Assembly (NCBI GenBank): GCA_003001795.1
Contig: PVNI01000004.1
Span: 62,001-126,000, forward strand
Origin: Actinomadura viridilutea
GTDB taxonomy: Bacteria; Actinomycetota; Actinomycetes; Streptosporangiales; Streptosporangiaceae
Reading direction: 5' to 3'
Length of the DNA: 64,000 nucleotides
Shown here: in pieces, positions 1 through 64,000 of the stretch
How the letters are laid out: every line of letters begins with the position of its first letter
How positions within the stretch are numbered: position 1 is the stretch's first letter
The notes under the pieces: model-generated
The model's database searches: none
What the model was told of the DNA's origin: nothing
Seen by the model: the letters and a program-made list of their open reading frames with translations, nothing else
Translations under genes and position numbers: made by a program

Positions 1-903
1 GTTCTCCCGGAAGGTGTCGGCGAACACCCCGAGGTTGCGGATGATCCGCGACAGCTGGGCGTTGTCGCCGCCGAGCACCCGGTCGAGGTCGGCGGTGACG
101 CCGGAGACCTGGACGAGGGCGTCCTCCAGCAGCCGGTGGTTGCCCGCGAAGACCTCGGTGAGCTCCTTGAGGTGGTCGACGCTCGCGGCGATCTGCCGGT
201 CGCGGGCGGCGACGGCGGCGGAGACGGTCTCGTAGTCGTCGATCATCCGTTCGATCGTCCGGCGGCGCGCCGACAGCGTGCGCAGCAGCGCGTCCAGGTT
301 GTCGACCATCAGCTCGACGTTCCGCGCGTTGCCGTCCAGCGCCTGCGCCAGCGCGAAAAGGATCTTGTTGAGCTGGGCGGGGTCGAGGTTGCGGGTCAGC
401 GGGCCCAGGCTGTTGACGATCTCGCCGAGGTCGACGACCGAGCGGGTGTGCGGCACCCGCGCGCCGTCGCCCAGCCGGGCCCGGCTGCGGCCCGGCTCCA
501 GGTAGACCACGCGCTGCCCCGCGACGTTGCGCCAGCGGATCGCGGCGGTGGAGTCGGCGGGGATGCGCACGTCGTCGTCGATCGCCATGCGCACCACGGC
601 CTTGCCGTCGCGCACCGCGATGTCGTCGACCCGCCCCACCGGGGCGCCCGCGATCTTCACCGTGTCGCCCTCCAGCAGCCCGGTGACGTCGTCGAACACC
701 GCGGTCAGGTGGTATCGGGGGCGCAGACTGGTGCCGAGGATCTGCTGGCCGATGACGAACGTCAGCAGCAGCGTCAGCGCGGCGAACACGGCGAACTTCA
801 GCGTGACGCCCGGCGCGGGGCCGCGGCCGCGCCGGGACCTGCCGCCCGCGCCGCGCCGCCCGATGCCGAGGCCGCGCAGGACGACGGCGCGCAGCCCGCT
901 CAC
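1..903 (-). CDS. MCE-family lipid-binding protein (C-terminus beyond the window)
   Basis: The frame is open for 301 codons and runs off the window at base 1, so the C-terminus is missing. It starts at GTG 903, overlapping the TGA of the upstream mce gene (GTGA). The product has a short basic N-terminus, one transmembrane segment around residues 37-52, and an MCE/MlaD domain (about 58-135) containing YHLTAVFDDVTGL and GAPVGRVDDI. A long helical region follows (NILFALAQ-like and LDALLRTLSARR stretches), typical of the needle-forming part of Mce proteins. By family, Mce proteins form a hexameric tunnel that carries lipids or sterols across the envelope to the YrbE/MlaE permease. It is the fourth gene of a minus-strand operon and more mce genes probably lie outside the window. 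Confidence 0.93.
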   Translation of the reverse strand, partial: MSGLRAVVLRGLGIGRRGAGGRSRRGRGPAPGVTLKFAVFAALTLLLTFVIGQQILGTSLRPRYHLTAVFDDVTGLLEGDTVKIAGAPVGRVDDIAVRDGKAVVRMAIDDDVRIPADSTAAIRWRNVAGQRVVYLEPGRSRARLGDGARVPHTRSVVDLGEIVNSLGPLTRNLDPAQLNKILFALAQALDGNARNVELMVDNLDALLRTLSARRRTIERMIDDYETVSAAVAARDRQIAASVDHLKELTEVFAGNHRLLEDALVQVSGVTADLDRVLGGDNAQLSRIIRNLGVFADTFREN

Positions 904-1964
904 CGCCGCACCACCGTCGTCACCGGCTGGTCGAACGCCGTGCGCGTCGGCGTCGTGGGGCACAGGTCGACGAACGTCTGGCACAGGTCCAGCGGCAGCG
1001 TGTCGACCACCTGCGCGAGCATGACGCCCTGGGGGCCGGGCACGCGGATGACCTGCGCCAGCAGGCCGAAGAACCCGTCGAGGTTGTCCAGCAGCAGCGG
1101 GATGCGGTCGCGGCGGGACGCCAGCACCGCGGCGGTGTCGCCCGCGCCGTCGATGACCGCGCCCAAGTCGGCGCCGTGGTCGCGCAGGGTCGCGCCGACC
1201 TTGCCGGCCAGTTCCGCGGACTCGTCCAGCAGCCGCGTAACCTTGTCGGGGCGTCCGCTGAGGGCTGGCGACAGCCGGTTGAAGTCGCGGGACAGGCCGG
1301 TCACGGTGTCGCCCCTGCGGGCGAGCTCGCCGGACAGCCCGTCCAGGTCGCCGATCAGCCGTCGGATGACCTCCCGGTTGGCGTGCGCGGCGTCGATCAC
1401 CGCACCGCCGTTGCGGATGGCGCGGCGCAGCGCGGGCCCCTCCCCGGCCAGTCCCGCCCCGAAGGTGCGCAGGATCGCGGTCACCTCGTCGGGGTTGACG
1501 GCCCGGGTGAGCCGGTAGGCGGGCCAGGCGGTCTCCGACAGCTCGCGCGGGTCCTGGGTGCGGGCGATGCGCCCGCCGTCGGCCAGGTAGGGGCCCTTGC
1601 CCTCGCCCCTGCCGAGGTCGAGCGCCACGTCCTTGGGGCCGAACACCGACACCGGCTCGATGCGGGCGCTCGCGGTGCGGGGCACGCGCACGCCCTTGTC
1701 CAGCCGCAGCCGCACCGTCACCCGGCCGTCGCGCTCCAGGCGCACCCGGTCGACGGTGCCGACGGTGATGCCGCGGATCTTCACGTCCGACCGGCCGGGG
1801 TCGAGGCCCTGCCCGGCGCGGCCGAACGAGGCGGTGTAGTACGTCGAGCCGGCGGTGTCCTCCCGGGCCCCGGCGGCCAGCAGCGCCGCCCCGGCGGCGA
1901 TCACCCCGGCCCCCACGAGGCCGAACGCCAGCCGCGACCGCGCCGACAGGGTCTCCTCGCTCAT
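900..1964 (-). CDS. MCE-family protein
   Basis: The protein has 354 aa, with an N-terminal transmembrane helix (about residues 12-32) and an MCE/MlaD domain (about 40-120) carrying DVKIRGITVGTVDRVRL. A long alpha-helical region and a short C-terminus follow. It starts at ATG 1964, 40 bp after the second YrbE permease gene, and its stop overlaps the start of the next mce gene, so the two are translationally coupled. By family it is one of several paralogous Mce subunits that assemble with the permease pair as an ABC-type lipid importer. The substrate (sterol, fatty acid or phospholipid) cannot be told from the sequence. Confidence 0.93.
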   Translation of the reverse strand: MSEETLSARSRLAFGLVGAGVIAAGAALLAAGAREDTAGSTYYTASFGRAGQGLDPGRSDVKIRGITVGTVDRVRLERDGRVTVRLRLDKGVRVPRTASARIEPVSVFGPKDVALDLGRGEGKGPYLADGGRIARTQDPRELSETAWPAYRLTRAVNPDEVTAILRTFGAGLAGEGPALRRAIRNGGAVIDAAHANREVIRRLIGDLDGLSGELARRGDTVTGLSRDFNRLSPALSGRPDKVTRLLDESAELAGKVGATLRDHGADLGAVIDGAGDTAAVLASRRDRIPLLLDNLDGFFGLLAQVIRVPGPQGVMLAQVVDTLPLDLCQTFVDLCPTTPTRTAFDQPVTTVVRR

Positions 1965-2004
1965 GCGCGCCTCCCCGTCGTCCCCGGCGCCCCGGCGGCC
2001 CGGC

Positions 2005-2859
2005 TCATCCGGTGAGCCTCACGGTTCCGCCGTGCCCCCAGAAGACGTAGGACAGGACCAGGTTCATCAAGATCATGAGGATGGTGGACTCCCGGATCGC
2101 ACGGCCCGCGGCCACCCCGACGCCGACCGGCCCGCCGGCGGCGTAGTAGCCGCGGTAGCAGTGCACGAACATCACGATGAACGCGAACACCGCGACCTTG
2201 ACGGCGCTGTAGAAGACGTCGATCGGCGGCAGATAGAGGTTGAAGTAGTAGTCGTAGATGCCGGGCGACAGCCCGAAGTACTCGATGGTGATCAGCCGGG
2301 TGGCGGCGAACGCCATGAACAGCGACACCAGGTACAGCGGCACCAGCGCGATCACTCCCGCGGCGACCCTGGTGCACACCAGGTAGGCCAGCGAGTTGAT
2401 GCCCATGACCTCCAGGGCGTCGATCTCCTCGGAGATGCGCATCGCACCGATCTCGGCGGTGAAGCCGGTGCCCACCTGCGCCACCAGCGCCACCCCGGCG
2501 ATGATCGGGGTGACCTCGCGGACGTTGGAGTAGCTGGCGACCAGGCCGGTGAACGCCTCGGCGCCGATCCGCTCCAGCCCCGGGTAGCCCTGCAGGCCCA
2601 CCATGGCGCCGGTGGCCAGCGACATGGTGGCGATCACGAAGATCATGCCGCCGCCGATCACCAGCGCGCCCACGCCCACGGTGATGTCGCTGACCTGCCG
2701 GGCCAGCGTCCTGCCGTACTTGCGCCGCAGCACGATGTCGACCAGCAGGTGGTACAGCACCCGGCCGAGGAACACCGGCAGGTTCAGCGACGCGCCCAGC
2801 CCGGCGGCGCGTCCGCGCACCGCGCGGCCGAGCCTGCGTACGGGGGAGATCGCGACCAT
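2005..2859 (-). CDS. YrbE/MlaE-type ABC transporter permease (YrbEB position)
   Basis: This 284-aa membrane protein belongs to the MlaE/YrbE permease family. It carries the family signature region (TGFTAEIGAMRISEEIDAL, about residues 135-155) followed by EVMGIN, and has five or six hydrophobic segments. Its ATG at 2859 directly follows the TGA of the upstream permease, so the two permeases are translated as a coupled pair. They form the membrane channel of the Mce importer. The energising Mkl-type ATPase is not in this window. Confidence 0.95.
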   Translation of the reverse strand: MVAISPVRRLGRAVRGRAAGLGASLNLPVFLGRVLYHLLVDIVLRRKYGRTLARQVSDITVGVGALVIGGGMIFVIATMSLATGAMVGLQGYPGLERIGAEAFTGLVASYSNVREVTPIIAGVALVAQVGTGFTAEIGAMRISEEIDALEVMGINSLAYLVCTRVAAGVIALVPLYLVSLFMAFAATRLITIEYFGLSPGIYDYYFNLYLPPIDVFYSAVKVAVFAFIVMFVHCYRGYYAAGGPVGVGVAAGRAIRESTILMILMNLVLSYVFWGHGGTVRLTG

Positions 2860-3675
2860 TCAGAACCTCGGCGGGTACAGCACCTGGTAGATCATCGTGA
2901 TCACGTAGTTGGCGGCGAACACCACGATCGAGGTGACCACCACCGCCCGGTTGACCGCGCGTCCCACCCCGACCGGCCCGTAGTCGCAGTTCATGCCCAT
3001 GTGGCAGGCCACCGCCGCGGCGATGAAGCCGAAGACCCACGCCTTGAACAGGGTGACCACCAGGTCGGAGAACTGCAGCAGGGTGGTGGCGCCGTCGAAG
3101 AACGCGCCGGGGCTGACGCCCTGCTGGACGACGTTGAAGTAGTAGCCGCCGAGCACGCCGGCCAGGATCACCACCGAGCACAGCAGCGCCGACACCGTGC
3201 TGGCCGCCCACAGCCGCGGCGTGACCAGGCGGTGGACGGGGTTGATGCCCATGACCTCCAGGGCGGCCAGCTCGTCGCGGATGTTGCGCGCCCCCATGTC
3301 GGAGGTGATGGCCGAGCCGCCCACGCCGGACACCAGCAGCGCCGAGGCCAGCGGGGCGACCTGCTGGATCATCGCGGCGACCAGCAGCGCCCCCGTGCCG
3401 GACTGGGCGCCCAGCTGCCGGGCGATGTCGCCGACCTGCAGCGAGATGGTGGCGCCCAGCGGGATCGCGATCAGCATGACCGGCAGGCTGGTGACCCGGG
3501 CCAGGAACCAGCACTGCTCGATGAACTCGCCCCACCACTGGCGCAGGTCCCAGGTGCGGCGCAGTCCCTCCAGGAACGTCACGCACAGCAGCCCGGTCTC
3601 GTCGAGCGCCCGCTCGACGCGCCGCCGGGCCAGGTCGGGGGCCCGCGCCAGGCCCGTGACGAGCGAGGGGGCCAT
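2860..3675 (-). CDS. YrbE/MlaE-type ABC transporter permease (YrbEA position)
   Basis: This is the first gene of the mce operon visible here. A longer frame exists up to 3765, but the ATG at 3675 is preceded at good spacing by a purine-rich GGGAAGGGA, giving 271 aa. The MlaE signature is present (GGSAITSDMGARNIRDEL, then EVMGINPVHR), with several transmembrane helices. It pairs with the adjacent YrbEB permease. The operon promoter should lie between 3676 and 3821, in the region shared with the divergent MarR gene. Confidence 0.93.
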   Translation of the reverse strand: MAPSLVTGLARAPDLARRRVERALDETGLLCVTFLEGLRRTWDLRQWWGEFIEQCWFLARVTSLPVMLIAIPLGATISLQVGDIARQLGAQSGTGALLVAAMIQQVAPLASALLVSGVGGSAITSDMGARNIRDELAALEVMGINPVHRLVTPRLWAASTVSALLCSVVILAGVLGGYYFNVVQQGVSPGAFFDGATTLLQFSDLVVTLFKAWVFGFIAAAVACHMGMNCDYGPVGVGRAVNRAVVVTSIVVFAANYVITMIYQVLYPPRF

Positions 3676-3821
3676 CAGCCGGATCCCTTCCCTGCGGGGG
3701 CGAGGGGAAGGAGCATTCCAGCCCTCCTTTGTGCTCGGACGTTCGCGCCCATCCGAAGTGATCACCCGTCCCTCACGGGCGCGACCGCCCGCGGAGGCAT
3801 CGGTGTGATCTGGAGCACTCT

Positions 3822-4424
3822 ATGCCAGAAAGCTCTAAGAAGCGAGTACTTACACCGGTATTGTTCTACGGATACGATCGACCGGTGCGAAGCTCTGTGC
3901 CGAGATCCGTGGACGATCCGCTGGTCAGCGGTGTCCAGGAGCGCTGGGCCGAGCGCGGGCTCCCCGGCACGCCCTGGCCGTTCATGGCGATGTGCTCGGT
4001 GGCCCGGCTCCACCACCTTCTCACCAAGGCCCTGGAGGCGGAGCTGGAACGGCTGGACCTCGGCCGCACCGGCTACTTCCTGCTGACCATGCTGGCGCTG
4101 ACCGCGGAGGGGCGCGCCCGGCTCGGCACCCTCAGCCGGCTGATGATGATCCACCCGACCACCGTGAAGCTGGCCGTCGACCAGCTGGAGGCGGCCGGTC
4201 TGGTGTCCCGCCGCCCGCACCCCACCGACCGGCGCGCCACCCTGGTGTTCATCACCGAGACGGGACGCGAGCGCGCCGCGGCGGCCAACCGGGCGCTGGA
4301 GTCCCCCGACGGGGCGCTCGGCGCGTTCGCCGGGCGGCACCGCGAGATCTTCGAGGCGCTGCAACCGGCCCGGCTGGCGGCCGGCGACGCCGAGATGGTG
4401 CAGGACGACATGAACCGGACGTGA
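3822..4424 (+). CDS. MarR-family transcriptional regulator
   Basis: The protein has up to 200 aa with a winged-helix MarR domain at about residues 60-165. The recognition-helix region is LGTLSRLMMIHPTTVKLAVD and the wing is RRPHPTDRRATLVFIT. ATG 3822 has a GGAG at 6-nt spacing. An in-frame GTG at 3885 lies 6 nt after a TACGAT hexamer (3873-3878) and could be a leaderless start removing 21 non-conserved residues. It is divergent from the mce operon, so control of lipid uptake is the obvious guess. That role is inferred from position only, and no clear palindromic operator was found. Confidence 0.85.
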   Translation: MPESSKKRVLTPVLFYGYDRPVRSSVPRSVDDPLVSGVQERWAERGLPGTPWPFMAMCSVARLHHLLTKALEAELERLDLGRTGYFLLTMLALTAEGRARLGTLSRLMMIHPTTVKLAVDQLEAAGLVSRRPHPTDRRATLVFITETGRERAAAANRALESPDGALGAFAGRHREIFEALQPARLAAGDAEMVQDDMNRT

Positions 4425-4486
4425 CCCGACGTCCGTACCTGGTCCACGACGGCCAAATCCGACGGGTGATGAGGCAATCTACTCCC

Positions 4487-5443
4487 ATGCCTGACAGCCA
4501 CGGCACGCGCAGACGCGCTCCCGCGTCACATCCGCAGGGCCCCTCCCGGCGTGGCCGGGCAGGACGGGCGGCAGGCCGCGCGGGAGGCGCGCCGCGCGAC
4601 TTCGAACCCCCCGCGTCCCCGCATGGCGCCGCCCCCTACGACGCGGGCCCATACGACGCCGGCCCATACGGCGCCGGCCCGTACGACGACCCCCGCGACG
4701 TCCCGTACGGCTCTTCCCACGAGGCCTTCCGCAGCCTGTCGTACGACGACGACCCGTCCGACGGCGCCTACCACGCGCCGCCGCCCCCGCGGCGGCGCCG
4801 CCGGTTCCTGCGGCTGCTCACCGGCAACGTCGCCATCACGGTGGCGGCGCTCGGCGCGGTCCTGGCCGCCGTCGTGCTGGTCGACTGGCACCGGATCGCG
4901 GACGACACCGAGCCGCCGCCGGGCACCGAGCACCTGTCGACCAACGACATGCTGGCGATGATGTCCGCGTCCGACATGGACCCCATCGCCGCCGACGCCA
5001 TCGCCCAGGCCAAGAAGCGCGCCTACGAGCGGCACCAGCGCGAGCTGAAGGCGCTGCGGGAGAAGGCCAAGCGCGACGCCGCCGCCCGCGCCAAGCTGAA
5101 AGCCCAGCGCGAGCGCGAACGCCTGGCGCGGATCAACCCCACCGCCGCGCAGAACAAGGCGTACGGCCGGAAGATGAACGCGCTCAAGGGCTGGGACCGC
5201 TGCTGGCCCTCCCTGGAGACCCTGTGGAACCACGAGAGCAGCTGGAACGAACGCGCCGTGAACGCCTCCAGCGGCGCGTACGGCATCCCGCAGGCCCTGC
5301 CCGCCTCCAAGCTGGCCAGCGCGGGCCCGGACTGGCGGACCAGCTCCCCCACCCAGATCGCCTGGGGGCTCAGCTACATCAAGGCCCGCTACAAGGACCC
5401 CTGCCGGGCGTGGGCCTTCTGGCAGCGCAACCACTGGTACTGA
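4487..5443 (+). CDS. membrane-anchored transglycosylase-like cell-wall protein
   Basis: The protein has about 318 aa. A Pro/Tyr/Gly-rich cytoplasmic N-terminus contains tandem PYDAG-type units (15-bp DNA repeat, about 4633-4690). A single transmembrane helix (about residues 110-130) follows. Next come a charged coiled-coil (AQAKKRAYERHQRELKAL and on) and a C-terminal lysozyme-fold domain with ETLWNHESSWNERAVN and SGAYGIPQALP. The Glu in NHESSW matches the catalytic Glu position of SLT/RPF-like domains. It probably cleaves or remodels peptidoglycan outside the membrane. The start is uncertain: an in-frame ATG at 4469 adds six residues. Confidence 0.85.
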   Translation: MPDSHGTRRRAPASHPQGPSRRGRAGRAAGRAGGAPRDFEPPASPHGAAPYDAGPYDAGPYGAGPYDDPRDVPYGSSHEAFRSLSYDDDPSDGAYHAPPPPRRRRRFLRLLTGNVAITVAALGAVLAAVVLVDWHRIADDTEPPPGTEHLSTNDMLAMMSASDMDPIAADAIAQAKKRAYERHQRELKALREKAKRDAAARAKLKAQRERERLARINPTAAQNKAYGRKMNALKGWDRCWPSLETLWNHESSWNERAVNASSGAYGIPQALPASKLASAGPDWRTSSPTQIAWGLSYIKARYKDPCRAWAFWQRNHWY

Positions 5444-5538
5444 GATCCGGGTGATCGGGGACGAGGCGGACACCGGCGCGGCGGGCGCGGCGGCCGGGGT
5501 GCGCCGCGCGACCGCCGCCCGTGAGGCACGATGTGAGC

Positions 5539-6177
5539 ATGCGGACGAGCAGGGCCCGGCACTCGGGGAACGGCGGCGGCACGGGCGAGGGCACGGGACG
5601 GCAGTGGGCGCGGGCGGACGCCACCCGCCAGGCGCTGCTGACGGCCGCCCTGGAGGTCTTCGCGGACCGCGGCTACGCCGACGCCGGCATCGCCGAGATC
5701 GTCGAACGGTCCGGCATCAGCGTGGGCAGCCTCTACCACCACTACGGCGGCAAGGCCGGCCTGTACCTGGCGCTGTGGGAGGAGCTGAGCGCCGAGCAGG
5801 AGCGCAGCGCCGCCGAGGCGGTGGCCGCGGCCCGCGCGAGCGGCGAGCGCGACCCGATCGCCCTGTTCATCGCCGGGGCCCGCGCCTACCTGCGGGTCTG
5901 CTGGGAGCGGCGGGAGGCGGCCCGGCTGTTCCACGGCGGCGAGGGCCCGTCCGGCTTCTCGCTGATGCGCCGCACGCGGGCCCGCCAGTGGATCGGGCAG
6001 AACACCAAGCTGCTGCGCGGCACCGAGGACGCCGGACGCACCGGCCAGGTGCTCAGCCTGGTGCTGACCACCGTCATCGGCGAGGCGGGCCGGGAGATCG
6101 CGCTCGCCGACGACGAGGACGAGGCCGCCGAGATCATCGAAGAGGTCTGCCGCATCCTCATCCGGCTGGCCGGGTGA
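5539..6177 (+). CDS. TetR-family transcriptional regulator
   Basis: The protein has 212 aa. Its N-terminal TetR helix-turn-helix (about residues 27-73) includes ALLTAALEVFADRGYADAG, IAEIVERSGISVGSLYHHYG and GKAGLYLALWEEL. The C-terminal ligand domain is not recognisable to a known class. A CACGAT hexamer ends 6 nt before ATG 5539, consistent with a leaderless start. An in-frame GTG at 5521 is the alternative. No palindromic operator or obvious divergent target was found next to it, so its regulon is unknown. Confidence 0.88.
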   Translation: MRTSRARHSGNGGGTGEGTGRQWARADATRQALLTAALEVFADRGYADAGIAEIVERSGISVGSLYHHYGGKAGLYLALWEELSAEQERSAAEAVAAARASGERDPIALFIAGARAYLRVCWERREAARLFHGGEGPSGFSLMRRTRARQWIGQNTKLLRGTEDAGRTGQVLSLVLTTVIGEAGREIALADDEDEAAEIIEEVCRILIRLAG

Positions 6178-6309
6178 CCCGGCCGGCGATGCGGTCGGCG
6201 ACGCGGCCGCCGCCCTCCGCGCCGCACCGCCAATTCGCCTGCCCGATCCCCCTGTGTGCCGATAACCTGACCATCGGCCACGCGCACGCTGACAGGAGAC
6301 CTGACCCAC

Positions 6310-6957
6310 ATGCCCACCTCCACGTGGTTCCGGCTCAACGTCGCCAAGCGCGAGCGGGTACTCGAAGCGGCGATGCGCGAGTTCGGTGAGCACGGGTATT
6401 CGACCGGCAGCCTGAACACCATCGCCCGCGAGGCCGGCATCGCCAAGGGCTCGTTGTTCCAGTACTTCTCCGACAAACTCGAGTTCTTCGCGTTCGTCTG
6501 CGACGAGACCTCGCGCCGCATCCGTGAGGAGATGGAACGCCGCATCGCCCGCCTGGACTTCGACCAGCCGTTCGACGACTGGCTGTTCGACGTGCTGTGC
6601 GAGTGGACCGAGTACATGGCGGACCATCCGCTCGAGCGCGCGGTCACCGCCGCCACCAACTTCGAGCTCGACAACACCGTCCGCTCGGTGGTGCGCGACA
6701 CCGCCAACCAGCACTACCTGCAGGTCATCCACCCGGTGCTGAAACTGTGGCAGGAGCGCGGCGACATCCGCCCGGACGCCGACCTCGACGTGCTGGCGAC
6801 CGTCATGCTGATGACGCTGCCGCACCTGGCGCTGGCTCCCTACTACGACGGCCTCGACCCCGTCCTCGGGCTGCGCGGCCGCACCCCCGCCGAGCAACGC
6901 CCCGTCATCCGCCAGCTCATCTCCGGCTTCCGCCCCCTGTTCGCGCCCCTCACGTAG
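6310..6957 (+). CDS. TetR-family transcriptional regulator
   Basis: The protein has 215 aa with an AcrR/TetR helix-turn-helix (about residues 10-60): RVLEAAMREFGEHGYSTGSL, IAREAGIAKGSLFQYFSDK. A C-terminal domain with HPLERAVTAATNFELDNTV follows. A canonical AGGAG lies 10 nt upstream of ATG 6310. The short AT-richer stretch around 6255-6275 may hold its promoter. It stands alone between another TetR gene and a DinB-family gene, and its targets cannot be inferred. Confidence 0.9.
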   Translation: MPTSTWFRLNVAKRERVLEAAMREFGEHGYSTGSLNTIAREAGIAKGSLFQYFSDKLEFFAFVCDETSRRIREEMERRIARLDFDQPFDDWLFDVLCEWTEYMADHPLERAVTAATNFELDNTVRSVVRDTANQHYLQVIHPVLKLWQERGDIRPDADLDVLATVMLMTLPHLALAPYYDGLDPVLGLRGRTPAEQRPVIRQLISGFRPLFAPLT

Positions 6958-7006
6958 GCCGGAAATCCCTTTGCGGGCCCCACCGGCGCGGTGGGACGCT
7001 GCGCCG

Positions 7007-7540
7007 GTGACCGTTCCTCGGACCGAACTGCTGCTGCGCCAGCTGGACACCGCCTGGGCGCTGTTCGAGTACCACCTGAAGGACCTCGACGACGCGGCAT
7101 GTCTGTGGGAGCCGGCGCCGCATTGCTGGACCGTCCGCCCGGACGAGCGGGGACGCTGGACCGCCGACTGGCAGGCGCCCGAGCCCGACCCGCTGCCCGC
7201 CGTCACGATCGGCTGGGTGACCTGGCACATCGGCTACTGGTGGACCACCGTCCTCGGGCACTGCTTCCGCGGCGGGGCGCCCGCGCGCGAGGAGATCGCC
7301 TGGCCCGGGTCCGCCGCCGCGGCGGCCGCGTGGCTGGGCGGGCTGAAGGACGCCTGGCGCGCGGAGCTGACCCGGCTCACCGACGCCGACCTGGACTCCG
7401 CCGAGCGCACGGCGGGGCTGCCGTGGGGCGGGGAGATGACGCTGGCGGACGTCGCGGGCTGGGTGACCGTCGAGCTGACCAAGAACGTCGCCGAGATCGG
7501 CCTGCTGCGCACCCTCTACGGCGCGCGAAACCGCACGTGA
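7007..7540 (+). CDS. DinB/YfiT-like metalloenzyme-fold protein
   Basis: The protein has 177 aa and a four-helix-bundle DinB fold. Recognisable elements are LLRQLDTAWALFEYHLKDL, the conserved GWVTWHIGYWW segment carrying a metal-ligand His, and VELTKNVAEIGLLRTLYGAR at the C-terminus. Known members are metal-dependent thiol (mycothiol or bacillithiol) transferases or uncharacterised. Mycothiol use would fit an actinobacterium, but nothing here proves it. GTG 7007 is chosen over a TTG at 6971 because the added residues are low-complexity. Confidence 0.75.
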   Translation: MTVPRTELLLRQLDTAWALFEYHLKDLDDAACLWEPAPHCWTVRPDERGRWTADWQAPEPDPLPAVTIGWVTWHIGYWWTTVLGHCFRGGAPAREEIAWPGSAAAAAAWLGGLKDAWRAELTRLTDADLDSAERTAGLPWGGEMTLADVAGWVTVELTKNVAEIGLLRTLYGARNRT

Positions 7541-7683
7541 GAGGGGTCGCCCACCGCTGACCGGCGGGGCACACCTGTCTGGCCCCTCCGGACGCCTTGT
7601 GTGACAGGGGGTTGAACCGGGCGGCACGGTTCTGTTCTGATCACAGTCACGGATGCGTCACGACGGACCGGGGAGGCGGACGG

Positions 7684-8868
7684 GTGCTGTCGCGAACGGG
7701 GGGCGGAGCGGTCCTGGTCGGATTCGGCGCGGCGGCGGCCCTGGGGATGCTGGCGCCGCCCGCCCTCGCCGAACCCGTGCCGTCGCCGAGCGGGTCGCCG
7801 CCGTCCAAGGCGTCCGCTGGGCCGACCGCTGGGCCGACCGCCGAGCCGACCGGTGGAGCGACCGTCGAGCCGACCGTCGAGCCGACCGTCGAGCCGACCG
7901 TCGAGCCGACCGTCGGGCCCTCGCAGGAGCCGACCGAGGAGCCCTCCGAGGACCCGACCGAGGAGCCGTCGCCCTCGCCGACGCCCACGCCGAGCGATCC
8001 CCCGACCGGCGATCCCGCGCCCACCGATCCCCCGACGGGCGGGGAGCCGAGCGATCCGCCCGCCGACCCCGCGCCCGGCGACCCGCCGCCGAGCCAGAGC
8101 CCGAAGACGCCGGTGCTGTCGCTGCGCGTCTCCCTGTCGGCGCCGTCCGTGCGGCCCGGCGGCTCGCTGACCGCGACCTTCACGGTGAAGGCCGCGGAGG
8201 CGGCGGCCGAGGACGCCCGGCTCAGCGTCAACGCCGCCGACGTGACGGTGAAGCCGGGCAGCGTGGGGCTCGGCAAGGTCGATGGCGACGGACGCACCGC
8301 CCGCGTGAAGGTCCACGTGCCGTCGGACGCCCGGCCGGGCAAGGTGAAGCTGACCGCGATGGTCACCGCGGCCGAGGCCGAACCGGTGTCGCGGACCTTC
8401 ACGTTCAGGGTGACCGGGGCGCCGTCCGGCGGCGGCTCCGGTTCGGGCCCCGGCACCGGATCCGGGTCCGCGCCGTCCCCGCCGACCGGCCTGCCGCCGC
8501 AGGTGGCGGCGCCGCTGACCGACTCCTCCGCGCCGATTCCGACGATCCGGTCGCCGCAGGTCGCCCTGCCGCCGGTGTCCGCGCCGCGGCTGGCGCCCAC
8601 CCCGACGCCGACCGCGCCGGTGGCGGCGCTGCGCGCCATGCCGGAGGACGGCTGGGAGGCCGAGGAGCTGGCCGCGATCCAGGCCGGATGGCTGGCCGCC
8701 CTCACCGCGACGGGCGCCCTCGTGCTCGTCCGGGTGCGGACGGCGCGCCGCCGCGAGCTGAGCCGCGCCCGTCGCCTGTTCGCGGGCAAGCGCCTGACCG
8801 CGGCCCGGCTGCGCACCCTGCCCCCGCGGCCCGCCGGGCGGGGCCGCGGGCGCGCGTTCACCGGATGA
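7684..8868 (+). CDS. secreted or surface Pro/Thr-rich repeat protein with C-terminal membrane anchor
   Basis: The protein has 394 aa. A signal peptide (about residues 1-29, ending ...PALA) is followed by a long Pro/Thr/Glu/Ser-rich stalk (about 30-145) with EPTV units encoded by a perfect 12-bp tandem repeat (about 7860-7915). Next is a beta-sandwich-like domain (about 145-245; SVRPGGSLTATFTVKA) and a second Pro-rich linker. It ends with a hydrophobic helix (LAALTATGALVLVRV) and a basic tail. A GGGGAGG sequence precedes GTG 7684. It is probably a wall-spanning surface protein with an Ig/DUF11-like domain. No enzyme motif is visible. Confidence 0.78.
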   Translation: MLSRTGGGAVLVGFGAAAALGMLAPPALAEPVPSPSGSPPSKASAGPTAGPTAEPTGGATVEPTVEPTVEPTVEPTVGPSQEPTEEPSEDPTEEPSPSPTPTPSDPPTGDPAPTDPPTGGEPSDPPADPAPGDPPPSQSPKTPVLSLRVSLSAPSVRPGGSLTATFTVKAAEAAAEDARLSVNAADVTVKPGSVGLGKVDGDGRTARVKVHVPSDARPGKVKLTAMVTAAEAEPVSRTFTFRVTGAPSGGGSGSGPGTGSGSAPSPPTGLPPQVAAPLTDSSAPIPTIRSPQVALPPVSAPRLAPTPTPTAPVAALRAMPEDGWEAEELAAIQAGWLAALTATGALVLVRVRTARRRELSRARRLFAGKRLTAARLRTLPPRPAGRGRGRAFTG

Positions 8869-8886
8869 TCCCGTTCACCGGATGAT
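8855..8886. repeat. 17-bp-period duplication covering two convergent stop codons
   Basis: A 15-bp sequence (CGTTCACCGGATGAT) occurs at 8855-8869 and again at 8872-8886. The first copy contains the stop of the surface-protein gene and the second contains the complementary stop of the monooxygenase gene. The two genes therefore end 6 bp apart inside a tandem duplication. Confidence 0.85.
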
Positions 8887-10338
8887 GAGGTAGTCCTCCG
8901 GCTTGGCGCGGCGGGTCTGCGCCCAGAACTCGAAGGTGTGGCCGGGCCACAGGGTGCGGTTGACGCCGTTCTCGTCCAGGTACCAGCTCTGGCAGCCGCC
9001 CTCGCTCCACACCGCGCGGCGCAGGCGGCGCTGCATGCGGTCGTTGTACCGGCGCAGCGCCCCCGGCCGCGGCTCGAGGGCGTCGGCCCCGAGCCGCTGG
9101 AGCAGCCGCAGGCAGCTCAGCACGTGCTGGATCTGCACCTCGATCATGAAGACGACCGAGTTGTGGCCCAGACCGGTGTTGGGGCCCAGCAGGAAGAAGA
9201 AGTTCGGGAAGCCGGGAATGGTGGTGCCCCGGTACGCCTCGATGCCGTTCGCCCACGCCTCCTGGATCTTGAGGCCGCCGCGGCCCACCACGCGCTGCTC
9301 GGCCAGGGCGTCGGTCACCTTGAACCCGGTGCCGTAAATGATCGTGTCGACCTCGTGCTCGCGGCCGTCGGCGGTGACGATCGAGTGCTCGCGCACCTCG
9401 GCGATGCCGGCGGTCTCCAGCTCCACGTTGGGCCGCATGAGCGCCGGGTAGTAGTCGTTGGCCAGCAGCACCCGCTTGCAGCCGATGGTGTAGTCGGGGG
9501 TCAGCTTGGCGCGCAGCTCGGGGTCGGGGATCTGCCGCCGGAGGTGCCGCCGCGCCAGGCGCTCCTGGGGGCCGGACAGCCGCGGGTGGACGGTGAATCC
9601 GAGGGCGCGGGCCTCCAGCGCCCAGTAGATGGCGTAGCGGAACGCGCGGGCGGCGCCCGGGACCGTCTTGAACAGCGCGCGGACAGGCGCGGGGATGGTG
9701 AAGTCCGGCTTGGGCTGGATCCACGGCGGGGTGCGCTGGAACACCACGAGCCGTGCGGCCTTCTCGGCGACGCGAGGGACGAACTGGATGGCCGACGCGC
9801 CGGTGCCGATGACCGCGACGCGCTCGCCCCTCAGGTCGTGCGAGTGGTCCCATTCGGCGGAGTGGAACGCGGTGCCCTGGAACTTGTCGATGCCGGGCAG
9901 GTCGGGGTACTTGGGGATGTGCAGCGCGCCGATGGCGGACACGACCGCCCGCGGCCGCAGGACGGCGCCGTCGGCGGTGGTGACGTTCCAGCGCCGCGCC
10001 GCCTCGTCGTACTCCATCGCCTCCACCGCGACGCCGAAGCGGATGTGCCGCCTGACGTCGTACTTGTCGGCGGTGCGCTCCAGGTAGGCGCGGATCTCCG
10101 GCTGCGGCGCGAACATGCGCGACCAGCCGGGGTTGAGCTCGAAGGAGAACGAGTACATGTGCGACGGCACGTCGCAGGCGCAGCCGGGATAGGTGTTGTC
10201 ATGCCAGGTGCCGCCGAGCGCCCGGCTCTTCTCCAGCACCACGAAGTCGTGGAAGCCGTGCCGCTTCAGCTGGATCGCCATGCCGAGCCCGGCGAAGCCG
10301 GCGCCGACGATGACGATCGAGGGGTTCCGCTCTCGCAT
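8875..10338 (-). CDS. flavin-dependent Baeyer-Villiger-type monooxygenase
   Basis: The protein has 487 aa. It has an N-terminal FAD Rossmann motif (GAGFAGLG) followed by ALGGTWHDNTYPGCACDVPS. The Baeyer-Villiger fingerprint F-x-G-x3-H-x3-W-D is present as FQGTAFHSAEWD, and the NADPH motif as GTGASA. By family it inserts oxygen next to a ketone using FAD and NADPH, on steroid, terpenoid or cyclic ketones. GGGGAGGG sits 8 nt before ATG 10338; an upstream in-frame ATG at 10356 is less likely. It is divergent from a TetR gene with a large palindrome between them, so substrate-inducible TetR control is likely. Confidence 0.92.
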   Translation of the reverse strand: MRERNPSIVIVGAGFAGLGMAIQLKRHGFHDFVVLEKSRALGGTWHDNTYPGCACDVPSHMYSFSFELNPGWSRMFAPQPEIRAYLERTADKYDVRRHIRFGVAVEAMEYDEAARRWNVTTADGAVLRPRAVVSAIGALHIPKYPDLPGIDKFQGTAFHSAEWDHSHDLRGERVAVIGTGASAIQFVPRVAEKAARLVVFQRTPPWIQPKPDFTIPAPVRALFKTVPGAARAFRYAIYWALEARALGFTVHPRLSGPQERLARRHLRRQIPDPELRAKLTPDYTIGCKRVLLANDYYPALMRPNVELETAGIAEVREHSIVTADGREHEVDTIIYGTGFKVTDALAEQRVVGRGGLKIQEAWANGIEAYRGTTIPGFPNFFFLLGPNTGLGHNSVVFMIEVQIQHVLSCLRLLQRLGADALEPRPGALRRYNDRMQRRLRRAVWSEGGCQSWYLDENGVNRTLWPGHTFEFWAQTRRAKPEDYLIIR

Positions 10339-10356
10339 GCCGTTGTCCCTCCCCAT

Positions 10357-10403
10357 GACCTACTATGAGTAAGTTACTAGCGGTAGCTTACTGACGGTAG
10401 GTC
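10357..10403. promoter_or_regulatory. nested palindromic operator between monooxygenase and TetR genes
   Basis: Two concentric inverted repeats share a centre at base 10380. The outer arms are GACCTAC (10357-10363) and GTAGGTC (10397-10403). The inner arms are AGTAAGTTACT (10368-10378) and GGTAGCTTACT (10382-10392), matching at 9 of 11 positions. The location and symmetry fit binding of two TetR dimers that control both divergent genes. Confidence 0.8.
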
Positions 10404-10422
10404 TAATGAGTGGGATTCCGCT

Positions 10423-11088
10423 GTGAGCAGCGCCACGCCCGGCGGCGCCCCGGGTGACGCGTCGGGCCGGCCCCGGCGGCGCCGCATGTCGCGCGCGGAA
10501 CGCGAGCGGCAGATGCTGGACGTGGCCGAGCAGGTGTTCGGCGAGCGCGGCTACCGGGGAACGTCCATGGACGAGATCGCCGAACGCTGCGGCGTGTCCA
10601 AGCCGATGCTCTACGAGTACTTCGGCTCCAAGGACGGGCTGCTGCTCGCCTGCATCGGCCGGGCCAAGGCGGAGCTGCACGAGGTCACCGAGAAGGCGAT
10701 GGCCGGGGCGAGCACCCCCGACGACGTCCTGTGGCGCGGCATGCTCGCCTACTTCTCCTTCATCGACTCGCACAGCCGCCCGTTCGCGATGCTCCTGCAG
10801 GAGCCGCTGTCCGGGCCGCCGGAGACCGCCGAGGCGATCGAGGACACCCGCCGCCAGCAGAGCGAGCTGATCGCCGGGGTGCTCCGCGCGTTCGCCCCGG
10901 ACGCGCCCGACACGGCGGTCGCCGCGTACACCCAGATCATCGTCGGGGCCTGCGAGCGGCTGGCGCTGTGGCGCACCCGGCACCCGGAGCTCACCGCGCA
11001 GGACGCGGCCCGCCACATGACCGACTTCTGCCGGCACGGCCTGGCCCCGTATCTGAACGCATCGCACCGGCGGGCGCCCGCTGAGTAG
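10423..11088 (+). CDS. TetR-family regulator of the divergent monooxygenase (inferred)
   Basis: The protein has 221 aa with a basic N-terminus and a TetR helix-turn-helix at about residues 28-75 (MLDVAEQVFGERGYRGTSMD, IAERCGVSKPMLYEYFGSK). The C-terminal part resembles TetR_C-type ligand domains (MLLQEPLSGPP, IIVGACERLALW). It starts at GTG 10423, 20 bp after the nested palindrome, which it probably binds. By analogy a ketone or lipid substrate would release it and induce the monooxygenase. That effector is inferred only from the neighbour. Confidence 0.88.
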   Translation: MSSATPGGAPGDASGRPRRRRMSRAERERQMLDVAEQVFGERGYRGTSMDEIAERCGVSKPMLYEYFGSKDGLLLACIGRAKAELHEVTEKAMAGASTPDDVLWRGMLAYFSFIDSHSRPFAMLLQEPLSGPPETAEAIEDTRRQQSELIAGVLRAFAPDAPDTAVAAYTQIIVGACERLALWRTRHPELTAQDAARHMTDFCRHGLAPYLNASHRRAPAE

Positions 11089-11123
11089 CGTGGGGATTCC
11101 CCGGTTCCCACTCGGAGGTGCCC

Positions 11124-11987
11124 ATGCCCATCGCGCAGTTCGACGGAGCGCTGGCCGTCGTCACCGGCGCCGGCCGCGGCCTCGGCCGGGCCACCGCGCT
11201 GGCGCTGGCCGAGCGCGGCGCGACGGTCGTCGCCGCCGACCTCGATCGGCCCGCCGCCGAACGCACCGCCGCGCAGGCCGCCAAGCTCGGCGCCGGCGGC
11301 GTCGCCTACGAGGTCGACGTGTCGGACGCCGCGGCGATGGAGCGGTTCGCCGCATGGGTGCGCGCCGAGCACCGGGTGCCCGACATCGTGGTCAACAACG
11401 CCGGCATCCTGGTCAACGGCCCGTTCCTGGAGACGGGGCTGGACGACTGGGAGCGGATCGTCGGGGTCGACCTGTGGGGGGTGATCCACGGCTGCCGCCT
11501 GTTCGGCCGCCAGATGGCCGAGCGGGTGCGGGCGCTGCCCGTCCGCCCCGAGCCGCCCAACTTCGGCGGCCACATCGTCAACATCGCCTCGGCCGCCGCG
11601 TTCGCGCCGTGGCGCGGGCAGGCCGCCTACAACACCACCAAGGCCGCGGTGGTGATGCTCAGCGAGTCGCTGCGCGCCGAGCTGGCCGGTCTGCGGATCG
11701 GGGTCACCGCCGTGTGCCCCGGTTTCACCACCACCGGCATCGCCCAGGCGGCCACGTTCGTGGGGCTGGACGAGGCGGGGCGGCGCCGGGCGCGCGAACG
11801 CGCGCAGAAGATGCTGCGGATGCGCAACTATCCGCCGGAGAAGGTGGCCGAACGCATCGTCGCGGCGATCGCCAAGAACAAGCCGCTGGTGCCGGTGGGC
11901 GCCGAGAGCCACCTGGTGCGGGCGCTGTCGCGCCTGTCGCCCGGCGCCATGCGCCTGCTGGCCCGCGTCCCGAACCCGCTCGCCTGA
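11124..11987 (+). CDS. short-chain dehydrogenase/reductase
   Basis: The protein has 287 aa. It has the classical SDR cofactor motif TGAGRGLG, DVSD at the adenine-binding position, NNAG, and the catalytic set N, S (IASAAAF) and YNTTK (Y-x3-K). The C-terminal extension (RARERAQKMLRMRNYPPE, VAERIVAAIAKNKP) is like SDRs often found with fatty-acid or steroid monooxygenases. GGAGG lies 5 nt before ATG 11124. It follows the TetR gene by 35 bp in the same direction and may be co-transcribed with it. Confidence 0.92.
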   Translation: MPIAQFDGALAVVTGAGRGLGRATALALAERGATVVAADLDRPAAERTAAQAAKLGAGGVAYEVDVSDAAAMERFAAWVRAEHRVPDIVVNNAGILVNGPFLETGLDDWERIVGVDLWGVIHGCRLFGRQMAERVRALPVRPEPPNFGGHIVNIASAAAFAPWRGQAAYNTTKAAVVMLSESLRAELAGLRIGVTAVCPGFTTTGIAQAATFVGLDEAGRRRARERAQKMLRMRNYPPEKVAERIVAAIAKNKPLVPVGAESHLVRALSRLSPGAMRLLARVPNPLA

Positions 11988-12032
11988 GCGCGCCGACGCC
12001 GCCGGGCGGCCCGTCCCGCGCGGGTCGGCGGC

Positions 12033-12743
12033 TCAGGGCCGCGGGGCGGTCTTGAGCAGGTCGGCGGCCGAGCGTTCGACGACCGGGACGCCCGGGGGAT
12101 GGTCGAGCAGGGCCAGCGCCGCCGCGTACCCCTCGCCGGGGTCGAGGGTGCGCATGGCCATCCGGCCGGGCAGGTCGGGGCGGCCCGCCCACGCCACCAG
12201 GCGGGGCTCCTCGGCGGCCGGCGACACGGTGACGTCGGTCAGCGGCACGCGCAGCCCGTCGCCGGTGGCCTTGAGCACGGCCTCCTTGCGCGTCCAGTAC
12301 GCCAGCAGCTCGTCCCGCCCCATCCGCGGGCCCCCGGCGGACGCCTCGATCTCCGCGGGCCCCAGCACGTGCCCGACGATGTCGGCGCCCAGTGCGCGGT
12401 CGGCGGCCTCCACGTCGACGCCGAGCGGCCCGTGCGGGGACAGCGCCACCGCGACCCGGTCCCCGGAGTGCGACACCGACACGTGCGGGCCGCCCTCGAT
12501 CACCGGACGCCCGTGCGGCTGGCCGCAGTCCGCGCAGACCCGGGAGATCGGCACCCGCTCCGGCGGCAGTCCGCGCAGCGCGCCCACCGCGAGCCTGGTC
12601 ACGGCCACGCCGAGCGTGAACCGGTTCCGGTCCGCGTCCCGCAGGTAGCGCCCGTGCCGGGCCCGCTCCACGGGGTCGAACAGCGCCTCGTGCTCGGCGC
12701 CCGCCCACCCGGGCTCGGCCCACCACACGACAACCGGTTCCAC
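12033..12743 (-). CDS. Sfp-type 4'-phosphopantetheinyl transferase
   Basis: The protein has about 236 aa from GTG 12743 (GGAG at 5-nt spacing); the frame extends to 12779 (248 aa). PPTase motifs are HVSVSHSGDRVAVA, the Mg-binding GVDVE, and WTRKEAVLKATGDGL. It transfers phosphopantetheine from CoA to a serine on carrier proteins and would activate the carrier proteins of secondary pathways. The ACP at 41.3 kb in this window is a possible client, though the two genes are 29 kb apart. It is convergent with the SDR gene. Confidence 0.93.
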   Translation of the reverse strand: MEPVVVWWAEPGWAGAEHEALFDPVERARHGRYLRDADRNRFTLGVAVTRLAVGALRGLPPERVPISRVCADCGQPHGRPVIEGGPHVSVSHSGDRVAVALSPHGPLGVDVEAADRALGADIVGHVLGPAEIEASAGGPRMGRDELLAYWTRKEAVLKATGDGLRVPLTDVTVSPAAEEPRLVAWAGRPDLPGRMAMRTLDPGEGYAAALALLDHPPGVPVVERSAADLLKTAPRP

Positions 12744-13140
12744 ATTCACTCCATTCCTGTCGCCGGATGAATTCGTCACGATGACGATTGACGAATGCGC
12801 CGCAAAGAGATCAAAAACCGTTTTTGGGTACGGACCGGAGCCGGACGCGCACGGGCCGTCGGACGCAATGGTCCGCGCCCTGACAGGAGAAGGCCGCGGA
12901 ATGGACGGACCATTCCGCGGCCTCGGGGTCGTCGTCGTTCACCTGCGGTTACCTCACCCAGGACACTCCCGTCCGATGCGCGCTCACGACGCCGATCTCC
13001 TCCTCACCAGGTGTTCGGCGCACCGAAGGCCCGCCATGACACGGACCCCGACCGGTGACTTTGCCCACCTTTACGAAAACACCCTAGTTTCCCTTGACAA
13101 GGAATATGCCATGATCGGCCGATTGAGGTCAGAAAAAGCG
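12744..13140. other. intergenic region with terminator and palindromes, no gene seen
   Basis: About 400 bp separate the PPTase start from the end of the DUF3558-like gene. I see no credible coding frame. It holds a 15-bp dyad CAAAAAC-C-GTTTTTG (12812-12826), a strong stem-loop (12891-12923), and an AT-richer tract near 13075-13140 with ATCGGCCGAT. The short dyad close to the PPTase start is a possible regulator site. Confidence 0.6.
12891..12923 (-). terminator. 14-bp perfect stem-loop terminator
   Basis: Arms 12891-12904 and 12910-12923 are perfectly complementary (AGGCCGCGGAATGG and its complement) around a 5-nt ACGGA loop. There is no long T tract, as is common in actinobacteria. It lies about 220 bp beyond the stop of the minus-strand DUF3558-like gene and upstream of the PPTase gene, insulating the two. 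Confidence 0.7.
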
Positions 13141-13938
13141 TCAACGCAAGCGGCTCCGCACTTCTCGCGCGACCGCGTCGGCGTTGGCGAGGCAGGCCCT
13201 CTCGCGCGCCCGGGCCGCGTCGGCGCCGCGCGCCTGCTCGCTGTAGGCCACGGTCACCACCACGTTGCGGATGCGCATGGTCACCTGACCCACCACCGTG
13301 GGCTGCCCCTTGTCGATCTTGAACCAGCGGAACGCCTCGTCGCCCAGCCCCCGTTCGCGCTCCAGCGTGACCGTGCGCTCCAGCGTCGGCTCGTGGGCCT
13401 GCGTCCACTGCGCGCCGAAGTAGCGCCGGGCGTCCTCGACGGGCGTGGCCGTGTCGCCCGGCGCGTACAGGCGAGCCTCGACCCGCAGCCAGCGGAAGTC
13501 CCTTCCCGTGGACGAGTACGTGCAGGTGGTGAGCGTGCTGTTGGAGCTCTGCCGCCGCTCGGCGTCCGGCACCAGCCGCTCGACGGTCGCCCGCGGCACG
13601 GTATCGCACGGCCCCGGCAGCGAGGTGATCGGCTGGGGCCCGCCCGATGACGGCGGCGCCGGAGCGGAAGGCCGCGACGGCGACGGCGCGGGCGTGGACG
13701 CGCCCGGCGCGGCCGAGCCGTCCGGATCGGCGGCCGCCCTACCGGACGGCGACGCCCCGGCCGCGGGGCGCCGGTCCTCGCCGTCTCCGGGCACCAGCAC
13801 GAACACCGCCGCGGCGGCCAGCGCGAACGCCGCCAGCGCGACCACCGCCGCCAGCACGCGCGGACGCCGCCCCCGCGACGGGGGCTCGGGGGCCGAGTAG
13901 ACCCGCTCGAACCGCTCCGGCGGACGCGGAAGGCCCAC
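13141..13938 (-). CDS. membrane-anchored DUF3558-like protein
   Basis: The protein has about 265 aa. A short cytoplasmic N-terminus rich in Pro and Arg is followed by one transmembrane helix (VLAAVVALAAFALAAAAVFV, about residues 30-50) and a Pro/Ser/Ala linker. The extracytoplasmic domain has PCDTVPRATVERLVPDAE, LTTCTYSS and a C-terminal Cys (ERACLANADAV), giving a pattern like the DUF3558 family. The function is unknown, and it is probably surface-exposed. GTG 13938 has AGGAG at 7-nt spacing; the frame stays open upstream to 14232 but without coding character. Confidence 0.75.
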   Translation of the reverse strand: MGLPRPPERFERVYSAPEPPSRGRRPRVLAAVVALAAFALAAAAVFVLVPGDGEDRRPAAGASPSGRAAADPDGSAAPGASTPAPSPSRPSAPAPPSSGGPQPITSLPGPCDTVPRATVERLVPDAERRQSSNSTLTTCTYSSTGRDFRWLRVEARLYAPGDTATPVEDARRYFGAQWTQAHEPTLERTVTLERERGLGDEAFRWFKIDKGQPTVVGQVTMRIRNVVVTVAYSEQARGADAARARERACLANADAVAREVRSRLR

Positions 13939-14167
13939 TCTCCCGCTCCTCACTCCCGGCCGACCGCGGCGCGCCCCCGCGCCGCGCGGTCCGGGCTTGC
14001 ACCACCCCTTACGCCTGGCAAGGTAGTCAGCCCGACGAGGTGCTGACCAGGGTCCCCGCGAGGGCGTTTTGTCAGACCCCGAGGTCACAATGGGTCCGTG
14101 CTCCACCGTCGCGGACTCCTCGGCCGGCGGGTGTCGGCTCCGCGCACGCGGGGATGGACCTGAGCCT

Positions 14168-15751
14168 GTGCTGCTGGAACAGATCGCCCGCACCTCGGCG
14201 GCGGTGGCCGCGACCTCGGCGCGCAAGGCCAAGGTCGCGGCGCTCGCCGAGTGCCTGCGCGCGGCCGGCCCGCGGGAGGCGCCCCTCGTCGTGGCCTACC
14301 TGTCCGGGGAGCTGCCGCAGCGCCAGATCGGCGTCGGGTACGGCGCGCTGCGCGACCCGCCCGAGCCCGCCGCCGCGCCGACGCTGACGGTGCCCGAGGT
14401 GGACGCGGCGTTCACCGAGATCGGCGCCGTGTCCGGCAAGGGCTCGGTGGCCCGGCGGCGGCTGCTGCTGGGCGCGCTGATGGCCCGCGCCACCCGCGCC
14501 GAGCAGGGCTTCCTCGTCCGCCTGCTGTCCGACGAGCTGCGCCAGGGCGCCCTGGACGGCGTGATGGCCGAGGCGGTCGCCGCGGCCGCCGAGGTGCCCG
14601 CCGCCGAGGTGCGCCGCGCGGCCATGCTGCGGGGCGCGCTCGGCCCGGTCGCCGCCGCGGCCCTCGCCGACGGCGTCCCCGGCCTGCGCTCCTTCGGCCT
14701 CGAGGTCGGCCGCCCGATCCGCCCCATGCTGGCCGCGTCCGCCCCCACCCTGGACGACGCGTTCGCGAAGCTGTCCGCGGGGCGACGGCGCCCCGCCTCC
14801 TCCGGCGCGCCGGATCCCGCGGAGGCGGCCGTCGAGTGGAAGCTGGACGGCATCCGCGCCCAGATCCACATCCGCCGCGGCGACGGTCCCGCCGCCGAGG
14901 TGCGGATCTTCACGCGGACGCTGGACGAGATCACCGAGCGGCTGCCGGAGGTCGTGGCGGCGATGCGCGAGCTGCCGGTGCGGGACGCGGTGTTCGACGG
15001 GGAGCTGATCGCGCTGCGGCCGGACGGGCGGCCCCACCCCTTCCAGGTGACCGCCGCGCGCACCGCCACCCGCGCCCGCGGGACCGCCGGGCAGGTGCCG
15101 CTGTCGGCGTTCCTGTTCGACGTGCTGCACCTGGACGGCGCGGACCTGCTGGACGCGCCGGGCGCCGAGCGCGGCGCGGCGCTGGCCCGGGTGGTGCCCG
15201 AGCGGCTGCGCATGCCGCGGCTGGTCACCGCCGACCCCGGCGAGGCCGAGCGGATGTTCGACGAGGCGGTGGCGCACGGCCACGAGGGCGTGCTGGTGAA
15301 ATCGCTCGCCTCGCCCTACACCGCGGGCCGCCGCGGCGCCGGTTGGATCAAGGTGAAGCCGCGGCACACCCTCGACCTGGTGGTGCTCGCGGCGGAGTGG
15401 GGGCACGGCCGCCGCCGCGGCTACCTGTCCAACCTCCACCTGGGCGCCCGCGACCCGGCCACCGGCGGGTTCGTGATGCTCGGCAAGACGTTCAAGGGCC
15501 TGACCGACGAGCTGCTGGCCTGGCAGACCGAGCGGCTGCGGGCGCTGGCCGCGCGCGAGGACGCCTGGACGGTGCACGTGCGGCCCGAACTCGTGGTGGA
15601 GATCGCCTTCGACGGGGTGCAGCGCAGCCCCCGCTACCCCGGCGGCATCGCGCTGCGCTTCGCCCGCGTCCTGCGCTACCGCCCGGACAAGTCCGCCGCC
15701 GAGGCCGACACGATCGACACGGTCCGCGCCGTCGCGCCCGTGCTGGACTGA
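14168..15751 (+). CDS. ligB: ATP-dependent DNA ligase (LigB type)
   Basis: The protein has 527 aa from GTG 14168. An N-terminal helical DNA-binding domain (about 1-190) is followed by the nucleotidyltransferase core with motif [11 protein letters not shown] (adenylated Lys about K225). Later motifs include [15 protein letters not shown] and [15 protein letters not shown]. The C-terminal OB-fold has [17 protein letters not shown]. By family it seals nicked duplex DNA using ATP and is the accessory ligase of actinobacteria beside the NAD-dependent LigA. The length is close to the family norm. It is divergent from the DUF3558-like gene. Confidence 0.94.
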
Positions 15752-15759
15752 GGCGCGGG

Positions 15760-16521
15760 TCACCGCGGCGCGCCGGGACGCCCGGCGATGAGCTCCTCCA
15801 TGCGGATCTTGGCGCGGACGAGCGGACGCCGCAGGCGCTCCTCGCGGCGCACCGCCCGCAGGTATCGGCGCGAGCCGGGAGCGTACCGACGGCGCGCCCA
15901 CGGCGAGCCCGGCCGCGCCACCCGGAGCGCGCCGACGACCAGCAGCACGGGCAGGAACAGGCCGATCAGCCCGGTCCACACCTTGCCCTTGAGCAGGGTG
16001 ATCACGGCGAGCAGCAGGTCGAACGCCAGCGAGGCCGCGTAGCCGGCGACGAGGGCGGACCGGCTCACCGCGGCGTCCCCGCCGAGCCCCTCGGCGCCGA
16101 CCGGGTGCAGGCCGAGCAGCAGCAGCCCGGTCATCGCGACGGCGACGAGCACCGCGTCCACCGACTGGCGGCCCTGCTCGGTCCAGTACACGTCGCTGAG
16201 ATGCAGGATCAGCGCGAACTCGTCCAGCGTCAGGGCCGCGCCCGCCCCGAACACCGCCGCGGCCGCGACGGGCGCCCAGCCGCGGGCGTCCGGCAGGGCG
16301 ATCCCGGCGACCCCGCCGACCAGCATGAGCACCACCCCGAACACCATGTGGTGGATGTGCAGGCCGCCGGGCTCGACGTTGCGCAGCGGCCCGCGCGGAC
16401 GCGCCCGGATCAGCCGGACGATCACCCGCGTCAGCAGGAACACGACGATGAAGGCGGTGAAGAACGCGAACAGCGGCACCCGCCCGGTGTCGACGATCCG
16501 CTCCCGGAAGATCTCGGCCAT
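15760..16521 (-). CDS. conserved integral membrane protein with HIHH motif
   Basis: The protein has 253 aa with five or six transmembrane segments. A conserved GGLHIHHMVFGVVL motif lies after the first helix and FALILHLSDVYW is in the third. The C-terminus is basic and cytoplasmic. I recognise it as a family of actinobacterial membrane proteins of unknown function, and the clustered histidines suggest metal binding. ATG 16521 follows a GGGGGAG sequence. It is convergent with ligB, with 8 bp between the stops. Confidence 0.8.
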   Translation of the reverse strand: MAEIFRERIVDTGRVPLFAFFTAFIVVFLLTRVIVRLIRARPRGPLRNVEPGGLHIHHMVFGVVLMLVGGVAGIALPDARGWAPVAAAAVFGAGAALTLDEFALILHLSDVYWTEQGRQSVDAVLVAVAMTGLLLLGLHPVGAEGLGGDAAVSRSALVAGYAASLAFDLLLAVITLLKGKVWTGLIGLFLPVLLVVGALRVARPGSPWARRRYAPGSRRYLRAVRREERLRRPLVRAKIRMEELIAGRPGAPR

Positions 16522-16637
16522 GGCTCCCCCGTCGCTCCCGGCGCTCCCCCGCCGCGCCCTCTCGCCTCCGCATCCCTTACCCTCCCCGCGACGTGCGGGG
16601 ATATGGTGCGCGGTGAGCATCCGAGGGAGGGCGTCGC

Positions 16638-17126
16638 ATGAGCCGTGTCGTGGACCGGTGCGACCCGCGGTCGCGGGCGTGGATCGCCGAGGCGATCAGG
16701 AAGGTGGAGGCGGACGCCGGGCGCAGCGCGGACACGCACCTGCACGCGTTCCCGCTGCCGCCCGAGTGGGGCGTCGACCTGTACCTCAAGGACGAGTCGG
16801 TGCATCCGACCGGCTCGCTCAAGCACCGGCTGGCCCGTTCGCTGTTCCTCTACGCGCTGGCCAACGGGTGGATCCGCGAGGGCACGACGATCATCGAGGC
16901 GTCCAGCGGGTCCACGGCGGTGAGCGAGGCGTACTTCGCGCGGCTGCTCGGCCTGCCGTTCGTCGCGGTGATGCCCGCGACGACCAGCCGGGAGAAGATC
17001 GAGCTGATCGAGTTCCACGGCGGCCGCTGCCATCTGGTGGACGATCCGAGGGCGATCTACGACGAGTCCCGGCGGCTGGCGCAGGAGTGCGGCGGGCACT
17101 TCATGGACCAGTTCACCTATGCCGAG
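16638..17126 (+). pseudogene. PLP-dependent cysteine-synthase-family enzyme, N-terminal half (split by element)
   Basis: The first 163 codons start at ATG 16638 with GGAGGG upstream. They carry the fold-type II PLP core: the Schiff-base Lys in [13 protein letters not shown], and the phosphate or substrate loop [13 protein letters not shown]. The frame is then cut by the integrated element at the GCCGAG core and continues as chimeric sequence to 17681. The second half is at 25918-26526 in the same frame, and joining the halves gives a 365-aa protein of normal family size. In the integrated state the enzyme should be inactive. The intact family makes or breaks bonds at C-beta of serine or cysteine derivatives. 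Confidence 0.92.
17121..17126. other. attL core GCCGAG
   Basis: Chromosomal coding sequence (...CAGTTCACCTAT) reads into GCCGAG and then into unrelated element sequence (TTCATGGTAGCG...). The same six bases, at the same codon phase, occur at 25912-25917 where the host gene resumes. The short identity fits a serine integrase rather than a tyrosine integrase, which normally uses longer cores in tRNA genes. Confidence 0.82.
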
Positions 17127-17183
17127 TTCATGGTAGCGCATCATGTCCGTGACGTGCGGAAACAACGTCCAGACATGCGAAGA

Positions 17184-17212
17184 CCCCCGGCCGCCGAGCT
17201 GGCGACCGGGGG
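17184..17212 (-). terminator. stem-loop at the left end of the element
   Basis: CCCCCGG (17184-17190) pairs with CCGGGGG (17206-17212), with GCC/GGC pairing inside the loop. It sits about 50 bp beyond the last minus-strand gene and stops transcription before attL. Confidence 0.6.
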
Positions 17213-17264
17213 CCAGCTCCCGCGAGCGTGCCGCGCCCTTGCTAGTGCTCGCGGGGGTCTCAGG

Positions 17265-17387
17265 TCAGAACGGCGCGCGGTGGCGGCCGACGTACCGGGG
17301 ACGGCGGGTGGCCAGCGCCAACGCGGCCCCACCCGTCAACAACCCGAACCCGATCACCGCGACCAGCGCCAGCGCGAGAGTCACCAT
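17265..17387 (-). CDS. 40-aa single-pass membrane peptide
   Basis: Forty residues: a hydrophobic helix ([20 protein letters not shown]) followed by a basic tail [15 protein letters not shown]. The start ATG 17387 overlaps the TGA of the upstream gene (ATGGTGA), and GGGAG is present at 7-nt spacing. Small membrane proteins like this occur in actinobacterial integrative elements (for example near spd genes), but no assignment is possible. Confidence 0.6.
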
Positions 17388-17674
17388 GCCCGGTCTCCCT
17401 CCCCGCGCAGGTACGCGCGCCGCCGCTCCACAGCCGCCACGTTGCCCGCCCGCATCGGCAGCCACGCCCACAGCGTGTCGAGCCTCTGTGTTTCGCGGAT
17501 GCACGCGTCGCGGTCCGGGCCGAACGCGTGCGGTTCGACACCGGCCGCCAGCTCCGACGGGGTAGGCGGGTGCTTCAGCCGCGCAACCCAGAAGTTGCCG
17601 TGCGGGTCGTACTCTGGGCCATCCCACCTCCGCGACGGGGCGTCAGTCGCGGGACCGGTACGCTTCATTTCCAT
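17381..17674 (-). CDS. hypothetical protein of the mobile element
   Basis: The protein has 97 aa and is hydrophilic ([50 protein letters not shown]). A perfect AGGAGG lies 7 nt before ATG 17674. It is divergent from the GntR gene across a repeat-containing promoter region and is coupled to the 40-aa membrane peptide. I do not recognise the family. Its position makes it the probable target of the GntR regulator. Confidence 0.7.
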
Positions 17675-17767
17675 GGGCTGACCTCCTCGGCAGGTCGGCT
17701 CAAGGCCCGCCTCGGTGTCGTGAGCATCGGGGCGGGCCGCCTTCATGTACACCCCCAGCGTCCCAAA

Positions 17768-17817
17768 GTTGTCCAGCCCAGTCCAGCGCAGTACAGAGAT
17801 ATCCAGGGTTGTCCAGC
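17768..17817. promoter_or_regulatory. repeated GTTGTCCAGC sites in the divergent promoter region
   Basis: GTTGTCCAGC occurs at 17768-17777 and 17808-17817, with a related CAGTCCAGC between them (about 17780). The sites lie upstream of the GntR gene and of the divergent 97-aa gene. Repeats of this kind in front of KorSA-like GntR genes are typical operators. Confidence 0.55.
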
Positions 17818-17846
17818 TATATCCGCAGGTCACTAGCGTTGTAGAC

Positions 17847-18080
17847 GTGCTCGACCTGGACGGCCCCACGCCGCTGTTTCAGCAGATCGCCGCGATCCTC
17901 CGCGCCCGCATCGCGGACGGGACGTACCCGGCGGACAAGCGCATGCCGTCGGCGCGGGCCATCGCGGAAGAGTTCGGAGTGACCCGAGGGACAGCTGTAG
18001 CCGCCCTGGACTTGTTGAAAGAAGAGGGTTTGATCTACGGAGTTCGCGGACGCGGCACCTTCCCCCGCGCCCGGGACTGA
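17847..18080 (+). CDS. short GntR-family regulator of the element
   Basis: The protein has 77 aa from GTG 17847 and consists of little more than the winged helix. It has PTPLFQQIAAILRARIADGTY, the recognition helix SARAIAEEFGVTRGTAVAAL, and the wing EEGLIYGVRGRGTF. There is no effector domain, as in KorSA-type repressors of actinobacterial integrative elements. A TTGTCC hexamer and a TAGCGT hexamer at about 18-nt spacing end just upstream, so the message may be leaderless. It probably represses the divergent gene pair and itself through the GTTGTCCAGC repeats. Confidence 0.85.
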   Translation: MLDLDGPTPLFQQIAAILRARIADGTYPADKRMPSARAIAEEFGVTRGTAVAALDLLKEEGLIYGVRGRGTFPRARD

Positions 18081-18146
18081 TCAGCGCTGAACAAACCGCG
18101 CACACAAGAAAAGCCCCCGCACCCATCAAGGGCACGGGGGCATGTC

Positions 18147-18791
18147 TCACTTCGACGGCGGCCGATAAACCGCCGCGATCTTCTGCTTCTTCGTGAGCCG
18201 TCGGCCGGACTCGATCCGCTCCACCGCGTCCAACACGTCCGCCATCTCATCCGCCTCCGCGTCGGACGCGGGCCGCCAGTTCCAAGCCTCAGAGGCGATC
18301 GCCTTCACGCGCGGGTCCTTCTTGGCCTCACGCACCGGGATACCCCACGACTTGCCCAGAGCGGACGCGAGCGCGTTCCGGAGCGCGGTACGGGCTCGGT
18401 TGCAGGCGAGACACTTTCGCCACCCGCGCGCCGCGCGGTCGGGCCGGTTGTTCTCCGGCGTTAGGGCGTGGCCACGCGGGCAATGCGTGCGGTTCGCCAT
18501 GGGGTGCGTCCCGTCCCGCGTCACCTGGAAGCGGCTGTTCTCCACGTGAGTCACCACTTGGAGGTGATCCGGTCGAACACAGTCGCGGCGGCCGCACATA
18601 TGGTCCACTTCCATCCCCGCCGGAATTTCGCCGTGCGTAGCGGCGTAGGCGACCCGGTGGGCGTACTGATGACGGCCGTCGAACCAGAACTTGCCGTACC
18701 CGTCCCGCGTCTTCGAGGCCGTCCACACGTGGCAACCGGTCTCCGGGTCGATGACAACCTTGCTCGTAAACCGCTCCGGCAGCGTAAACAA
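18147..18791 (-). CDS. HNH endonuclease
   Basis: The protein has 214 aa. The N-terminal part (GCHVWTASKTRDGYGKFWF, then AHRVAYAATHGEIP) and the HNH core VDHMCGRRDCVRPDHLQVV plus THVENSRF match phage-type HNH_3 nucleases. Zn-binding Cys pairs follow (HCPRGH, CLACNRARTA). The C-terminal extension is basic and helical. It starts at TTG 18791 with AAGGGA upstream. In HK97-like phages and their satellites an HNH nuclease next to the terminase genes assists cos cleavage. Here the TerS-like gene is about 530 bp upstream on the same strand, supporting that role. Confidence 0.9.
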   Translation of the reverse strand: MFTLPERFTSKVVIDPETGCHVWTASKTRDGYGKFWFDGRHQYAHRVAYAATHGEIPAGMEVDHMCGRRDCVRPDHLQVVTHVENSRFQVTRDGTHPMANRTHCPRGHALTPENNRPDRAARGWRKCLACNRARTALRNALASALGKSWGIPVREAKKDPRVKAIASEAWNWRPASDAEADEMADVLDAVERIESGRRLTKKQKIAAVYRPPSK

Positions 18792-18808
18792 TGCGATCCC
18801 TTTCTAGT

Positions 18809-19015
18809 GTCAACATGTAAACCCGCCCCCGACCGCCCCGGTTTCCACTCGCGGCCGCAGACTGGACACCCGGCGACGGCGGAGGCGACAGTGTGACATT
18901 TCAAACGTCAACGGGGACGACACACGCGGCAATAGCGGTTACACGCGTCAACCCGCCCCCGCCGCCGACGTCAACACCACGCGGCCGGATGTCACGCGGG
19001 GGCGTCAACGTCAAC
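18809..19015. repeat. cluster of six GTCAAC motifs (iteron-like)
   Basis: GTCAAC occurs at 18809, 18907, 18947, 18970, 19004 and 19010, all in the same orientation, within about 210 bp of non-coding sequence. One further GTCAC lies at 18991. The cluster separates the TerS/93-aa gene pair from the HNH gene. It could be a regulator array, iterons, or a terminase-binding (cos/pac) site. Confidence 0.65.
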
Positions 19016-19045
19016 ACATCTGAACACGCACTCAGACAACAACTC

Positions 19046-19327
19046 TCACATGCGCAAACGTTTTATCGCGGGGGCGTAGTTCGGGAACCACGAGTATCCG
19101 TCGCCAGTAGTGACAAGCGACATGCAAACCCGTATCACGTCCGCGTCGTCCTCGTCCGGAAACTCGTAGCCGTACGCCGCCGCGAACTTGTCACGCGCAC
19201 GAAACCAGTCGCGCCATGTGTCGACAGTCCCCGGAGTGATTGACGCGTCAGGCGACAACGGAAACTCCACCAGATTACGCGGCGGTGACGGTGTCACGTC
19301 CACCCGCACCGACCGTTTCCGCCTCAT
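19046..19327 (-). CDS. hypothetical protein downstream of the TerS-like gene
   Basis: The protein has 93 aa (ITPGTVDTWRDWFRARDKFAA, then EFPDEDDADVIRVCMSL). ATG 19327 overlaps the TerS stop (ATGA), so it is translationally coupled. I do not recognise the family. Coupling to TerS suggests a packaging or head-related role, but that is positional inference. Confidence 0.7.
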   Translation of the reverse strand: MRRKRSVRVDVTPSPPRNLVEFPLSPDASITPGTVDTWRDWFRARDKFAAAYGYEFPDEDDADVIRVCMSLVTTGDGYSWFPNYAPAIKRLRM

Positions 19328-19731
19328 CGGGTTCCCCAGCGGGCATGTGCGGCAACCCGCCCGGCTTCGCTTCGCGTCAGCTTGCGGTACTTCTTCGCCT
19401 CTTCCAGCCGCGTCACCTCGGCTTCCGCGTCATCGTCCGGGATGCGAAGGGTGCGGAGGTACGTCGTTAGGGCGGTCCGGTACAGGCGGAGTTCCACTAG
19501 AAGCGGGTGTTGGACCGGCTGACGCTGGGAGCCAAGAACCGTAAGTGGCTGGCCCTCCAGTTCCGCCTCCATTGCTGCGATCAAGTCGAGCGTCCGGCAC
19601 GCGGCGGAGAGGACCTGGAGCTCGTCAGGTCGGAGGTCGAATTCTTCTGTGATGTCGTTCCATAGCTTTGTACCGCGTGGGCCAAGTTTTTCAAGTGCCG
19701 GAACCGGCTTCCGGTCGTCTTCCGTTGCCAT
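19324..19731 (-). CDS. phage terminase small-subunit-like protein
   Basis: The protein has 135 aa. Features resemble P27-type small terminases of actinophages: LGPRGTKLWNDITEEFDLRP, an acidic helix ELQVLSAACRTLDLIAAMEA, QHPLLVELRLYRTALTTYL, and a basic C-terminal SEAGRVAAHARWG. It has a perfect AAGGAGGTGACC before ATG 19731. By family TerS recognises the genome's cos or pac site and feeds DNA to TerL. No TerL frame exists in the element. A TerS without its own TerL is a hallmark of phage satellites that redirect helper packaging. Confidence 0.68.
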   Translation of the reverse strand: MATEDDRKPVPALEKLGPRGTKLWNDITEEFDLRPDELQVLSAACRTLDLIAAMEAELEGQPLTVLGSQRQPVQHPLLVELRLYRTALTTYLRTLRIPDDDAEAEVTRLEEAKKYRKLTRSEAGRVAAHARWGTR

Positions 19732-20152
19732 GGTCACCTCCTTCCGAAATGCACAAGATCACAATTCTCGGTCGAGAACGTGCTCACCGGCGCGGATTCC
19801 AAATCAGGGACTAGATACGTCGCATCCGACCGCTCCTGCTAACCCCCGCCGTTCAGGAAACCCTTTGAGGGGAGTCCCCCCCACCCCCTGTCACCGCGTC
19901 GTCACAACACGCATGTTCTTGCAGTTCACGCGCGTTGCCCACGCTCGGCATCTCGCGGCACACAGCCCGGCCGGGGCGGGATGGGCAACCAACCGGCCGC
20001 ACCCACACCCGCCCCTGTACGGCCCTCAGCGCCACGCTGACGGCCGTTCGCGTGCCACCAGCACCCAAACCTTAGTGCAGCCCTTACAAGGCTCAGAGAC
20101 GCTCTCAGCGCTTCTGGTGAGGCTGGGGGGTGTTCAACCACGGGGGACTAGC
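19732..20152. other. intergenic region inside the element
   Basis: About 420 bp without a credible gene. It contains a 14-bp dyad TTCTCG-GT-CGAGAA (19765-19778) just upstream of the TerS gene and C/G-rich hairpins near 19860-19885. A minus-strand frame near 20020-20130 reads EPCKGCTKVWVLVARERPSA, like a small zinc-ribbon remnant, but has no start codon. Confidence 0.5.
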
Positions 20153-20326
20153 TCAATCGAAGGCAGTCCCCTCGTATTCCCCTGGGCCCGCGTACTTGCG
20201 GCGGGTGATCCGGTTGACAATCTGCTCCAACATCTCGTCGTACCCCATGACGGGCACCGGATCATTACCGGTGTGCAGATTGCCCAAGTCAGGTACGCGG
20301 TTGTTGTCGTCGTTGTCGTCCGCCAT
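20153..20326 (-). CDS. 57-aa acidic hypothetical protein
   Basis: The frame from ATG 20326 to TGA 20153 encodes an Asp/Asn-rich N-terminus (MADDNDDNNRVPDLG) and a helical C-terminal half (YDEMLEQIVNRITRRKYAG). It is the last gene of the capsid-proximal block. No family is recognised. It is too short for automatic ORF calls, but it keeps the spacing and strand of its neighbours. Confidence 0.55.
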   Translation of the reverse strand: MADDNDDNNRVPDLGNLHTGNDPVPVMGYDEMLEQIVNRITRRKYAGPGEYEGTAFD

Positions 20327-20386
20327 TAGAACCCCATCCCGTAGATCCTCCGCCGCGTCCTATTCGCGGCCGGTCGGTTTATCTCG

Positions 20387-20461
20387 TCAAAACGCCCAGA
20401 CCGCCGTCAGAACCAACCCGACGACGTGCATTGTCATGAAGACAGGTACCGAAATGTTCAT
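20387..20461 (-). CDS. 24-aa membrane peptide (possible)
   Basis: ATG 20461 overlaps the stop of the preceding gene (ATGA). The frame encodes MNISVPVFMTMHVVGLVLTA plus VWAF, one hydrophobic helix. Translational coupling is the only support. It could be a real small membrane peptide or chance. Confidence 0.35.
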   Translation of the reverse strand: MNISVPVFMTMHVVGLVLTAVWAF

Positions 20462-20694
20462 ACCCCCCACTCCCACGGGCTGTAGTCCGTCACAGATTCC
20501 CGCGTCTGATGGTCCATGTCGAACACGAACGCGTTCCGGGAACGGAACGGAATCCCATCCACCAACAGGCACCACCCCCTCCAGTCGCGATACGCGCGGA
20601 GGGTCGGCACGAGTTGTTCCGCCCGCTCGGCCGCGAAGTCTTCACGAAGGACCGCCGAAGGAACGCGGCGGGATCGCAAGTCCGGCCCAAGCAT
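20458..20694 (-). CDS. hypothetical protein of the capsid block
   Basis: The protein has 78 aa (VLREDFAAERAEQLVPTLRA, then WCLLVDGIPFRSRNAFVFDM). The start ATG 20694 overlaps the stop of the gene before it (TGATG). The beta-rich middle and position after the capsid gene suggest a head-completion or decoration-type protein, but no homology is recognised. Confidence 0.6.
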   Translation of the reverse strand: MLGPDLRSRRVPSAVLREDFAAERAEQLVPTLRAYRDWRGWCLLVDGIPFRSRNAFVFDMDHQTRESVTDYSPWEWGV

Positions 20695-20891
20695 CAGGCC
20701 GCCGCCAGATTCGCGACAGACGATACACGCGGTACCCGGAACTCGTGGACGCCGGAAGGGCGGCCTTCCGCGTCTTCCACTGCCACCACCTGTACCCTCC
20801 AATATGCGTGTAGGCCGGTCTTGCCCCCGGATATCGCGGTGTGTGCGGGGGTCCATTCCGCCGCCTCTAGGCGCTCATCCAAGATATGCAT
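20694..20891 (-). CDS. hypothetical protein after the capsid gene
   Basis: The protein has 65 aa from ATG 20891 with GAAGGGA upstream (MHILDERLEAAEWTPAHTAI, then HAYWRVQVVAVEDAEGR). It is coupled to the next gene by a TGATG overlap. Its family is not recognised. An in-frame ATG at 20918 is less likely because it lies inside the preceding stem-loop. Confidence 0.6.
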   Translation of the reverse strand: MHILDERLEAAEWTPAHTAISGGKTGLHAYWRVQVVAVEDAEGRPSGVHEFRVPRVSSVANLAAA

Positions 20892-20918
20892 GGTTCCCTT
20901 CCCAGGCTGATAAAGCAC

Positions 20919-20953
20919 AACCGCTCACGAGCGGCGAGCGCCCATGAGCGGTT
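20919..20953 (-). terminator. stem-loop between the capsid gene and downstream small genes
   Basis: AACCGCTCA (20919-20927) and TGAGCGGTT (20945-20953) form a perfect 9-bp stem. It lies 27 bp after the capsid stop. It may act as a partial terminator or mRNA stabiliser that keeps capsid expression above that of the small genes. Confidence 0.6.
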
Positions 20954-20980
20954 GGCCTATGTCCTACCCTGGGTCAGCCG

Positions 20981-21841
20981 TCAGGCCGACTTCACGACCC
21001 GCACAACACGGTTCCCGTCCAGCAGTGACGCACCAGCGAACACAGAGACGAGGCTCTGCTCAGTGGCGGTGGATGGGTTGTACTGCCGGACCACGCGAAG
21101 CGCGTACCCATCCCGCGTAACCACGGCCGAGTCCGCGCCGCTCGCGGGAAGCGGAGCAAAACTCGCCATGGCAAACGCGGACTGGTGGTACGCGACCATG
21201 GAATCGGCGGCAAGCTGGTTCGCCTTCACGAGCGTGAACCCGGCAAGCTGGCCAATTACCGCAGATCGGAAAGCGCTCGGTGAACCACTGGCAGACGCAT
21301 CCAGAACCGCCGGGTGCCCGATCAGCGCCCGCGCCACCTGAGGCGACACAGCGACGAACCGGCCGCCCTCGGGCACATTTTGGATGTCCAGGGTCATGCC
21401 CGCGTCCAGGATGGCGCTAAGCCAGGCGTCCGCGTCCGGAGCGGTCAGCGTCACATCAGCCGCCAGGTCATTCATCGCGTCCGCGACGTACTGATCCATC
21501 CGCGCAGCCACGCTGTCCACCTGCGGTTCCAAGATCTGTGCACCGAAGTCCGCCAAACCGAGCGTAAGATCATGCTCGGTTAGGTTGGCCAGGTCATACA
21601 CGTGGTTCACCACCACGTCAACCAGCGTTTCAGCCACGTCGACCGCCGTCAGTGCCGCCCCCGGCGTGGCCTGGACATTCGCGGTGCGGGTGTTTCGGAT
21701 CCGAACCGACACCGTCCCGCCGGTTCCGGAGTAATTCCGCTGGGCCACTCGAAGAACGGTGGGCGCGAGCACCACCGTGCGGGACAGTAGCGGCACAGCG
21801 AGATCGGCAATAGCCGTGGCAGTTGCAATCGAGTTCGCCAT
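20981..21841 (-). CDS. phage major capsid protein, P22 coat-like family
   Basis: The protein has 286 aa from ATG 21841 (AAGGTGAG upstream). The pattern of actinobacterial P22-type coat proteins is visible. It has an N-terminal helical arm (SIATATAIADLAVPLLSRTV), RVAQRNYSGTGGTVSVRI, and the DVVVNHVYDLANLTEHDLTL segment. Then come an E-loop/spine region QILEPQVDSVAARMDQYV and a late beta domain (AGFTLVKANQLAADSMVAY). By family it self-assembles into an icosahedral head on the HK97 fold. It is the first gene of a minus-strand block whose promoter should lie in 21850-22150. No scaffold, protease or portal gene is next to it, which is unusual. Confidence 0.75.
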   Translation of the reverse strand: MANSIATATAIADLAVPLLSRTVVLAPTVLRVAQRNYSGTGGTVSVRIRNTRTANVQATPGAALTAVDVAETLVDVVVNHVYDLANLTEHDLTLGLADFGAQILEPQVDSVAARMDQYVADAMNDLAADVTLTAPDADAWLSAILDAGMTLDIQNVPEGGRFVAVSPQVARALIGHPAVLDASASGSPSAFRSAVIGQLAGFTLVKANQLAADSMVAYHQSAFAMASFAPLPASGADSAVVTRDGYALRVVRQYNPSTATEQSLVSVFAGASLLDGNRVVRVVKSA

Positions 21842-22292
21842 AATGGCCACTCACCTTTCACATCACGTATCGACCATGGGCAAGTTCCCCCGTTTCGGGT
21901 GAGTGGTGAGCCTGCCGTTTCGGCGCTCAATAGAAACCCGCCGTCCGGCCTGTAGCGTTCCGCCGTAGGCCGGGGCGGGTGCGGTTCTCACCCGGCCGGT
22001 TAGCCGGGTGTGAACCCGAATTCGCGGTGGTGGTGGGGAGCCGCGCCCGTTTCGGGTCGGCGGTCGGACTTCCGCCACGCACGCCGCGCGGCGAACGCCC
22101 AACAGGTCCCCCCTGGACCCCCTTGAACACAAAAAACCCCCGCCCCCGGCCGCCGCCCTCCATGTATGGCCCCATGGAAGACGACCCCCGGGGACGGGGG
22201 TAAAAACACCGCTTTAGGACTCGCGGCTAGTCGCACACCATCCGCTGCGGTGGGCCATCACCGCTTGCGGAGGGGAAGTCTGAAGATGGGCG

Positions 22293-22340
22293 GGGGTGTG
22301 GCGTCCCGTGGCGCGCCTGATCCACACTGCGCCACACCCC
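22293..22340. repeat. 11-bp perfect inverted repeat
   Basis: GGGGTGTGGCG (22293-22303) and CGCCACACCCC (22330-22340) are exact complements with a 26-nt spacer. The dyad lies at the capsid-gene side of the control region and could be a terminator or operator for the capsid transcript. Confidence 0.7.
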
Positions 22341-22621
22341 AACATGCGGTGACGCGCAGGTGGACACGCCACCTTGGGAACCGCCCGCAGGAAAGAGAAG
22401 ACACCCTGTCACCACGTTGGCGCGGCCCGCCGAATTCGTCCGCGCGAACCGCCCATGTTCCCGGCTCCCGATCGCCCGGGGGCTCGCCCCCGAAGACACA
22501 TCGGAAACCCTCACTATAGTTACGGCTCCCGATCGGCCGGGTGTCAGCACAAGTTTCGCGGGGATCCGGCCGCCCCCGCCCCCTCTGCCGTCTCGTCACC
22601 CGTGAGGCTTGGTCACAGTAG

Positions 22622-22732
22622 GGCTGACCTGCGAAGGTGACGGAGGTGACGAGGTGACGAGAATCTGAAGTTCACTATAAAGAAACAAGAGTGAACCTCG
22701 GGTCGACGTCATCACGTCACCCTCGTCACCCC
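22622..22732. repeat. 110-bp direct repeat, copy 1
   Basis: Starts GGCTGACCTGCGAAGGTGAC and ends CGTCACCCC. It contains three GGTGACG units on the left, two inverse CGTCAC units on the right, and a central 10-bp stem (one mismatch here) around an AT-rich ATAAAGAAACAAG loop. It differs from copy 2 at about three positions, including a 1-bp indel. Confidence 0.92.
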
Positions 22733-22763
22733 CTGGCGGGGCGCGGGATGGTCCGCCGGGCCG

Positions 22764-22789
22764 CTCCGTCACCGCTCCGCCGCTCCGAG
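22764..22789. repeat. 26-bp direct repeat, copy 1
   Basis: A 26-bp sequence beginning CTCCGTCACCGC and ending CGCTCCGAG is repeated exactly at 22952-22977. The two copies flank the central 105-bp dyad. Confidence 0.9.
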
Positions 22790-22805
22790 CTGGGCACTCT
22801 CAGGA

Positions 22806-22910
22806 TGTCCCCGATTAAGAAGATGGTGTCAGGGTAACTTTAAATCTAATCCCTATACATAAGCACTTAAACCAAACCGACCCTGACACCACCCCCTTTT
22901 ATCGGGGACA
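22806..22910. repeat. 105-bp nested dyad with AT-rich centre (candidate origin or packaging core)
   Basis: Outer arms TGTCCCCGAT (22806-22815) and ATCGGGGACA (22901-22910) and inner arms GGTGTCAGGGT (22825-22835) and ACCCTGACACC (22880-22890) are all perfect. They enclose a 44-nt centre rich in TTTAAAT, TATACATAA and TTAAACC, in an otherwise GC-rich region. The dyad sits midway between the 26-bp repeats and the 110-bp repeats. Confidence 0.88.
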
Positions 22911-22951
22911 TACGGGAGTGGAGCGGCCGGACGCGGGAAGACCCCGGGCCC

Positions 22952-22977
22952 CTCCGTCACCGCTCCGCCGCTCCGAG
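22952..22977. repeat. 26-bp direct repeat, copy 2
   Basis: Exact second copy of the 22764-22789 sequence, on the other side of the central dyad. Confidence 0.9.
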
Positions 22978-22981
22978 GTCC

Positions 22982-23091
22982 GGCTGACCTGCGAAGGTGA
23001 CGAGGTGACGAGGTGACGAGAATCTGAGGTTCACTATAAAGAAACAAGAGTGAACCTCGGGTCGACGTCATCACGTCACCTTCGTCACCCC
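22982..23091. repeat. 110-bp direct repeat, copy 2
   Basis: Near-identical to 22622-22732, with a 360-bp period. Its central stem is perfect: GAGGTTCACT (23026-23035) and AGTGAACCTC (23049-23058) around a 13-nt AT-rich loop. Confidence 0.92.
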
Positions 23092-23190
23092 TAGGCCGGA
23101 GCGGCGGGGGCGGTCCGGCTTCCCCGCGTCCCCTGCGCCGCCCGCGCCTGACGCGGCCCGGCCCGGCCGCACCTTGAAGGCCACTGGCCG

Positions 23191-23310
23191 GGGTGCAGTT
23201 TGCGCACCCAGGGTGCAAATTCAACACCCGATCCCGAAACCTTCGTATCTAATTAGAAGAGGTTTGGGAACCAGGTGAATTTTTGCACCCCGGGTGCGAT
23301 TCTCGCACCC
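23191..23310. repeat. GGGTGC / GCACCC array around an AT-rich dyad
   Basis: GGGTGC lies at 23191, 23211 and 23292 and its complement GCACCC at 23204, 23285 and 23305. The whole block is roughly symmetrical. At its centre AAACC/GGTTT arms flank CTTCGTATCTAATTAGAAG. The pattern suggests repeated binding of one protein next to an easily melted segment. Confidence 0.8.
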
Positions 23311-23774
23311 CGCCCGGCGGCCCTTCTCCGCGAACCGGCCGGGGGCGGCAGCGGTACGGGGACCGGGACGCCTGCCAGCCCCGCGACCACGCACCGTGAC
23401 TGTCTCCGGATCCGGGGCACCCCGCTTGACCTGCGCAAACCCTTCGCCGGCCAGTGCGGAGCGTGACGATCACCGGGGGTAGGGGGTTGGGACGCGGGGA
23501 AGCCGCCGGACCTCCCGCGAACCGGCCGCGACCGCTCGTGCCCTCCCGCGCCCCTCCCGCGCCCTTCAGCGGCCCCGTGCGCGGCCTTCCGGGGTCGCAG
23601 GGGGACAGAGCACGGGCAGGGCGGCTAGGGCGGCTCTGGGGCGGCTCTGGGGCCGTTCCCGGCATGCCCGCGAACCGGTCCGCGTGCCTCCGCCCCCACG
23701 CGGCACGCGGGCGGGAGCCCCTGGTTACCCGGGGCGGGTCCGCCAAACGTTTAGCGGAGGGGGTGGTGTGAGTT

Positions 23775-23850
23775 CGCAAATCATTTGCGCGTTCCCATTC
23801 TTGTGCAGCGCTGCACAGAAATTGCGTTTCGTGGGAAGGTCGGTTACTGT
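23775..23850 (+). promoter_or_regulatory. two palindromes and promoter before the 78-aa gene
   Basis: CGCAAAT-C-ATTTGCG (23775-23789) and the perfect 16-bp palindrome TGTGCAGCGCTGCACA (23802-23817) precede a -35 TTGCGT (23822-23827) and a -10 TACTGT (23845-23850) at 17-bp spacing. The arrangement fits a repressible promoter for the gene at 23889. Confidence 0.6.
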
Positions 23851-23888
23851 TCCGCCGTGAAACGCAGTCGACCGGATTGGAGACCGTC

Positions 23889-24125
23889 ATGGACGCCACC
23901 CCGATGACCGACGCTGAGATCATCGATTCGCTGTTCTTCCAGATCACCGACTGGGCGGCTGATCTGGTTCACCGTGGCCTGATCTCGGAGGCCGAAGCGA
24001 ACGCGGTGGAGTTGACCGCGCTGGCCACGATCCGGCAGGACATGTCGCTTCTGGAGCCGGGGGCGGCGGCCGTGCTGGAGGCGGAGCGGCTCACGCGGTT
24101 CGCGGCAGGCCCCGAGACGCGCTGA
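23889..24125 (+). CDS. 78-aa hypothetical protein of the element
   Basis: ATG 23889 has GGAG at 6-nt spacing. The product is an acidic, all-helical protein (DAEIIDSLFFQITDWAADLV, ISEAEANAVELTALATIRQD). It is one of only two plus-strand genes in the element, with its own promoter, palindromic sites and terminator, so it is independently controlled. It could be a replication, excision or immunity factor. No family is recognised. Confidence 0.7.
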   Translation: MDATPMTDAEIIDSLFFQITDWAADLVHRGLISEAEANAVELTALATIRQDMSLLEPGAAAVLEAERLTRFAAGPETR

Positions 24126-24143
24126 GACGCCCCAGAAACGACG

Positions 24144-24181
24144 AAAGCCCCGGGACCCTACGCGGGTATCCCGGGGCTTTT
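24144..24181. terminator. bidirectional intrinsic terminator
   Basis: AAAGCCCCGGGA (24144-24155) pairs perfectly with TCCCGGGGCTTT (24169-24180), with flanking A and T runs on both sides. It lies between the convergent 78-aa gene and the integrase gene and serves both. Confidence 0.9.
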
Positions 24182-24212
24182 CGTGTGCCGCCTGCGGACT
24201 TCTGAGCGCGTT

Positions 24213-25745
24213 CTACGCGGGTTCCCACACGAACCGCACGTATACGCGCCGGGTGTCTAGTCGGTTCGCGCCGCGTCCGGCCTTTATGACGCGAACCTCC
24301 GCGACCACCGTCGCCAAGATCTTCTTCAGCATTTCGGGTGTCTGGTCCCGCCACGCGGCTAGAACTTCCGGCCCGCTCCACCACCCGGCCCATTCGGGGA
24401 GTACGAGGGTTGTGCTCCCGGTGAGCTCGTCCAGCCGGGCACGTGCGGCCGCGAGCGTCTCCCGAGCGGCCTTCAAATCGCGTTCCAGGCCCGGTTCGTC
24501 GTCGTCGTAAACGCCCCACCGTGCATTTCGCTGCACGCGCTTGAGCACCTTCTCGGCGTCGCGCACGGCCATTTCTGCGTTTGTGATCGCGGCAGTGTCT
24601 TCGGGTGGGCGCATGGTCGCGGCCCACACGCTCGCGAGAGTCGCCAAATGATCCCGATCCTCCGGGTCATCTGGGTCCAACGCCGCGACCGCATTCGAAG
24701 CACGCCACAAAACGTACTCGTCGAGCGCGTTCATTTGGGCCGTAGCCGGGGCGGGACACGGGCGGCCCTTTGAGTGCCGCGAGCACCGGTAGCCCGTCCC
24801 GCCGCTGCTCATGGGCCCTCCGCACCCATCGCACACCAACCGGCCCGTCAGAAGCGCGGCCTTTCCCGTGGAGATGAACGCGCGGGACCGGGCGGCCCGG
24901 TTCGCGGCGTGCCACAGTTCGGCCGGGATGAGTTGCTCGCCCGGTGCCACGCACAGCACGGGACTTCCCGCGTCGTCCAACACGGACACCGTGCGCGGCC
25001 CTTCCCGGCGGGTTTGATGCCCCATGTAGGCCGGGTTGTTGATAATTGTTGCGATCGTGCGGGAGGTCCATTGCCCGCCGCGCGGCGCAGGGATCCCCTC
25101 AGCGTTGAGCGCGGCCGCAACACGCCGCGCACCCAGCCCCTCCACCGTCGCAGTGAAAACCCGCTCGACGACGTCCCAGTTGTCCCCGCGCATCAGGCGG
25201 CGTGTTTCGGTGTCGTCGAGCTTCATGCCGTACGGAGCTTTACCGACGAATCCGCCCGCCAGACGGGTACGCGTTTTAGCGGCTCGAATCCGCTTGGCGA
25301 GCTTATCCGAATAGCGGCGCGCCTCGATCAGCAGTTTGTCCAGCTCGTTCGCGGCCGTCTCAGGGTCTCTGTACCGGGCGGAGTCGTAATCGTCGAGAAG
25401 CCCGATGACACGTAGTTGGCCGCGCGCGATACGCCGCTTCAGCTCCTCCGCGAACGGTGTATAGCCGCCTTGCCGTGACATTCTGTCGATCGCGTGCAGG
25501 TACAGCACGCGGGGCGCGTCGGGGGCATCTAGGGCCGCCAATGCCGCATCCCACCCCTCCCGAGTGGTTGGGGTCCAGGCCGACGCATTGTCGGTGAATT
25601 CCGCCGCGATCTCGACGCCGTACGCTTCTGCCTCGTCGCGGAGTTCGCGGAGCTGATCGGCTATGGAGATCTCCCGCCGCCCCTGCCGGGCCTGGCGGGT
25701 GTGGGACTTGCGGGCGTAGACGATCGCGGGCTCGCAGCGGCTCAC
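24213..25745 (-). CDS. large serine recombinase (integrase)
   Basis: The protein has 510 aa from GTG 25745 (GGAGG upstream). The resolvase domain begins AIVYARKSHTRQ with catalytic Ser14 in YARKS, and continues with LYLHAIDRMSRQGGYTPF and RIARGQLRVIGL. The recombinase domain has PYGMKLDD and GGQWTSRTIATIINNPAYMG. A zinc ribbon (LVCDGCGG, then YRCSRHSKGRPC) and a coiled coil (AEMAVRDAEKVLKRVQRNAR) follow. By family it performs unidirectional attP x attB recombination. It is read toward the element interior from immediately inside attR. Its start overlaps the 39-aa zinc-ribbon gene (GTGA). Confidence 0.95.
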   Translation of the reverse strand: MSRCEPAIVYARKSHTRQARQGRREISIADQLRELRDEAEAYGVEIAAEFTDNASAWTPTTREGWDAALAALDAPDAPRVLYLHAIDRMSRQGGYTPFAEELKRRIARGQLRVIGLLDDYDSARYRDPETAANELDKLLIEARRYSDKLAKRIRAAKTRTRLAGGFVGKAPYGMKLDDTETRRLMRGDNWDVVERVFTATVEGLGARRVAAALNAEGIPAPRGGQWTSRTIATIINNPAYMGHQTRREGPRTVSVLDDAGSPVLCVAPGEQLIPAELWHAANRAARSRAFISTGKAALLTGRLVCDGCGGPMSSGGTGYRCSRHSKGRPCPAPATAQMNALDEYVLWRASNAVAALDPDDPEDRDHLATLASVWAATMRPPEDTAAITNAEMAVRDAEKVLKRVQRNARWGVYDDDEPGLERDLKAARETLAAARARLDELTGSTTLVLPEWAGWWSGPEVLAAWRDQTPEMLKKILATVVAEVRVIKAGRGANRLDTRRVYVRFVWEPA

Positions 25746-25861
25746 GCGTCCTCCAAAACGCAGAACGGGCACGGGGCGGACGGGTCGCGGTAGGTCCACC
25801 TGCCGCACCGGTCACAGAGGATCGCGCCGAGCCGACGCAGTAGGGACACCAGGTCGGTCAT
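25742..25861 (-). CDS. 39-aa zinc-ribbon protein coupled to the integrase
   Basis: ATG 25861 (GGAAGGA upstream) to TGA 25742. The product has two CxxC pairs (ILCDRCGRW and APCPFCVLE) with a short helical N-terminus MTDLVSLLRRLG, so it is a minimal zinc ribbon. The stop overlaps the integrase GTG, giving coupled translation. It lies about 50 bp from attR, in the place where many integrase loci keep an accessory factor. A role as a recombination directionality or DNA-bending factor is possible but unproven. Confidence 0.78.
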   Translation of the reverse strand: MTDLVSLLRRLGAILCDRCGRWTYRDPSAPCPFCVLEDA

Positions 25862-25911
25862 GGGCCTGTCCTTCCAGGTAGCGAGGTTTGGCTACTGCTT
25901 ACTCTGCATAC

Positions 25912-25917
25912 GCCGAG
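25912..25917. other. attR core GCCGAG
   Basis: Element sequence (...TACTCTGCATAC) reads into GCCGAG, after which the host gene continues (CGCGCCACCGACTGG). The codon phase is identical to attL. The rebuilt attB reads ...ACCTAT-GCCGAG-CGCGCC..., inside a conserved Tyr-Ala-Glu stretch. Confidence 0.82.
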
Positions 25918-26526
25918 CGCGCCACCGACTGGCGCGGCAACAACAACATCGCCGAGTCGATCTTCGAGCAGATGCGGCTGGAGCGCTTCCCGGAGCCGAC
26001 GTGGATCGTGGTGGGCGCGGGCACCGGCGGCACGTCGGCGACGATCGGCCGGTACGTCCGCTACCGCCGCTACCAGACCCGCGTCGCCGTCGTGGACCCG
26101 GAGGGGTCGGCCTTCTTCGGGGCGTTCCGCGACGAGGACCCCGCGCGCACGGCGGCCGGGTCGCGGATCGAGGGCATCGGACGGCCCCGCGTGGAGCCGT
26201 CGTTCCTGCCGACGGTGATCGACCGGATGGTCCACGTGCCGGACGCGGCGTCCATCGCCGCCATGCGCTGGACCGCCGAGGTCACCGGCCGCGGCGTCGG
26301 CGGCTCCACCGGCACCAACATGTGGGGCGCGGTCGAGCTGATCGCCGAGATGCTGGCGCGGGGCGAGCGCGGCAGCGTGGTCACGCTCATCTGCGACGGC
26401 GCCGAGCGGTACCGCGGGACCTACGGGTCGGACGCGTGGCTGGCCGAGCAGGGGCTGGACATCACGCCGTACCTGGAGGCGCTGCGCGCCTTCCACAAGA
26501 CCGGCGAGCTGACCATGCCCCTGTGA
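25918..26526 (+). pseudogene. PLP-dependent cysteine-synthase-family enzyme, C-terminal half
   Basis: 202 codons resume in the same frame as 16638-17126. They contain the PLP phosphate-binding loop [16 protein letters not shown] and a C-terminal [17 protein letters not shown]. With the N-terminal half this rebuilds a 365-aa enzyme. A TTG at 25888, inside the element, with GAGG before it could restart translation of this half. That product would lack the Schiff-base Lys and be inactive. Confidence 0.92.
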
Positions 26527-26556
26527 CCGGCCCCTGTGACCGACCCCTGTGACCGG
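26518..26556. repeat. three 13-bp repeats placing TGA in all three frames
   Basis: CCCCTGTGACCG-type units start at 26518, 26531 and 26544. The gene's own TGA is in the first unit. Because 13 is not a multiple of three, the repeated TGAs at 26524, 26537 and 26550 stop every forward frame. Confidence 0.8.
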
Positions 26557-26594
26557 CCGCCCTGCCCCGCCGTCGCGCCGGTCGGCGCGGCCGG

Positions 26595-27887
26595 TCAGCC
26601 GGAGAACCTGATCGGGTTGACCAGGTCGGCGTAGATCAGCAGACCGCCCATGATGATCAGCACGGCGGCCATCACGTAGGTCACCGGCAGCGCCTTGGCC
26701 ACGTCCACGTAGCCGGGGTCGGGCCGCCCGAGCAGCCGGGCCACGCCCTTCTTGAGGGCCTCCAGCAGCGCCCCCGCCATGTGCCCGCCGTCCAGCGGAA
26801 GCAGCGGGATGAGGTTGAACAGCGCGACCGCCAGGTTCACCGAGCCGAGCAGGGCGATGAACATCGCCAGCTTCTCCACCACGGGGCTCTCCGAGGCGGC
26901 GATCTCCCCGCCCAGGCGGCTCACGCCGACCACGCCGATCGGCCCGTTGGGGTCGCGCTCCTCGCCGCCGAAGGCCGCGTTCCACACCCCGACCATCCGC
27001 TCGGGCAGCCGCAGCAGCGCCCCGGCGGTGTGCGCGGTCAGCTCGCCCATGTACTCGGCGACGGCGACCGGGCCCTGCCGCTCGCGCTCCTGCAGCGGGG
27101 TGATGCCGAGGAACCCGACGTTGACGATCTTGTCGGGGTCCTCGAGGTCGTACATCTGGTTGCGGGTGACGGCGATGTCCATGGAGACCGTGCGGCCGTC
27201 GCGTTCGACGACGACGGGCACGGTGCGGCCGCCGGAGTCCCGGATCAGCCTCTGCAGCTGCTCATAGGAGGAGATCTTCGTGCCGTCGTAGGAGACGAAC
27301 CGGTCGCCGGCCCGCAGCCCGGCCTGCGCGGCGGGTGTGGGCGTGTAGTCGGCCGGGCACTCCTGGGCCTGCTGCCCGGCCGGGATGGCGCACTTGGCCA
27401 CCGAGCCGATCACCGGCTGCGGGGTGGGCGTGCCGATGCCCATGAGCAGGATGGCGAAGAAGACCACGGCGAGGACCAGGTTCATGGCCGGCCCGGCGAA
27501 CATGATGATGAGCTTCTGCCACCACTTCTTGGCGTAGAAGACGCGGTCCTCGTCGCCCGGCCGGACCTCTTCCAGGGCCGCGCCCCGGGCCGACTCGATG
27601 AGCCCCTGCCACGGGCCGGTGCTGATCCGGCGGACCTGGCCGGGCCGGTCGCCCTTGCGCGGCGGCAGCATGCCGATCATGCGGATGTAGCCGCCGAGCG
27701 GGATCCACTTGATGCCGTACTCGGTCTCCCCCTTGGTGCGCGACCACAGCGTGGGCCCGAAGCCCACCATGAACTGGGTGGTGCGCACGCCGAAGAGCTT
27801 GGCGAAGGAGAAGTGCCCGAGCTCGTGCAGCGCGATGGACGCCAGCAGGCCCAGAAAGAGGATCAGCACCCCCGTCAGCCAGTCCAC
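26595..27887 (-). CDS. site-2 intramembrane metalloprotease (RseP/Rip1 family)
   Basis: The protein has 430 aa from GTG 27887 (GGAGGG upstream). The first transmembrane helix holds the zinc motif HELGH. A central PDZ domain (about 175-260; AQAGLRAGDRFVSYDGTKIS) is followed by the third metal ligand in NLIPLLPLDGGHM. The last helices end near the C-terminus. By family it cleaves membrane-bound anti-sigma factors after a first cut, releasing sigma factors. It stands alone; the usual dxr and ispG neighbours are not seen downstream here. Confidence 0.95.
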   Translation of the reverse strand: MDWLTGVLILFLGLLASIALHELGHFSFAKLFGVRTTQFMVGFGPTLWSRTKGETEYGIKWIPLGGYIRMIGMLPPRKGDRPGQVRRISTGPWQGLIESARGAALEEVRPGDEDRVFYAKKWWQKLIIMFAGPAMNLVLAVVFFAILLMGIGTPTPQPVIGSVAKCAIPAGQQAQECPADYTPTPAAQAGLRAGDRFVSYDGTKISSYEQLQRLIRDSGGRTVPVVVERDGRTVSMDIAVTRNQMYDLEDPDKIVNVGFLGITPLQERERQGPVAVAEYMGELTAHTAGALLRLPERMVGVWNAAFGGEERDPNGPIGVVGVSRLGGEIAASESPVVEKLAMFIALLGSVNLAVALFNLIPLLPLDGGHMAGALLEALKKGVARLLGRPDPGYVDVAKALPVTYVMAAVLIIMGGLLIYADLVNPIRFSG

Positions 27888-28380
27888 CGTCGCATCCCTC
27901 CGTGATCTCCAGCAACCCGCTCAGGGTACGTCATGGGCAACGCATCCGACCGCGTACAAATGCACTTGAGCCAGTCCCTAATTCCCTTCGAACCCGTCCT
28001 CATTGCGGCGCGAACCGCCGCCGACAGCGGCGCCCGGCAAGTCGAAGCCTGCGTTCAGGCCGTACGCGGGACGCGACCGAAGCGTTCGGCGCGCCGCCGT
28101 GGCTCCGTCCGCGCGAATGCGGGGGGCGCACTGCTTCGCCTCGCGGCCCCGAGGCGGCCGCCGCCGCAGGGTCGGCCTCCTCCTGCCCGCCCCGCACGCT
28201 TTCACGGCGGGCACCCGGCGGCCGACAGGCCGGGCGACTGCCCCGGCCCTGCTCCCACGCTGGACGGCGCCGTCTCGGAGCCGTCTCGGCCGTCCGGCGC
28301 CAGGCGGCCGCGGCCTGCGGCACCGCTTCGGGTCTCCGCGAAAGGCGAGGCCGCTGCTACTCTGACCCTGCGCCGCTGAT
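27888..28380. other. intergenic leader region before the glycine riboswitch
   Basis: About 490 bp between the divergent protease and glycine-operon genes. No coding frame is credible. A TACTCT hexamer at 28358-28363, 18 bp before the riboswitch, is the best -10 candidate for the glycine operon. Confidence 0.5.
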
Positions 28381-28568
28381 CCCGCGCGGGAGAGCGCCCT
28401 CGCAGCCGGCGGGGGCCGCCGAAGGAGCAAACCCTCCCCGGAACCTCTCAGGCCCCAGGACCGCGCGGACCAGGCGCCCTCTGGAAAGAGGGGACGCTCC
28501 CAGGTCCCCCGCCGAAGGTGAAAACCCCGCGAGGGGTGAAGCTCTCAGGCGCCGATGACAGAGGGGGA
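28381..28568 (+). promoter_or_regulatory. tandem glycine riboswitch
   Basis: Two aptamers in series show the conserved core strings. The first has GCGGGAGAGC, GCCGAAGGAGCAA and CCTCTCAGGC. The second has CTCTGGAAAGAGG, GCCGAAGGTGAAAACC, AGCTCTCAGGCGCCGATGAC and AGAGGGGG. By family glycine binding turns on expression of glycine-cleavage genes. It lies 79 bp upstream of gcvT, so the whole gcvT-gcvH-glyA-sdaA operon should be glycine-induced. Confidence 0.96.
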
Positions 28569-28646
28569 GGCACCGACCACGCCGGTGCGCCGGTGGGACG
28601 ATGATGATGCGTCCCGACGCGCGCCCCGCGATGAAGGAGCCGACCC

Positions 28647-29726
28647 ATGTCCAAGAAGACACCGCTGTACGACGTGCACGTCGAGCTCGGCGCCACGCTC
28701 GTCGACTTCGCGGGCTACCGGATGCCGCTGCGCTACCAGAGCGAGACCGCCGAGCACCGCGCGGTCCGCACCGCGGCGGGCCTGTTCGACCTGTCCCACA
28801 TGGGGGAGATCTTCGTGTCCGGGCCGGGCGCGGCCGCCGCGCTCGACTACGCGCTGGTCGGCAACCTGTCCCCCATGGCCGTCGGCAAGGCGCGGTACAC
28901 GATGATCTGCGCGCCCGACGGCGGCGTGCTGGACGACCTGATCGTCTACCGGCTGGCCGCGGAGACGTTCATGGTGGTCGCCAACGCCGCCAACGCCGCG
29001 ACGGTCCACGGCGAGCTGGTCGAGCGCGCCGCCGGTTTCGAGGCGGCCGTGGAGGACCGGTCCGCCTCCTACGCCCTCATCGCGCTGCAGGGCCCCGACT
29101 CCCAGGACATCCTCTCCCGGTTCACCGAGGCTCCCCTGCCCGACCTGCGTTACTACGCCGTCATGGCGGGGGAGGTCGCCGGGGTGGACGCGCTCATCGC
29201 CCGCACGGGCTACACCGGCGAGGACGGGTTCGAGCTGTTCGTGTCCGTCGGCGACGCGGTGCCGCTGTGGAAGGAGCTGGCCGGAGTCGAGGGCGTGACG
29301 CCCGCCGGCCTGTCGGCCCGCGACACCCTCCGCCTGGAGGCGGGCATGCCGCTGTACGGCAACGAGCTCACCACCGAGACCACCCCCTACGAGGCGGGGC
29401 TCGGCCGCGTGGTGAAGCTCGACAAGAAAGTCGATTTCGTGGGCAAGGCGGCGCTGGCGGCACAGGCCCAGACCCCGCCAGGCCGTAGGCTCGTAGGACT
29501 GGTCGCGCACGGCCGCCGGGCGCCCCGCAAGGGGTATCCGGTCGTCGGCTCCGACGGCACGCCGTGCGGCGTCGTGACCAGCGGCGCTCCGTCGCCCACA
29601 CTGGGCAGGCCGATCGCCATGGCGTACGTCGACAGCGGCGTCGCGGAGAGCGGGCTCGCCGTGGACGTCCGCGGCCGGCGCGAGCCGGTCGACGTCGTCG
29701 CCCTGCCGTTCTACAAGCGTTCCTGA
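28647..29726 (+). CDS. gcvT: glycine cleavage system T protein (aminomethyltransferase)
   Basis: The protein has 359 aa with AAGGAG before ATG 28647. Family motifs are visible: [20 protein letters not shown], the folate-site region [30 protein letters not shown], and the C-terminal [20 protein letters not shown]. It transfers the methylene group from aminomethyl-GcvH to tetrahydrofolate and releases ammonia. It is the first gene after the glycine riboswitch. gcvP is not in this operon and must be elsewhere. Confidence 0.97.
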
Positions 29727-29746
29727 AACACCTGGGAGAGACGAAC

Positions 29747-30136
29747 GTGAGCGTTCCGGAACAGCTGCGGTACAGCGAGGAGCACGAGTGGGTGTCCGGC
29801 CTCGACAACGAGGACGGCATCGTCACCGTCGGCATCACCGCGCACGCAGCCGACGCCCTGGGCGAGATCGTCTTCATCGAGCTGCAGGCCGGCGAGGGCG
29901 ACACCGTCGAGGCCGGGGAGCCGTGCGGCGAGGTCGAGTCGACCAAGTCGGTCAGCGACATCTACTCGCCGGTCAGCGGCGAGATCACCGCGGTCAACGC
30001 CGCGGTGATCGACGAGCCGAAGGTGATCAACGACGACCCGTACGGCGAGGGCTGGATCTTCAAGGTGCGGCTCAGCGAGGAGCCCGGCGATCTGCTGGAC
30101 GCGACCGCCTACAGCAAGCTGATCGAGGAGAGCTGA
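29747..30136 (+). CDS. gcvH: glycine cleavage system H protein
   Basis: The protein has 129 aa from GTG 29747 (GGGAGAG upstream). The lipoylated Lys lies in [18 protein letters not shown], and EHEWV and YGEGWIFKV are typical. It shuttles the aminomethyl and reduced lipoyl groups between GcvP, GcvT and the lipoamide dehydrogenase. It starts 20 bp after gcvT. Confidence 0.97.
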
Positions 30137-30139
30137 ACC

Positions 30140-31396
30140 GTGACCCTCAACGAGTCCCTGGCGGCCGTCGACCCGCAGGTCGCCGAGGCCGTCTCCGCCG
30201 AGCTGCGCCGCCAGCAGACCACGCTGGAGATGATCGCCTCGGAGAACTTCGCGCCGGTCGCCGTCCTGGAGGCGCAGGGCTCGGTGCTGACCAACAAGTA
30301 CGCCGAGGGCTACCCGGGGCGGCGCTACTACGGCGGCTGCGAGCACGTCGACGTCACCGAGCAGCTGGCCATCGACCGGGCCAAGGAGCTGTTCGGCGCC
30401 GAGCACGCCAACGTCCAGCCGCATTCGGGCGCGCAGGCCAACACCGCGGTCTACTTCGCGCTGCTCCAGCCGGGGGACACGATCCTCGGGCTGGACCTCG
30501 CGCACGGCGGGCACCTCACCCACGGCATGCGCCTGAACTACTCCGGCAAGCTGCTCAACGTCGTCGCCTACCACGTGCGGCGCGAGGACGGCCGGGTCGA
30601 CATGGAGGAGGTCGCCCGGCTGGCCGAGGAGCACCGCCCGAAGATGATCGTGGCGGGCTGGTCGGCGTACCCGCGGCACCTGGACTTCGCCGCGTTCCGC
30701 GAGATCGCCGACTCGGTGGGGGCGCTGCTCATGGTGGACATGGCGCACTTCGCGGGCCTGGTCGCGGCCGGGCTGCACCCCTCGCCCGTGCCGTACGCCG
30801 ACGTGGTCACCACCACCACGCACAAGACCCTCGGCGGCCCCCGCGGCGGCCTCATCCTGGCCCGCGAGGAGTACGGCAAGAAGATCAACTCGGCGGTGTT
30901 CCCGGGCATGCAGGGCGGCCCGCTGGAGCACGTGATCGCGGCCAAGGCGGTCGCGTTGAAGATCGCCGCGTCGGAGGAGTTCCGGGAGCGGCAGGCGCGC
31001 ACCCTGGAGGGCGCGCGCATCCTGGCGGAGCGGCTCATGGCCGAGGACGCGGCCAAGGCCGGGGTGAAGGTGCTCACCGGCGGCACCGACGTCCACCTCG
31101 TCCTGGTCGACCTGGTCGAGTCCGAGCTGACCGGCCGGGACGCCGAGGACCGGCTGCACGACATCGGGATCACCGTGAACCGCAACGCGGTGCCCGACGA
31201 CCCGCGCCCGCCGATGGTCACCTCCGGCCTGCGGATCGGCACCCCCGCCCTGGCCACCCGCGGCTTCACCGCCGCGGACTTCACCGAGGTGGCCGACATC
31301 ATCGCCCAGGCCCTGCAGCCGTCCTACGACCGGGCGGACCTGTCGGCCCGGGTGCGCGCCCTCGCCGAGGCGCACCCCCTGTACCCCACCCTCTAG
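30140..31396 (+). CDS. glyA: serine hydroxymethyltransferase
   Basis: The protein has 418 aa from GTG 30140, 3 bp after gcvH. Motifs include [25 protein letters not shown], and the PLP Lys in [16 protein letters not shown]. It condenses glycine with methylene-THF to serine. In this operon it uses the one-carbon unit made by the cleavage system, so two glycines give one serine. Confidence 0.97.
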
Positions 31397-31398
31397 AG

Positions 31399-31435
31399 CC
31401 TCCCGTGACCGGAGCGATCCTCCGGTCACGGAGGG
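31399..31435 (+). terminator. hairpin between glyA and sdaA
   Basis: GTGACCGGAG (31405-31414) pairs perfectly with CTCCGGTCAC (31420-31429) around a 5-nt loop. The GGAGGG Shine-Dalgarno of sdaA (31430-31435) begins right at its foot. It may be a weak terminator or a structure that tunes sdaA translation. Confidence 0.6.
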
Positions 31436-31442
31436 AGCGGCG

Positions 31443-32816
31443 ATGGCCATCAGCGTCTTCGACCTTTTCAAAATCGGAATCGGGCCGTCGAGCTCGCACA
31501 CCGGCGGGCCGATGGCCGCCGCGCACCGCTTCGCCCGCGGCCTGGCCCGCGACGGCCTGCTGGAGAAGACGGCGTCCGTCCGGGCGGTCCTGTACGGGTC
31601 CCTCGGCCTGACCGGCAAGGGGCACGGCAGCGACAAGGCCGTCATCCTCGGGCTGGAAGGCGACACCCCCGAGCGCGTGGACGTCGACACCGTCGACTCC
31701 CGTCTGGCCGCGGTCCGCCGGAACGGCGCGCTGCGGCTGTTCGGGTCCCACGACGTCCCCTTCGTCGTCGGCGAGCATCTGGTCTTCGAGCGCACGCGGA
31801 CGCTTCCCGGCCACCCCAACGGGATGCGCTTCACCGCGTTCGACGACTCCGGCAACGAGCTGCGGGACCGCGTCTACTACTCGGTGGGCGGGGGCTTCGT
31901 CGTCGACGAGGACGAGGCGGGCGCCGACCGCATCACGCGGGACGACACCGCCCTGCCGTACCCGTTCTCGTCCGCCGCCGAGCTGCTCGCCCTCTGCCGC
32001 GACACGGGCCTGTCCATTCCGGCCCTGATGATGGAGAACGAGAAGGCGTTCGGCCGCACCGAGGACGAGATCCGCGCGGGCCTGCTGCGCCTGTGGGGGG
32101 TCATGCGCGCCTGCGTGGAACGCGGCTGCACGCGCGAGGGGAACCTGCCGGGCGGTCTGAAGGTCCGCCGCCGCGCGCCGCACCTGCACCGGCAGCTGCT
32201 GGCCGAAAAGCCCGCCGACCCGCTGCACGCGATGGACTGGGTGACGCTGTTCGCCCTGGCGGTGAACGAGGAGAACGCCGCCGGCGGGCGCATCGTCACC
32301 GCCCCCACCAACGGCGCCGCGGGCATCATCCCCGCCGTGCTGCACTACTACGACCGCTTCGTGCCGGGCGCCGACGACACCGGCGTGGTGCGGTTCCTGC
32401 TCACCTCCGGCGCGATCGGCGTCCTGTTCAAGCAGAACGCCTCCATCTCCGGCGCCGAGGTGGGCTGCCAGGGGGAGGTCGGCTCGGCGTGCTCGATGGC
32501 CGCCGCCGGACTGGCCGAGGTCCTCGGCGGCACCCCCGAGCAGGTGGAGAACGCCGCCGAGATCGGCATCGAGCACAACCTCGGCCTGACCTGCGACCCG
32601 ATCGGCGGCCTCGTCCAGATCCCCTGCATCGAGCGCAACGCCGTCGGCGCCACCAAGGCCATCAGCGCCGCCCGCATCTCGCTGCGCGGCGACGGCCGGC
32701 ACTTCGTCTCCCTCGACAAGGCCATCGCGACCATGCGCGACACCGGTCGCGACATGCTCGACAAGTACAAGGAGACCTCGCGCGGCGGCCTCGCCGTCAA
32801 CGTGATCGAGTGCTGA
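31443..32816 (+). CDS. sdaA: L-serine ammonia-lyase, iron-sulfur type
   Basis: The protein has 457 aa, a single-chain type with fused beta and alpha domains. It has the N-terminal [13 protein letters not shown] and the [4Fe-4S] cysteines in [17 protein letters not shown] and [18 protein letters not shown]. It deaminates serine to pyruvate. As the last gene of the riboswitch operon it completes a glycine to serine to pyruvate route, useful for growth on or detoxification of glycine. Confidence 0.96.
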
Positions 32817-32915
32817 CGTCCGCCGCAAACACAATGAACACAACCGTGACGGCCCTCACAAAGGGCTCCATAGTCGCCTTCGAGGCGAACCATCCACCGA
32901 CCGGGGCCGACGACG

Positions 32916-33386
32916 ATGACGAGCGGGAGCGACGAGGCGGGGTGCCTGTGCGCCCTGGCGCTGACGGCCTGTCCCGCGGCCGTGCGCGAGGGGCGGAAGC
33001 TGGTCGGTGAGCTGCTGGAGCGGCACGCGCCGGCGGAGCTGGCCGACGACGCGATGCTCGTCGCCTCCGAGCTGATCGGCAACGCCGTCCGCGTCGGCGG
33101 CAGGATCGTGCTGTCCGTCCACGTGGAGGCGGACCGCCGGGTGACGGTGCGGGTCTGGGATCGCAGCCCGGTCGAGCCCGTGCCCGGTGCGCCCGGGGCC
33201 CTGGACGAGCACGGACGCGGCCTGCTCATCGTCCAGTCCCTCTCCGAGGACTGGGGATGGACTCCTCACCCTCTCGGCGGCAAGACCGTCTGGGCCGCGC
33301 TCACCGTCCGGCAGCGCCGCGACGCGTCGCCGGACGACGTCACCGTGCAACCGTCGCTCGATGCCGTCTCGGCCGTTTCGGTGTGA
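32916..33386 (+). CDS. RsbW-like ATP-binding anti-sigma/regulatory protein
   Basis: The protein has 156 aa with a single GHKL ATPase domain. The N-box is in VASELIGNAVRVGG, followed by VRVWDRSP and the G2 box EHGRGLLIVQSLSEDWGW. A short C-terminal tail follows. Such stand-alone HATPase_c proteins are abundant in actinobacteria and act as anti-sigma factors or serine kinases. Its partner is not encoded nearby. A small hairpin (CGCCT-TCG-AGGCG, about 32875) lies upstream. Confidence 0.88.
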   Translation: MTSGSDEAGCLCALALTACPAAVREGRKLVGELLERHAPAELADDAMLVASELIGNAVRVGGRIVLSVHVEADRRVTVRVWDRSPVEPVPGAPGALDEHGRGLLIVQSLSEDWGWTPHPLGGKTVWAALTVRQRRDASPDDVTVQPSLDAVSAVSV

Positions 33387-33456
33387 CCCGCGGGCGATGC
33401 CGCGCGCATGACCGCTCGCGGCGTCCGCGTCCCCGCCCGCCGGGCGGGGCGGACGG

Positions 33457-33897
33457 TCAGGTGCGCGCGCCGCGGCCGGTCGGGGTCGCCCCCTCCCGCG
33501 CCGGACGGCCGCAGGAGCCGCAGACCACCTCGGGCTGCAGATGCTCCCCGCAGGTGTGGATCCACCGCACGGGCGGGTCGTCGGGGTGCAGGTGCCGGTC
33601 GCCCCACCGCATCAGCAGGGCCAGCACGTCGCTCAGCTCCCAGCCCGCCTGGGTGAGGTGGTATTCGTAGCGGGCCGGACGCTCGCTGTAGAGCTCGCGC
33701 CGAAGGATGCCGGCGGCTTCGAGCTTGCGCAGCCGCGCCGTGAGGATGTCCCGCGGAGCGCCCGTGTTGCGGGCGATGCCGTCGAACCGGCGGACGCCGT
33801 AGATCAGCTCCCGGATGACGAGCAGACTCCAGCGTTCGCCGACGATCTGGAGGGTGTCGGCGATGGAGCACTCGCGCGGGTCGGCGTTCTTCGGCAT
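33457..33897 (-). CDS. HxlR-family regulator with N-terminal Cys (candidate electrophile sensor)
   Basis: The protein has 146 aa from ATG 33897. The HxlR winged helix begins MPKNADPRECSIADTLQIVG and continues RWSLLVIRELIYGVRRFDG and DILTARLRKLEAAGIL. Cys10 sits where several HxlR/DUF24 proteins (YodB, HypR) carry the thiol that senses electrophiles, although it is also common in actinobacterial members without known function. A C-terminal HTCGEHL ... CGSCGR Cys cluster may bind zinc. A TTGG-N5-CCAA-type dyad lies 18-32 bp upstream of its start, and the same dyad precedes the thiolase, MFS and thioesterase genes. It is thus the likely local regulator. Confidence 0.85.
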   Translation of the reverse strand: MPKNADPRECSIADTLQIVGERWSLLVIRELIYGVRRFDGIARNTGAPRDILTARLRKLEAAGILRRELYSERPARYEYHLTQAGWELSDVLALLMRWGDRHLHPDDPPVRWIHTCGEHLQPEVVCGSCGRPAREGATPTGRGART

Positions 33898-33914
33898 GCC
33901 CCCAGCATACGTCC

Positions 33915-33929
33915 GTTGGTTTTTCCGAC
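33915..33929. promoter_or_regulatory. TTGG-N5-CCAA-type dyad, site 1 (HxlR promoter)
   Basis: GTTGG-TTTTT-CCGAC, one mismatch from a perfect GTTGG-N5-CCAAC dyad. It ends 18 bp upstream of the HxlR start codon, as expected for autoregulation. Confidence 0.65.
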
Positions 33930-33958
33930 GCCCTCGCTCGCGTGACGCGGCCGGGACA

Positions 33959-33996
33959 GGGGACCGGGTCGGCCCGGGCTCCATCGCCCGGTCCCC
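33959..33996 (-). terminator. terminator after the thiolase gene
   Basis: GGGGACCGGG (33959-33968) and CCCGGTCCCC (33987-33996) form a perfect 10-bp stem, 17 bp beyond the thiolase stop. It separates the thiolase transcript from the HxlR gene. Confidence 0.75.
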
Positions 33997-34012
33997 CGGC
34001 GGCGGACGGCGG

Positions 34013-35176
34013 TCAGAGGCGCTCGATGATGGTGGCGTTGGCCAGGCCGCCGGCCTCGCACATGGTCTGCAGGCCGAAGCGGGCCCCGCGGTCCTCCAGG
34101 GCGTGCAGGAGGGTGGTCATGATGCGCGCGCCGCTGGCGCCCAGCGGGTGGCCGATGGCGATCGCGCCGCCCCGCACGTTCAGCTTCTTCGGGTCGACGC
34201 CGGTTTCGCGCCGCCACGCCAGCACGACCGAGGAGAACGCCTCGTTGACCTCGAACAGGTCGATGTCGTCCAGCGTCAGCCCGGCGCGCTTGAGCACCTT
34301 CTCGGTCGCCGGGATGACGGCGGTGAGCATCATCAGCGGGTCGTCCCCGGCCACCGCGAAGCTGTGGAACCGGGCGCGCGGCCGCAGTCCGAGCCGCTCG
34401 GCGGCGTCCCCGCTCATGATCAGCAGGGCGGCCGCGCCGTCGTTGATCGGGGAGGTGTTGCCCGCCGTGACCTGCCACCCGATCTCGGGGAACCGCTCCT
34501 CGTAGACGGGGTCGTAGTAGGCGGGCTTGAGCCCGGCGAGCGCCTCCATGGAGGTGGTGGGGCGGATGGTCTCGTCCCGCTGCCCGGTCCAGGCGACCTC
34601 GCGGTCGAACTCGCCGCCCTCCCAGGCGGCGTGCGCGCGCATGTGCGACTCGTAGGCGAAGGCGTCGAGCTCCTCGCGCGACAGCTTCCACTTGGCGGCG
34701 ATCCGTTCGGCGGCGATGCCCTGCCCGATCAGCCCGCCGGGGTAGCGCTCGGGCAGAAGGGTGCCGAAGGGGTCGCTGCCGGGCAGCACGTTGGATCCCA
34801 TCGGGACGCGCGACATCGACTCGACGCCGCAGGCGATCGCGATGTCGTACGCGCCGCTGATCACTCCCTGCGCGACGAAGTGCGCGGCCTGCTGCGACGA
34901 GCCGCACTGGCGGTCCACGGTGGTGGCCGGCACGCTCTCGGGGAACCCCGCGGCGAGCACGGCCGAGCGGGTGATGTTGAGCGCCTGGTCCCCCGCCTGG
35001 GTGACCACGCCGCCCACCACGTCGTCGATCTCGGCCGGGTCGACGCCCGCCCGCTCCACCAGAATCTTGAGGGTCTTGGCCAGCAGGTCCACCGGGTGTT
35101 CGGAGTGCAGCCGCCCGCCCGGCTTGCCCTTGCCGATCGGCGTGCGCACCGCCTCCACGATCACTGCGTCCCGCAT
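34013..35176 (-). CDS. acetyl-CoA acetyltransferase (thiolase II), candidate self-resistance copy
   Basis: The protein has 387 aa. It has the nucleophile Cys in VDRQCGSSQQAAHF, then NEAFSSVVLAWR, GGAIAIGHPLGASGAR and the C-terminal CEAGGLANATIIERL. It condenses or cleaves acetyl-CoA/acetoacetyl-CoA. It sits beside the polyyne-like cluster and carries its own TTGG-type promoter dyad. Bacterial polyynes are known to inhibit acetyl-CoA acetyltransferase, and the massilin cluster encodes a tolerant copy (MasL). I infer a similar protective role here. Ordinary fatty-acid catabolism is the alternative. Confidence 0.93.
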   Translation of the reverse strand: MRDAVIVEAVRTPIGKGKPGGRLHSEHPVDLLAKTLKILVERAGVDPAEIDDVVGGVVTQAGDQALNITRSAVLAAGFPESVPATTVDRQCGSSQQAAHFVAQGVISGAYDIAIACGVESMSRVPMGSNVLPGSDPFGTLLPERYPGGLIGQGIAAERIAAKWKLSREELDAFAYESHMRAHAAWEGGEFDREVAWTGQRDETIRPTTSMEALAGLKPAYYDPVYEERFPEIGWQVTAGNTSPINDGAAALLIMSGDAAERLGLRPRARFHSFAVAGDDPLMMLTAVIPATEKVLKRAGLTLDDIDLFEVNEAFSSVVLAWRRETGVDPKKLNVRGGAIAIGHPLGASGARIMTTLLHALEDRGARFGLQTMCEAGGLANATIIERL

Positions 35177-35247
35177 CTCGATCTCCTTGTGACGGCTCGG
35201 GACTCCAACGAACCGAATTGCGTTCGATTCCCACTATCCGCACGTTA

Positions 35248-35262
35248 GTTGGAAAACACAAC
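35248..35262. promoter_or_regulatory. TTGG-N5-CCAA-type dyad, site 2 (thiolase promoter)
   Basis: GTTGG-AAAAC-ACAAC, one mismatch from the GTTGG-N5-CCAAC dyad, 71 bp upstream of the thiolase ATG. Confidence 0.65.
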
Positions 35263-35289
35263 CCACTCCCCGCGTGGCCGCCGTCACAC

Positions 35290-35322
35290 GGCGCGGCGCC
35301 GGGGCGGGCGCGGCGCCGCGCC
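35290..35322 (-). terminator. terminator after the MFS gene
   Basis: GGCGCGGCGCC (35290-35300) and GGCGCCGCGCC (35312-35322) are perfect 11-bp arms, 12 bp beyond the MFS stop. Confidence 0.75.
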
Positions 35323-35333
35323 GCTCGGTCGCT

Positions 35334-36728
35334 TCAGGAACGTCGGGCGCGCGGGACCGCCAGGCACGCCGACGCGGCCGCCGCGGCGGCGATCACGGTG
35401 GCCAGCCAGCCGGCGTCGAACGCGCTCCGGACGTCGTCGCGCGCGCCCAGCACCGCCACGAGCATCGCGACGCCGAGCACGGTCCCGACCTGGCGGGCCA
35501 TGGTGACCACCGCGGACCCGGTGGAGAAGTTCTGCGGCGGCACCGCCGACACGGCGGCTCCGATCAGCGTGGGCAGGGTCAGTCCGACGCCCACGCCGGT
35601 CAGCAGCATTCCGGGCAGCATGCCGGCGGCGTAGCCGTCCTCCATGCGCCACATCCACCAGCCGATGCCCGCCGCGAACACGGCGCAGCCGAGGAACGAC
35701 AGCGGCCCCGCGCCCAGCCGGCGGGCCAGCGGCGCGGCGCCCACCGCGAGCCCGGGCACCATCAGCGGGCCGGGGGCGATCGCCAGCCCGGTGCGCAGCG
35801 CCGACCACTGCCACACCTGCTGGCACCACAGCACCGCCGACAGCAGCATGGCGCCGAACGCCACCGCGAACAGGATGTTGGCCGCCGTGGCGGGGCTGAA
35901 CGCGGGCAGCCGCAGCAGCGCGGGCGGGACCAGCGGCGACGGGTGCCGCGCCGACTGCCACGCCAACAGCGCGAGCAGCACCGCGCCGACCGCGATCGAG
36001 CCCGCCGCCCGCGGCGACGTCCAGCCCCAGTCCTCGCTCTTGACCACGCCGAGGGCGATCGCGGCGACGCCGGCCGTGAGCAGCGCCGCGCCCAGCAGGT
36101 CCGGCCGCGACCGGTCCGTCCGGGCGGGCGGACGCGGCAGCAGCGACAGGCCCGCCGCCAGCGCGGCGACGCCGATCGGCACGTTCACCAGGAAGGCCCA
36201 GCGCCAGTCGGACTGGGCGAGCAGGCCGCCCGCGACCGGCCCGAGCGCCGCGGCCAGACCGCTGATCGCCGTCCAGCCGCGCACCGCGGCCAGCCGCCGC
36301 TCCGGCGGCGCCGCGGCCAGCAGCAGCCCCAGCGAGGACGGGATGAGCGTCGCCGCGCCGGCCGCCTGGACGACCCGCGCCGCCACCAGAGTCCAGACGC
36401 CCGGCGCGACGGCGCAGGCCACCGAGGCCGCCGTGAACACGGCCAGGCCGAGCAGATAGGCGCGGCGCGCCCCGGTCCGGTCGGCGAACCCGCCGGCCGG
36501 GACCATCAACGCGGCGAACACCACCGCGTAGGCGTTGAGCACCCAGGACAGCTCGGACAGCGACGCCCCGGCGTACTGCTCGCCGATCTGCGGCAGGGCC
36601 ACGTTCACGATGAACATGTCGAGGTTGGACATCGCCACCCCGGCGGCGACGACGGCGAAGACGGGGCCCAGCCGGGCTTTGGGCGCCGCCGTCGCGGCGC
36701 CGGCGGGCCGGGTGGTCGGACTGCTCAC
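35334..36728 (-). CDS. MFS drug exporter, DHA2 (EmrB/QacA) family
   Basis: The protein has 464 aa from GTG 36728 (GGAGGAA upstream). It is a 14-helix-type transporter: motif A-like GGFADRTGARRAYLLGL, motif B-like ARVVQAAGAATLIPSSLGLL, and motif C-like GLAAALGPVAGGLLAQ. It is proton-driven and exports hydrophobic compounds. Next to the polyyne-like cluster and sharing its regulatory dyad with the thiolase, it is the likely exporter of the product. Confidence 0.93.
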   Translation of the reverse strand: MSSPTTRPAGAATAAPKARLGPVFAVVAAGVAMSNLDMFIVNVALPQIGEQYAGASLSELSWVLNAYAVVFAALMVPAGGFADRTGARRAYLLGLAVFTAASVACAVAPGVWTLVAARVVQAAGAATLIPSSLGLLLAAAPPERRLAAVRGWTAISGLAAALGPVAGGLLAQSDWRWAFLVNVPIGVAALAAGLSLLPRPPARTDRSRPDLLGAALLTAGVAAIALGVVKSEDWGWTSPRAAGSIAVGAVLLALLAWQSARHPSPLVPPALLRLPAFSPATAANILFAVAFGAMLLSAVLWCQQVWQWSALRTGLAIAPGPLMVPGLAVGAAPLARRLGAGPLSFLGCAVFAAGIGWWMWRMEDGYAAGMLPGMLLTGVGVGLTLPTLIGAAVSAVPPQNFSTGSAVVTMARQVGTVLGVAMLVAVLGARDDVRSAFDAGWLATVIAAAAAASACLAVPRARRS

Positions 36729-36746
36729 GGGCGTTCCTCCGGATCG

Positions 36747-36795
36747 CGTTCGGGACCGGGAGAGTTTGTTTTTCCAACCCTCCCGGTCCCGAACG
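36747..36795. promoter_or_regulatory. 15-bp perfect inverted repeat enclosing the MFS regulatory dyad
   Basis: CGTTCGGGACCGGGA (36747-36761) and its exact complement (36781-36795) flank a 19-nt T-rich loop that contains the TTGG-type dyad. It lies between the MFS start and the stop of the pseudo-hydrolase, so it can serve as terminator of the biosynthetic operon and as part of the MFS promoter. Confidence 0.75.
36764..36778. promoter_or_regulatory. TTGG-N5-CCAA-type dyad, site 3 (MFS promoter)
   Basis: On the minus strand GTTGG-AAAAA-CAAAC, one mismatch from the GTTGG-N5-CCAAC dyad, 36-50 bp upstream of the MFS GTG. Confidence 0.65.
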
Positions 36796-36845
36796 TAGCA
36801 GCCGTGTTTTTCACGGCACAACCGGTGGCCCGTGTGGACGAGGTC

Positions 36846-37748
36846 TCAGCCGAAGAAGTCCACGAAGGCGTCGACGACCGCCTGCGGCTGCTCCTCCACC
36901 AGGTAGTTGCGCGTGTTCGCGACCTCCACCACGCGCACGTCCTCCGCCTGCTGGGGCAGCACCTTGCTCATGTACTCGTAGAACGGCCCGTACGCCAGCC
37001 CCAGCACCGGAACGGTCAGCCGACCGTAGGAGGCGAAGTCCGCGATGTCCTTCTGGTACGCCTGGAACCATCCCTGGCACGCGCGGATCGCCTCGGGCGA
37101 GTCGTAGGCGCGCGCGTACACCTCCCGGTCCCGGTCGGTGACGGCCCGCGGGTCGGTCAGGCTGAGCCCGAACATGTAGTCGATCATCAGCCGGTACCGC
37201 CCGGCCAGCAGCTTCACCGGGAAGTCCGGGACGATGTTGAACGCCAGCCACCAGCGGTGCGGCGGCGGCTCGTCCGGCGGCGGCATGATCCGGAAGTCGT
37301 AGTAGCTCTCGTCGATGTGCGTGGTGTTGAGCAGCGCCAGCCGGCGGGTCGCCTCCGGATGGTTGGCCGCGTGCGCGAACGCCACCATGGAGCCGATGCC
37401 GTGCCCGGCGATGTTGATCCGCTCGTGGCCGAGCCGCCGGGCGAGGGCGCGGATGTCGGCCGCCATGGTCTTCTTGTCGAACCCGCCCGCCGGCTTGGAC
37501 GACCCGCCCATGCCGCGCAGGTCCACCGCGATCACCCGGTACCGCTCGGCGAGCGCGGGCATCACCTTGCGGTACTCCCACCACGTCTCCGGCCAGCCGG
37601 GCACCAGCACCAGCGGCTCGCCCGCGCCGCCGGCCACGTAGTGGAGGCGGACGCCGTTCACCTCGGCGTGCCGGCTCTCGAAGTCGCCCAGGGAGGCCGC
37701 CAGCTCCGGGTCGCTCAGCCCGTCGGCCGCGCCGTCGGTCGCGCTCAT
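36846..37748 (-). CDS. alpha/beta-hydrolase-fold protein lacking nucleophile and catalytic His
   Basis: The protein has 300 aa and is epoxide-hydrolase-like: LVLVPGWPETWWEYRKVMPA, AVDLRGMGGSSKP, and the elbow INIAGHGIGSMVAFAHAANH. The residue that is Asp in GHDIG-type enzymes is Gly here (codon GGC). The C-terminal loop that normally holds His (G-H-x3-E-E-x-P) reads NTRNYLVEEQPQ. Both key catalytic residues are therefore replaced, so it is probably a non-catalytic binding protein, or has a changed chemistry. It is the last gene of the polyyne-like operon, 83 bp after the P450. Confidence 0.88.
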   Translation of the reverse strand: MSATDGAADGLSDPELAASLGDFESRHAEVNGVRLHYVAGGAGEPLVLVPGWPETWWEYRKVMPALAERYRVIAVDLRGMGGSSKPAGGFDKKTMAADIRALARRLGHERINIAGHGIGSMVAFAHAANHPEATRRLALLNTTHIDESYYDFRIMPPPDEPPPHRWWLAFNIVPDFPVKLLAGRYRLMIDYMFGLSLTDPRAVTDRDREVYARAYDSPEAIRACQGWFQAYQKDIADFASYGRLTVPVLGLAYGPFYEYMSKVLPQQAEDVRVVEVANTRNYLVEEQPQAVVDAFVDFFG

Positions 37749-37830
37749 CGCCGTCGTGTCCCCTTCCGTGCTCGTCGCGTGCTCGTCGCGTGCTGGGTCG
37801 TCGCTTCCGGTCCGCGGCGGTCGCCGGCGT

Positions 37831-39093
37831 TCACTTCGTGACGACCGGCAGGGTCGCGTGCCCCCGCTGCACGAGCTGGTCGCGGAAGGTCGGACGGTCC
37901 GCGAGCCTCATGCGGGGGAACCGGCGCAGCAGCCGCGGCACCACCGTCCGCGCCTCCATCCGGGCCAGCGGCGCGCCCAGGCAGAAGTGCGCCCCGCCGC
38001 TGAGCGTGAGCGGCTGGTTGTCGGGCCGGGTCGGGTCGAACACGTCCGGCCGGTCGAAACGGCGCGGGTCGCGGTTCCCCGCGGCGATGAGCAGCGTCAC
38101 CGGCGTCCCCCCGGCGATGTGCTCGCCGAAGAACCGCATGTCCCGCGCCGCCACCCGGTTGAGCGCCTGCACCGCGGGGTCGTACCGCAGCGTCTCCTCC
38201 ACGAACCCTTCCGCGAACGGCGAGTCCGGCTCGTCGCGCAGCCGCTCGGCGTGCTCGGGGTGCTCCAGGGCCAGCCGCACCATGTTGCTGAGCAGGTCCT
38301 GCGGCGCCTCCGCCGCCGCCACGATCAGCAGCATCAGGTTGGCGATCAGCTCCTGCTCCGACAGCTCCCCGCTGTCGTCGCTGGCCTTGATGAACGCGCT
38401 GGTCAGGTCGGATCCGGGACGGGCGCGCCGCGCCCGGACCAGCTCGGTGGTCCAGTCGGCCAGCCGGTCCATGCCGGAGTCGCCGCGCTCCAGTTCGGAC
38501 AGGTCGCCGATCGGGTCGAGCGCGGTGGTGATGTCGCCGATGATCCCGCGCATCCCGGCCCGCTCCTCCGGGGGGATGCCGAGCAGCTCGCCGATCACCG
38601 AGATCGCGAAGCGGTAGGAGAACTCCGGCACCAGGTCCACGACCGCGCAGCCCGCGCCCAGCACCGCGACGTGCTCGACGACCTCGTCGGCGACCCGTTC
38701 CACCAACGGCTGCCATGCCGCCACGCTGCGCGCGGAGAAAGCGCTGCCGAAGAAGCGGCGATAGCGCTCATGGTTCGGGTCGTTGGAGAACAGCATGTTG
38801 CGGGTGAGCCACCGCCACGACGAGTGGTCGCGCCACCCGGGCATCCTGGCGTCCTGGACGGCGGCGTCGGTGGACAGCAGGTCGGGCTCGCGCAGCGCCC
38901 GCGCGCATTCGGCGTAGCCGGTGACGACGACGTGCGCGCCGCCCAGGCTCACCACCGCGCCGTGCGCGCGCATCTTCTCGTACAACGGGTAGGGGTCGCG
39001 CTTGCCCTCGGGGGTCAGCAGCCGCAGCATCACCTCGACCGGATCGGCCAGCGTCCCGGCCGACGTCCCGGCCGACGTCGTGGTCGTCGTCAT
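37831..39093 (-). CDS. cytochrome P450
   Basis: The protein has 420 aa. The heme-ligand loop is LSGGAHFCLGAPLARMEA (Cys ligand) and the K-helix ExxR is EETLR. The I-helix oxygen-binding region reads LLIVAAAEAPQDLL, so the usual acid-Thr pair (AGxET) has Ala in place of Thr. By analogy with CayG of the caryoynencin cluster it may hydroxylate or rearrange the desaturated chain. It lies 9 bp after the rubredoxin gene, which may supply electrons. GAGGAG precedes ATG 39093. Confidence 0.94.
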   Translation of the reverse strand: MTTTTTSAGTSAGTLADPVEVMLRLLTPEGKRDPYPLYEKMRAHGAVVSLGGAHVVVTGYAECARALREPDLLSTDAAVQDARMPGWRDHSSWRWLTRNMLFSNDPNHERYRRFFGSAFSARSVAAWQPLVERVADEVVEHVAVLGAGCAVVDLVPEFSYRFAISVIGELLGIPPEERAGMRGIIGDITTALDPIGDLSELERGDSGMDRLADWTTELVRARRARPGSDLTSAFIKASDDSGELSEQELIANLMLLIVAAAEAPQDLLSNMVRLALEHPEHAERLRDEPDSPFAEGFVEETLRYDPAVQALNRVAARDMRFFGEHIAGGTPVTLLIAAGNRDPRRFDRPDVFDPTRPDNQPLTLSGGAHFCLGAPLARMEARTVVPRLLRRFPRMRLADRPTFRDQLVQRGHATLPVVTK

Positions 39094-39102
39094 GTTCGCT
39101 CC

Positions 39103-39306
39103 TCAGGACAGGGGGGCCATCACGAAGTCGTCCTTGCTCACGCCGCAGTCCGGGCAGACCCAGTCGTCGGGGATGTCGTCCCACGCGGTGCCCGGCGGGA
39201 TGCCCTCCTCGGGCAGGCCCTCGTCCTCGTAGTAGACGAAGCCGCACACCAGGCACATCCAGGCCTTGCCCTTGACGGCGCCTTCGGCGACGCCCGGTGT
39301 CGTCAT
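39103..39306 (-). CDS. rubredoxin
   Basis: The protein has 67 aa. It has both iron knuckles, MCLVCGFVYYEDEG and WVCPDCGVSKDDF, and the GIPPGTAWDDIPDDW spacer typical of rubredoxins that feed membrane-bound alkane or fatty-acyl oxygenases. ATG 39306 overlaps the hydrolase stop (ATGA). It lies between three diiron desaturases and a P450, so it is the probable electron carrier of this pathway. No rubredoxin reductase gene is adjacent. Confidence 0.95.
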   Translation of the reverse strand: MTTPGVAEGAVKGKAWMCLVCGFVYYEDEGLPEEGIPPGTAWDDIPDDWVCPDCGVSKDDFVMAPLS

Positions 39307-40184
39307 GTCATCGCCTCCTCTCCCGCGCCCGCGTGGCGCACGATGAAGTCGCAGACCAGCTCCCGGACGGCGGGGGCCATGAGGATCCCGTAGTGGCCCG
39401 TCCCGGCGACCGGCTCCAGCCGGACGTCGCGCAGCCCGGTCACGACCCGCTGCGTCTCCGCGAACGGCACCACGTCGTCGTCCGGGTCGTGCATCGCCAG
39501 GACCGGCAGTCTCAGGTCCCGGCCCAGCCCGACGACGTCCCAGTGCGCCACCGGCACGCCGTTGCGCTTCCACAGCTCGGCATAGATCCGCTCCACCAGG
39601 GGCCGGCGCAGCCGCAGCTCCGACCGCGACCAGCGCTCCAGGACCCCGGTCAGCGTGCAGGCCGGAGCGATCATGGCCAGGCACGCCACGTCCGCCCCGC
39701 CGCGCTCGGCGACCGCGCCGGTGGCGGCGATCGCGCCGAGCGAGTGCGCGACCACCGCCCGGACGCCGCCGTGGTCCTCCAGCGCGTCCAGCACCGCCCC
39801 GGTCGCCCGCGTGAACTGGGTCATCGTGGCCTGCGCCCCCGGGTTCACGCCGTGCCCGGGCGCGTCGAACGCCGCGACCCGGTAGCCCAGCGCGCGCAGC
39901 GGCGCGACCAGGGGGTGCATGCTGCCGCTGTCGATGCCCCAGCCGTGGACGAGCAGGACGACGGGGCCCGTGTCGCCCCACAGGTAGCCGCCGCGGACGT
40001 CGGGGTCGCCGTCCACGGGGAACCGCCGCGCGCCCAGCGGCACCACGTCGTCGGGGCGGACGCCCAGCGCGCGGGTGTCGCTGAACACGTCGGTGGCCCG
40101 CCGCCCGGCGGCGCCGGGCGCGAGCGCGCCCAGCACCGCGTAGCCCAACCGCCGCACCGGCAGCGGGATCCGCACCGCCGTCAC
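39303..40184 (-). CDS. alpha/beta hydrolase, candidate product-releasing thioesterase
   Basis: The protein has 293 aa from GTG 40184, overlapping the desaturase stop (GTGA). Features are LLVHGWGIDSGSMHPLVAPL (oxyanion region), AAFDAPGHG, the nucleophile elbow AVVAHSLGAIAAT, acid MHDPDDDVVPF, and the catalytic His in GTGHYGILM, so the triad is intact. In polyyne clusters a hydrolase at this place releases the acyl chain from the ACP. That role is inferred from context. Confidence 0.88.
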   Translation of the reverse strand: MTAVRIPLPVRRLGYAVLGALAPGAAGRRATDVFSDTRALGVRPDDVVPLGARRFPVDGDPDVRGGYLWGDTGPVVLLVHGWGIDSGSMHPLVAPLRALGYRVAAFDAPGHGVNPGAQATMTQFTRATGAVLDALEDHGGVRAVVAHSLGAIAATGAVAERGGADVACLAMIAPACTLTGVLERWSRSELRLRRPLVERIYAELWKRNGVPVAHWDVVGLGRDLRLPVLAMHDPDDDVVPFAETQRVVTGLRDVRLEPVAGTGHYGILMAPAVRELVCDFIVRHAGAGEEAMT

Positions 40185-41302
40185 GACGCCGCCCGCAGCG
40201 GCTCCGCCCGGCGCTCGCGTCCGCCGTCGGCCGTGGGCGGCACCTGCCCCCGGGAGAAGTCGGTGTAGAACCCGGACTCGGTGTCGTAGAAGTGCAGCCG
40301 CCGGATGATCGTCCACAGGTGCGACAGCTTCAGGTCGCGCTCGCGGACCATGCCGGGATAGGCGCGCTTGAGCGCCTCCTGCGCCTTGGGCAGGTTGTAG
40401 AAGGGGATCGGCGGTGCGACGTGGTGGGCGGTGTGCACCGAGATGTTGTGCGTCAGGAACAGCAGCCAGCGCGGATAGCGGTAGTCGGTGGTCAGCAGCA
40501 GCCGTCCCGCGTTCTTGGTCCAGTGCTCAGAGGTCAGGAACGGGACGTCGGCGGCGCTGTGGTGCATCAGCGTGGTGGCGCTGAACCAGGCGTGCGTGGC
40601 CAGCCACGGCCCGACGAAGTACAGCAGCAGCCCCTTGACACCGGTGAAATACACCAGCGGCGGGAAGTACAGCGCGCTCGCCGCCAGCACGAACCAGATG
40701 GAGCGCCGCACGTCCCGGCGCATCTCCCGCTTGGGGAAGAACGACGGCCGGAAGCCCGACACCCGCCAGTAGTTGATCGTCCCGCCCCAGAACGCCCAGG
40801 TGCGGGTGGCGTGGTAGACGAACTTGTCCCACCAGGGCATCCGGTCGTACATCGCCGCCGGCAGCGGCTTCCAGTCGGTGTCCAGCTCCAGGTTGTTGGT
40901 GTGCGCGTGGTGCATGTTGTGGACGTGCCGCCACGCGTGGAACGGATAGATCAGCGGCAGCAGCGCGATGTGCCCGATCGCGACGTTGAACCGGCGCGAC
41001 CGGGAGAAGGATCCGTGCCCGCAGTCATGGGCGATGCAGTGCAGGCCCCAGCCGCCGAGACCCGCCACGACCAGCAGCGGGATCCACAGCAGCCAGTGCG
41101 GCGAGAACGCCATGGCGACGATCGCGCCGAGGTAGAGGGCCCAGCTCACCGCGAACCCCAGCAGCCCGCGCCAGGGCCGGGGCTCGAAGTACTCGCGCGG
41201 GATCGCCGCCGCCAGTTTCTCGTCCTTGATCTGCGCGGACCGGCGCATGAACTCCACGAAGGGATCCCCCGGCGCGGTCGGATAGCTGAACGATGCGGCC
41301 AT
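40181..41302 (-). CDS. membrane fatty-acyl desaturase/acetylenase (FADS type)
   Basis: The protein has 373 aa from ATG 41302 (AGGTGACC upstream). Three His boxes are visible: HDCGH, HNMHH and HTAHH, with four transmembrane helices. It is a diiron enzyme that removes hydrogens from lipid- or ACP-bound chains. It is the most divergent of the three desaturases here and matches the position of the third desaturase (after the ACP) in cay-like polyyne clusters. Confidence 0.94.
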   Translation of the reverse strand: MAASFSYPTAPGDPFVEFMRRSAQIKDEKLAAAIPREYFEPRPWRGLLGFAVSWALYLGAIVAMAFSPHWLLWIPLLVVAGLGGWGLHCIAHDCGHGSFSRSRRFNVAIGHIALLPLIYPFHAWRHVHNMHHAHTNNLELDTDWKPLPAAMYDRMPWWDKFVYHATRTWAFWGGTINYWRVSGFRPSFFPKREMRRDVRRSIWFVLAASALYFPPLVYFTGVKGLLLYFVGPWLATHAWFSATTLMHHSAADVPFLTSEHWTKNAGRLLLTTDYRYPRWLLFLTHNISVHTAHHVAPPIPFYNLPKAQEALKRAYPGMVRERDLKLSHLWTIIRRLHFYDTESGFYTDFSRGQVPPTADGGRERRAEPLRAAS

Positions 41303-41335
41303 GGTCACCTGTCCCTCGAACGGTCCGGTGGGTGC

Positions 41336-41632
41336 TCAGACCCGGTCGGCGAGCCGCAGTTCGGCGGCCAGATGGGCGGTCAGCGCGTCGATGGTGGGGT
41401 GCTCGTACAGCAGGCCGGGCGACAGCCGCCGCTCGACGATCTTTTCGAGGGCACCGGAGACCTGCACCGCCACCCGCGAGTCCAGGCCGTAGGACTCGAA
41501 GGTGCGGCCGGTGTCGACCTCGGCGACCGGGATGCCCACCCGGTCGGCCAGGTGCTCGGTCAGCCAGCGCCGCAGGTTCTCGGCGGTCAGCGGCCCTTCG
41601 AACTCCCGCGTCCTCTTCTTGCGCTTGAACAT
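41336..41632 (-). CDS. acyl carrier protein
   Basis: The protein has 98 aa: MFKRKKRTREFEGPLTAENL, then TFESYGLDSRVAVQVSGALE with the phosphopantetheine Ser in GLDS, and LLYEHPTIDALTAHLAAEL. A Lys/Arg-rich leader precedes the four-helix domain. It carries the fatty acid activated by the FAAL while the desaturases act. It starts only 5 bp after the second desaturase stop and was hidden inside a longer out-of-context frame. The PPTase at 12 kb could activate it. Confidence 0.94.
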   Translation of the reverse strand: MFKRKKRTREFEGPLTAENLRRWLTEHLADRVGIPVAEVDTGRTFESYGLDSRVAVQVSGALEKIVERRLSPGLLYEHPTIDALTAHLAAELRLADRV

Positions 41633-41637
41633 CGTGG

Positions 41638-42672
41638 TCACACTCCGCTGCTCGATCGGGTCGTGGCGGTACGGGCGGGGCCGGCGGCGGCCGATGCGGC
41701 ACGGGTCCGGGCGGTACCGCCGGCCCGGGCGGCGCGGCCGGCGGCGCGCCGCTTGGCGATCGTCGCGGCGTCGGGTTGGCGCAGGTCCCACACCACGCGC
41801 GCCCGGCCGAGCGCCGTGAGCAGCCAGCCGCTCAGGTCGGGCTCCCAGCGGCGCACCGCGTGCCTGTAGGAGCCGGGGAAGGCGTGGTGGTTGTTCTGCA
41901 GTCCCTCGCCGAAGGTGAAGATCGCCACCGGCCAGTTGTTGGCGCTGCGGTCGCCGTTGTCGAACGGCCGTCCGCCGATCATGTGGCTGAGCGAGCCGAC
42001 GCACCAGGCGGCCTGGTTGGCCAGGAACATCCGGGCGAGCCCGCCGAACAGGAACCCGGTGAGCGCGGCCGTCGCGGTGCCCTCGACCGCGAACCCGATC
42101 AGCGCCGGGAGCGCCAGCCCGGCCGCCACCCACAGCTGGTAGGTGCGGTGGTAGAAGAACAGCCGCCGGTCGCGCAGGATGTCCGGCGCCCAGAAGCTCC
42201 AGCTGGAGTTCTCGTCGCTGAGCATCCACGGCATGTGCGCGTACCACAGCCCGCGCAGCTTGCCGCGCAGCCCGGGGCCGGCCAGGTTGGGCGAGTGCGG
42301 GTCGCCGTCGTGGTCGCTGAAGCGGTGGTGGCGGCGGTGCGTGGTGACCCAGTCCATGATCGGCCCCTGGCCGCCCATCGATCCGGCGATCAGCAGCACG
42401 CCCTCGAAGAACCGCGACGTCTTGAACGACTTGTGCGCCAGGTAGCGATGGAAACCGATGGTGATGCCGGCCATGTGCACGAAGTACATGGCGGCGAACA
42501 GCCACAGGTCGGTCGCGGTGTAGACCCCCTGCCACAGGCACCAGGCGGCGGCGACGGTGCCGAGCCCGGGGACGGCCATCATCGTGAACGCGATGGTCCG
42601 CTTCGTCCGGGCGCTGGCGGGGTCCAGTTTGACGATCGCCGCCTCGGGAGGCGTCATCGTCGCGGTCGTCAT
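41638..42672 (-). CDS. acyl desaturase, delta-9 (stearoyl-CoA desaturase) type
   Basis: The protein has 344 aa from ATG 42672 with a perfect AGGAGG; the ATG overlaps the stop of the preceding desaturase (ATGA). His boxes are HRYLAH, HRRHH and NNHHAFP. GGQGPIMDWVTTHRRHH and FTFGEGLQNNHHAFPG are typical. The C-terminus is Ala/Arg/Thr-rich. It is paralogous to the next desaturase, and together they fit the CayB/CayC pair that introduces successive unsaturations. Confidence 0.94.
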   Translation of the reverse strand: MTTATMTPPEAAIVKLDPASARTKRTIAFTMMAVPGLGTVAAAWCLWQGVYTATDLWLFAAMYFVHMAGITIGFHRYLAHKSFKTSRFFEGVLLIAGSMGGQGPIMDWVTTHRRHHRFSDHDGDPHSPNLAGPGLRGKLRGLWYAHMPWMLSDENSSWSFWAPDILRDRRLFFYHRTYQLWVAAGLALPALIGFAVEGTATAALTGFLFGGLARMFLANQAAWCVGSLSHMIGGRPFDNGDRSANNWPVAIFTFGEGLQNNHHAFPGSYRHAVRRWEPDLSGWLLTALGRARVVWDLRQPDAATIAKRRAAGRAARAGGTARTRAASAAAGPARTATTRSSSGV

Positions 42673-43631
42673 GGTTGCCTCCTTCGGTGTTCCCGGTTGC
42701 TCCGCCCGGCGGCCCTGCGGTGGGCGCCGGACGACTTGGGGTAGCGGACGTCGTGGATCAGCCCCAGCCGGTCCAGCAGGGTGATGAACATCCCGGTGAG
42801 ATCGATCTGCCAGAAGGCGTGCCGGTTGTGCGCCAGCGACGGCCGGGCGTGGTGGTTGTTGTGCCAGGAGCCGCCGACCGAGAACGGCGCCATCGCCGCG
42901 ACGTTGCGGCTGTTGTCGCGGGTCTTGTAGGGCCGGCTGCCCAGGGTGTGGCCGATGGAGTTGACCCCCCACGTCACCTGGTCGAGCAGGAAGATCCGGG
43001 CCAGCCCGCCCCACAGCAGGCCGCTGACGGCGCCGCCGACGCTCCAGGTCAGCAGGCCGCCGAGGGCGGCGGGCAGCGCCAGCCCCAGCAGCACCCAGAC
43101 GAAGTACAGCTCGTTCACCCGCATCACGGTGCGGTCGGCGAGCAGGTCCGGGACGTGCTTGCTCCAGTTGTCCCGGCGCACGGTGAACAGCCAGCCGACG
43201 TGGCCGTGCCACAGCCCGCGCACCCGCGCCAGCGGTCCGGTGCCGATCGGCCGGGGCGAATGGGGGTCGCGATCGGTGTCCGTGAAAGCGTGGTGGATGC
43301 GGTGCGTCGCCACCCAGAACACGATCGGCCCCTGGGCCGCCATGCTCCCCGCCACGCCCCACAGCGCGGTGACCACGCGGCCGGCGGAGAACGCCCGGTG
43401 CGAGAAGAAGCGGTGCATCCCGCCTTCGACGCCGAACGCGGTCACCAGGTACATCACGGCCAGCAGCAGCCCGTCGACGACGGTGAAGCCGTACCGCCAC
43501 GCGTAGGCGACGGCGGCGACGAAACCGGCCGCCGGCACGCACACGGTGACGTACGCCAGTCGCCGCGCGGCCCTGTCGGTGTCGCCGCCCGTCGCGGCGG
43601 CCGCCGCGGACCCGGTCAGTTCGACGGTCAT
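42669..43631 (-). CDS. acyl desaturase, delta-9 type (second paralogue)
   Basis: The protein has 320 aa from ATG 43631, overlapping the FAAL stop (ATGA). His boxes are HRFFSH, HRIHH and NNHHARP. AAQGPIVFWVATHRIHHAFT and SVGGSWHNNHHARPSLAHNR are typical. It follows FAAL directly, so the first committed steps, activation and desaturation, are translationally coupled. Confidence 0.94.
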   Translation of the reverse strand: MTVELTGSAAAAATGGDTDRAARRLAYVTVCVPAAGFVAAVAYAWRYGFTVVDGLLLAVMYLVTAFGVEGGMHRFFSHRAFSAGRVVTALWGVAGSMAAQGPIVFWVATHRIHHAFTDTDRDPHSPRPIGTGPLARVRGLWHGHVGWLFTVRRDNWSKHVPDLLADRTVMRVNELYFVWVLLGLALPAALGGLLTWSVGGAVSGLLWGGLARIFLLDQVTWGVNSIGHTLGSRPYKTRDNSRNVAAMAPFSVGGSWHNNHHARPSLAHNRHAFWQIDLTGMFITLLDRLGLIHDVRYPKSSGAHRRAAGRSNREHRRRQP

Positions 43632-45415
43632 GCGGGCACCCCCCGCGCGGCCGCGAGGACGTCCCCGGCGACGGGGAGCGTGCGCAGCTCGCCCTTTTCG
43701 AACGCCTCCCGGGCAGCGCTCCGCCGCACCTTGCCGCTGGTGGTGGTCGGCACCGTGCCGGGCGGGCCGAGGTGCACCTCGGCGGGGCGGACGGCGTGGT
43801 CGGCGGCGACCGCCGCCACCACCGCGTCGCGCAGCTCCGCCAGTTCCCGGTTGGCGCGCGCCCGCGCGTCCCGCAGCTCGGCGACGACCACCAGTTCCTC
43901 CGCCCGCCCCCGCGGCCGGACGGCGAACGCGGCGGCGCGGCGCAGCTCGGGCCGCGCGGCGAGCACCGACACCTCGATGTCCTGCGGATACAGGTTGCGT
44001 CCCGCGACGATGACGACGTCCTTGAGCCGCCCGGTGACGTACAGCTCCCCGCCGTCCACGAACCCCGCGTCGCCCGTGCGCAGATACGTCCGGTCGGAGG
44101 GCGCCCCGTCGGCGGGGGCGTCGGCGCCGTCGGCGGCCGGCCGGGCGGCGAACAGCTCGGCGCTGAGGTCGGGGCGGCCGTGGTACCCGCGGGCGACGCT
44201 CGGGCCGCGCACCCAGATCTCGCCGACCGTGCCGGGAGGGACGGGACGGCGGGTGTCCGGGTCGACGATCAGCACCTCGTGCCCGTGCGCGACCGCGCCG
44301 CAGCTGACGAGTTCGGCGGCCGCGGCGGCCGGGTCGTGCGCCCCGGCCGGGCGGACGCGTCCCCGCTCCAGCGCGGCCCGGTCCACCCGCAGGGTGCGCA
44401 TCGACGTCCCGTCGGGCTTGCCGGCCACGAAGAGGGTCGCCTCGGCCAGGCCGTAGCAGGGGATGAGCGCCTCGGGCCGGTACCCGTACGGCGCGAACCG
44501 TTCGGTGAACCTCTTCATCGTGGTGGCCAGCACCGGCTCGGCCCCGCAGTACAGCTGGCGCAGGGAGCCGAGGTCCAGCCCGTCGAGGTCGTCCTCGTCG
44601 ACGGAGTCCACGCACATGTCGAACGCGAAGTTCGGGGCGACCGAGATGGTGACCCCGTACTCGCCGATGGCGCGCAGCCACCGGGCCGGGCGCTGCACGA
44701 AGTGCACCGGGGAGAACATGATCAGCGGCCAGCCGCCGTGCAGCGCCAGCATGATCGTCCCCATCAGCCCCATGTCGTGGTACGGCGGCAGCCAGGACAG
44801 GCCGACGCGGCCGGGGTCCACGCCCATGTGGTGCTGGAGCGCCACGCAGTTGGCCACCAGGTTGTCATGGTCGAGCACGATCCCCTTGGGGTCGCCGGTG
44901 GACCCCGAGGTGTACTGCAGCAGCGCCGGGTCGGCGGCGCGCGGCCGGTACCGGGGCGGATCGGCGTGCCGGGCGAAGAACTCCTCGTCCACGGTCAGCC
45001 ACCGGACGCCGCGCAGCGCGGGCGGGAGCCGGTCCGCGAGTTCGGCGACCCGCTGCGCCGCCCAGCTCGACAGTAGCACCGCGCTCGGCGCGCAGTCGGC
45101 GAGGATGCCGAGGAACCGCGCGGTCGCGCGCCGTCCGACCGGCGGGAACGAGGGCACCGCGGTGGCCCCCGCGGCGAGCACGCCGTACAGCGCGGCCACG
45201 TAGTCGAGGCCGGGATCCACCGCCAGGACGACCCGCCGCCCGGCCGCGCCGTCCAGTTCGGCGGCCACCACGGCGGCCCGGTCGGCCACGTCCCGGTAAG
45301 TGTGGTCGACGGCGGTCGCGGGCGTCCCGTCGGCGAGAAAGCGATAAGCCGTGGCCGTGGGCTGTTCCTGCGCCCGCCGCCAGAGGACGTCGGTCAGGGG
45401 GATCGTGGATTTCAC
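43628..45415 (-). CDS. fatty acyl-AMP ligase (FAAL)
   Basis: The protein has 595 aa from GTG 45415. Adenylation motifs are LLQYTSGSTGDPKGIVLDH, SWLPPYHDMGLMG, CYGLAEATLFVAGKP, YLRTGDAGFV, and the C-terminal Lys in TTTSGKVRRSA. The long-chain FAAL architecture and the ACP in the same operon favour acyl-AMP transfer to ACP rather than CoA. It is the first gene of the operon, as JamA and CayA are in alkyne and polyyne clusters. The start region has AAGGGTGG upstream. Confidence 0.94.
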   Translation of the reverse strand: MKSTIPLTDVLWRRAQEQPTATAYRFLADGTPATAVDHTYRDVADRAAVVAAELDGAAGRRVVLAVDPGLDYVAALYGVLAAGATAVPSFPPVGRRATARFLGILADCAPSAVLLSSWAAQRVAELADRLPPALRGVRWLTVDEEFFARHADPPRYRPRAADPALLQYTSGSTGDPKGIVLDHDNLVANCVALQHHMGVDPGRVGLSWLPPYHDMGLMGTIMLALHGGWPLIMFSPVHFVQRPARWLRAIGEYGVTISVAPNFAFDMCVDSVDEDDLDGLDLGSLRQLYCGAEPVLATTMKRFTERFAPYGYRPEALIPCYGLAEATLFVAGKPDGTSMRTLRVDRAALERGRVRPAGAHDPAAAAAELVSCGAVAHGHEVLIVDPDTRRPVPPGTVGEIWVRGPSVARGYHGRPDLSAELFAARPAADGADAPADGAPSDRTYLRTGDAGFVDGGELYVTGRLKDVVIVAGRNLYPQDIEVSVLAARPELRRAAAFAVRPRGRAEELVVVAELRDARARANRELAELRDAVVAAVAADHAVRPAEVHLGPPGTVPTTTSGKVRRSAAREAFEKGELRTLPVAGDVLAAARGVPA

Positions 45416-45539
45416 CGTGCACCACCCTTGGTGATCTCTTCGGTCACCACCACAGCCGCCGACGTTCGCACACGGAAATTCAGCAGGTCAACGCCGGGAA
45501 TTGCGGTTCGCCGCCATCGTGTTCCGCGGACACAACGAG

Positions 45540-45577
45540 CGGCGCCCGGGCTGTGCGGGTGCACAACCCGGGCGCCG
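45540..45577 (-). terminator. 11-bp plus 5-bp stem-loop between thioesterase gene and FAAL operon
   Basis: CGGCGCCCGGG (45540-45550) pairs with CCCGGGCGCCG (45567-45577), and TGTGC/GCACA pair within the loop. It lies about 120 bp beyond the thioesterase stop and upstream of FAAL, so the FAAL operon has its own promoter between 45416 and 45540. Confidence 0.8.
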
Positions 45578-45695
45578 ATCGATCGGCCGGCATGCGGAGG
45601 GCGGAGTCAGGGGTGTCGCCCATGGACAGACGGCCCGCGCCTCCCGCCGAGCCTCTCAGGTGCGTGGTGAGCGATGCCGTCCGCGTGCGCGTCGG

Positions 45696-46496
45696 TCACG
45701 CGGCGTCGCCACGGCCCAGGCGCAGCTGGTGGGCGGTGCCGAGGTGGACGCCCTGGGGGTCCCAGGCGTCGATGATCTCCTCGTTCCAGCCGGCGGCGCC
45801 CGCGCCCCGGGTGCGGGCGCGCAGCAGGACCCAGGGCGAGGAGGCGGTCTCCAGTCCCTCGGCGGGGTGGACCGTGAGCTCCATGGTCGGCACCAGCAGC
45901 AGGTCGGACAGGACGGCGGCGTAGGCGGGCGCGAGCGCGTCCATGAGCAGCACGAGGCGGTGCGCGTCCGGGGGCGTGTCGTCCTCCGTCAGCCGCACCC
46001 ACGCGGTCAGTTCGGGTTCGGCGCAGCGCGCGTACGGCCGGTTGGGGCCGACCGGGCGGATCTCCCAGAACTCGGAGATCGGCACGAATTCCGGCGGAAT
46101 GCGGAAGACCTCGCAGTCGGCCGGGGGCGGCGCCGCGGGGGCGGGCGGGGCGAAGCGCGGCCAGTTCCCGGCGCGCGGCACCGAGAAGATCGCCGAGGCG
46201 TCCACGAGCGGCCCCTCCTCGTCGGCCAGTTCCCCCGCGCACGTGGTGATCCGCCCGACGCGCATGGTCCGGGTGGCGAGCTGGAACGTTCCGGTGACGG
46301 CCCGGTGCAGCCGCGCGGAGGCGCTGCGCAGCCGTGCCTGCGGCGCGTGCCGCTGCATCGCGGCGGTCGCCAGCGCGAGCGCCAGCCCGCCGTGCAGCCC
46401 GCCGAAGCCCTGGAATCGGGGCGCGGGGACGAACGGTCCGTCCTCGGCGGCGGCGAGCAGCCGGCCGGGGGTGGGCGGCGGAGCGGTGATCGTCAT
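45696..46496 (-). CDS. acyl-CoA thioesterase family protein (double hotdog, TesB-like)
   Basis: The protein has 266 aa from ATG 46496 (GGAG at 6 nt). It resembles actinobacterial TesB-like/thioesterase-family proteins: FQGFGGLHGGLALALATAAM, LHRAVTGTFQLATRTMRVGR, RLVLLMDALAPAYAAVLSDL, and TAHQLRLGRG at the end. It would hydrolyse acyl-CoA or acyl thioesters. Its promoter holds the best copy of the TTGG-N5-CCAA dyad, tying it to the thiolase and exporter. Confidence 0.8.
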   Translation of the reverse strand: MTITAPPPTPGRLLAAAEDGPFVPAPRFQGFGGLHGGLALALATAAMQRHAPQARLRSASARLHRAVTGTFQLATRTMRVGRITTCAGELADEEGPLVDASAIFSVPRAGNWPRFAPPAPAAPPPADCEVFRIPPEFVPISEFWEIRPVGPNRPYARCAEPELTAWVRLTEDDTPPDAHRLVLLMDALAPAYAAVLSDLLLVPTMELTVHPAEGLETASSPWVLLRARTRGAGAAGWNEEIIDAWDPQGVHLGTAHQLRLGRGDAA

Positions 46497-46516
46497 GAGC
46501 ACTCCAGTCCACGATA

Positions 46517-46531
46517 ATTGGAAATTCCAAC
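46517..46531. promoter_or_regulatory. TTGG-N5-CCAA dyad, site 4 (thioesterase promoter)
   Basis: ATTGG-AAATT-CCAAC, containing the perfect core TTGG-AAATT-CCAA, 21-35 bp upstream of the thioesterase ATG. Confidence 0.7.
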
Positions 46532-46559
46532 TCACTCTACGGCGTTCCGCCCCGCCCCA

Positions 46560-47828
46560 CTAGCCGTCCGCTCGCACGGGCCCCTCCCGCGATTCCCGCG
46601 GTGACGGCGCGGCGCCGGCGGGCGACGGCGTGGACAGCTGCCGGTACGCCTGCACCGCCAGACCGAGTTCGATCAGGTCGCGCGGCGACGACAGGTTCTT
46701 GCCGGTGAGCTGCTCGATGCGGCGCAACCGGTTGAGCACCGTGTTGCGATGGCAGTAGAGGGCGGTCGCGGCGGCGGACACCGAACCGTCGACGGCCAGC
46801 CACTGCTCGAGCGTCTCCAGCAGCTGCTCCCGGCGCTGCGCGTCCAGCTCGAACAGCGGCGCCAGCACCCGGAACTGCAGCCGCCTGGCCAGGTCCGGGG
46901 CGGCGTTCAGCATGGCGGTGGGCAGCCGCTCCTCCAGAAGGGCCACCCCCGGCCCCCGCAGCGTGCGCGCCGCCGACTCCGCCTGGCGGCGGGCCTCGCC
47001 GAGCTCGGCCAGGCCGCGGACGGCGGCGCTGATGCCGGTGCGCAGATCGCGGGCCTTGGACAGGGTGTCGACCAGGTCGCCGGGCCGGCGGTCCCCCAGG
47101 GGCGCGACGGCGACCGCGCTGACACCGTGCGCCCGCCACAGCAGCCGTATCCCCCTGGCCACCGGCGGCTGGTCGTCCGGGTCGACCGACCCGCCGCCGA
47201 CCGGATGCCGGACGACCACCGCGTACCGGCCGGTCGGGCAGACCGGAAGGGATCGCGCCACGGCCCGCACCAGCGACTGGTGCGTCTCGCCGTTGAGGAG
47301 AGCGTCCAGCAGGTAGCCGGCGACGCGGCGGTCGGCCGGTTCCTGCCGGGCCTGGTGCAGGGCGTCGATCGCCGCCGCCGAGTGCTCGTCGACGATCGTC
47401 CACAGCGTCTCGATGAACAGGCGCGTCTCGGCCGAGCGCAGCCCCTCCTCGGCCGCCCACTCCATGGCCGCGGCGGACAGCAGCCGGCCGCCGAGGTGGT
47501 AGGCGCGCAGCAGCGCCCGCTCCGGGACGCCCTGCCTGCCGCGCCGCGCGCCGGTCCGCCGCGGGACGTCCAGCGTGGCGGGCACTTCGGCGGCGGGGAG
47601 CGCGAGGGCGTCCAGGAACCGGTGGTACGAGCGCGCGATCCACTGCGGCGGCTCGTGCGCCGGGACGTTGCGGTAGGCGGTCTCGATGCTGCGCAGCTGA
47701 CCGACCAGCCGGGCGGTCAGCTCCGGAACCCGGGTCCGGATCGCCCGCTGAAACTGATCTCGCGAGGCTCGAGAGAATTCTTCGACTTCTTCGACCAAGA
47801 GCAATGACCCCGTTTCTTCCGATCGCAA
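46560..47828 (-). CDS. PucR/CdaR-family transcriptional regulator
   Basis: The protein has up to 422 aa. A central GGDEF-like regulatory region is followed by the C-terminal PucR helix-turn-helix (LLETLEQWLAVDGSVSAAAT, ALYCHRNTVLNRLRRIEQLT). The visible start is TTG 47828; later in-frame TTG or GTG codons are possible. It is the gene upstream of the thioesterase and the polyyne-like locus on the same strand, so it may be a pathway activator. This is positional only. Confidence 0.88.
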   Translation of the reverse strand: MRSEETGSLLLVEEVEEFSRASRDQFQRAIRTRVPELTARLVGQLRSIETAYRNVPAHEPPQWIARSYHRFLDALALPAAEVPATLDVPRRTGARRGRQGVPERALLRAYHLGGRLLSAAAMEWAAEEGLRSAETRLFIETLWTIVDEHSAAAIDALHQARQEPADRRVAGYLLDALLNGETHQSLVRAVARSLPVCPTGRYAVVVRHPVGGGSVDPDDQPPVARGIRLLWRAHGVSAVAVAPLGDRRPGDLVDTLSKARDLRTGISAAVRGLAELGEARRQAESAARTLRGPGVALLEERLPTAMLNAAPDLARRLQFRVLAPLFELDAQRREQLLETLEQWLAVDGSVSAAATALYCHRNTVLNRLRRIEQLTGKNLSSPRDLIELGLAVQAYRQLSTPSPAGAAPSPRESREGPVRADG

Positions 47829-48110
47829 GCCGACAGCGTCACCCGCTCTTTGATCAACTTTGCGTTATGTGCAGCGGCTTGTAAAGGCCGCGTTGCGCGT
47901 TATTGAAATTTCACAATTTCAGGACCTGCGCGGACGACATTTTCGAAGGCGCGCGCCAAGGTGAATTCCACGAAATTGGAACGTTCTCGGCGGGACATGT
48001 CTTACCGACGAGTAGCTCTCGTTGCGAAACGTTCGCGGGCGCCCGTGGGAACGATCCATCCGCGACGGCGCCGGCGCGCCGGGCCGCCTGTCCGGACCTG
48101 GACGGCGCAC
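47829..48110. other. intergenic region upstream of the PucR gene
   Basis: About 280 bp, AT-richer than its surroundings, without a gene. It contains the dyad TGAAATT-TCAC-AATTTCA (47904-47921), 76 bp upstream of the PucR start, a possible regulator site. Confidence 0.55.
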
Positions 48111-48144
48111 AAAAAGGCCGATGGCGCGCCCGGCGCCATCGGCC
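48111..48144 (-). terminator. intrinsic terminator with U tract
   Basis: GGCCGATGGCGC (48116-48127) and GCGCCATCGGCC (48133-48144) pair perfectly around a 5-nt loop. The AAAAA at 48111-48115 reads as UUUUU in the minus-strand transcript. It ends the small gene at 48159. Confidence 0.9.
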
Positions 48145-48158
48145 CGCTCCCGCCGCGG

Positions 48159-48383
48159 CTACATCTTCGGCTCGAACATGGCCCTGATCTTCTTCGCCGC
48201 CTCGTCCCGCTTCGCCTTGTCCGGAATCTGGCGCCCGGTCTGCCCCTTGCGCCGGGCGGCGTCCCGCCGGCCGTCCTGGCGGGCCTCGCCGGCGCCGCGC
48301 CGGTCCCGTCCCGTCCCCTTGCCGGCCGCTTGGCCCGCCCGCGCGGCGGCCGTCCGGTCCGTGTTGTCGTGCAGGTCCCCCAC
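48159..48383 (-). CDS. small basic hydrophilic protein
   Basis: The protein has 74 aa from GTG 48383, preceded by GGGGGG at 7-nt spacing. It is rich in Arg, Gly, Ala and Lys (TAAARAGQAAGKGTGRDRR) with a helical end (KAKRDEAAKKIRAMFEPKM). No family is recognised. The adjacent intrinsic terminator supports a genuine single-gene transcript. Confidence 0.6.
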   Translation of the reverse strand: MGDLHDNTDRTAAARAGQAAGKGTGRDRRGAGEARQDGRRDAARRKGQTGRQIPDKAKRDEAAKKIRAMFEPKM

Positions 48384-48449
48384 AGCGCATCCCCCCGTTG
48401 CCGTTCGGTCCTGGTCGGACAGCGGATACCTACCCTGACCTGCGATGAT

Positions 48450-49133
48450 CTACTCCGTCGCGGCGGCCCGGTAGAACCGCACCTCGGGCCTGCCGACCTG
48501 GCCGTAGTGCGGGCGCCGCCGCACCAGCCCCTGCTCGGCCAGGTACTCCAGATAGCGGCGCGCGGTCACCCGGGACACGCCGGTCAGGGTCGCGGCGGAC
48601 GCCGCCGACAGCCCCTCCTTCGCGCCGGCCAGCGCCTCGGTGATCGCCTGGAGGGTCTCCTCGCTCATGCCCTTGGGCAGCGAGCCGCGGTCGGGGGTGC
48701 GCAGCGTGGCGAGCATGGCGTCCACGTCGGCCTGGCCCGTCACCTCGCCCGCGCGGGCCACGCGGCGGCGGAACCGGGCGTACCGGTCCAGCTTGTCGCG
48801 CAGCGTCGCGAACGTGAACGGCTTGAGCAGGTACTGCACCACGCCGGCGGACACGGCCGAGCGCACCGCGGCCAGGTCGCGGGCGGACGTCACGGCGATC
48901 ACGTCGACGGTGCTGCCCGCGGCGCGCAGCGCCCGGCAGACCTTCAAGCCGTGGGTGTCGGGCAGGTAGAAGTCCAGCAGCACCAGGTCGACGGGCGTGC
49001 GCTCGCAGAACCGCAGCGCGTCGGCCCCCGAGTGCACCACCCCGGCCACGGCGAACCCGGGCACGCGTTCCACGTAGGTCCGGTGCGCCTCCGCGGCGAC
49101 CTGGTCGTCCTCGACCACCAGCACCCGGATCAC
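48450..49133 (-). CDS. response regulator, CitB/DcuR type
   Basis: The protein has 227 aa from GTG 49133, overlapping the kinase stop (GTGA). The receiver domain has VLVVEDDQ, the phospho-acceptor Asp in VDLVLLDFYLPD, AVTSARD and YLLKPF. The C-terminal helix-turn-helix has LSAASAATLTGVSRVTARRY. It is the partner of the adjacent sensor kinase. By family it activates carboxylate transport or metabolism genes; the divergent symporter is the obvious target. Confidence 0.95.
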   Translation of the reverse strand: MIRVLVVEDDQVAAEAHRTYVERVPGFAVAGVVHSGADALRFCERTPVDLVLLDFYLPDTHGLKVCRALRAAGSTVDVIAVTSARDLAAVRSAVSAGVVQYLLKPFTFATLRDKLDRYARFRRRVARAGEVTGQADVDAMLATLRTPDRGSLPKGMSEETLQAITEALAGAKEGLSAASAATLTGVSRVTARRYLEYLAEQGLVRRRPHYGQVGRPEVRFYRAAATE

Positions 49134-50782
49134 GATGTCACGTCCTCCTCGCAACGCAACGGCAGGCGGACCGTGAAGACCGCGCCCCCGTCGCGCGCGA
49201 CCTCGATGGCCCCGCCGTACCGCCGCACGGCCCGGCCGACCAGCGCCAGCCCCAGGCCGTGCCCCACCGGGCCGTCGGCGGGCTTGGTGGTCCAGCCGCG
49301 GCGGAACATGGCGGGCACGCGATCGGGGTCCACGCCCGGCCCGTTGTCGGCCACCCGCAGCACCAGCTCGCCCTCGTCCGCCCGGGCGGTGACCACCACC
49401 TTGGGCGGCTCGCGGCGGGACGCCGGGCCCTCGATCGCCGCGTCGACCGCGTTGTCTATCAGGTTTCCGAGGATAGTGACCAGGTCGCGGGGGTCGATTC
49501 CGGCCTGCTCGATGACCGCGTCGCCGAGCGCGGTGTCGTCGGTGAGGACGAGTTCGACGCCGCGCTCGGCCGCGTCGGCGCCCTTGCCGAGCAGCAGCGC
49601 CGCCAGCACCGGCTCGCGGACCGCGCCCACCACCCGGTCGGTGAGCCGCTGGGCGGTCGCCAGCTCGGCGGTGGCGAACTCGACGGCCTGCTCGGCGCGC
49701 CCCAGCTCCACCAGCGACACGATGGTGTGCAGGCGGTTGGCGGCCTCGTGCGCCTGCGCGCGCAGCGCTTCGGCGAACCCGCGCACGGCGCCCAGCTCGC
49801 CGGTGAGCGTCTGCAGCTCGGTGTGGTCGCGCAGCGTGACGGCGGTGCCCATGGCGCGCCCCCGGGACCGCACCGGGACGGCGTTGACCACCAGCACCCG
49901 CGTGTCGGCGACGTGGATCTCGTCCGGCCGGGGCTCGGCCGACACCAGCGCGGCGGTCAGCTCCTCCGGCAGGCCCAGCTCGGACGCCCGGCGGCCGCGC
50001 GGGTCGTCCGACAGGTCGAGCAGCTCCCGGGCGGCGTCGTTGCACAGCACGACGCGGCCGTCCCGGTCGAGCAGGATCAGGCCCTCGCGCACCGCGTGCA
50101 GGATCGACTCGTAGTAGTCGAACATGGCGCGCAGGTCGCCGGGCGCCATGCCCCGCGTCTGCCGGCGCAGCCGGACGCTGACCAGGGCGCTGCCCGCGAT
50201 GCCGACCGCCAGCACGACCAGCACGACCACGGCCAGGGCCGACAGCCGCCCGCGCAGCTCGGCGGAGATGGCCTCGACCTTGATGCCGACCGAGACCAGC
50301 GCCACGACCCGGCGCTCGCCCGGTTCGGCGTCGTCGAAGACCGGCGCGACGGCTCGCACGGACGGCCCCAGCGTGCCGGTGTAGGTCTCGGTGAACGTCC
50401 GCCCGGCCAGGGCGGGGCCGATGTTGCCGATGAAGCGGCGGCCGATCTGCGCCGGGTTCGGGTGCGTGTAGCGGACCCGGTTCGGCTTCATGATCGTGAT
50501 GAAGTCGACGCCGGTGTCGGCGCGCACCCGTTCGGCCAGCGGCTGCAGCGTGCGGCTCGGGTCGCGTTCGGCCAGCGCCTCCCGCACGCTCGGGGAGTCG
50601 GCGAGCGTGGTGGCCACGACGGTGACGGTCTCGCGGGCGCGCTCGTCGACGGTCCGCGCCGCGTCCAGATACGACAGGACGGCGCCGACCACGACCAGCA
50701 GGGCGACCACCGCCGCCTGCAGGGCCAGCAGCTGCCCGGCCAGACTCCACCGCCGGACGCGCCCGGGAATGGGCGTCCTCAT
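49130..50782 (-). CDS. sensor histidine kinase, CitA/DcuS type
   Basis: The protein has 550 aa. Two transmembrane helices (about 17-40 and 182-205) flank an extracytoplasmic sCache/PAS sensor domain (VDFITIMKPNRVRYTHPNPA). A cytoplasmic PAS domain (about 220-330) follows. The SpoOB-type dimerisation helix has phospho-acceptor His in RAQAHEAANRLHTIVSL, and the ATPase has ILGNLIDNAVDAAIEG and VGHGLGLALV. It senses external di- or tricarboxylates by family and controls its overlapping response regulator. Confidence 0.95.
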   Translation of the reverse strand: MRTPIPGRVRRWSLAGQLLALQAAVVALLVVVGAVLSYLDAARTVDERARETVTVVATTLADSPSVREALAERDPSRTLQPLAERVRADTGVDFITIMKPNRVRYTHPNPAQIGRRFIGNIGPALAGRTFTETYTGTLGPSVRAVAPVFDDAEPGERRVVALVSVGIKVEAISAELRGRLSALAVVVLVVLAVGIAGSALVSVRLRRQTRGMAPGDLRAMFDYYESILHAVREGLILLDRDGRVVLCNDAARELLDLSDDPRGRRASELGLPEELTAALVSAEPRPDEIHVADTRVLVVNAVPVRSRGRAMGTAVTLRDHTELQTLTGELGAVRGFAEALRAQAHEAANRLHTIVSLVELGRAEQAVEFATAELATAQRLTDRVVGAVREPVLAALLLGKGADAAERGVELVLTDDTALGDAVIEQAGIDPRDLVTILGNLIDNAVDAAIEGPASRREPPKVVVTARADEGELVLRVADNGPGVDPDRVPAMFRRGWTTKPADGPVGHGLGLALVGRAVRRYGGAIEVARDGGAVFTVRLPLRCEEDVTS

Positions 50783-50865
50783 CCCGCCGCCTTCAGCATC
50801 CCGCCGTCCCCTTCACGCCGCCTTCGACGACCACTCACCTGCACGTGAACGAAATGTACAAAAGC

Positions 50866-50879
50866 GTGACGACTGTCAC
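50866..50879. promoter_or_regulatory. GTGAC-N4-GTCAC dyad between kinase and symporter genes
   Basis: A 5-4-5 dyad, GTGAC-GACT-GTCAC, lies 84 bp upstream of the kinase gene start and 107 bp upstream of the symporter start, next to a TGTACA. It is a candidate response-regulator or repressor site. Confidence 0.45.
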
Positions 50880-50985
50880 ATGAACCCGGATAGTCGCTCT
50901 TCGAATGCGCCGGCCCCGCCCGGCGCACCCCCCTGAACCCACCCCCGGACCCGCGACGGTCCGCAGAACCTCGAGGAGGCGATCC

Positions 50986-52410
50986 GTGTCCGCTAGCCCG
51001 ACGACCGGCGGCACCGGTGCCGCCGCGGCCCGGCGGCACCGCGATCCGGTGCACTACCTCTACCTGACCGTCATCGGCGCGGTGGCGGTCGGGATCGTGG
51101 TGGGCCTGGCCGCGCCGGACGTCGCGACCGAACTCAAGCCGCTCGGCACCGGGTTCGTCAACCTGATCAAGATGATGATCTCGCCGATCATCTTCTGCAC
51201 GATCGTGCTGGGCATCGGCTCGGTCGCCAAGGCCGCCAAGGTCGGCAAGGTCGGGGTCATCGCCCTGTGCTACTTCCTGGTCATGTCGACGTTCGCGCTG
51301 GCCATCGGCCTGGCGGTGGGCAACTTCCTGCACCCGGGCGAGGGCATGCACCTGGACCCGTCGTCGGCCGCCAAGGCGAAGGAGTCGGCCGAGGGCGGCG
51401 AGGGCACCGTCGACTTCCTGCTCGGCATCATCCCCACCACGCTGCTGTCGGCGCTGACCGAGGGCGAGGTGCTGCAGACGCTGCTGGTGGCGCTGCTGGC
51501 GGGCTTCGCGCTGCAGAAGATGGGCCCGGCGGGCGCGCCGATCCTGCGCGGCATCGAGCACATCCAGCGCCTGGTGTTCCGCATCCTGGCGATGATCATG
51601 TGGGCGGCGCCGGTCGGCGCGTTCGGCGCGATCGCCGCGGTGGTCGGCGAGACCGGGTGGACCGCGCTGCGCAGCCTCGCGGTGATCATGCTGGGCTTCT
51701 ACATCACCTGCGTGGTGTTCGTGGTGGCGGTGCTCGGCACCGTGCTGTGGGCGGTGGCCCGGGTCAACCTGTTCCAGCTGCTGCGCTACCTGGCGCGCGA
51801 GTTCCTGCTGATCCTGTCGACCTCCTCGTCGGAGTCGGCGCTGCCGCGGCTGATCGCCAAGATGGAGCACCTGGGCATCAGCCGCTCGGTGGTCGGCATC
51901 ACCGTGCCCACCGGCTACTCCTTCAACCTGGACGGCACCGCCATCTACCTGACCATGGCGACGCTGTTCATCGCCGCGGCGCAGGACGACCCGCTGTCGC
52001 TGGGCGCCCAGCTCTCCCTGCTCGTCTTCATGATCATCGCGTCCAAGGGCGCGGCCGGGGTGAGCGGCGCCGGCCTGGCCACGCTGGCCGGCGGCCTGCA
52101 GTCGCACCGGCCCGAGCTGGTGGACGGCGTCGGGTTCATCGTCGGCATCGACCGGTTCATGTCCGAGGCGCGGGCGCTGACCAACTTCGCCGGCAACGCG
52201 GTCGCCACCGTGATCATCGGCGCCTGGACGGGCGAGCTGGACCGGGCCAAGGCGCGCCGGGTGCTGTCGGGCGAGGACCCGTTCAACGAGGCGACGCTCC
52301 TGGACGACCACGACGCAGCAGCCGAACGGGCGACGTCCTCCGAACAGTCCCCGTCGTCGGAGCCGTCCGAGCCGTCGGAGCGAGCCCAGACGAGCGGCGC
52401 GCCCGCCTAG
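50986..52410 (+). CDS. dctA: dicarboxylate:cation symporter (DAACS family)
   Basis: The protein has 474 aa from GTG 50986 with a perfect GAGGAGG. Signature elements are the serine-rich loop ILSTSSSESALPRLI and the substrate site TGYSFNLDGTAIYLTMA, with eight transmembrane helices and two hairpin loops expected. The Ser/Glu/Pro-rich C-terminal tail is cytoplasmic. It takes up C4-dicarboxylates or glutamate with H+ or Na+. It is divergent from a CitA/CitB-type system, which probably induces it. Confidence 0.95.
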   Translation: MSASPTTGGTGAAAARRHRDPVHYLYLTVIGAVAVGIVVGLAAPDVATELKPLGTGFVNLIKMMISPIIFCTIVLGIGSVAKAAKVGKVGVIALCYFLVMSTFALAIGLAVGNFLHPGEGMHLDPSSAAKAKESAEGGEGTVDFLLGIIPTTLLSALTEGEVLQTLLVALLAGFALQKMGPAGAPILRGIEHIQRLVFRILAMIMWAAPVGAFGAIAAVVGETGWTALRSLAVIMLGFYITCVVFVVAVLGTVLWAVARVNLFQLLRYLAREFLLILSTSSSESALPRLIAKMEHLGISRSVVGITVPTGYSFNLDGTAIYLTMATLFIAAAQDDPLSLGAQLSLLVFMIIASKGAAGVSGAGLATLAGGLQSHRPELVDGVGFIVGIDRFMSEARALTNFAGNAVATVIIGAWTGELDRAKARRVLSGEDPFNEATLLDDHDAAAERATSSEQSPSSEPSEPSERAQTSGAPA

Positions 52411-52987
52411 GCCGGCGCCGCCACGGCAGTGGTCCCCAGCGCCGCGCCGGACGGCGGTTCGGCCGCTCGGACCGCTGCAGCCGGAAGTCGATGACGGCCT
52501 CCAGTCCCCCCATCGCCGTCACGGCGCGGTACCGGGCCACCGGCCCGGAGACCAGGGCCGCGTAGACGGCCGCCGGGGACGCGTCCTCGGCGCAGGTGAC
52601 GGTCATCAGCAGGCGCGGCCGGGCCGCGCTGCCGGTGAGCCGCATCCGCACCTCCGCGACGCCGGGCACCCGCTCGGCGTCGCGGAGCAGCTCCTCCCCC
52701 GCCCGCCGGGCCTGCGCGCGGGCGGGGCCGCGCAGCGCCGGACGCCACCGGCGCACCAGTTCGCGCCCCTCCCGGATCAGCCAGGCCAGCCCCACCAGGG
52801 CCAGGAACTCGGCGACGCTGGCCAGGACGGGCCAGAACCAGCTGTTGCGCGCCGCGTACCGCACCACCGCCGGGTCGAGCACCGGCCGCAGCTGCCAGGA
52901 CGCGCCGAACGCGCCCAGGCCGCAGCACAGCGCGAGCGCGCCGCACGTCAGCAGCACCGTGCCGGTCAGAGCCGTGGCGACTCGCAT
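52283..52987 (-). CDS. AmaP-like alkaline-shock membrane-anchor protein
   Basis: The protein has 234 aa with two N-terminal transmembrane helices (about 5-28 and 50-70) and a cytoplasmic domain (RRAGEELLRDAERVPGVAEV, then RPRLLMTVTCAEDASPAAVY) like the AmaP/Asp23 group. The Arg-rich C-terminal 45 residues are encoded antisense to the end of the symporter gene: there is no earlier stop, so the two convergent genes overlap by 128 bp. It is paired with the DUF6286 gene 3 bp upstream. Confidence 0.75.
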   Translation of the reverse strand: MRVATALTGTVLLTCGALALCCGLGAFGASWQLRPVLDPAVVRYAARNSWFWPVLASVAEFLALVGLAWLIREGRELVRRWRPALRGPARAQARRAGEELLRDAERVPGVAEVRMRLTGSAARPRLLMTVTCAEDASPAAVYAALVSGPVARYRAVTAMGGLEAVIDFRLQRSERPNRRPARRWGPLPWRRRPRRARRSSGLAPTARTAPTTGTVRRTSPVRLLRRGRPGASPR

Positions 52988-52990
52988 CGG

Positions 52991-53635
52991 TCAGCCCTTC
53001 CGCCACGTCGTCCGGGCGCTGACGCGCCGCTCCTCCAGCAGGTCCAGCTCGGCCAGCCGGTCCAGCACCGCCTGGCGCACCGGCGCGTCGAACCTGGCGG
53101 GGTTGCAGTAGGGCGTGGTCGTCCTGACGACCACCCGCGGCCGCACCCGCCTGCCGCGCACCCTGACCCGCGCGCGGGTGATGCCGGGCACGCCCGCGGC
53201 CGTGTCGGTCAGCGCGGCCCGCACGTTGGCCCTGCTCATGCCGGCCGCCGCCCATGGGGCGAGGCTGCGCATCGGCAGCGTCCGCCCTCTGCGGGGCACG
53301 GCCGAGACCACCATGGCCAGCCCCAGCTCGATCAGGACGACCGCCGTGAGCAGCACGGGCGTCTCCTGCCAGGCGAGGGTCTGCAGCGCGGCGGCCAACC
53401 GGTCGACGGGCAGCAGGTGCGCCCCGTTCGCGCCCATCGCCCACACCGCCTCGACCGCGGTGACCGTCCCGACCGCCGTGACCACGGCGGCCGCGACCAG
53501 CGCCGCAAGCCCGCACTGCGGCCGGAACGCCCGCCGGGTCAGCCATTGGGCGCCCTCGGGTTCGGCCACCCGCATCACGTGCGTGGACATCACGTGCGTG
53601 GACATCACGTGTGTGGACACTGTCGTCTCGCCCAT
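52991..53635 (-). CDS. DUF6286-like membrane protein of the Asp23 cluster
   Basis: The protein has about 214 aa from ATG 53635. The N-terminus contains three STHVM units from a 15-bp tandem repeat. Two transmembrane helices (about 40-62 and 90-112) and an Asp23-like domain follow (ANVRAALTDTAAGVPGITRA, then RVVVRTTTPYCNPARFDAPV). It is probably part of an envelope-stress complex with the AmaP-like protein. Each repeat encodes a Met, so the true start may be any of several ATGs. Confidence 0.72.
   Translation of the reverse strand: MGETTVSTHVMSTHVMSTHVMRVAEPEGAQWLTRRAFRPQCGLAALVAAAVVTAVGTVTAVEAVWAMGANGAHLLPVDRLAAALQTLAWQETPVLLTAVVLIELGLAMVVSAVPRRGRTLPMRSLAPWAAAGMSRANVRAALTDTAAGVPGITRARVRVRGRRVRPRVVVRTTTPYCNPARFDAPVRQAVLDRLAELDLLEERRVSARTTWRKG
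53573..53617. repeat. 15-bp tandem repeat, three copies
   Basis: CATCACGTGCGTGGA occurs at 53573-53587 and 53588-53602, with a one-base variant at 53603-53617. It encodes MSTHV in frame at the N-terminus of the DUF6286-like protein. Each copy contains the palindrome CACGTG. Confidence 0.92.
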
Positions 53636-53729
53636 CGCCACCCCCGTCGACACCTGGACCTTGCAACGCAACTACCCAGCGCGACGGATGATTACCCTGG
53701 GCGACGACCCAAATGATCGGCGCGGCGGG

Positions 53730-54593
53730 TCAGCGGAAGACGACGGTGCGATCGCCGTTCAGCAGGATGCGGTGCTCGGCGTGCCAGCGCACGGCGCGCG
53801 CCAGGGCCAGGCACTCCATGTCGCGGCCGACCGCCATCAGGTCCTCGGGGCTGTGGGTGTGGTCGACGCGCGCGACCTCCTGCTCGATGATCGGCCCCTC
53901 GTCCAGGTCGGGCGTCACGTAGTGCGCGGTGGCGCCGATCAGCTTGACGCCGCGCGCGTGCGCCTGGTGGTAGGGCCGGGCGCCCTTGAAGCTCGGCAGG
54001 AACGAGTGGTGGATGTTGATCACACGTCCGGGCAGCTTCGCGCAGAAGTCGTCGGACAGGATCTGCATGTACCGGGCCAGCACCACCAGGTCGGCGCGGT
54101 AGTGCTCGACGAGCGTGAGCACCTCGGCCTCCTGGGCCGCCTTGCCGCCGGGTTCCACCGGCAGGTGGTGGTAGTCGATCCCGTAGGACTGGGTGAGCGG
54201 CCGCAGGTCGGGATGGTTGGACACCACCGCGACGATGTCGATGTCGAGCAGGCCGGACCGCTGCCGGTACAGCAGGTCGTTCAGGCAGTGCCCGCTCTTG
54301 GACACCATGATCAGGACACGGGTGCGCTCGGCGCGGTCGTACAGCCGCCACTCCAGGCTCAGCTCGGGCGCCAGGGACGCGAACGCCCCGCGCAGCTCGT
54401 CCGGGTCGCCGTCGGGCGGCACGGTGAACTGCACCCGCATGAAGAACGTGCCGGAGTCGCGGTCGCCGAACTGCTGGCTCTCCAGGATGTTGCACCCGCG
54501 CTCGGCCAGCAGCCCGGAGACGGCGGCGACGATGCCGGGGCGGTCCGGACAGGAGAGCGTCAGCACGTACTCGCGTGGACTGGAGCTGGTCAC
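53730..54593 (-). CDS. purU: formyltetrahydrofolate deformylase
   Basis: The protein has 287 aa from GTG 54593; an ATG at 54629 would add 12 residues. An N-terminal ACT domain (YVLTLSCPDRPGIVAAVSGL) is followed by the formyltransferase fold with ARYMQILSDDFCAKLPGRVI, the catalytic HHSFLPSFKGARPYHQA, GATAHYVTPDLDEGPIIEQ and RDMECLALARAV. It releases formate from 10-formyl-THF to balance the one-carbon pool, a function related to the glycine operon at 28 kb. Confidence 0.96.
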   Translation of the reverse strand: MTSSSPREYVLTLSCPDRPGIVAAVSGLLAERGCNILESQQFGDRDSGTFFMRVQFTVPPDGDPDELRGAFASLAPELSLEWRLYDRAERTRVLIMVSKSGHCLNDLLYRQRSGLLDIDIVAVVSNHPDLRPLTQSYGIDYHHLPVEPGGKAAQEAEVLTLVEHYRADLVVLARYMQILSDDFCAKLPGRVINIHHSFLPSFKGARPYHQAHARGVKLIGATAHYVTPDLDEGPIIEQEVARVDHTHSPEDLMAVGRDMECLALARAVRWHAEHRILLNGDRTVVFR

Positions 54594-54710
54594 GGTGTCA
54601 CTCGTCGCTTTCCGAGACGGCGGAACCATTACGCAGGGTGAGGCTTACGAGCTTACGCCCGCACGCACCCATCACGGACACTGCCCGCACCACCGTTCGG
54701 AAAGCTTCCC

Positions 54711-55160
54711 ATGACCGAGACGCCGTCCGATCGTCCCGCCGTCCGGGTCGTCTGCGTCGAGCCCGGAGGGCGCATCCTGCTGCTGCGCTGGCGCGACACC
54801 GTGTCCGGCCGGGTCTTCTGGGAGCCGCCCGGCGGCGGGATCGACCCCGGTGAGACGCCCCTGCAGGCGGCGCGCCGCGAACTGTACGAGGAGACGGGCC
54901 TGCCGGGCGACGCCGTCCAGGACGTCTTCGTGCGGGTCGACCGCGACTTCCATTGGCTCGGCCGCCACTACGTCAAGGTGGAACCGTTCTACCTGGCTCA
55001 ACTGGACAGCCCGCATGAGGCGCGTCCGACCGCGTTCACTCCCGAAGAGAACGACACCTATCTCGGTTGCGCCTGGCTCTCCCTTGATGAGATCGCGACC
55101 CTGCCCGACGTGGAGCCTCCGCATCTCCTGACCGCCATCGCCCCCTTGCTGACGAGGTAG
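54711..55160 (+). CDS. Nudix hydrolase
   Basis: The protein has 149 aa with the complete Nudix box (GGGIDPGETPLQAARRELYE followed by ETGL), preceded by RVVCVEPGGRILLLRWRD. It hydrolyses a nucleoside diphosphate linked to another moiety; the substrate is not deducible. It is divergent from purU. Confidence 0.93.
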   Translation: MTETPSDRPAVRVVCVEPGGRILLLRWRDTVSGRVFWEPPGGGIDPGETPLQAARRELYEETGLPGDAVQDVFVRVDRDFHWLGRHYVKVEPFYLAQLDSPHEARPTAFTPEENDTYLGCAWLSLDEIATLPDVEPPHLLTAIAPLLTR

Positions 55161-55199
55161 AAGCCACCCCCAACGATTGCCGTTTGAGCACCACCCATG

Positions 55200-55226
55200 T
55201 ACTTTAGCGTCACTGAAGTAGTTCAG
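55200..55226. promoter_or_regulatory. overlapping dyads upstream of the membrane protein/regulator pair
   Basis: TACTTTAG (55200-55207) and CTGAAGTA (55213-55220) form one near-perfect dyad. CTGAA-GTAG-TTCAG (55213-55226) forms a second that shares its half-site. They lie 17 bp before the start of the operon and are the likely autoregulatory operator of the winged-helix protein. Confidence 0.6.
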
Positions 55227-55243
55227 CAGAAGGGAAGACGAGC

Positions 55244-55657
55244 ATGACGAGCCCTGAGCAGGCCCGCGCCGCCCTCGCCGAAGCCCGCCGCGTCCAGGAG
55301 CGGGCCCGGCGGTCCGCCCGGTGGTTCACCTGGTTCCTGGTGGCGACGGGCGCGGTCTCGATCGCCTGGATCACCGCGATGGAGGCGGTGTGGCCGCAGG
55401 GCCGACTGGCGCTGGCCCCCGTGTGGGCGGCCCTCTTCCTGATGGCCGGCTTCTGGATGAACCGGCGGGAGGCGCTGCCGCTCGGCGCCGGGCGCAGCCT
55501 CATGGCGGCGACGCTGACGTGGTTCGCCCTCTACCTGGTGGTGGTCGGGCCCGTCACGCGCTGGCAGTGGGGCACCTCCGTCCCGGCCTGGACGGCGGCG
55601 TCGGCGATCGCGGCGCTGCCGTTCTTCGTGGCCGCCTGGATGAGGCGGCGCGCATGA
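55244..55657 (+). CDS. four-helix membrane protein
   Basis: The protein has 137 aa. A charged N-terminal helix (EQARAALAEARRVQERARRS) is followed by about four transmembrane segments. Its stop overlaps the start of the winged-helix regulator gene (ATGA). The pair is common in actinobacteria; the function is unknown. Confidence 0.82.
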   Translation: MTSPEQARAALAEARRVQERARRSARWFTWFLVATGAVSIAWITAMEAVWPQGRLALAPVWAALFLMAGFWMNRREALPLGAGRSLMAATLTWFALYLVVVGPVTRWQWGTSVPAWTAASAIAALPFFVAAWMRRRA

Positions 55658-55971
55658 GCCACCCCCGGCACGACCTGGACCCGATCGTCCACACCCCGGC
55701 GCGGTTCTCCATCCTGGCGCTGCTGGCGGCGGTCGACCGGGCCGAGTTCCGCCTCGTGCGGGACACCGTCGAGCTGAGCGACTCGGCCCTGTCCCAGCAT
55801 CTGACGACGCTGGAAAAGGCCGACTACGTCACGGTCCGCAAGACCCAGACCGGCCGCCGCACCACCACCTGGATCGCCCTCACCCGCAAGGGCCGGACCG
55901 CCTTCACCCGGCACGTCGAGATCCTCAACCAGATCGCCAACACCGACCCGCCGGCCCAGCGCGCCGGCTGA
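55654..55971 (+). CDS. winged-helix transcriptional regulator
   Basis: The protein has 105 aa: DPIVHTPARFSILALLAAVD, SDSALSQHLTTLEKADYVTV and RKTQTGRRTTTWIALTRKGR. It is a one-domain MarR/ArsR-like repressor without metal-binding cysteines. Coupled translation with the membrane protein and the dyads upstream suggest it represses its own operon. Confidence 0.9.
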   Translation: MSHPRHDLDPIVHTPARFSILALLAAVDRAEFRLVRDTVELSDSALSQHLTTLEKADYVTVRKTQTGRRTTTWIALTRKGRTAFTRHVEILNQIANTDPPAQRAG

Positions 55972-56612
55972 TCGCGCGTCACGCGCGGAGTGCCCGCGCG
56001 TCACGGCACCGGCTGGGCCACACACCGCTCCTGGGGGCCGGTGAGGGAAGGGCGCGGATGCCGGCCCGCCATCGTCGTCGGGACGGCTCGTCGAAGGTGA
56101 GCATTCCGCTCATGCCGCGAGGACGTCACACCGTCCGGACGACGCCGAGCAGACCCGCGACGATAGTGGCCAAGGGCCTCCTCGCGACCATCGCGCGCCA
56201 CACGGTAGGGCACCGGGCGACGGGACCGCGACGGCTCCGGCTTCTGCAGCGCCTTGAGGCGGAGGGTGAACGCAAGCCCAGGCTGCCCCGGCAAGGCGGC
56301 GCGCGGACGTGTTCACAGCGCCGGACGGTGACCTGGCAGCTGCAGCAGACCGAGCGGCGCGTCCAGGTCGACCAGGCCCACCTGGGCCTCCGCCGACCCG
56401 CCGTCCAGGACGGCGCGCGACGCAAGCCCAAGCTGACCAGCAAGACAGCGCACGGGCGCAAGGCCCAGGCTATTTGGCGAGGCAGCGCGCGGGGCGTTCA
56501 CAGCGCAGGGCGGCAATACTGACGACGCATCGTGACCGGGGTCGCAGTTGCGGGACTCGGGAGGTTGACCGAGCGGTAGCTCTGGTGGCGGCGACGGGTT
56601 AGATTCGCCCAC
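55972..56612. other. intergenic region with degenerate repeats
   Basis: About 640 bp without a credible gene. CGCAAGCCCA(A/G)GCTG recurs near 56271 and 56415, and GCGCGCGG followed by GTTCACAGCG recurs near 56300 and 56485, so a decayed repeated unit is present. It may be a remnant of duplicated sequence or a transcript leader of the esterase gene. Confidence 0.5.
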
Positions 56613-57578
56613 ATGCAGCGTGCCATGCAGCGCCGCCACCGGCCGCGGCGGCTTCGCGCACTTCTGGCGGCTGCCATGCTGGTGCTCGTCGGCTGTGCGG
56701 ACTCCGGCGGCGACCGGGGCGAGAGCTCGGGTGTGCACGACCGGCGGCCCGCGACCGTGGCCGGGATCCCCACCGACGAGGGGCCGCATAAGCTGCACCT
56801 CGCCGTCGACGCGTTCAGGCAGCGCGAGTACCTGCTGTACATCCCGTCGAAGCTCTCGGACGGGCGGTGGCGCGGCGGCCGCCCCGCCCGGCCCCTGCCG
56901 CTCGTGGTGGCGCTGCACGGCGGCCTGGCCACCAAGGACAAGATGCGCGAGCTGACCGGGTTCGACAGCCTGGCCCTCCAGCTCGGCTTCCTCGTCGCCT
57001 ACCCCGACGGCTTCCTGACCACATGGAACGCGGGCGACTGCTGCGGCGCCGCGAAGATCGGCCGCATCGATGACGTCGGCTTCCTCACCCGACTCATCGA
57101 CATGCTGACCGGCGTCGGCCTGGCCGATCCCCGGCGCGTGTACGTCACCGGGTTCTCCAACGGCGCGGGCATGGCCTACCGGCTGGCCTGCGAGAAGCCC
57201 GACAAGGTCGCCGCGATCGGCGTGGTCGAGGGCGCGCTGGTCACCAAGTGCACCCCGGACCGCCCGGTCGCCGTGATGATCTTTCACGGGACGGCCGACC
57301 GCAACGTCCCCTTCGACGGGGGCGGACGCCGCGACATCAACGACGACCGCCCCTTCCCGCCCGTCTCCTACGCGGTCGACGTGTGGCGCAAGGCCGCGGG
57401 CCTGCCGAGGCCTCGACACAAGGTCGTCCACGACGGCCCAATAGACTGCAAGTCCACCGGCAGGGGCGCGCATGGCGCGGAGGTCACCCTGTGCACCGTG
57501 CACGGCGGCAAGCACACGTGGCCACGCCCCGCGACCACCATGCTCTGGGACTTCTTCGCTCGGCACTCCCGCACCTGA
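56613..57578 (+). CDS. secreted lipoprotein esterase, LpqC/PHB-depolymerase family
   Basis: The protein has 321 aa. A basic N-terminus and a signal sequence end in the lipobox LVGC (Cys about residue 28). The esterase domain has LPLVVALHGGLATKDKMREL (oxyanion), VAYPDGFLTTWNAGDCCG, the nucleophile in VTGFSNGAGMAYRLAC, acid FHGTADRNVP, and the catalytic His in VHGGKHTWPRP. It would cleave feruloyl, acetyl or polyhydroxyalkanoate esters outside the cell. The last codons (HSRT-stop) are the first unit of a 63-bp tandem repeat. Confidence 0.9.
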   Translation: MQRAMQRRHRPRRLRALLAAAMLVLVGCADSGGDRGESSGVHDRRPATVAGIPTDEGPHKLHLAVDAFRQREYLLYIPSKLSDGRWRGGRPARPLPLVVALHGGLATKDKMRELTGFDSLALQLGFLVAYPDGFLTTWNAGDCCGAAKIGRIDDVGFLTRLIDMLTGVGLADPRRVYVTGFSNGAGMAYRLACEKPDKVAAIGVVEGALVTKCTPDRPVAVMIFHGTADRNVPFDGGGRRDINDDRPFPPVSYAVDVWRKAAGLPRPRHKVVHDGPIDCKSTGRGAHGAEVTLCTVHGGKHTWPRPATTMLWDFFARHSRT

Positions 57579-57821
57579 ACCCCAGCGCCGATCTCACTGG
57601 TGGCGCGGCCGCGCCTGCATTCCCCCGCGTGATCCCTGGCCCCCTTCGCCCCGGTACTTGAATCGGTACGGCCCGCCAGACACTCCCGCACCTGACCCCC
57701 AGCACTCATCTTCTAGCAGCTGGATTCAGGGCAGCCGACCCGGTATTCCCGCCCCTGAGCCCCGCCGCCCATCGTCCTAGCGCTGCACTCGGCGCAACCG
57801 GCCGGGCATTCCCGCGCGTGA
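57564..57821. repeat. 63-bp tandem repeat beginning at the esterase stop
   Basis: Five units start at 57564, 57618, 57681, 57744 and 57807. The last three intervals are exactly 63 bp and the first is 54 bp. Each begins with a C(A/T)(C/T)TCCC.GC.C.TGA consensus, including a TGA. The first unit is the end of the coding region and the rest are non-coding. Confidence 0.85.
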
Positions 57822-57911
57822 GACCCGGTGCCGTCACGTCCGGGCGGGCGCCGGGACCTCCTGCGCGGCGCGTCCTGGCAGGTGAGCCGGGGCGCCGCCG
57901 TTCCCCGTCCA

Positions 57912-57938
57912 GCGGATATGAACTGTTTTCATATTCGC
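57912..57938. promoter_or_regulatory. dyad upstream of the racemase/aldolase-type gene
   Basis: ATATGAA (57916-57922) and TTCATAT (57928-57934) are perfect arms with a 5-nt spacer, extended by GCG and CGC outside. The AT-rich dyad in a GC-rich setting lies 25 bp before the start codon and is probably an operator or promoter. Confidence 0.6.
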
Positions 57939-57962
57939 CGGGAGCTGTGGCAGGGTGAGCCC

Positions 57963-59147
57963 ATGAACCTTCGGGAGCGCTACGACACGGCCACCGCCGC
58001 CCTCGACGCCCCGTTCGCGGTCGTGGACATGGCCGCGTTCCGGGCCAACGCCGCCGACCTGGTCCGCCGCGCCGCCGGCAAGCCCATCCGGGTCGCCAGC
58101 AAGTCCGTGCGGTGCCGGGCGCTGCTGGAGGAGGTGCTGGCCCTCGACGGCTTCTCGGGCGTCATGGCGTTCACCCTCCCCGAGGCGCTCTGGCTGGCCG
58201 AGCAGCGGGTCAGCGACGACATCCTCGTCGCCTACCCCACCACCGACCGCGCCGCCCTCGCCGCTCTGGCGCGCGACGAGCACGCCGCCCGCGCCATCAC
58301 CCTGATGGTCGACTGCGACGACCACCTCGACCTGATCGAGAGCTGCGCCGCGGGGCGCACCGTCCGCGTCTGCATCGACATCGACGCCTCGTACCGGCTG
58401 CTGCGCGGCCGGGTGCGCGTCGGGGCGCGCCGCTCGCCGTTGCACTCCCCCGCCCAGGTACGGGCCTTCGCCGAACGCGTCCTCGAACGGTCCGGGGTGT
58501 CCCTGGTCGGGCTCATGGCCTACGAGGGGCAGATCGCCGGCGTCGGCGACGTCCCGCCGGGCCGTCCCGTCCGCGCCCGCGCCATCCAGGTCATGCAGCG
58601 GCGCTCGCGCCTCGAACTGGCCCGCCGCCGCGCCGCCATCGTCGCGGCCGTGCGCGAGCTGACCGACCTGGAGTTCGTCAACGGCGGCGGCACCGGCAGC
58701 GTCGAGAAGACCGCCGCCGAACGCGCCGTCACCGAGGTCGCCGCCGGATCGGGCCTGTACCAGCCGCACCTGTTCGACCACTACTCCAACTTCCGCGGCC
58801 GCCCCGCCGCCCTGTTCGCGCTGCCGGTCGTGCGGCGGCCCGGCCCCGGCGTGGTCACCTGCCTCGGCGGCGGCTATCTGGCGTCCGGCCCCGCCGACCC
58901 GCTCCGCCTGCCCCAGCCCTATCTGCCGACCGGCCTGTCCTACGACCCGGAGGAGGGCGCCGGAGAGGTGCAGACGCCCCTGATCGGCGCCGTCGCCGAC
59001 AAGCTGCGGATCGGCGACCGCGTCTGGTTCCGGCACACCAAGGCCGGGGAGCTGTGCGAACGCTTCGCCGAACTGCACCTGATCGACGGCGACCGCGTCG
59101 TACGGACCGTCCCCACCTATCGGGGCGAGGGACGCACGTTCCTGTGA
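57963..59147 (+). CDS. amino-acid deaminase/aldolase, alanine-racemase fold
   Basis: The protein has 394 aa from ATG 57963 (AGGGTGAG upstream). It is a fold-type III PLP enzyme: PFAVVDMAAFRANAADLVRR, the PLP Lys in IRVASKSVRCRALL, LMAYEGQIAGVGD, VNGGGTGSVEKT, and a C-terminal beta domain with GDRVWFRHTKAGELCERF. The family includes D-threonine aldolase-like and D-serine deaminase-like enzymes. It is a single gene with an AT-rich dyad in front. Confidence 0.88.
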   Translation: MNLRERYDTATAALDAPFAVVDMAAFRANAADLVRRAAGKPIRVASKSVRCRALLEEVLALDGFSGVMAFTLPEALWLAEQRVSDDILVAYPTTDRAALAALARDEHAARAITLMVDCDDHLDLIESCAAGRTVRVCIDIDASYRLLRGRVRVGARRSPLHSPAQVRAFAERVLERSGVSLVGLMAYEGQIAGVGDVPPGRPVRARAIQVMQRRSRLELARRRAAIVAAVRELTDLEFVNGGGTGSVEKTAAERAVTEVAAGSGLYQPHLFDHYSNFRGRPAALFALPVVRRPGPGVVTCLGGGYLASGPADPLRLPQPYLPTGLSYDPEEGAGEVQTPLIGAVADKLRIGDRVWFRHTKAGELCERFAELHLIDGDRVVRTVPTYRGEGRTFL

Positions 59148-59205
59148 CCGTGGCACGGGCCCACGGGCGCGGCGACCGGGCGGAGCGGCGTCGTAGATTG
59201 AGGAC

Positions 59206-59880
59206 ATGAGCGACGCCCCAGTGATCAGCGTCCGCGGCGAGGTCGTGCTGGAGGCCCAGCCCGAGCTGGCGCGGCTGTCGGTGCACGTCCAGAGCCAGGA
59301 GAGCGAGCGCCGCACCGCCCTGGACCGCCTCGTGGAACGCAACCAGCGCGCCCTCGACCTGATCAGGTCGTACGGGGCGGCGGTCGAACGGGTCGAGACC
59401 GGGGGCCTGGCGATCTCGCCCGTGCTGCGGCACCGCCGCCGCGAGGGCGAGGTCCGCGCCTACCAGGGAACCGCCTGGATCAAGATCACTGTGGTGGATT
59501 TCGCCGTGCTCGGCGAGCTGGTCACCCGGCTCGGCGACCTGGAGCGCACCTACGTCCACGGCCCCGACTGGGACCTGCGCCGCGACAGCGAGGTCTACGC
59601 GCGGGCCGCGCGGCAGGCCGCCCAGGAGGCCGTCGCCCGCGCCCGCAGCTACGCCGAGGCCCTCGGCGCCCGCCTCACCGGCCTGATCGAGCTCGCCGAC
59701 TCCGGCCTGATCAGGGACAACGCCCACCGCGGGACGCCCCTGATGGCCGCGCCCATGGCCGCCGTCGCCGACGCCGGCGCGTCCGAACCGGAGCCGATCG
59801 CCCTCGAGCCCGAGACGCAGCTGGTGCGCTCCTCCGTCGAGGCGCGCTTCACGATCACCGCTCCCGACCTCGACGCCTAG
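59206..59880 (+). CDS. SIMPL-domain (DUF541) protein
   Basis: The protein has 224 aa: PVISVRGEVVLEAQPELARL, DRLVERNQRALDLIRSYGAA and AARQAAQEAVARARSYAEAL with two beta-rich halves. No signal peptide is visible, so this member appears cytoplasmic. The function of the family is unclear. GAGG precedes ATG 59206. Confidence 0.9.
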   Translation: MSDAPVISVRGEVVLEAQPELARLSVHVQSQESERRTALDRLVERNQRALDLIRSYGAAVERVETGGLAISPVLRHRRREGEVRAYQGTAWIKITVVDFAVLGELVTRLGDLERTYVHGPDWDLRRDSEVYARAARQAAQEAVARARSYAEALGARLTGLIELADSGLIRDNAHRGTPLMAAPMAAVADAGASEPEPIALEPETQLVRSSVEARFTITAPDLDA

Positions 59881-59918
59881 CGGGGCGCCGCGCGAGCCGA
59901 TCACGAACGGGGGATGAG

Positions 59919-61052
59919 ATGACCGTGGTCCGACCGGGGCCGCCGCCCGGCACGCCTCCCGAGCCCGACCTGCGCGACCCGTGCGCCGAACGCGGTCCCG
60001 CCGGCGACATCCTGCACTCCTCGGGCGAGGCGCCGTCCCGCGACCTGGACGTGTTCCTCAGCGGCCGCGTCTTCATGGACATGATCTTCACGGGGCTGCC
60101 CGGGCTGCCGCCGCCCGGCACCGAGCTGGTCACCGACGGCCTCGGCTCGGCCCCCGGCGGCGTCGCCAACCTCGCCGTGGCCATGAGCCGCCTCGGCCTG
60201 CGCGTCGGCCTGGCCGGCGCCTTCGGCGACGACATGTTCGGCGCCTACCTGTGGCGCGCGCTGTCCGAACAGGAGGGCGTCGACCTGCGCTGGTCCCGCG
60301 AGATCCCCGGCTGGCCCACGCCGGTCACCGTGTCGCTGGCCCACGACTGCGACCGCAGCATGGTCACCTACGCCCGGCCCGTCCCGCTCGGCGACGCCGA
60401 CCTGGTCGCCGACCCGCCCGCCGCCGCGACCTGCTTCGTCGACGTCGACCGGCCCGTGCCCGACTGGGCGCTGCAACTGCGCCGCTCCGGCGCCCGCGTG
60501 TTCGCCGACGCCGCCTGGGACCCCACCGAGACCTGGTCCGCCGACGTGCTCGACCGCCTGCGCCACGTCGACGTCTTCCTGCCCAACGCGGTCGAGGCGA
60601 TGGCCTACACCCGCACGAGCACGCCCGAGGACGCCCTGCGCGCGCTCGCCGACCGGGTGCCCGTCGTGGTCGTCAAGCAGGGCGCCCGCGGCGCCATCGC
60701 GATCGACTCCTCCACCGGGGAGGAGGCGCACGCCGAGGCGCTGCCCGTGGAGGCCCTCGACCCCACCGGCGCGGGCGACGTGTTCGCCGCCGCGTTCGTG
60801 TTCGGCACCCTCGCGGGATGGTCCCTCGAGGACCGGCTGGGGTTCGCCAACCTGTGCGCGGGGCTGTCGGTGCGCCACCACAGCGGCTCGCTCGGCGCCC
60901 CCTGCTGGGGCGAGATCGCCGCCTTCGGCGAAAGCGGCGAGGTGCCGTCCGAGGTGTTGGAACGGTACGCGTTCATCGTCCCCTACATCCCGGAGACCGA
61001 GGCGGGCCGCGGCCCCCACGGGGTGATCCGCGCCCAGCCCACCCTCCGCTGA
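59919..61052 (+). CDS. PfkB-family carbohydrate kinase
   Basis: The protein has 377 aa. After a Pro-rich N-terminus of about 42 residues comes the ribokinase fold: GRVFMDMIFTGLP, APGGVANLAVAMSRLG (PfkB signature 1), GDDMFGAYLW and ALDPTGAGDVFAAAFVFG (signature 2 with catalytic Asp). It phosphorylates a sugar or nucleoside with ATP; the substrate is unknown. GGGGGATG precedes ATG 59919. Confidence 0.93.
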   Translation: MTVVRPGPPPGTPPEPDLRDPCAERGPAGDILHSSGEAPSRDLDVFLSGRVFMDMIFTGLPGLPPPGTELVTDGLGSAPGGVANLAVAMSRLGLRVGLAGAFGDDMFGAYLWRALSEQEGVDLRWSREIPGWPTPVTVSLAHDCDRSMVTYARPVPLGDADLVADPPAAATCFVDVDRPVPDWALQLRRSGARVFADAAWDPTETWSADVLDRLRHVDVFLPNAVEAMAYTRTSTPEDALRALADRVPVVVVKQGARGAIAIDSSTGEEAHAEALPVEALDPTGAGDVFAAAFVFGTLAGWSLEDRLGFANLCAGLSVRHHSGSLGAPCWGEIAAFGESGEVPSEVLERYAFIVPYIPETEAGRGPHGVIRAQPTLR

Positions 61053-61082
61053 CTGAACGGTCCGCGCCCCGCGTCCGTACTG

Positions 61083-61436
61083 GTGGACGTGGCACAGAGC
61101 GGATGCGGCGACTTCCGGCTCGGGCTCGGGGTCTACGTCCTGGGACGTCTTCCACCGCCCGAGTCCGACGCACTGCGCGCCCACCTGACCGACTGCCCCG
61201 CGTGCCGTGCCGAACTGGCCGCCCTGCGCCCCGCCGCCGACGCTCTCAGCCGCGTCTTCCCCGAGCCCGTCTTCCCCCCGGACGACGCCGCGGCGCACAG
61301 CTCCCCGCCGCCGGTGGCGGCCGCCAGGGTGGGACGGGCCGGAACACGGCGAGGCGCCGGCCGCGGACCGCGGACCGGCGCCTCGCCGAGGGGAGCGCTC
61401 ATCGCCGCCTGCGCCGCCAGACGACGAACGCGGTGA
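61083..61436 (+). CDS. putative zinc-finger (zf-HC2) anti-sigma-like protein
   Basis: The protein has 117 aa from GTG 61083. The zinc-finger pattern is SGCGDFRLGLGVYVLGRL and then ALRAHLTDCPACRAELAAL (H-x3-C-x2-C). No transmembrane helix follows, unlike typical anti-sigma factors, and the C-terminal 50 residues are Arg/Ala/Pro-rich low complexity. It overlaps the convergent DUF3618 gene by 38 bp. It may be truncated. Confidence 0.6.
   Translation: MDVAQSGCGDFRLGLGVYVLGRLPPPESDALRAHLTDCPACRAELAALRPAADALSRVFPEPVFPPDDAAAHSSPPPVAAARVGRAGTRRGAGRGPRTGASPRGALIAACAARRRTR
61348..61387 (-). terminator. 13-bp perfect stem-loop after the DUF3618 gene
   Basis: GGCGAGGCGCCGG (61348-61360) and CCGGCGCCTCGCC (61375-61387) pair perfectly around a 14-nt loop. 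It begins 12 bp beyond the DUF3618 stop and lies inside the 3' end of the convergent zinc-finger frame. Confidence 0.75.
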
Positions 61437-61701
61437 TCGTCACCGCCACCCCGATGCCGATCAGCAGGGCCCGGCGGTCGCCGCCCCGCTCCCCGGTGCG
61501 CCCGCCGTCGGGCGGCGCCAGCATGGCGCGGGCGACCTTGGCGACCTGCCCCGCCTCCTCCTTGATCCGCTCGGCGCCGCGTTGGGCGACGTTGCGGGGA
61601 CTGACCCGGTCGGCCAGCGCGTCGATGGTGCGGGCGAGCTCCTGACGGGTGCGCTCGATCTCCCTTTCCAGCGCCTCCGGGTCGCGAGCCCTGTCAGCCA
61701 T
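61399..61701 (-). CDS. DUF3618 membrane protein
   Basis: The protein has 100 aa from ATG 61701. The DUF3618 core (PEALEREIERTRQELARTID, then ALADRVSPRNVAQRGAERI) is followed by a C-terminal transmembrane helix (ALLIGIGVAVTITAFVVW) and an Arg tail. This small actinobacterial membrane protein is of unknown, probably envelope-stress, function. Confidence 0.9.
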   Translation of the reverse strand: MADRARDPEALEREIERTRQELARTIDALADRVSPRNVAQRGAERIKEEAGQVAKVARAMLAPPDGGRTGERGGDRRALLIGIGVAVTITAFVVWRRRRR

Positions 61702-61890
61702 GCCGTGTCCTATCGTCGTCGTGGTCGTTAGAGATCGTCGTCCCGCCCGTTCGAGCGCCGCGCGCGGGCGTCGCGGCACGGGCGTCGGCAGCGCATGATC
61801 CGAATAGTCTGTCAGGTCTTCCCGCCGAACGCCCGCCTCACCCCAACCGGTACGGTGGAAACGTCCATCCGAGCAGGAAAGGCGGAAGTG

Positions 61891-62358
61891 GTGTCCGATC
61901 GGTTGCAGCCCGGCGACGTCGCCCCCGAATTCGAGCTTCCCGACGCCGACGGCAAGCCGGTCTCCCTGGCGTCGCTGCGCGGCAAGCGGGTGGTCCTCTA
62001 CTTCTACCCGGCGGCCATGACGCCCGGATGCACCAAGGAGTCGGTCGACTTCCAGTCCAGCCTCGCCGACTTCGAGGCCGCGGGCGCCACCGTGGTGGGC
62101 GTCTCCCCCGACGAGCCGCCCAAGCTCGCCAAGTTCCGCGAGAAGGAGGGGCTGACCTTCCCGCTGCTGTCCGACCCCGACGCCGCGGTGCTGCGCGCGT
62201 ACGGGGCGTACGGCGAGAAGAAGCTGTACGGCCGCGTCGTCGTCGGCGTGATCCGCTCCACCTTCGTCATCGACCCCGAAGGCAGGATCGAGCGGGCCTA
62301 CTACAACGTGAAGGCCACCGGCCACGTCGAGCGCATCCGCCGCGACCTGGGGTTGTGA
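61891..62358 (+). CDS. bcp: peroxiredoxin, Bcp/PrxQ type
   Basis: The protein has 155 aa from GTG 61891 (GTG 61888 also possible). Features are DVAPEFELPDADGKPVSLAS, VVLYFYPAAMTPGCTKESVD with the peroxidatic Cys, and VVGVSPDEPPKLAKFREKEG. The resolving Cys found five residues later in many Bcp proteins (CTKEAC) is Val here, so it would act as a 1-Cys enzyme or use another thiol. It reduces peroxides. Confidence 0.94.
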   Translation: MSDRLQPGDVAPEFELPDADGKPVSLASLRGKRVVLYFYPAAMTPGCTKESVDFQSSLADFEAAGATVVGVSPDEPPKLAKFREKEGLTFPLLSDPDAAVLRAYGAYGEKKLYGRVVVGVIRSTFVIDPEGRIERAYYNVKATGHVERIRRDLGL

Positions 62359-62376
62359 GCCCGACGCGATGACCGC

Positions 62377-62464
62377 TGGTGCGGGCGGGGGGACTCGAAC
62401 CCCCACGGTGTCTCCACCAACAGGACCTAAACCTGCCGCGTATGCCGGATTTCGCCACGCCCGC
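62377..62464 (-). tRNA. tRNA-Leu (anticodon UAG)
   Basis: The acceptor arms GCGGGCG and CGCCCGC pair, and ACCA is encoded at the 3' end. The anticodon loop TTTAGGT gives UAG. A long variable arm (GGTGGAGACACC region) marks a class II tRNA, and GGTTCGAGTCC is the T loop. Length is 88 nt including CCA. Confidence 0.95.
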
Positions 62465-62675
62465 CGGAATGCCACGAAGAGACTTCGATCAGCTTAGCGC
62501 GGGGACGGGCGTGTGATGCATTCCGTTCCGCGGCATCGCGTTACACCAAAGGTCCTCACTATCTGAAAACGGCGGGGGGCGGGAAGAGGACCGGCGGGCC
62601 TACGCTGGACTCGGTGCCGTTTCAGGTGGATTGCGCCGGATGCGGCCGCGCGTCCGAGCTGTCAGGTGGGAAGCC

Positions 62676-63728
62676 GTGAGCGAACCCTTCACCCATCGCC
62701 TGCTCCCCTATGACGGCGTGGAATCGTTCGTCGCCGGTGCGGTGCCGTTCCTGCGCGCGGGCGTGGCCGCGGGCGACCGCGTCATGGCCGTGACCGACAT
62801 GGCGCGGGAGACGCTCCTGCGGGAGGCGCTCGGCGAGGACGCCCGGCGCGTCGAGTTCGTCGACGCCGAGACCTGGTACGCGCACCCCGCCCGCACGCTG
62901 GCCGAATGCCTGGCCGAAGCCGACGCCGCCGCGTCCCGGGGACGGCGGCTGCGGCTGCTGGGCGAACCGGTGTGGACCGCCCGCCCGCCGCTCGAAGTGC
63001 TCGAATGGCAGCGCGCCGAGGCGCTGGCCAACATCGCGTTCGCCGACACCGGGGCGGCGCTGATGTGCCCGTACGCGGTGCGGACGCTGCCGCCGGGGAT
63101 CGTGGCCGCGGCGCGGCACACCCACCCCGAGACGGCGCGGGGCGCGCGGGCGACGCGCAACCCCGGCTTCGTCGACCCCGCGGCGTACTGCCGGCGGGTC
63201 GACAGCGCGCCCCTGCCCGACCCGCCGCCCGACGCCGTCGTCCTCGACCTCGACCGGCCGGACCTGTACTGGCTGCGCATGTGCGTCGGCGACTACGCGC
63301 GCGGCTGCGCGCTCCCCGAGGACCGGCTGCAACGGCTGCTCGTGGCCGTCACCGAGGTGGTCACCAACGCCGTCCGGCACGGCGCGCCGCCGATCGTGCT
63401 GCGGATGTGGACCGACGCCGACGGTCCCGGCCCGCCGGCGCTGGTCTGCGAGGTCGTCGACCACGGCGAGTGGGCGCCCGACGCGGGGTTCGGGCATGTG
63501 CCGCCCCGGCCCGGCGGGGACGGGCGGTTCGGCCTGTGGGCGGTGCGGCTGCTGTGCTCGCTCGTCCAGATCCGGACAGGCGGCGGCGCCACGACCGTCC
63601 GCCTGTGGTTTCGCCACCGCGCCGGACCACCGAGGGTGAAGGGGTTCATGCAATCGGCTCACCGCCTCGATTCCGCGGCGTACGCTGAACGGGTGCGCGA
63701 CGACCTCGATCGGCAGGTCACGTCATGA
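62676..63728 (+). CDS. MEDS-domain plus HATPase regulatory protein
   Basis: The protein has 350 aa from GTG 62676. The N-terminal MEDS domain (about 1-180) has FTHRLLPYDGVESFVAGAVP and DRVMAVTDMARETLLREAL. The C-terminal GHKL ATPase has LLVAVTEVVTNAVRHGAPPI, CEVVDHGEW and GRFGLWAVRLLCSLVQIRTG. Such proteins act as anti-sigma or signalling kinases in actinobacteria. Its stop overlaps the next MEDS gene (ATGA), so the two work together. Confidence 0.9.
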   Translation: MSEPFTHRLLPYDGVESFVAGAVPFLRAGVAAGDRVMAVTDMARETLLREALGEDARRVEFVDAETWYAHPARTLAECLAEADAAASRGRRLRLLGEPVWTARPPLEVLEWQRAEALANIAFADTGAALMCPYAVRTLPPGIVAAARHTHPETARGARATRNPGFVDPAAYCRRVDSAPLPDPPPDAVVLDLDRPDLYWLRMCVGDYARGCALPEDRLQRLLVAVTEVVTNAVRHGAPPIVLRMWTDADGPGPPALVCEVVDHGEWAPDAGFGHVPPRPGGDGRFGLWAVRLLCSLVQIRTGGGATTVRLWFRHRAGPPRVKGFMQSAHRLDSAAYAERVRDDLDRQVTS

Positions 63729-64000
63729 ACGGCTTGGACGTCGGCTGGTTCACCGAGCGGCCCGTGGGCGAGCTGCGACCCGGCGATCACGCCTGGCTCG
63801 CGTACGCCACGCGCGAGGAACGCGAGCACGTCATCGGCGACTTCGTCCATGACGGCTTGCGCAACACCGAAGAGAAGGTGGTGTACGTCGCCGACTCCCC
63901 GCCCGAGCGGCTGCCCGGGGTGCGGCGCCTGGACGACGTCACCCTGCGCGACCGCGTGCGCCGCCGGCAGCTGCGGGTGCTGTCGCGGGCGCAGACGTGC
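63725..64000 (+). CDS. MEDS-domain protein (C-terminus beyond the window)
   Basis: 92 codons from ATG 63725 run to the window end. The frame shows a MEDS start: VGELRPGDHAWLAYATREER, EHVIGDFVHDGLRNTEEKVV and YVADSPPERLPGVRRL. It is coupled to the preceding MEDS-HATPase gene. A C-terminal STAS or anti-anti-sigma domain is common in this family but cannot be seen here. Confidence 0.85.
   Translation, partial: MNGLDVGWFTERPVGELRPGDHAWLAYATREEREHVIGDFVHDGLRNTEEKVVYVADSPPERLPGVRRLDDVTLRDRVRRRQLRVLSRAQTC

Follow-up and report, generated by a model that had tools for sequence, protein, structure and literature searches.

The repeat block at 22622-23310 of the window (the whole 64,000-nt stretch of Actinomadura viridilutea DNA analysed here) most probably consists of four replication origins in tandem, each dependent on an initiator. 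The origins would belong to an integrated phage satellite and be served in trans by an initiator of the D5 type, whose source appears to be phiC31-type helper phages or sister elements with the same hairpin type. This reading draws on the architecture of the block, its conservation, its link with D5 genes and the lack of such genes in the host genome. A preliminary description of this DNA had proposed either a replication origin without a recognised initiator or a TerS-binding site. The former proposal gains support, as the same dyads are present in phages and sister elements that encode a D5/SF3 candidate initiator, often adjoining its gene.

The order and symmetry of the repeats were borne out with small corrections (Table 1). 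The supposed 110-bp repeat indeed exists as two direct copies, 360 bp apart, but its real length is about 118 bp. Likewise, the flanking pair described as 26-bp repeats is present, but each copy measures 34 bp and the two are 97% identical. The GGTGACG units facing CGTCAC units around an AT-rich stem-loop occur in each ~118-bp repeat, and both the nested central dyad with its 44-nt AT-rich core and the GGGTGC/GCACCC array around a second AT-rich dyad were found. Overall, the block consists of four dyads, in each of which two sets of short boxes enclose an AT-rich core. The box types are GGTGACG (twice), TGTCCCC/TGTCAGGG and GGGTGC. In dyad B, the outer arms of 14 nt match at 93%, and the loop (22836-22879) contains AATCCCTATACATAAG.

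Table 1 Features of the block, of the integrated element and of dyads in other D5 actinophages. Window coordinates unless a phage is named; ends of the whole element are approximate
Feature	Position	Strand	Details
Dyad A1	22622-22740	+	CTGACCTGC flank, three GGTGACG boxes, stem-loop with AT-rich core, two inverted CGTCAC boxes
34-bp direct repeat, copy 1	22756-22789	+	one inverted GGTGACG box
Dyad B (central)	22805-22911	.	outer arms ATGTCCCCGATTAA/TTTATCGGGGACAT, inner arms TGTCAGGGT/ACCCTGACA
34-bp direct repeat, copy 2	22944-22977	+	one inverted GGTGACG box
Dyad A2	22982-23099	+	second copy of A1 (98 bp at 95% plus 21 bp identical)
Dyad C	23190-23312	.	GGGTGC/GCACCC boxes, AT-rich core; inner box pair spans 94 bp (23204-23297)
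Integrated satellite-like element, ~8.8 kb	17121-25917	.	short GCCGAG core at both ends
GntR-type regulator	17745-18080	+	PF00392 3e-15
HNH endonuclease	18147-18791	-	PF13392; phrog_826
93-aa ORF between TerS and HNH	19046-19327	-	
TerS (small terminase subunit)	19324-19737	-	phrog_1496 2e-19
Major capsid protein (MCP), P22 coat family, 289 aa	20981-21850	-	PF11651 4e-16; phrog_283
82-aa ORF	23877-24125	+	43-bp motif upstream
Large serine integrase, 531 aa	24213-25808	-	Pfam Recombinase, Resolvase, Zn_ribbon; phrog_95
VroomVroom dyads	21.4 and 37.7 kb		box ATGTCGA
QMacho dyads	20.4 and 35.5 kb		box GGGCAAGTAGGGCG
Honk dyad	39.9 kb		box GGACGATGGGGACG

The repeats are real and far above chance. 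GGTGACG/CGTCACC boxes number 13 within 22500-23400, and elsewhere in the window no 900-bp stretch has more than 3. Inverted 9-mer pairs in the block amount to 46, versus 1.8 ± 1.8 in shuffles. Folded as single-stranded DNA, the four dyads gave z values of -5.4, -9.5, -7.1 and -7.6, and none of 200 dinucleotide shuffles folded equally well. The block is intergenic, with the capsid gene on one side and the 82-aa ORF on the other. Two more strong inverted repeats, possibly terminators, lie between the capsid gene and the block (22136-22201 and 22293-22340).

The element that carries the block has a 6-bp GCCGAG core at both ends by direct comparison. Its insertion splits a PALP (PLP-dependent enzyme) gene at residues 159-164, and the gene is uninterrupted in sister genomes of the same genus (7 genomes, 82-88% identity). 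The reading frames of the integrase, MCP, TerS and HNH endonuclease are intact. Pfam and phrog searches identified no primase or other replication initiator, no portal and no large terminase among the genes of the 8.8-kb element. Neither a D5_N gene nor a resident helper was found anywhere in the host genome (G000). Upstream of the 82-aa ORF, a 43-bp motif (CGCAAATCATTTGCG...TTCTTGTGCAGCGCTGCACA, 23774-23816) has the look of an operator pair and is 81% identical to positions 12219-12260 of the sister element L301. Outside the element, tandem glycine riboswitch aptamers (28377-28571; 61 and 50 bits) precede glycine-cleavage genes at 28647 and 29788.

Comparison of the whole block with INPHARED and PLSDB by blastn gave no match. 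Against 300 genomes of the host's family, the 721-bp block gave mostly GC-rich chance matches; a weak match in G280 (68-72%) is a true relative, namely L301, and look-alike matches in G205 and G283 were rejected as located inside a coding gene. Related-locus searches returned no matches for the capsid protein or the 82-aa ORF. For dyad B, none of the searches gave a homologue, and the exact central dyad is absent from IMG/VR. A fuller GGGTGC pattern gave scattered matches.

L057, an element in another genus, was reached through the capsid protein; it has a serine integrase and a capsid protein of 33% identity. Between its integrase and capsid genes lies a 94-bp dyad, GGTGACGAAGTGACG...CGTCACTTCGTCACC. 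A GTGACG dyad pattern built from the window and L057 dyads was found in 25 stretches of IMG/VR, phiBT1 among them, as well as in several Streptomyces, Kitasatospora and Actinacidiphila genomes. Among the 300 family genomes the pattern matched the window and L057 only, and a backwards control pattern matched none. The dyad is present in phiC31 (two), phiBT1 (two), IMG/VR phages and the elements L057, L250, L251 and L254, and alignment places dyad A1 in the same conserved family. In phiC31, one intergenic dyad (21655-21772) lies between the repressor gene and gene 1, before an early exonuclease gene, and the other (about 40.45 kb) between integrase and tRNA. The phiBT1 dyads are at 20482-20572 and 40711-40801. 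The records of both phages carry no annotation for these dyads.

Within this family the boxes are nearly invariant and the outer-box span is near-constant at about 92 bp. The inner arms vary in sequence and pair best with their own partner, as 0 of 10000 permutations reached the observed mean. This permutation test was used for the inner arms instead of RNAalifold, which on a MAFFT alignment recovers the conserved outer boxes only because the inner arms are misaligned. An inward CTGACCTG-type motif stands beside 12 of 41 dyads (background 0.46%, p = 2e-18), among them the two copies of the window and the two of phiBT1. Many GTDB matches in MAGs of proteobacteria, Acidobacteria and Planctomycetes were left out, as they look like dispersed tandem GTGACG repeats. 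Single MAGs hold such GTGACG/CGTCAC arrays on many contigs, unlike the phage dyads; examples are Steroidobacter TY_HY_2_bin.4 (L131, L136, L141, L142, L150 and others) and Betaproteobacteria NC_groundwater_328 (L130, L132, L164, L176 and others).

The dyads associate with genes for D5 (SF3) primase-helicases. D5_N was found in 17 of the 21 virus records with a GTGACG dyad versus 0 of 27 controls (Fisher p = 1e-9), where related phages are not independent and the controls, picked by unrelated DNA patterns, are unmatched in phage group. The control contigs came from scans for GGGTGC half-dyads and 13-nt-loop hairpins and are without D5. Three of the four dyad records without D5_N are fragments of 6-20 kb, and the fourth is 53 kb long. 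The serine integrase was considered as the common factor of the dyad records and set aside as the weaker one (8/21). In phiBT1, the D5 protein is gp9a, with Toprim, D5_N and Pox_D5 domains.

Dyads built in the same way, but with other boxes, occur in further D5 actinophages (Table 1). Hence, the box is phage-specific, as binding sites of an initiator would be. The dyad scanner revealed no clear dyad in the D5 phages Attoomi and AbbeyMikolon; its background is 5-6 such dyads per Mb in control viral loci, and it found none in shuffled window sequence. In the host's family, at least five inverted 9-mers within 400 bp downstream were counted for 12/20 D5 genes versus 60/422 other genes (p = 6e-6). 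With a threshold of at least ten, the counts were 9/20 and 13/422 (p = 4e-8). These inverted boxes 3' of the family D5 genes are element-specific. A box array is absent downstream of the D5 genes of G021, G213, G247 and G265, and in G223 and G280 the boxes are visible by eye, yet under the 9-mer threshold. After the D5 gene of L296 (G266), downstream of position 4109, there is a dense GGGGTACTG/CAGTACCCC array with 44 inverted 9-mer pairs within 400 bp.

The sister element L301 from the same genus (genome G280) has genes for a serine integrase, GntR and D5 (the last at 8942-10705). Its GGGTGC dyad, which matches window 23135-23311 at 68-72% identity (E 1.5e-6), adjoins the D5 gene at its 3' end; a GTGACG dyad is located between the D5 and integrase genes. 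The window element therefore shares both dyad types with L301, but lacks the D5 gene. Elements of about 9 kb akin to that of the window are L057, L250 (Streptomyces; integrase, capsid, TerS), L251 (Actinacidiphila; interrupting a tadA-type gene) and L254 (Streptomyces; interrupting an EF-Tu-type gene; capsid, scaffold-like and tape-measure proteins, HNH). The D5-less build recurs across several genera and at different insertion sites, and these elements keep their integrase genes and dyads intact. Of the 12 host genomes with a dyad, 6 are without any D5 gene and 3 more have D5 on other contigs. Besides its capsid protein, L254 encodes a 573-aa tail tape-measure protein (7293-9014), which is unusual at ~9 kb. 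Absence of the block from related functional elements, which the preliminary description had regarded as speaking against its proposal, was looked at, and relatives do carry the block, which speaks in favour of the proposal.

From the sequence data we infer initiator binding, core melting, replication and the nature of the helper as follows. The satellite would be excised by its own serine integrase. A D5-type SF3 primase-helicase from an infecting or induced helper phage, or from a sister element, would then bind the boxes and melt the AT-rich core, so that the hairpin-forming core serves as melting and priming site. The helper's replisome would be loaded at the opened core. In the genomes of the presumed helper phages themselves, this dyad occurs twice. 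As no mapped phiC31 replication origin was found in the literature searched, the phage dyads are candidate origins too.

That a satellite lacking an initiator combines several types of box suggests a panel for different helpers. In L250, the cores of the three dyads are similar (CCCTATAG type), and the boxes are of three kinds, GTGACGA, ATGTAGGT and ATGACGA. The ATGTAGGT box also occurs in two tandem dyads upstream of an exonuclease gene in the D5 prophage L264 (G242, the window's genus). GTGACG corresponds to phiC31-type phages and L301, GGGTGC to the D5 element L301, and ATGTAGGT of L250 to the G242 prophage. Tentatively, and with somewhat more doubt than belief, we propose as a general statement that satellites lacking an initiator gene hold a set of origins, every one suited to the D5 protein of another helper or sister element, so that several partners could copy one satellite. 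The tandem dyads of L264 start at 14017 and 14241, are near-identical, lie 224 bp apart directly before the Cas4-like exonuclease gene and have ATGTAGGTTTGA boxes.

Other explanations of the block were weighed against the origin reading. The element may once have encoded D5 itself, and the loss of that gene would have left the origins as non-functional leftovers. The close sister L301 has D5 beside its GGGTGC dyad, D5 is absent throughout G000, and some other dyad loci look degenerate, such as L157 with just an integrase and a dyad. Against this, the intact D5-less elements listed above recur, the window element keeps its four reading frames intact, and A1 and A2 retain 95% identity and full symmetry; we regard a relic as unlikely. 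The array could instead act as a decoy that titrates the helper's initiator and slows helper replication, with replication of the satellite being secondary. The surplus copies and the variety of boxes would fit this role, and interference with helpers is common among satellites. However, the dyads are preserved in full, with their AT-rich cores and co-varying inner arms, which exceeds what binding boxes alone require, so that a decoy as the main role seems improbable, although it is compatible with the origin role and could be additional to it.

Two further explanations are both very improbable. A packaging site, pac or cos, to which TerS of the element would bind and at which the HNH endonuclease would cut, would fit the presence of both genes in the element, and terminase sites can be symmetric arrays. 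This was the TerS-binding site of the preliminary description, and it is not supported. The dyad occurs twice in phiC31 and phiBT1, mid-genome before an early exonuclease gene and in the gap between integrase and tRNA (phiC31 21.7 and 40.4 kb), away from the genome ends. L301 has both dyad types and D5, and neither a capsid gene nor TerS was recognised among its ORFs examined. Moreover, the dyads associate with D5 genes. The remaining explanation is a regulatory hub, i.e., operators for GntR or a phage transcription factor controlling the integrase, 82-aa ORF and capsid genes. The block is intergenic, the element has a GntR gene, and the separate shared motif upstream of the 82-aa ORF resembles an operator. 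Nevertheless, the dyads stand beside different genes in phages and satellites, yet track D5, and large co-varying hairpins with AT-rich cores are unusual for operators.

If the origin reading holds, the dyads offer a testable candidate replication origin for phiC31 and its relatives, and a possible copying route for a capsid-encoding satellite without any replication gene. They also point to a general rule, namely that in actinobacterial phages and satellites D5 genes are accompanied by stem-loop origins, with boxes that differ from element to element. Should the panel be true as well, the helper range of a satellite would be readable from its origin sequences. A single origin of the dyad type is a known kind; the multi-box tandem array in an initiator-less satellite and the phiC31 candidate origins are new as far as we searched the literature, with the 1999 phiC31 genome paper lying outside that search.

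Among known systems, phage P4 is a satellite with ori and crr, repeated boxes and its own alpha protein, a D5/SF3 primase-helicase; its crr is a pair of ~110-120-bp direct repeats. The window element resembles P4 as a satellite with repeated boxes and a direct-repeat pair similar to crr. It differs in that no alpha-type primase-helicase is encoded, the box sequence is another one, and each repeat is itself a dyad.

In PICI/SaPI origins (PMC6092414), the origin lies directly 3' of the element's own initiator gene. Dyads directly 3' of a primase-helicase gene are likewise found in L301, G084, G102, G208 and others, whereas the window element is without a pri-rep gene. Further differences are its four tandem dyads, three box types and hairpin-forming inner arms, and a GTGACG type that is common to phiC31-type phages. 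Replication of plasmid pRN1, which has a primase-SF3 helicase, requires a ~100-bp stem-loop (PMC4234260). Alike are the ~100-bp stem-loop near a primase-SF3 helicase gene and a structure more conserved than its sequence; in contrast, the phage relatives here have a bacterial Toprim-type primase, and the window has clear repeated outer-arm boxes while its initiator is missing. As expected for an SF3 (D5) stem-loop origin, a D5 gene co-occurs with or adjoins the dyads in relatives, i.e., in the virus records against their controls, in L301 and at the family D5 loci. Because the window dyads match the descriptions of PICI-type and pRN1 origins, we read the block as four origins that would be fired by D5.

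The Streptomyces phage satellites Mulch and Flayer have capsid genes and no primase. They possess genes for TerL, portal and scaffold as well as DTRs, use virulent BE-cluster helpers, and no origin was seen described for them in the passages considered (PMC10690885). The window element is similar as an actinobacterial element with its own capsid gene and no primase, and differs by having MCP, TerS and HNH only, plus a serine integrase; a homologous module of TerL, portal and scaffold with DTR ends was not recognised in its 8.8 kb. From the cf-PICI set of MCP, portal, protease, TerS, TerL and HNH, just MCP, TerS and HNH were recognised. Also comparable are the intergenic dyads of phiC31 and phiBT1, which share the boxes, the span and the CTGACCTG flank with the window, but are single copies at two distant sites, whereas the window has tandem copies.
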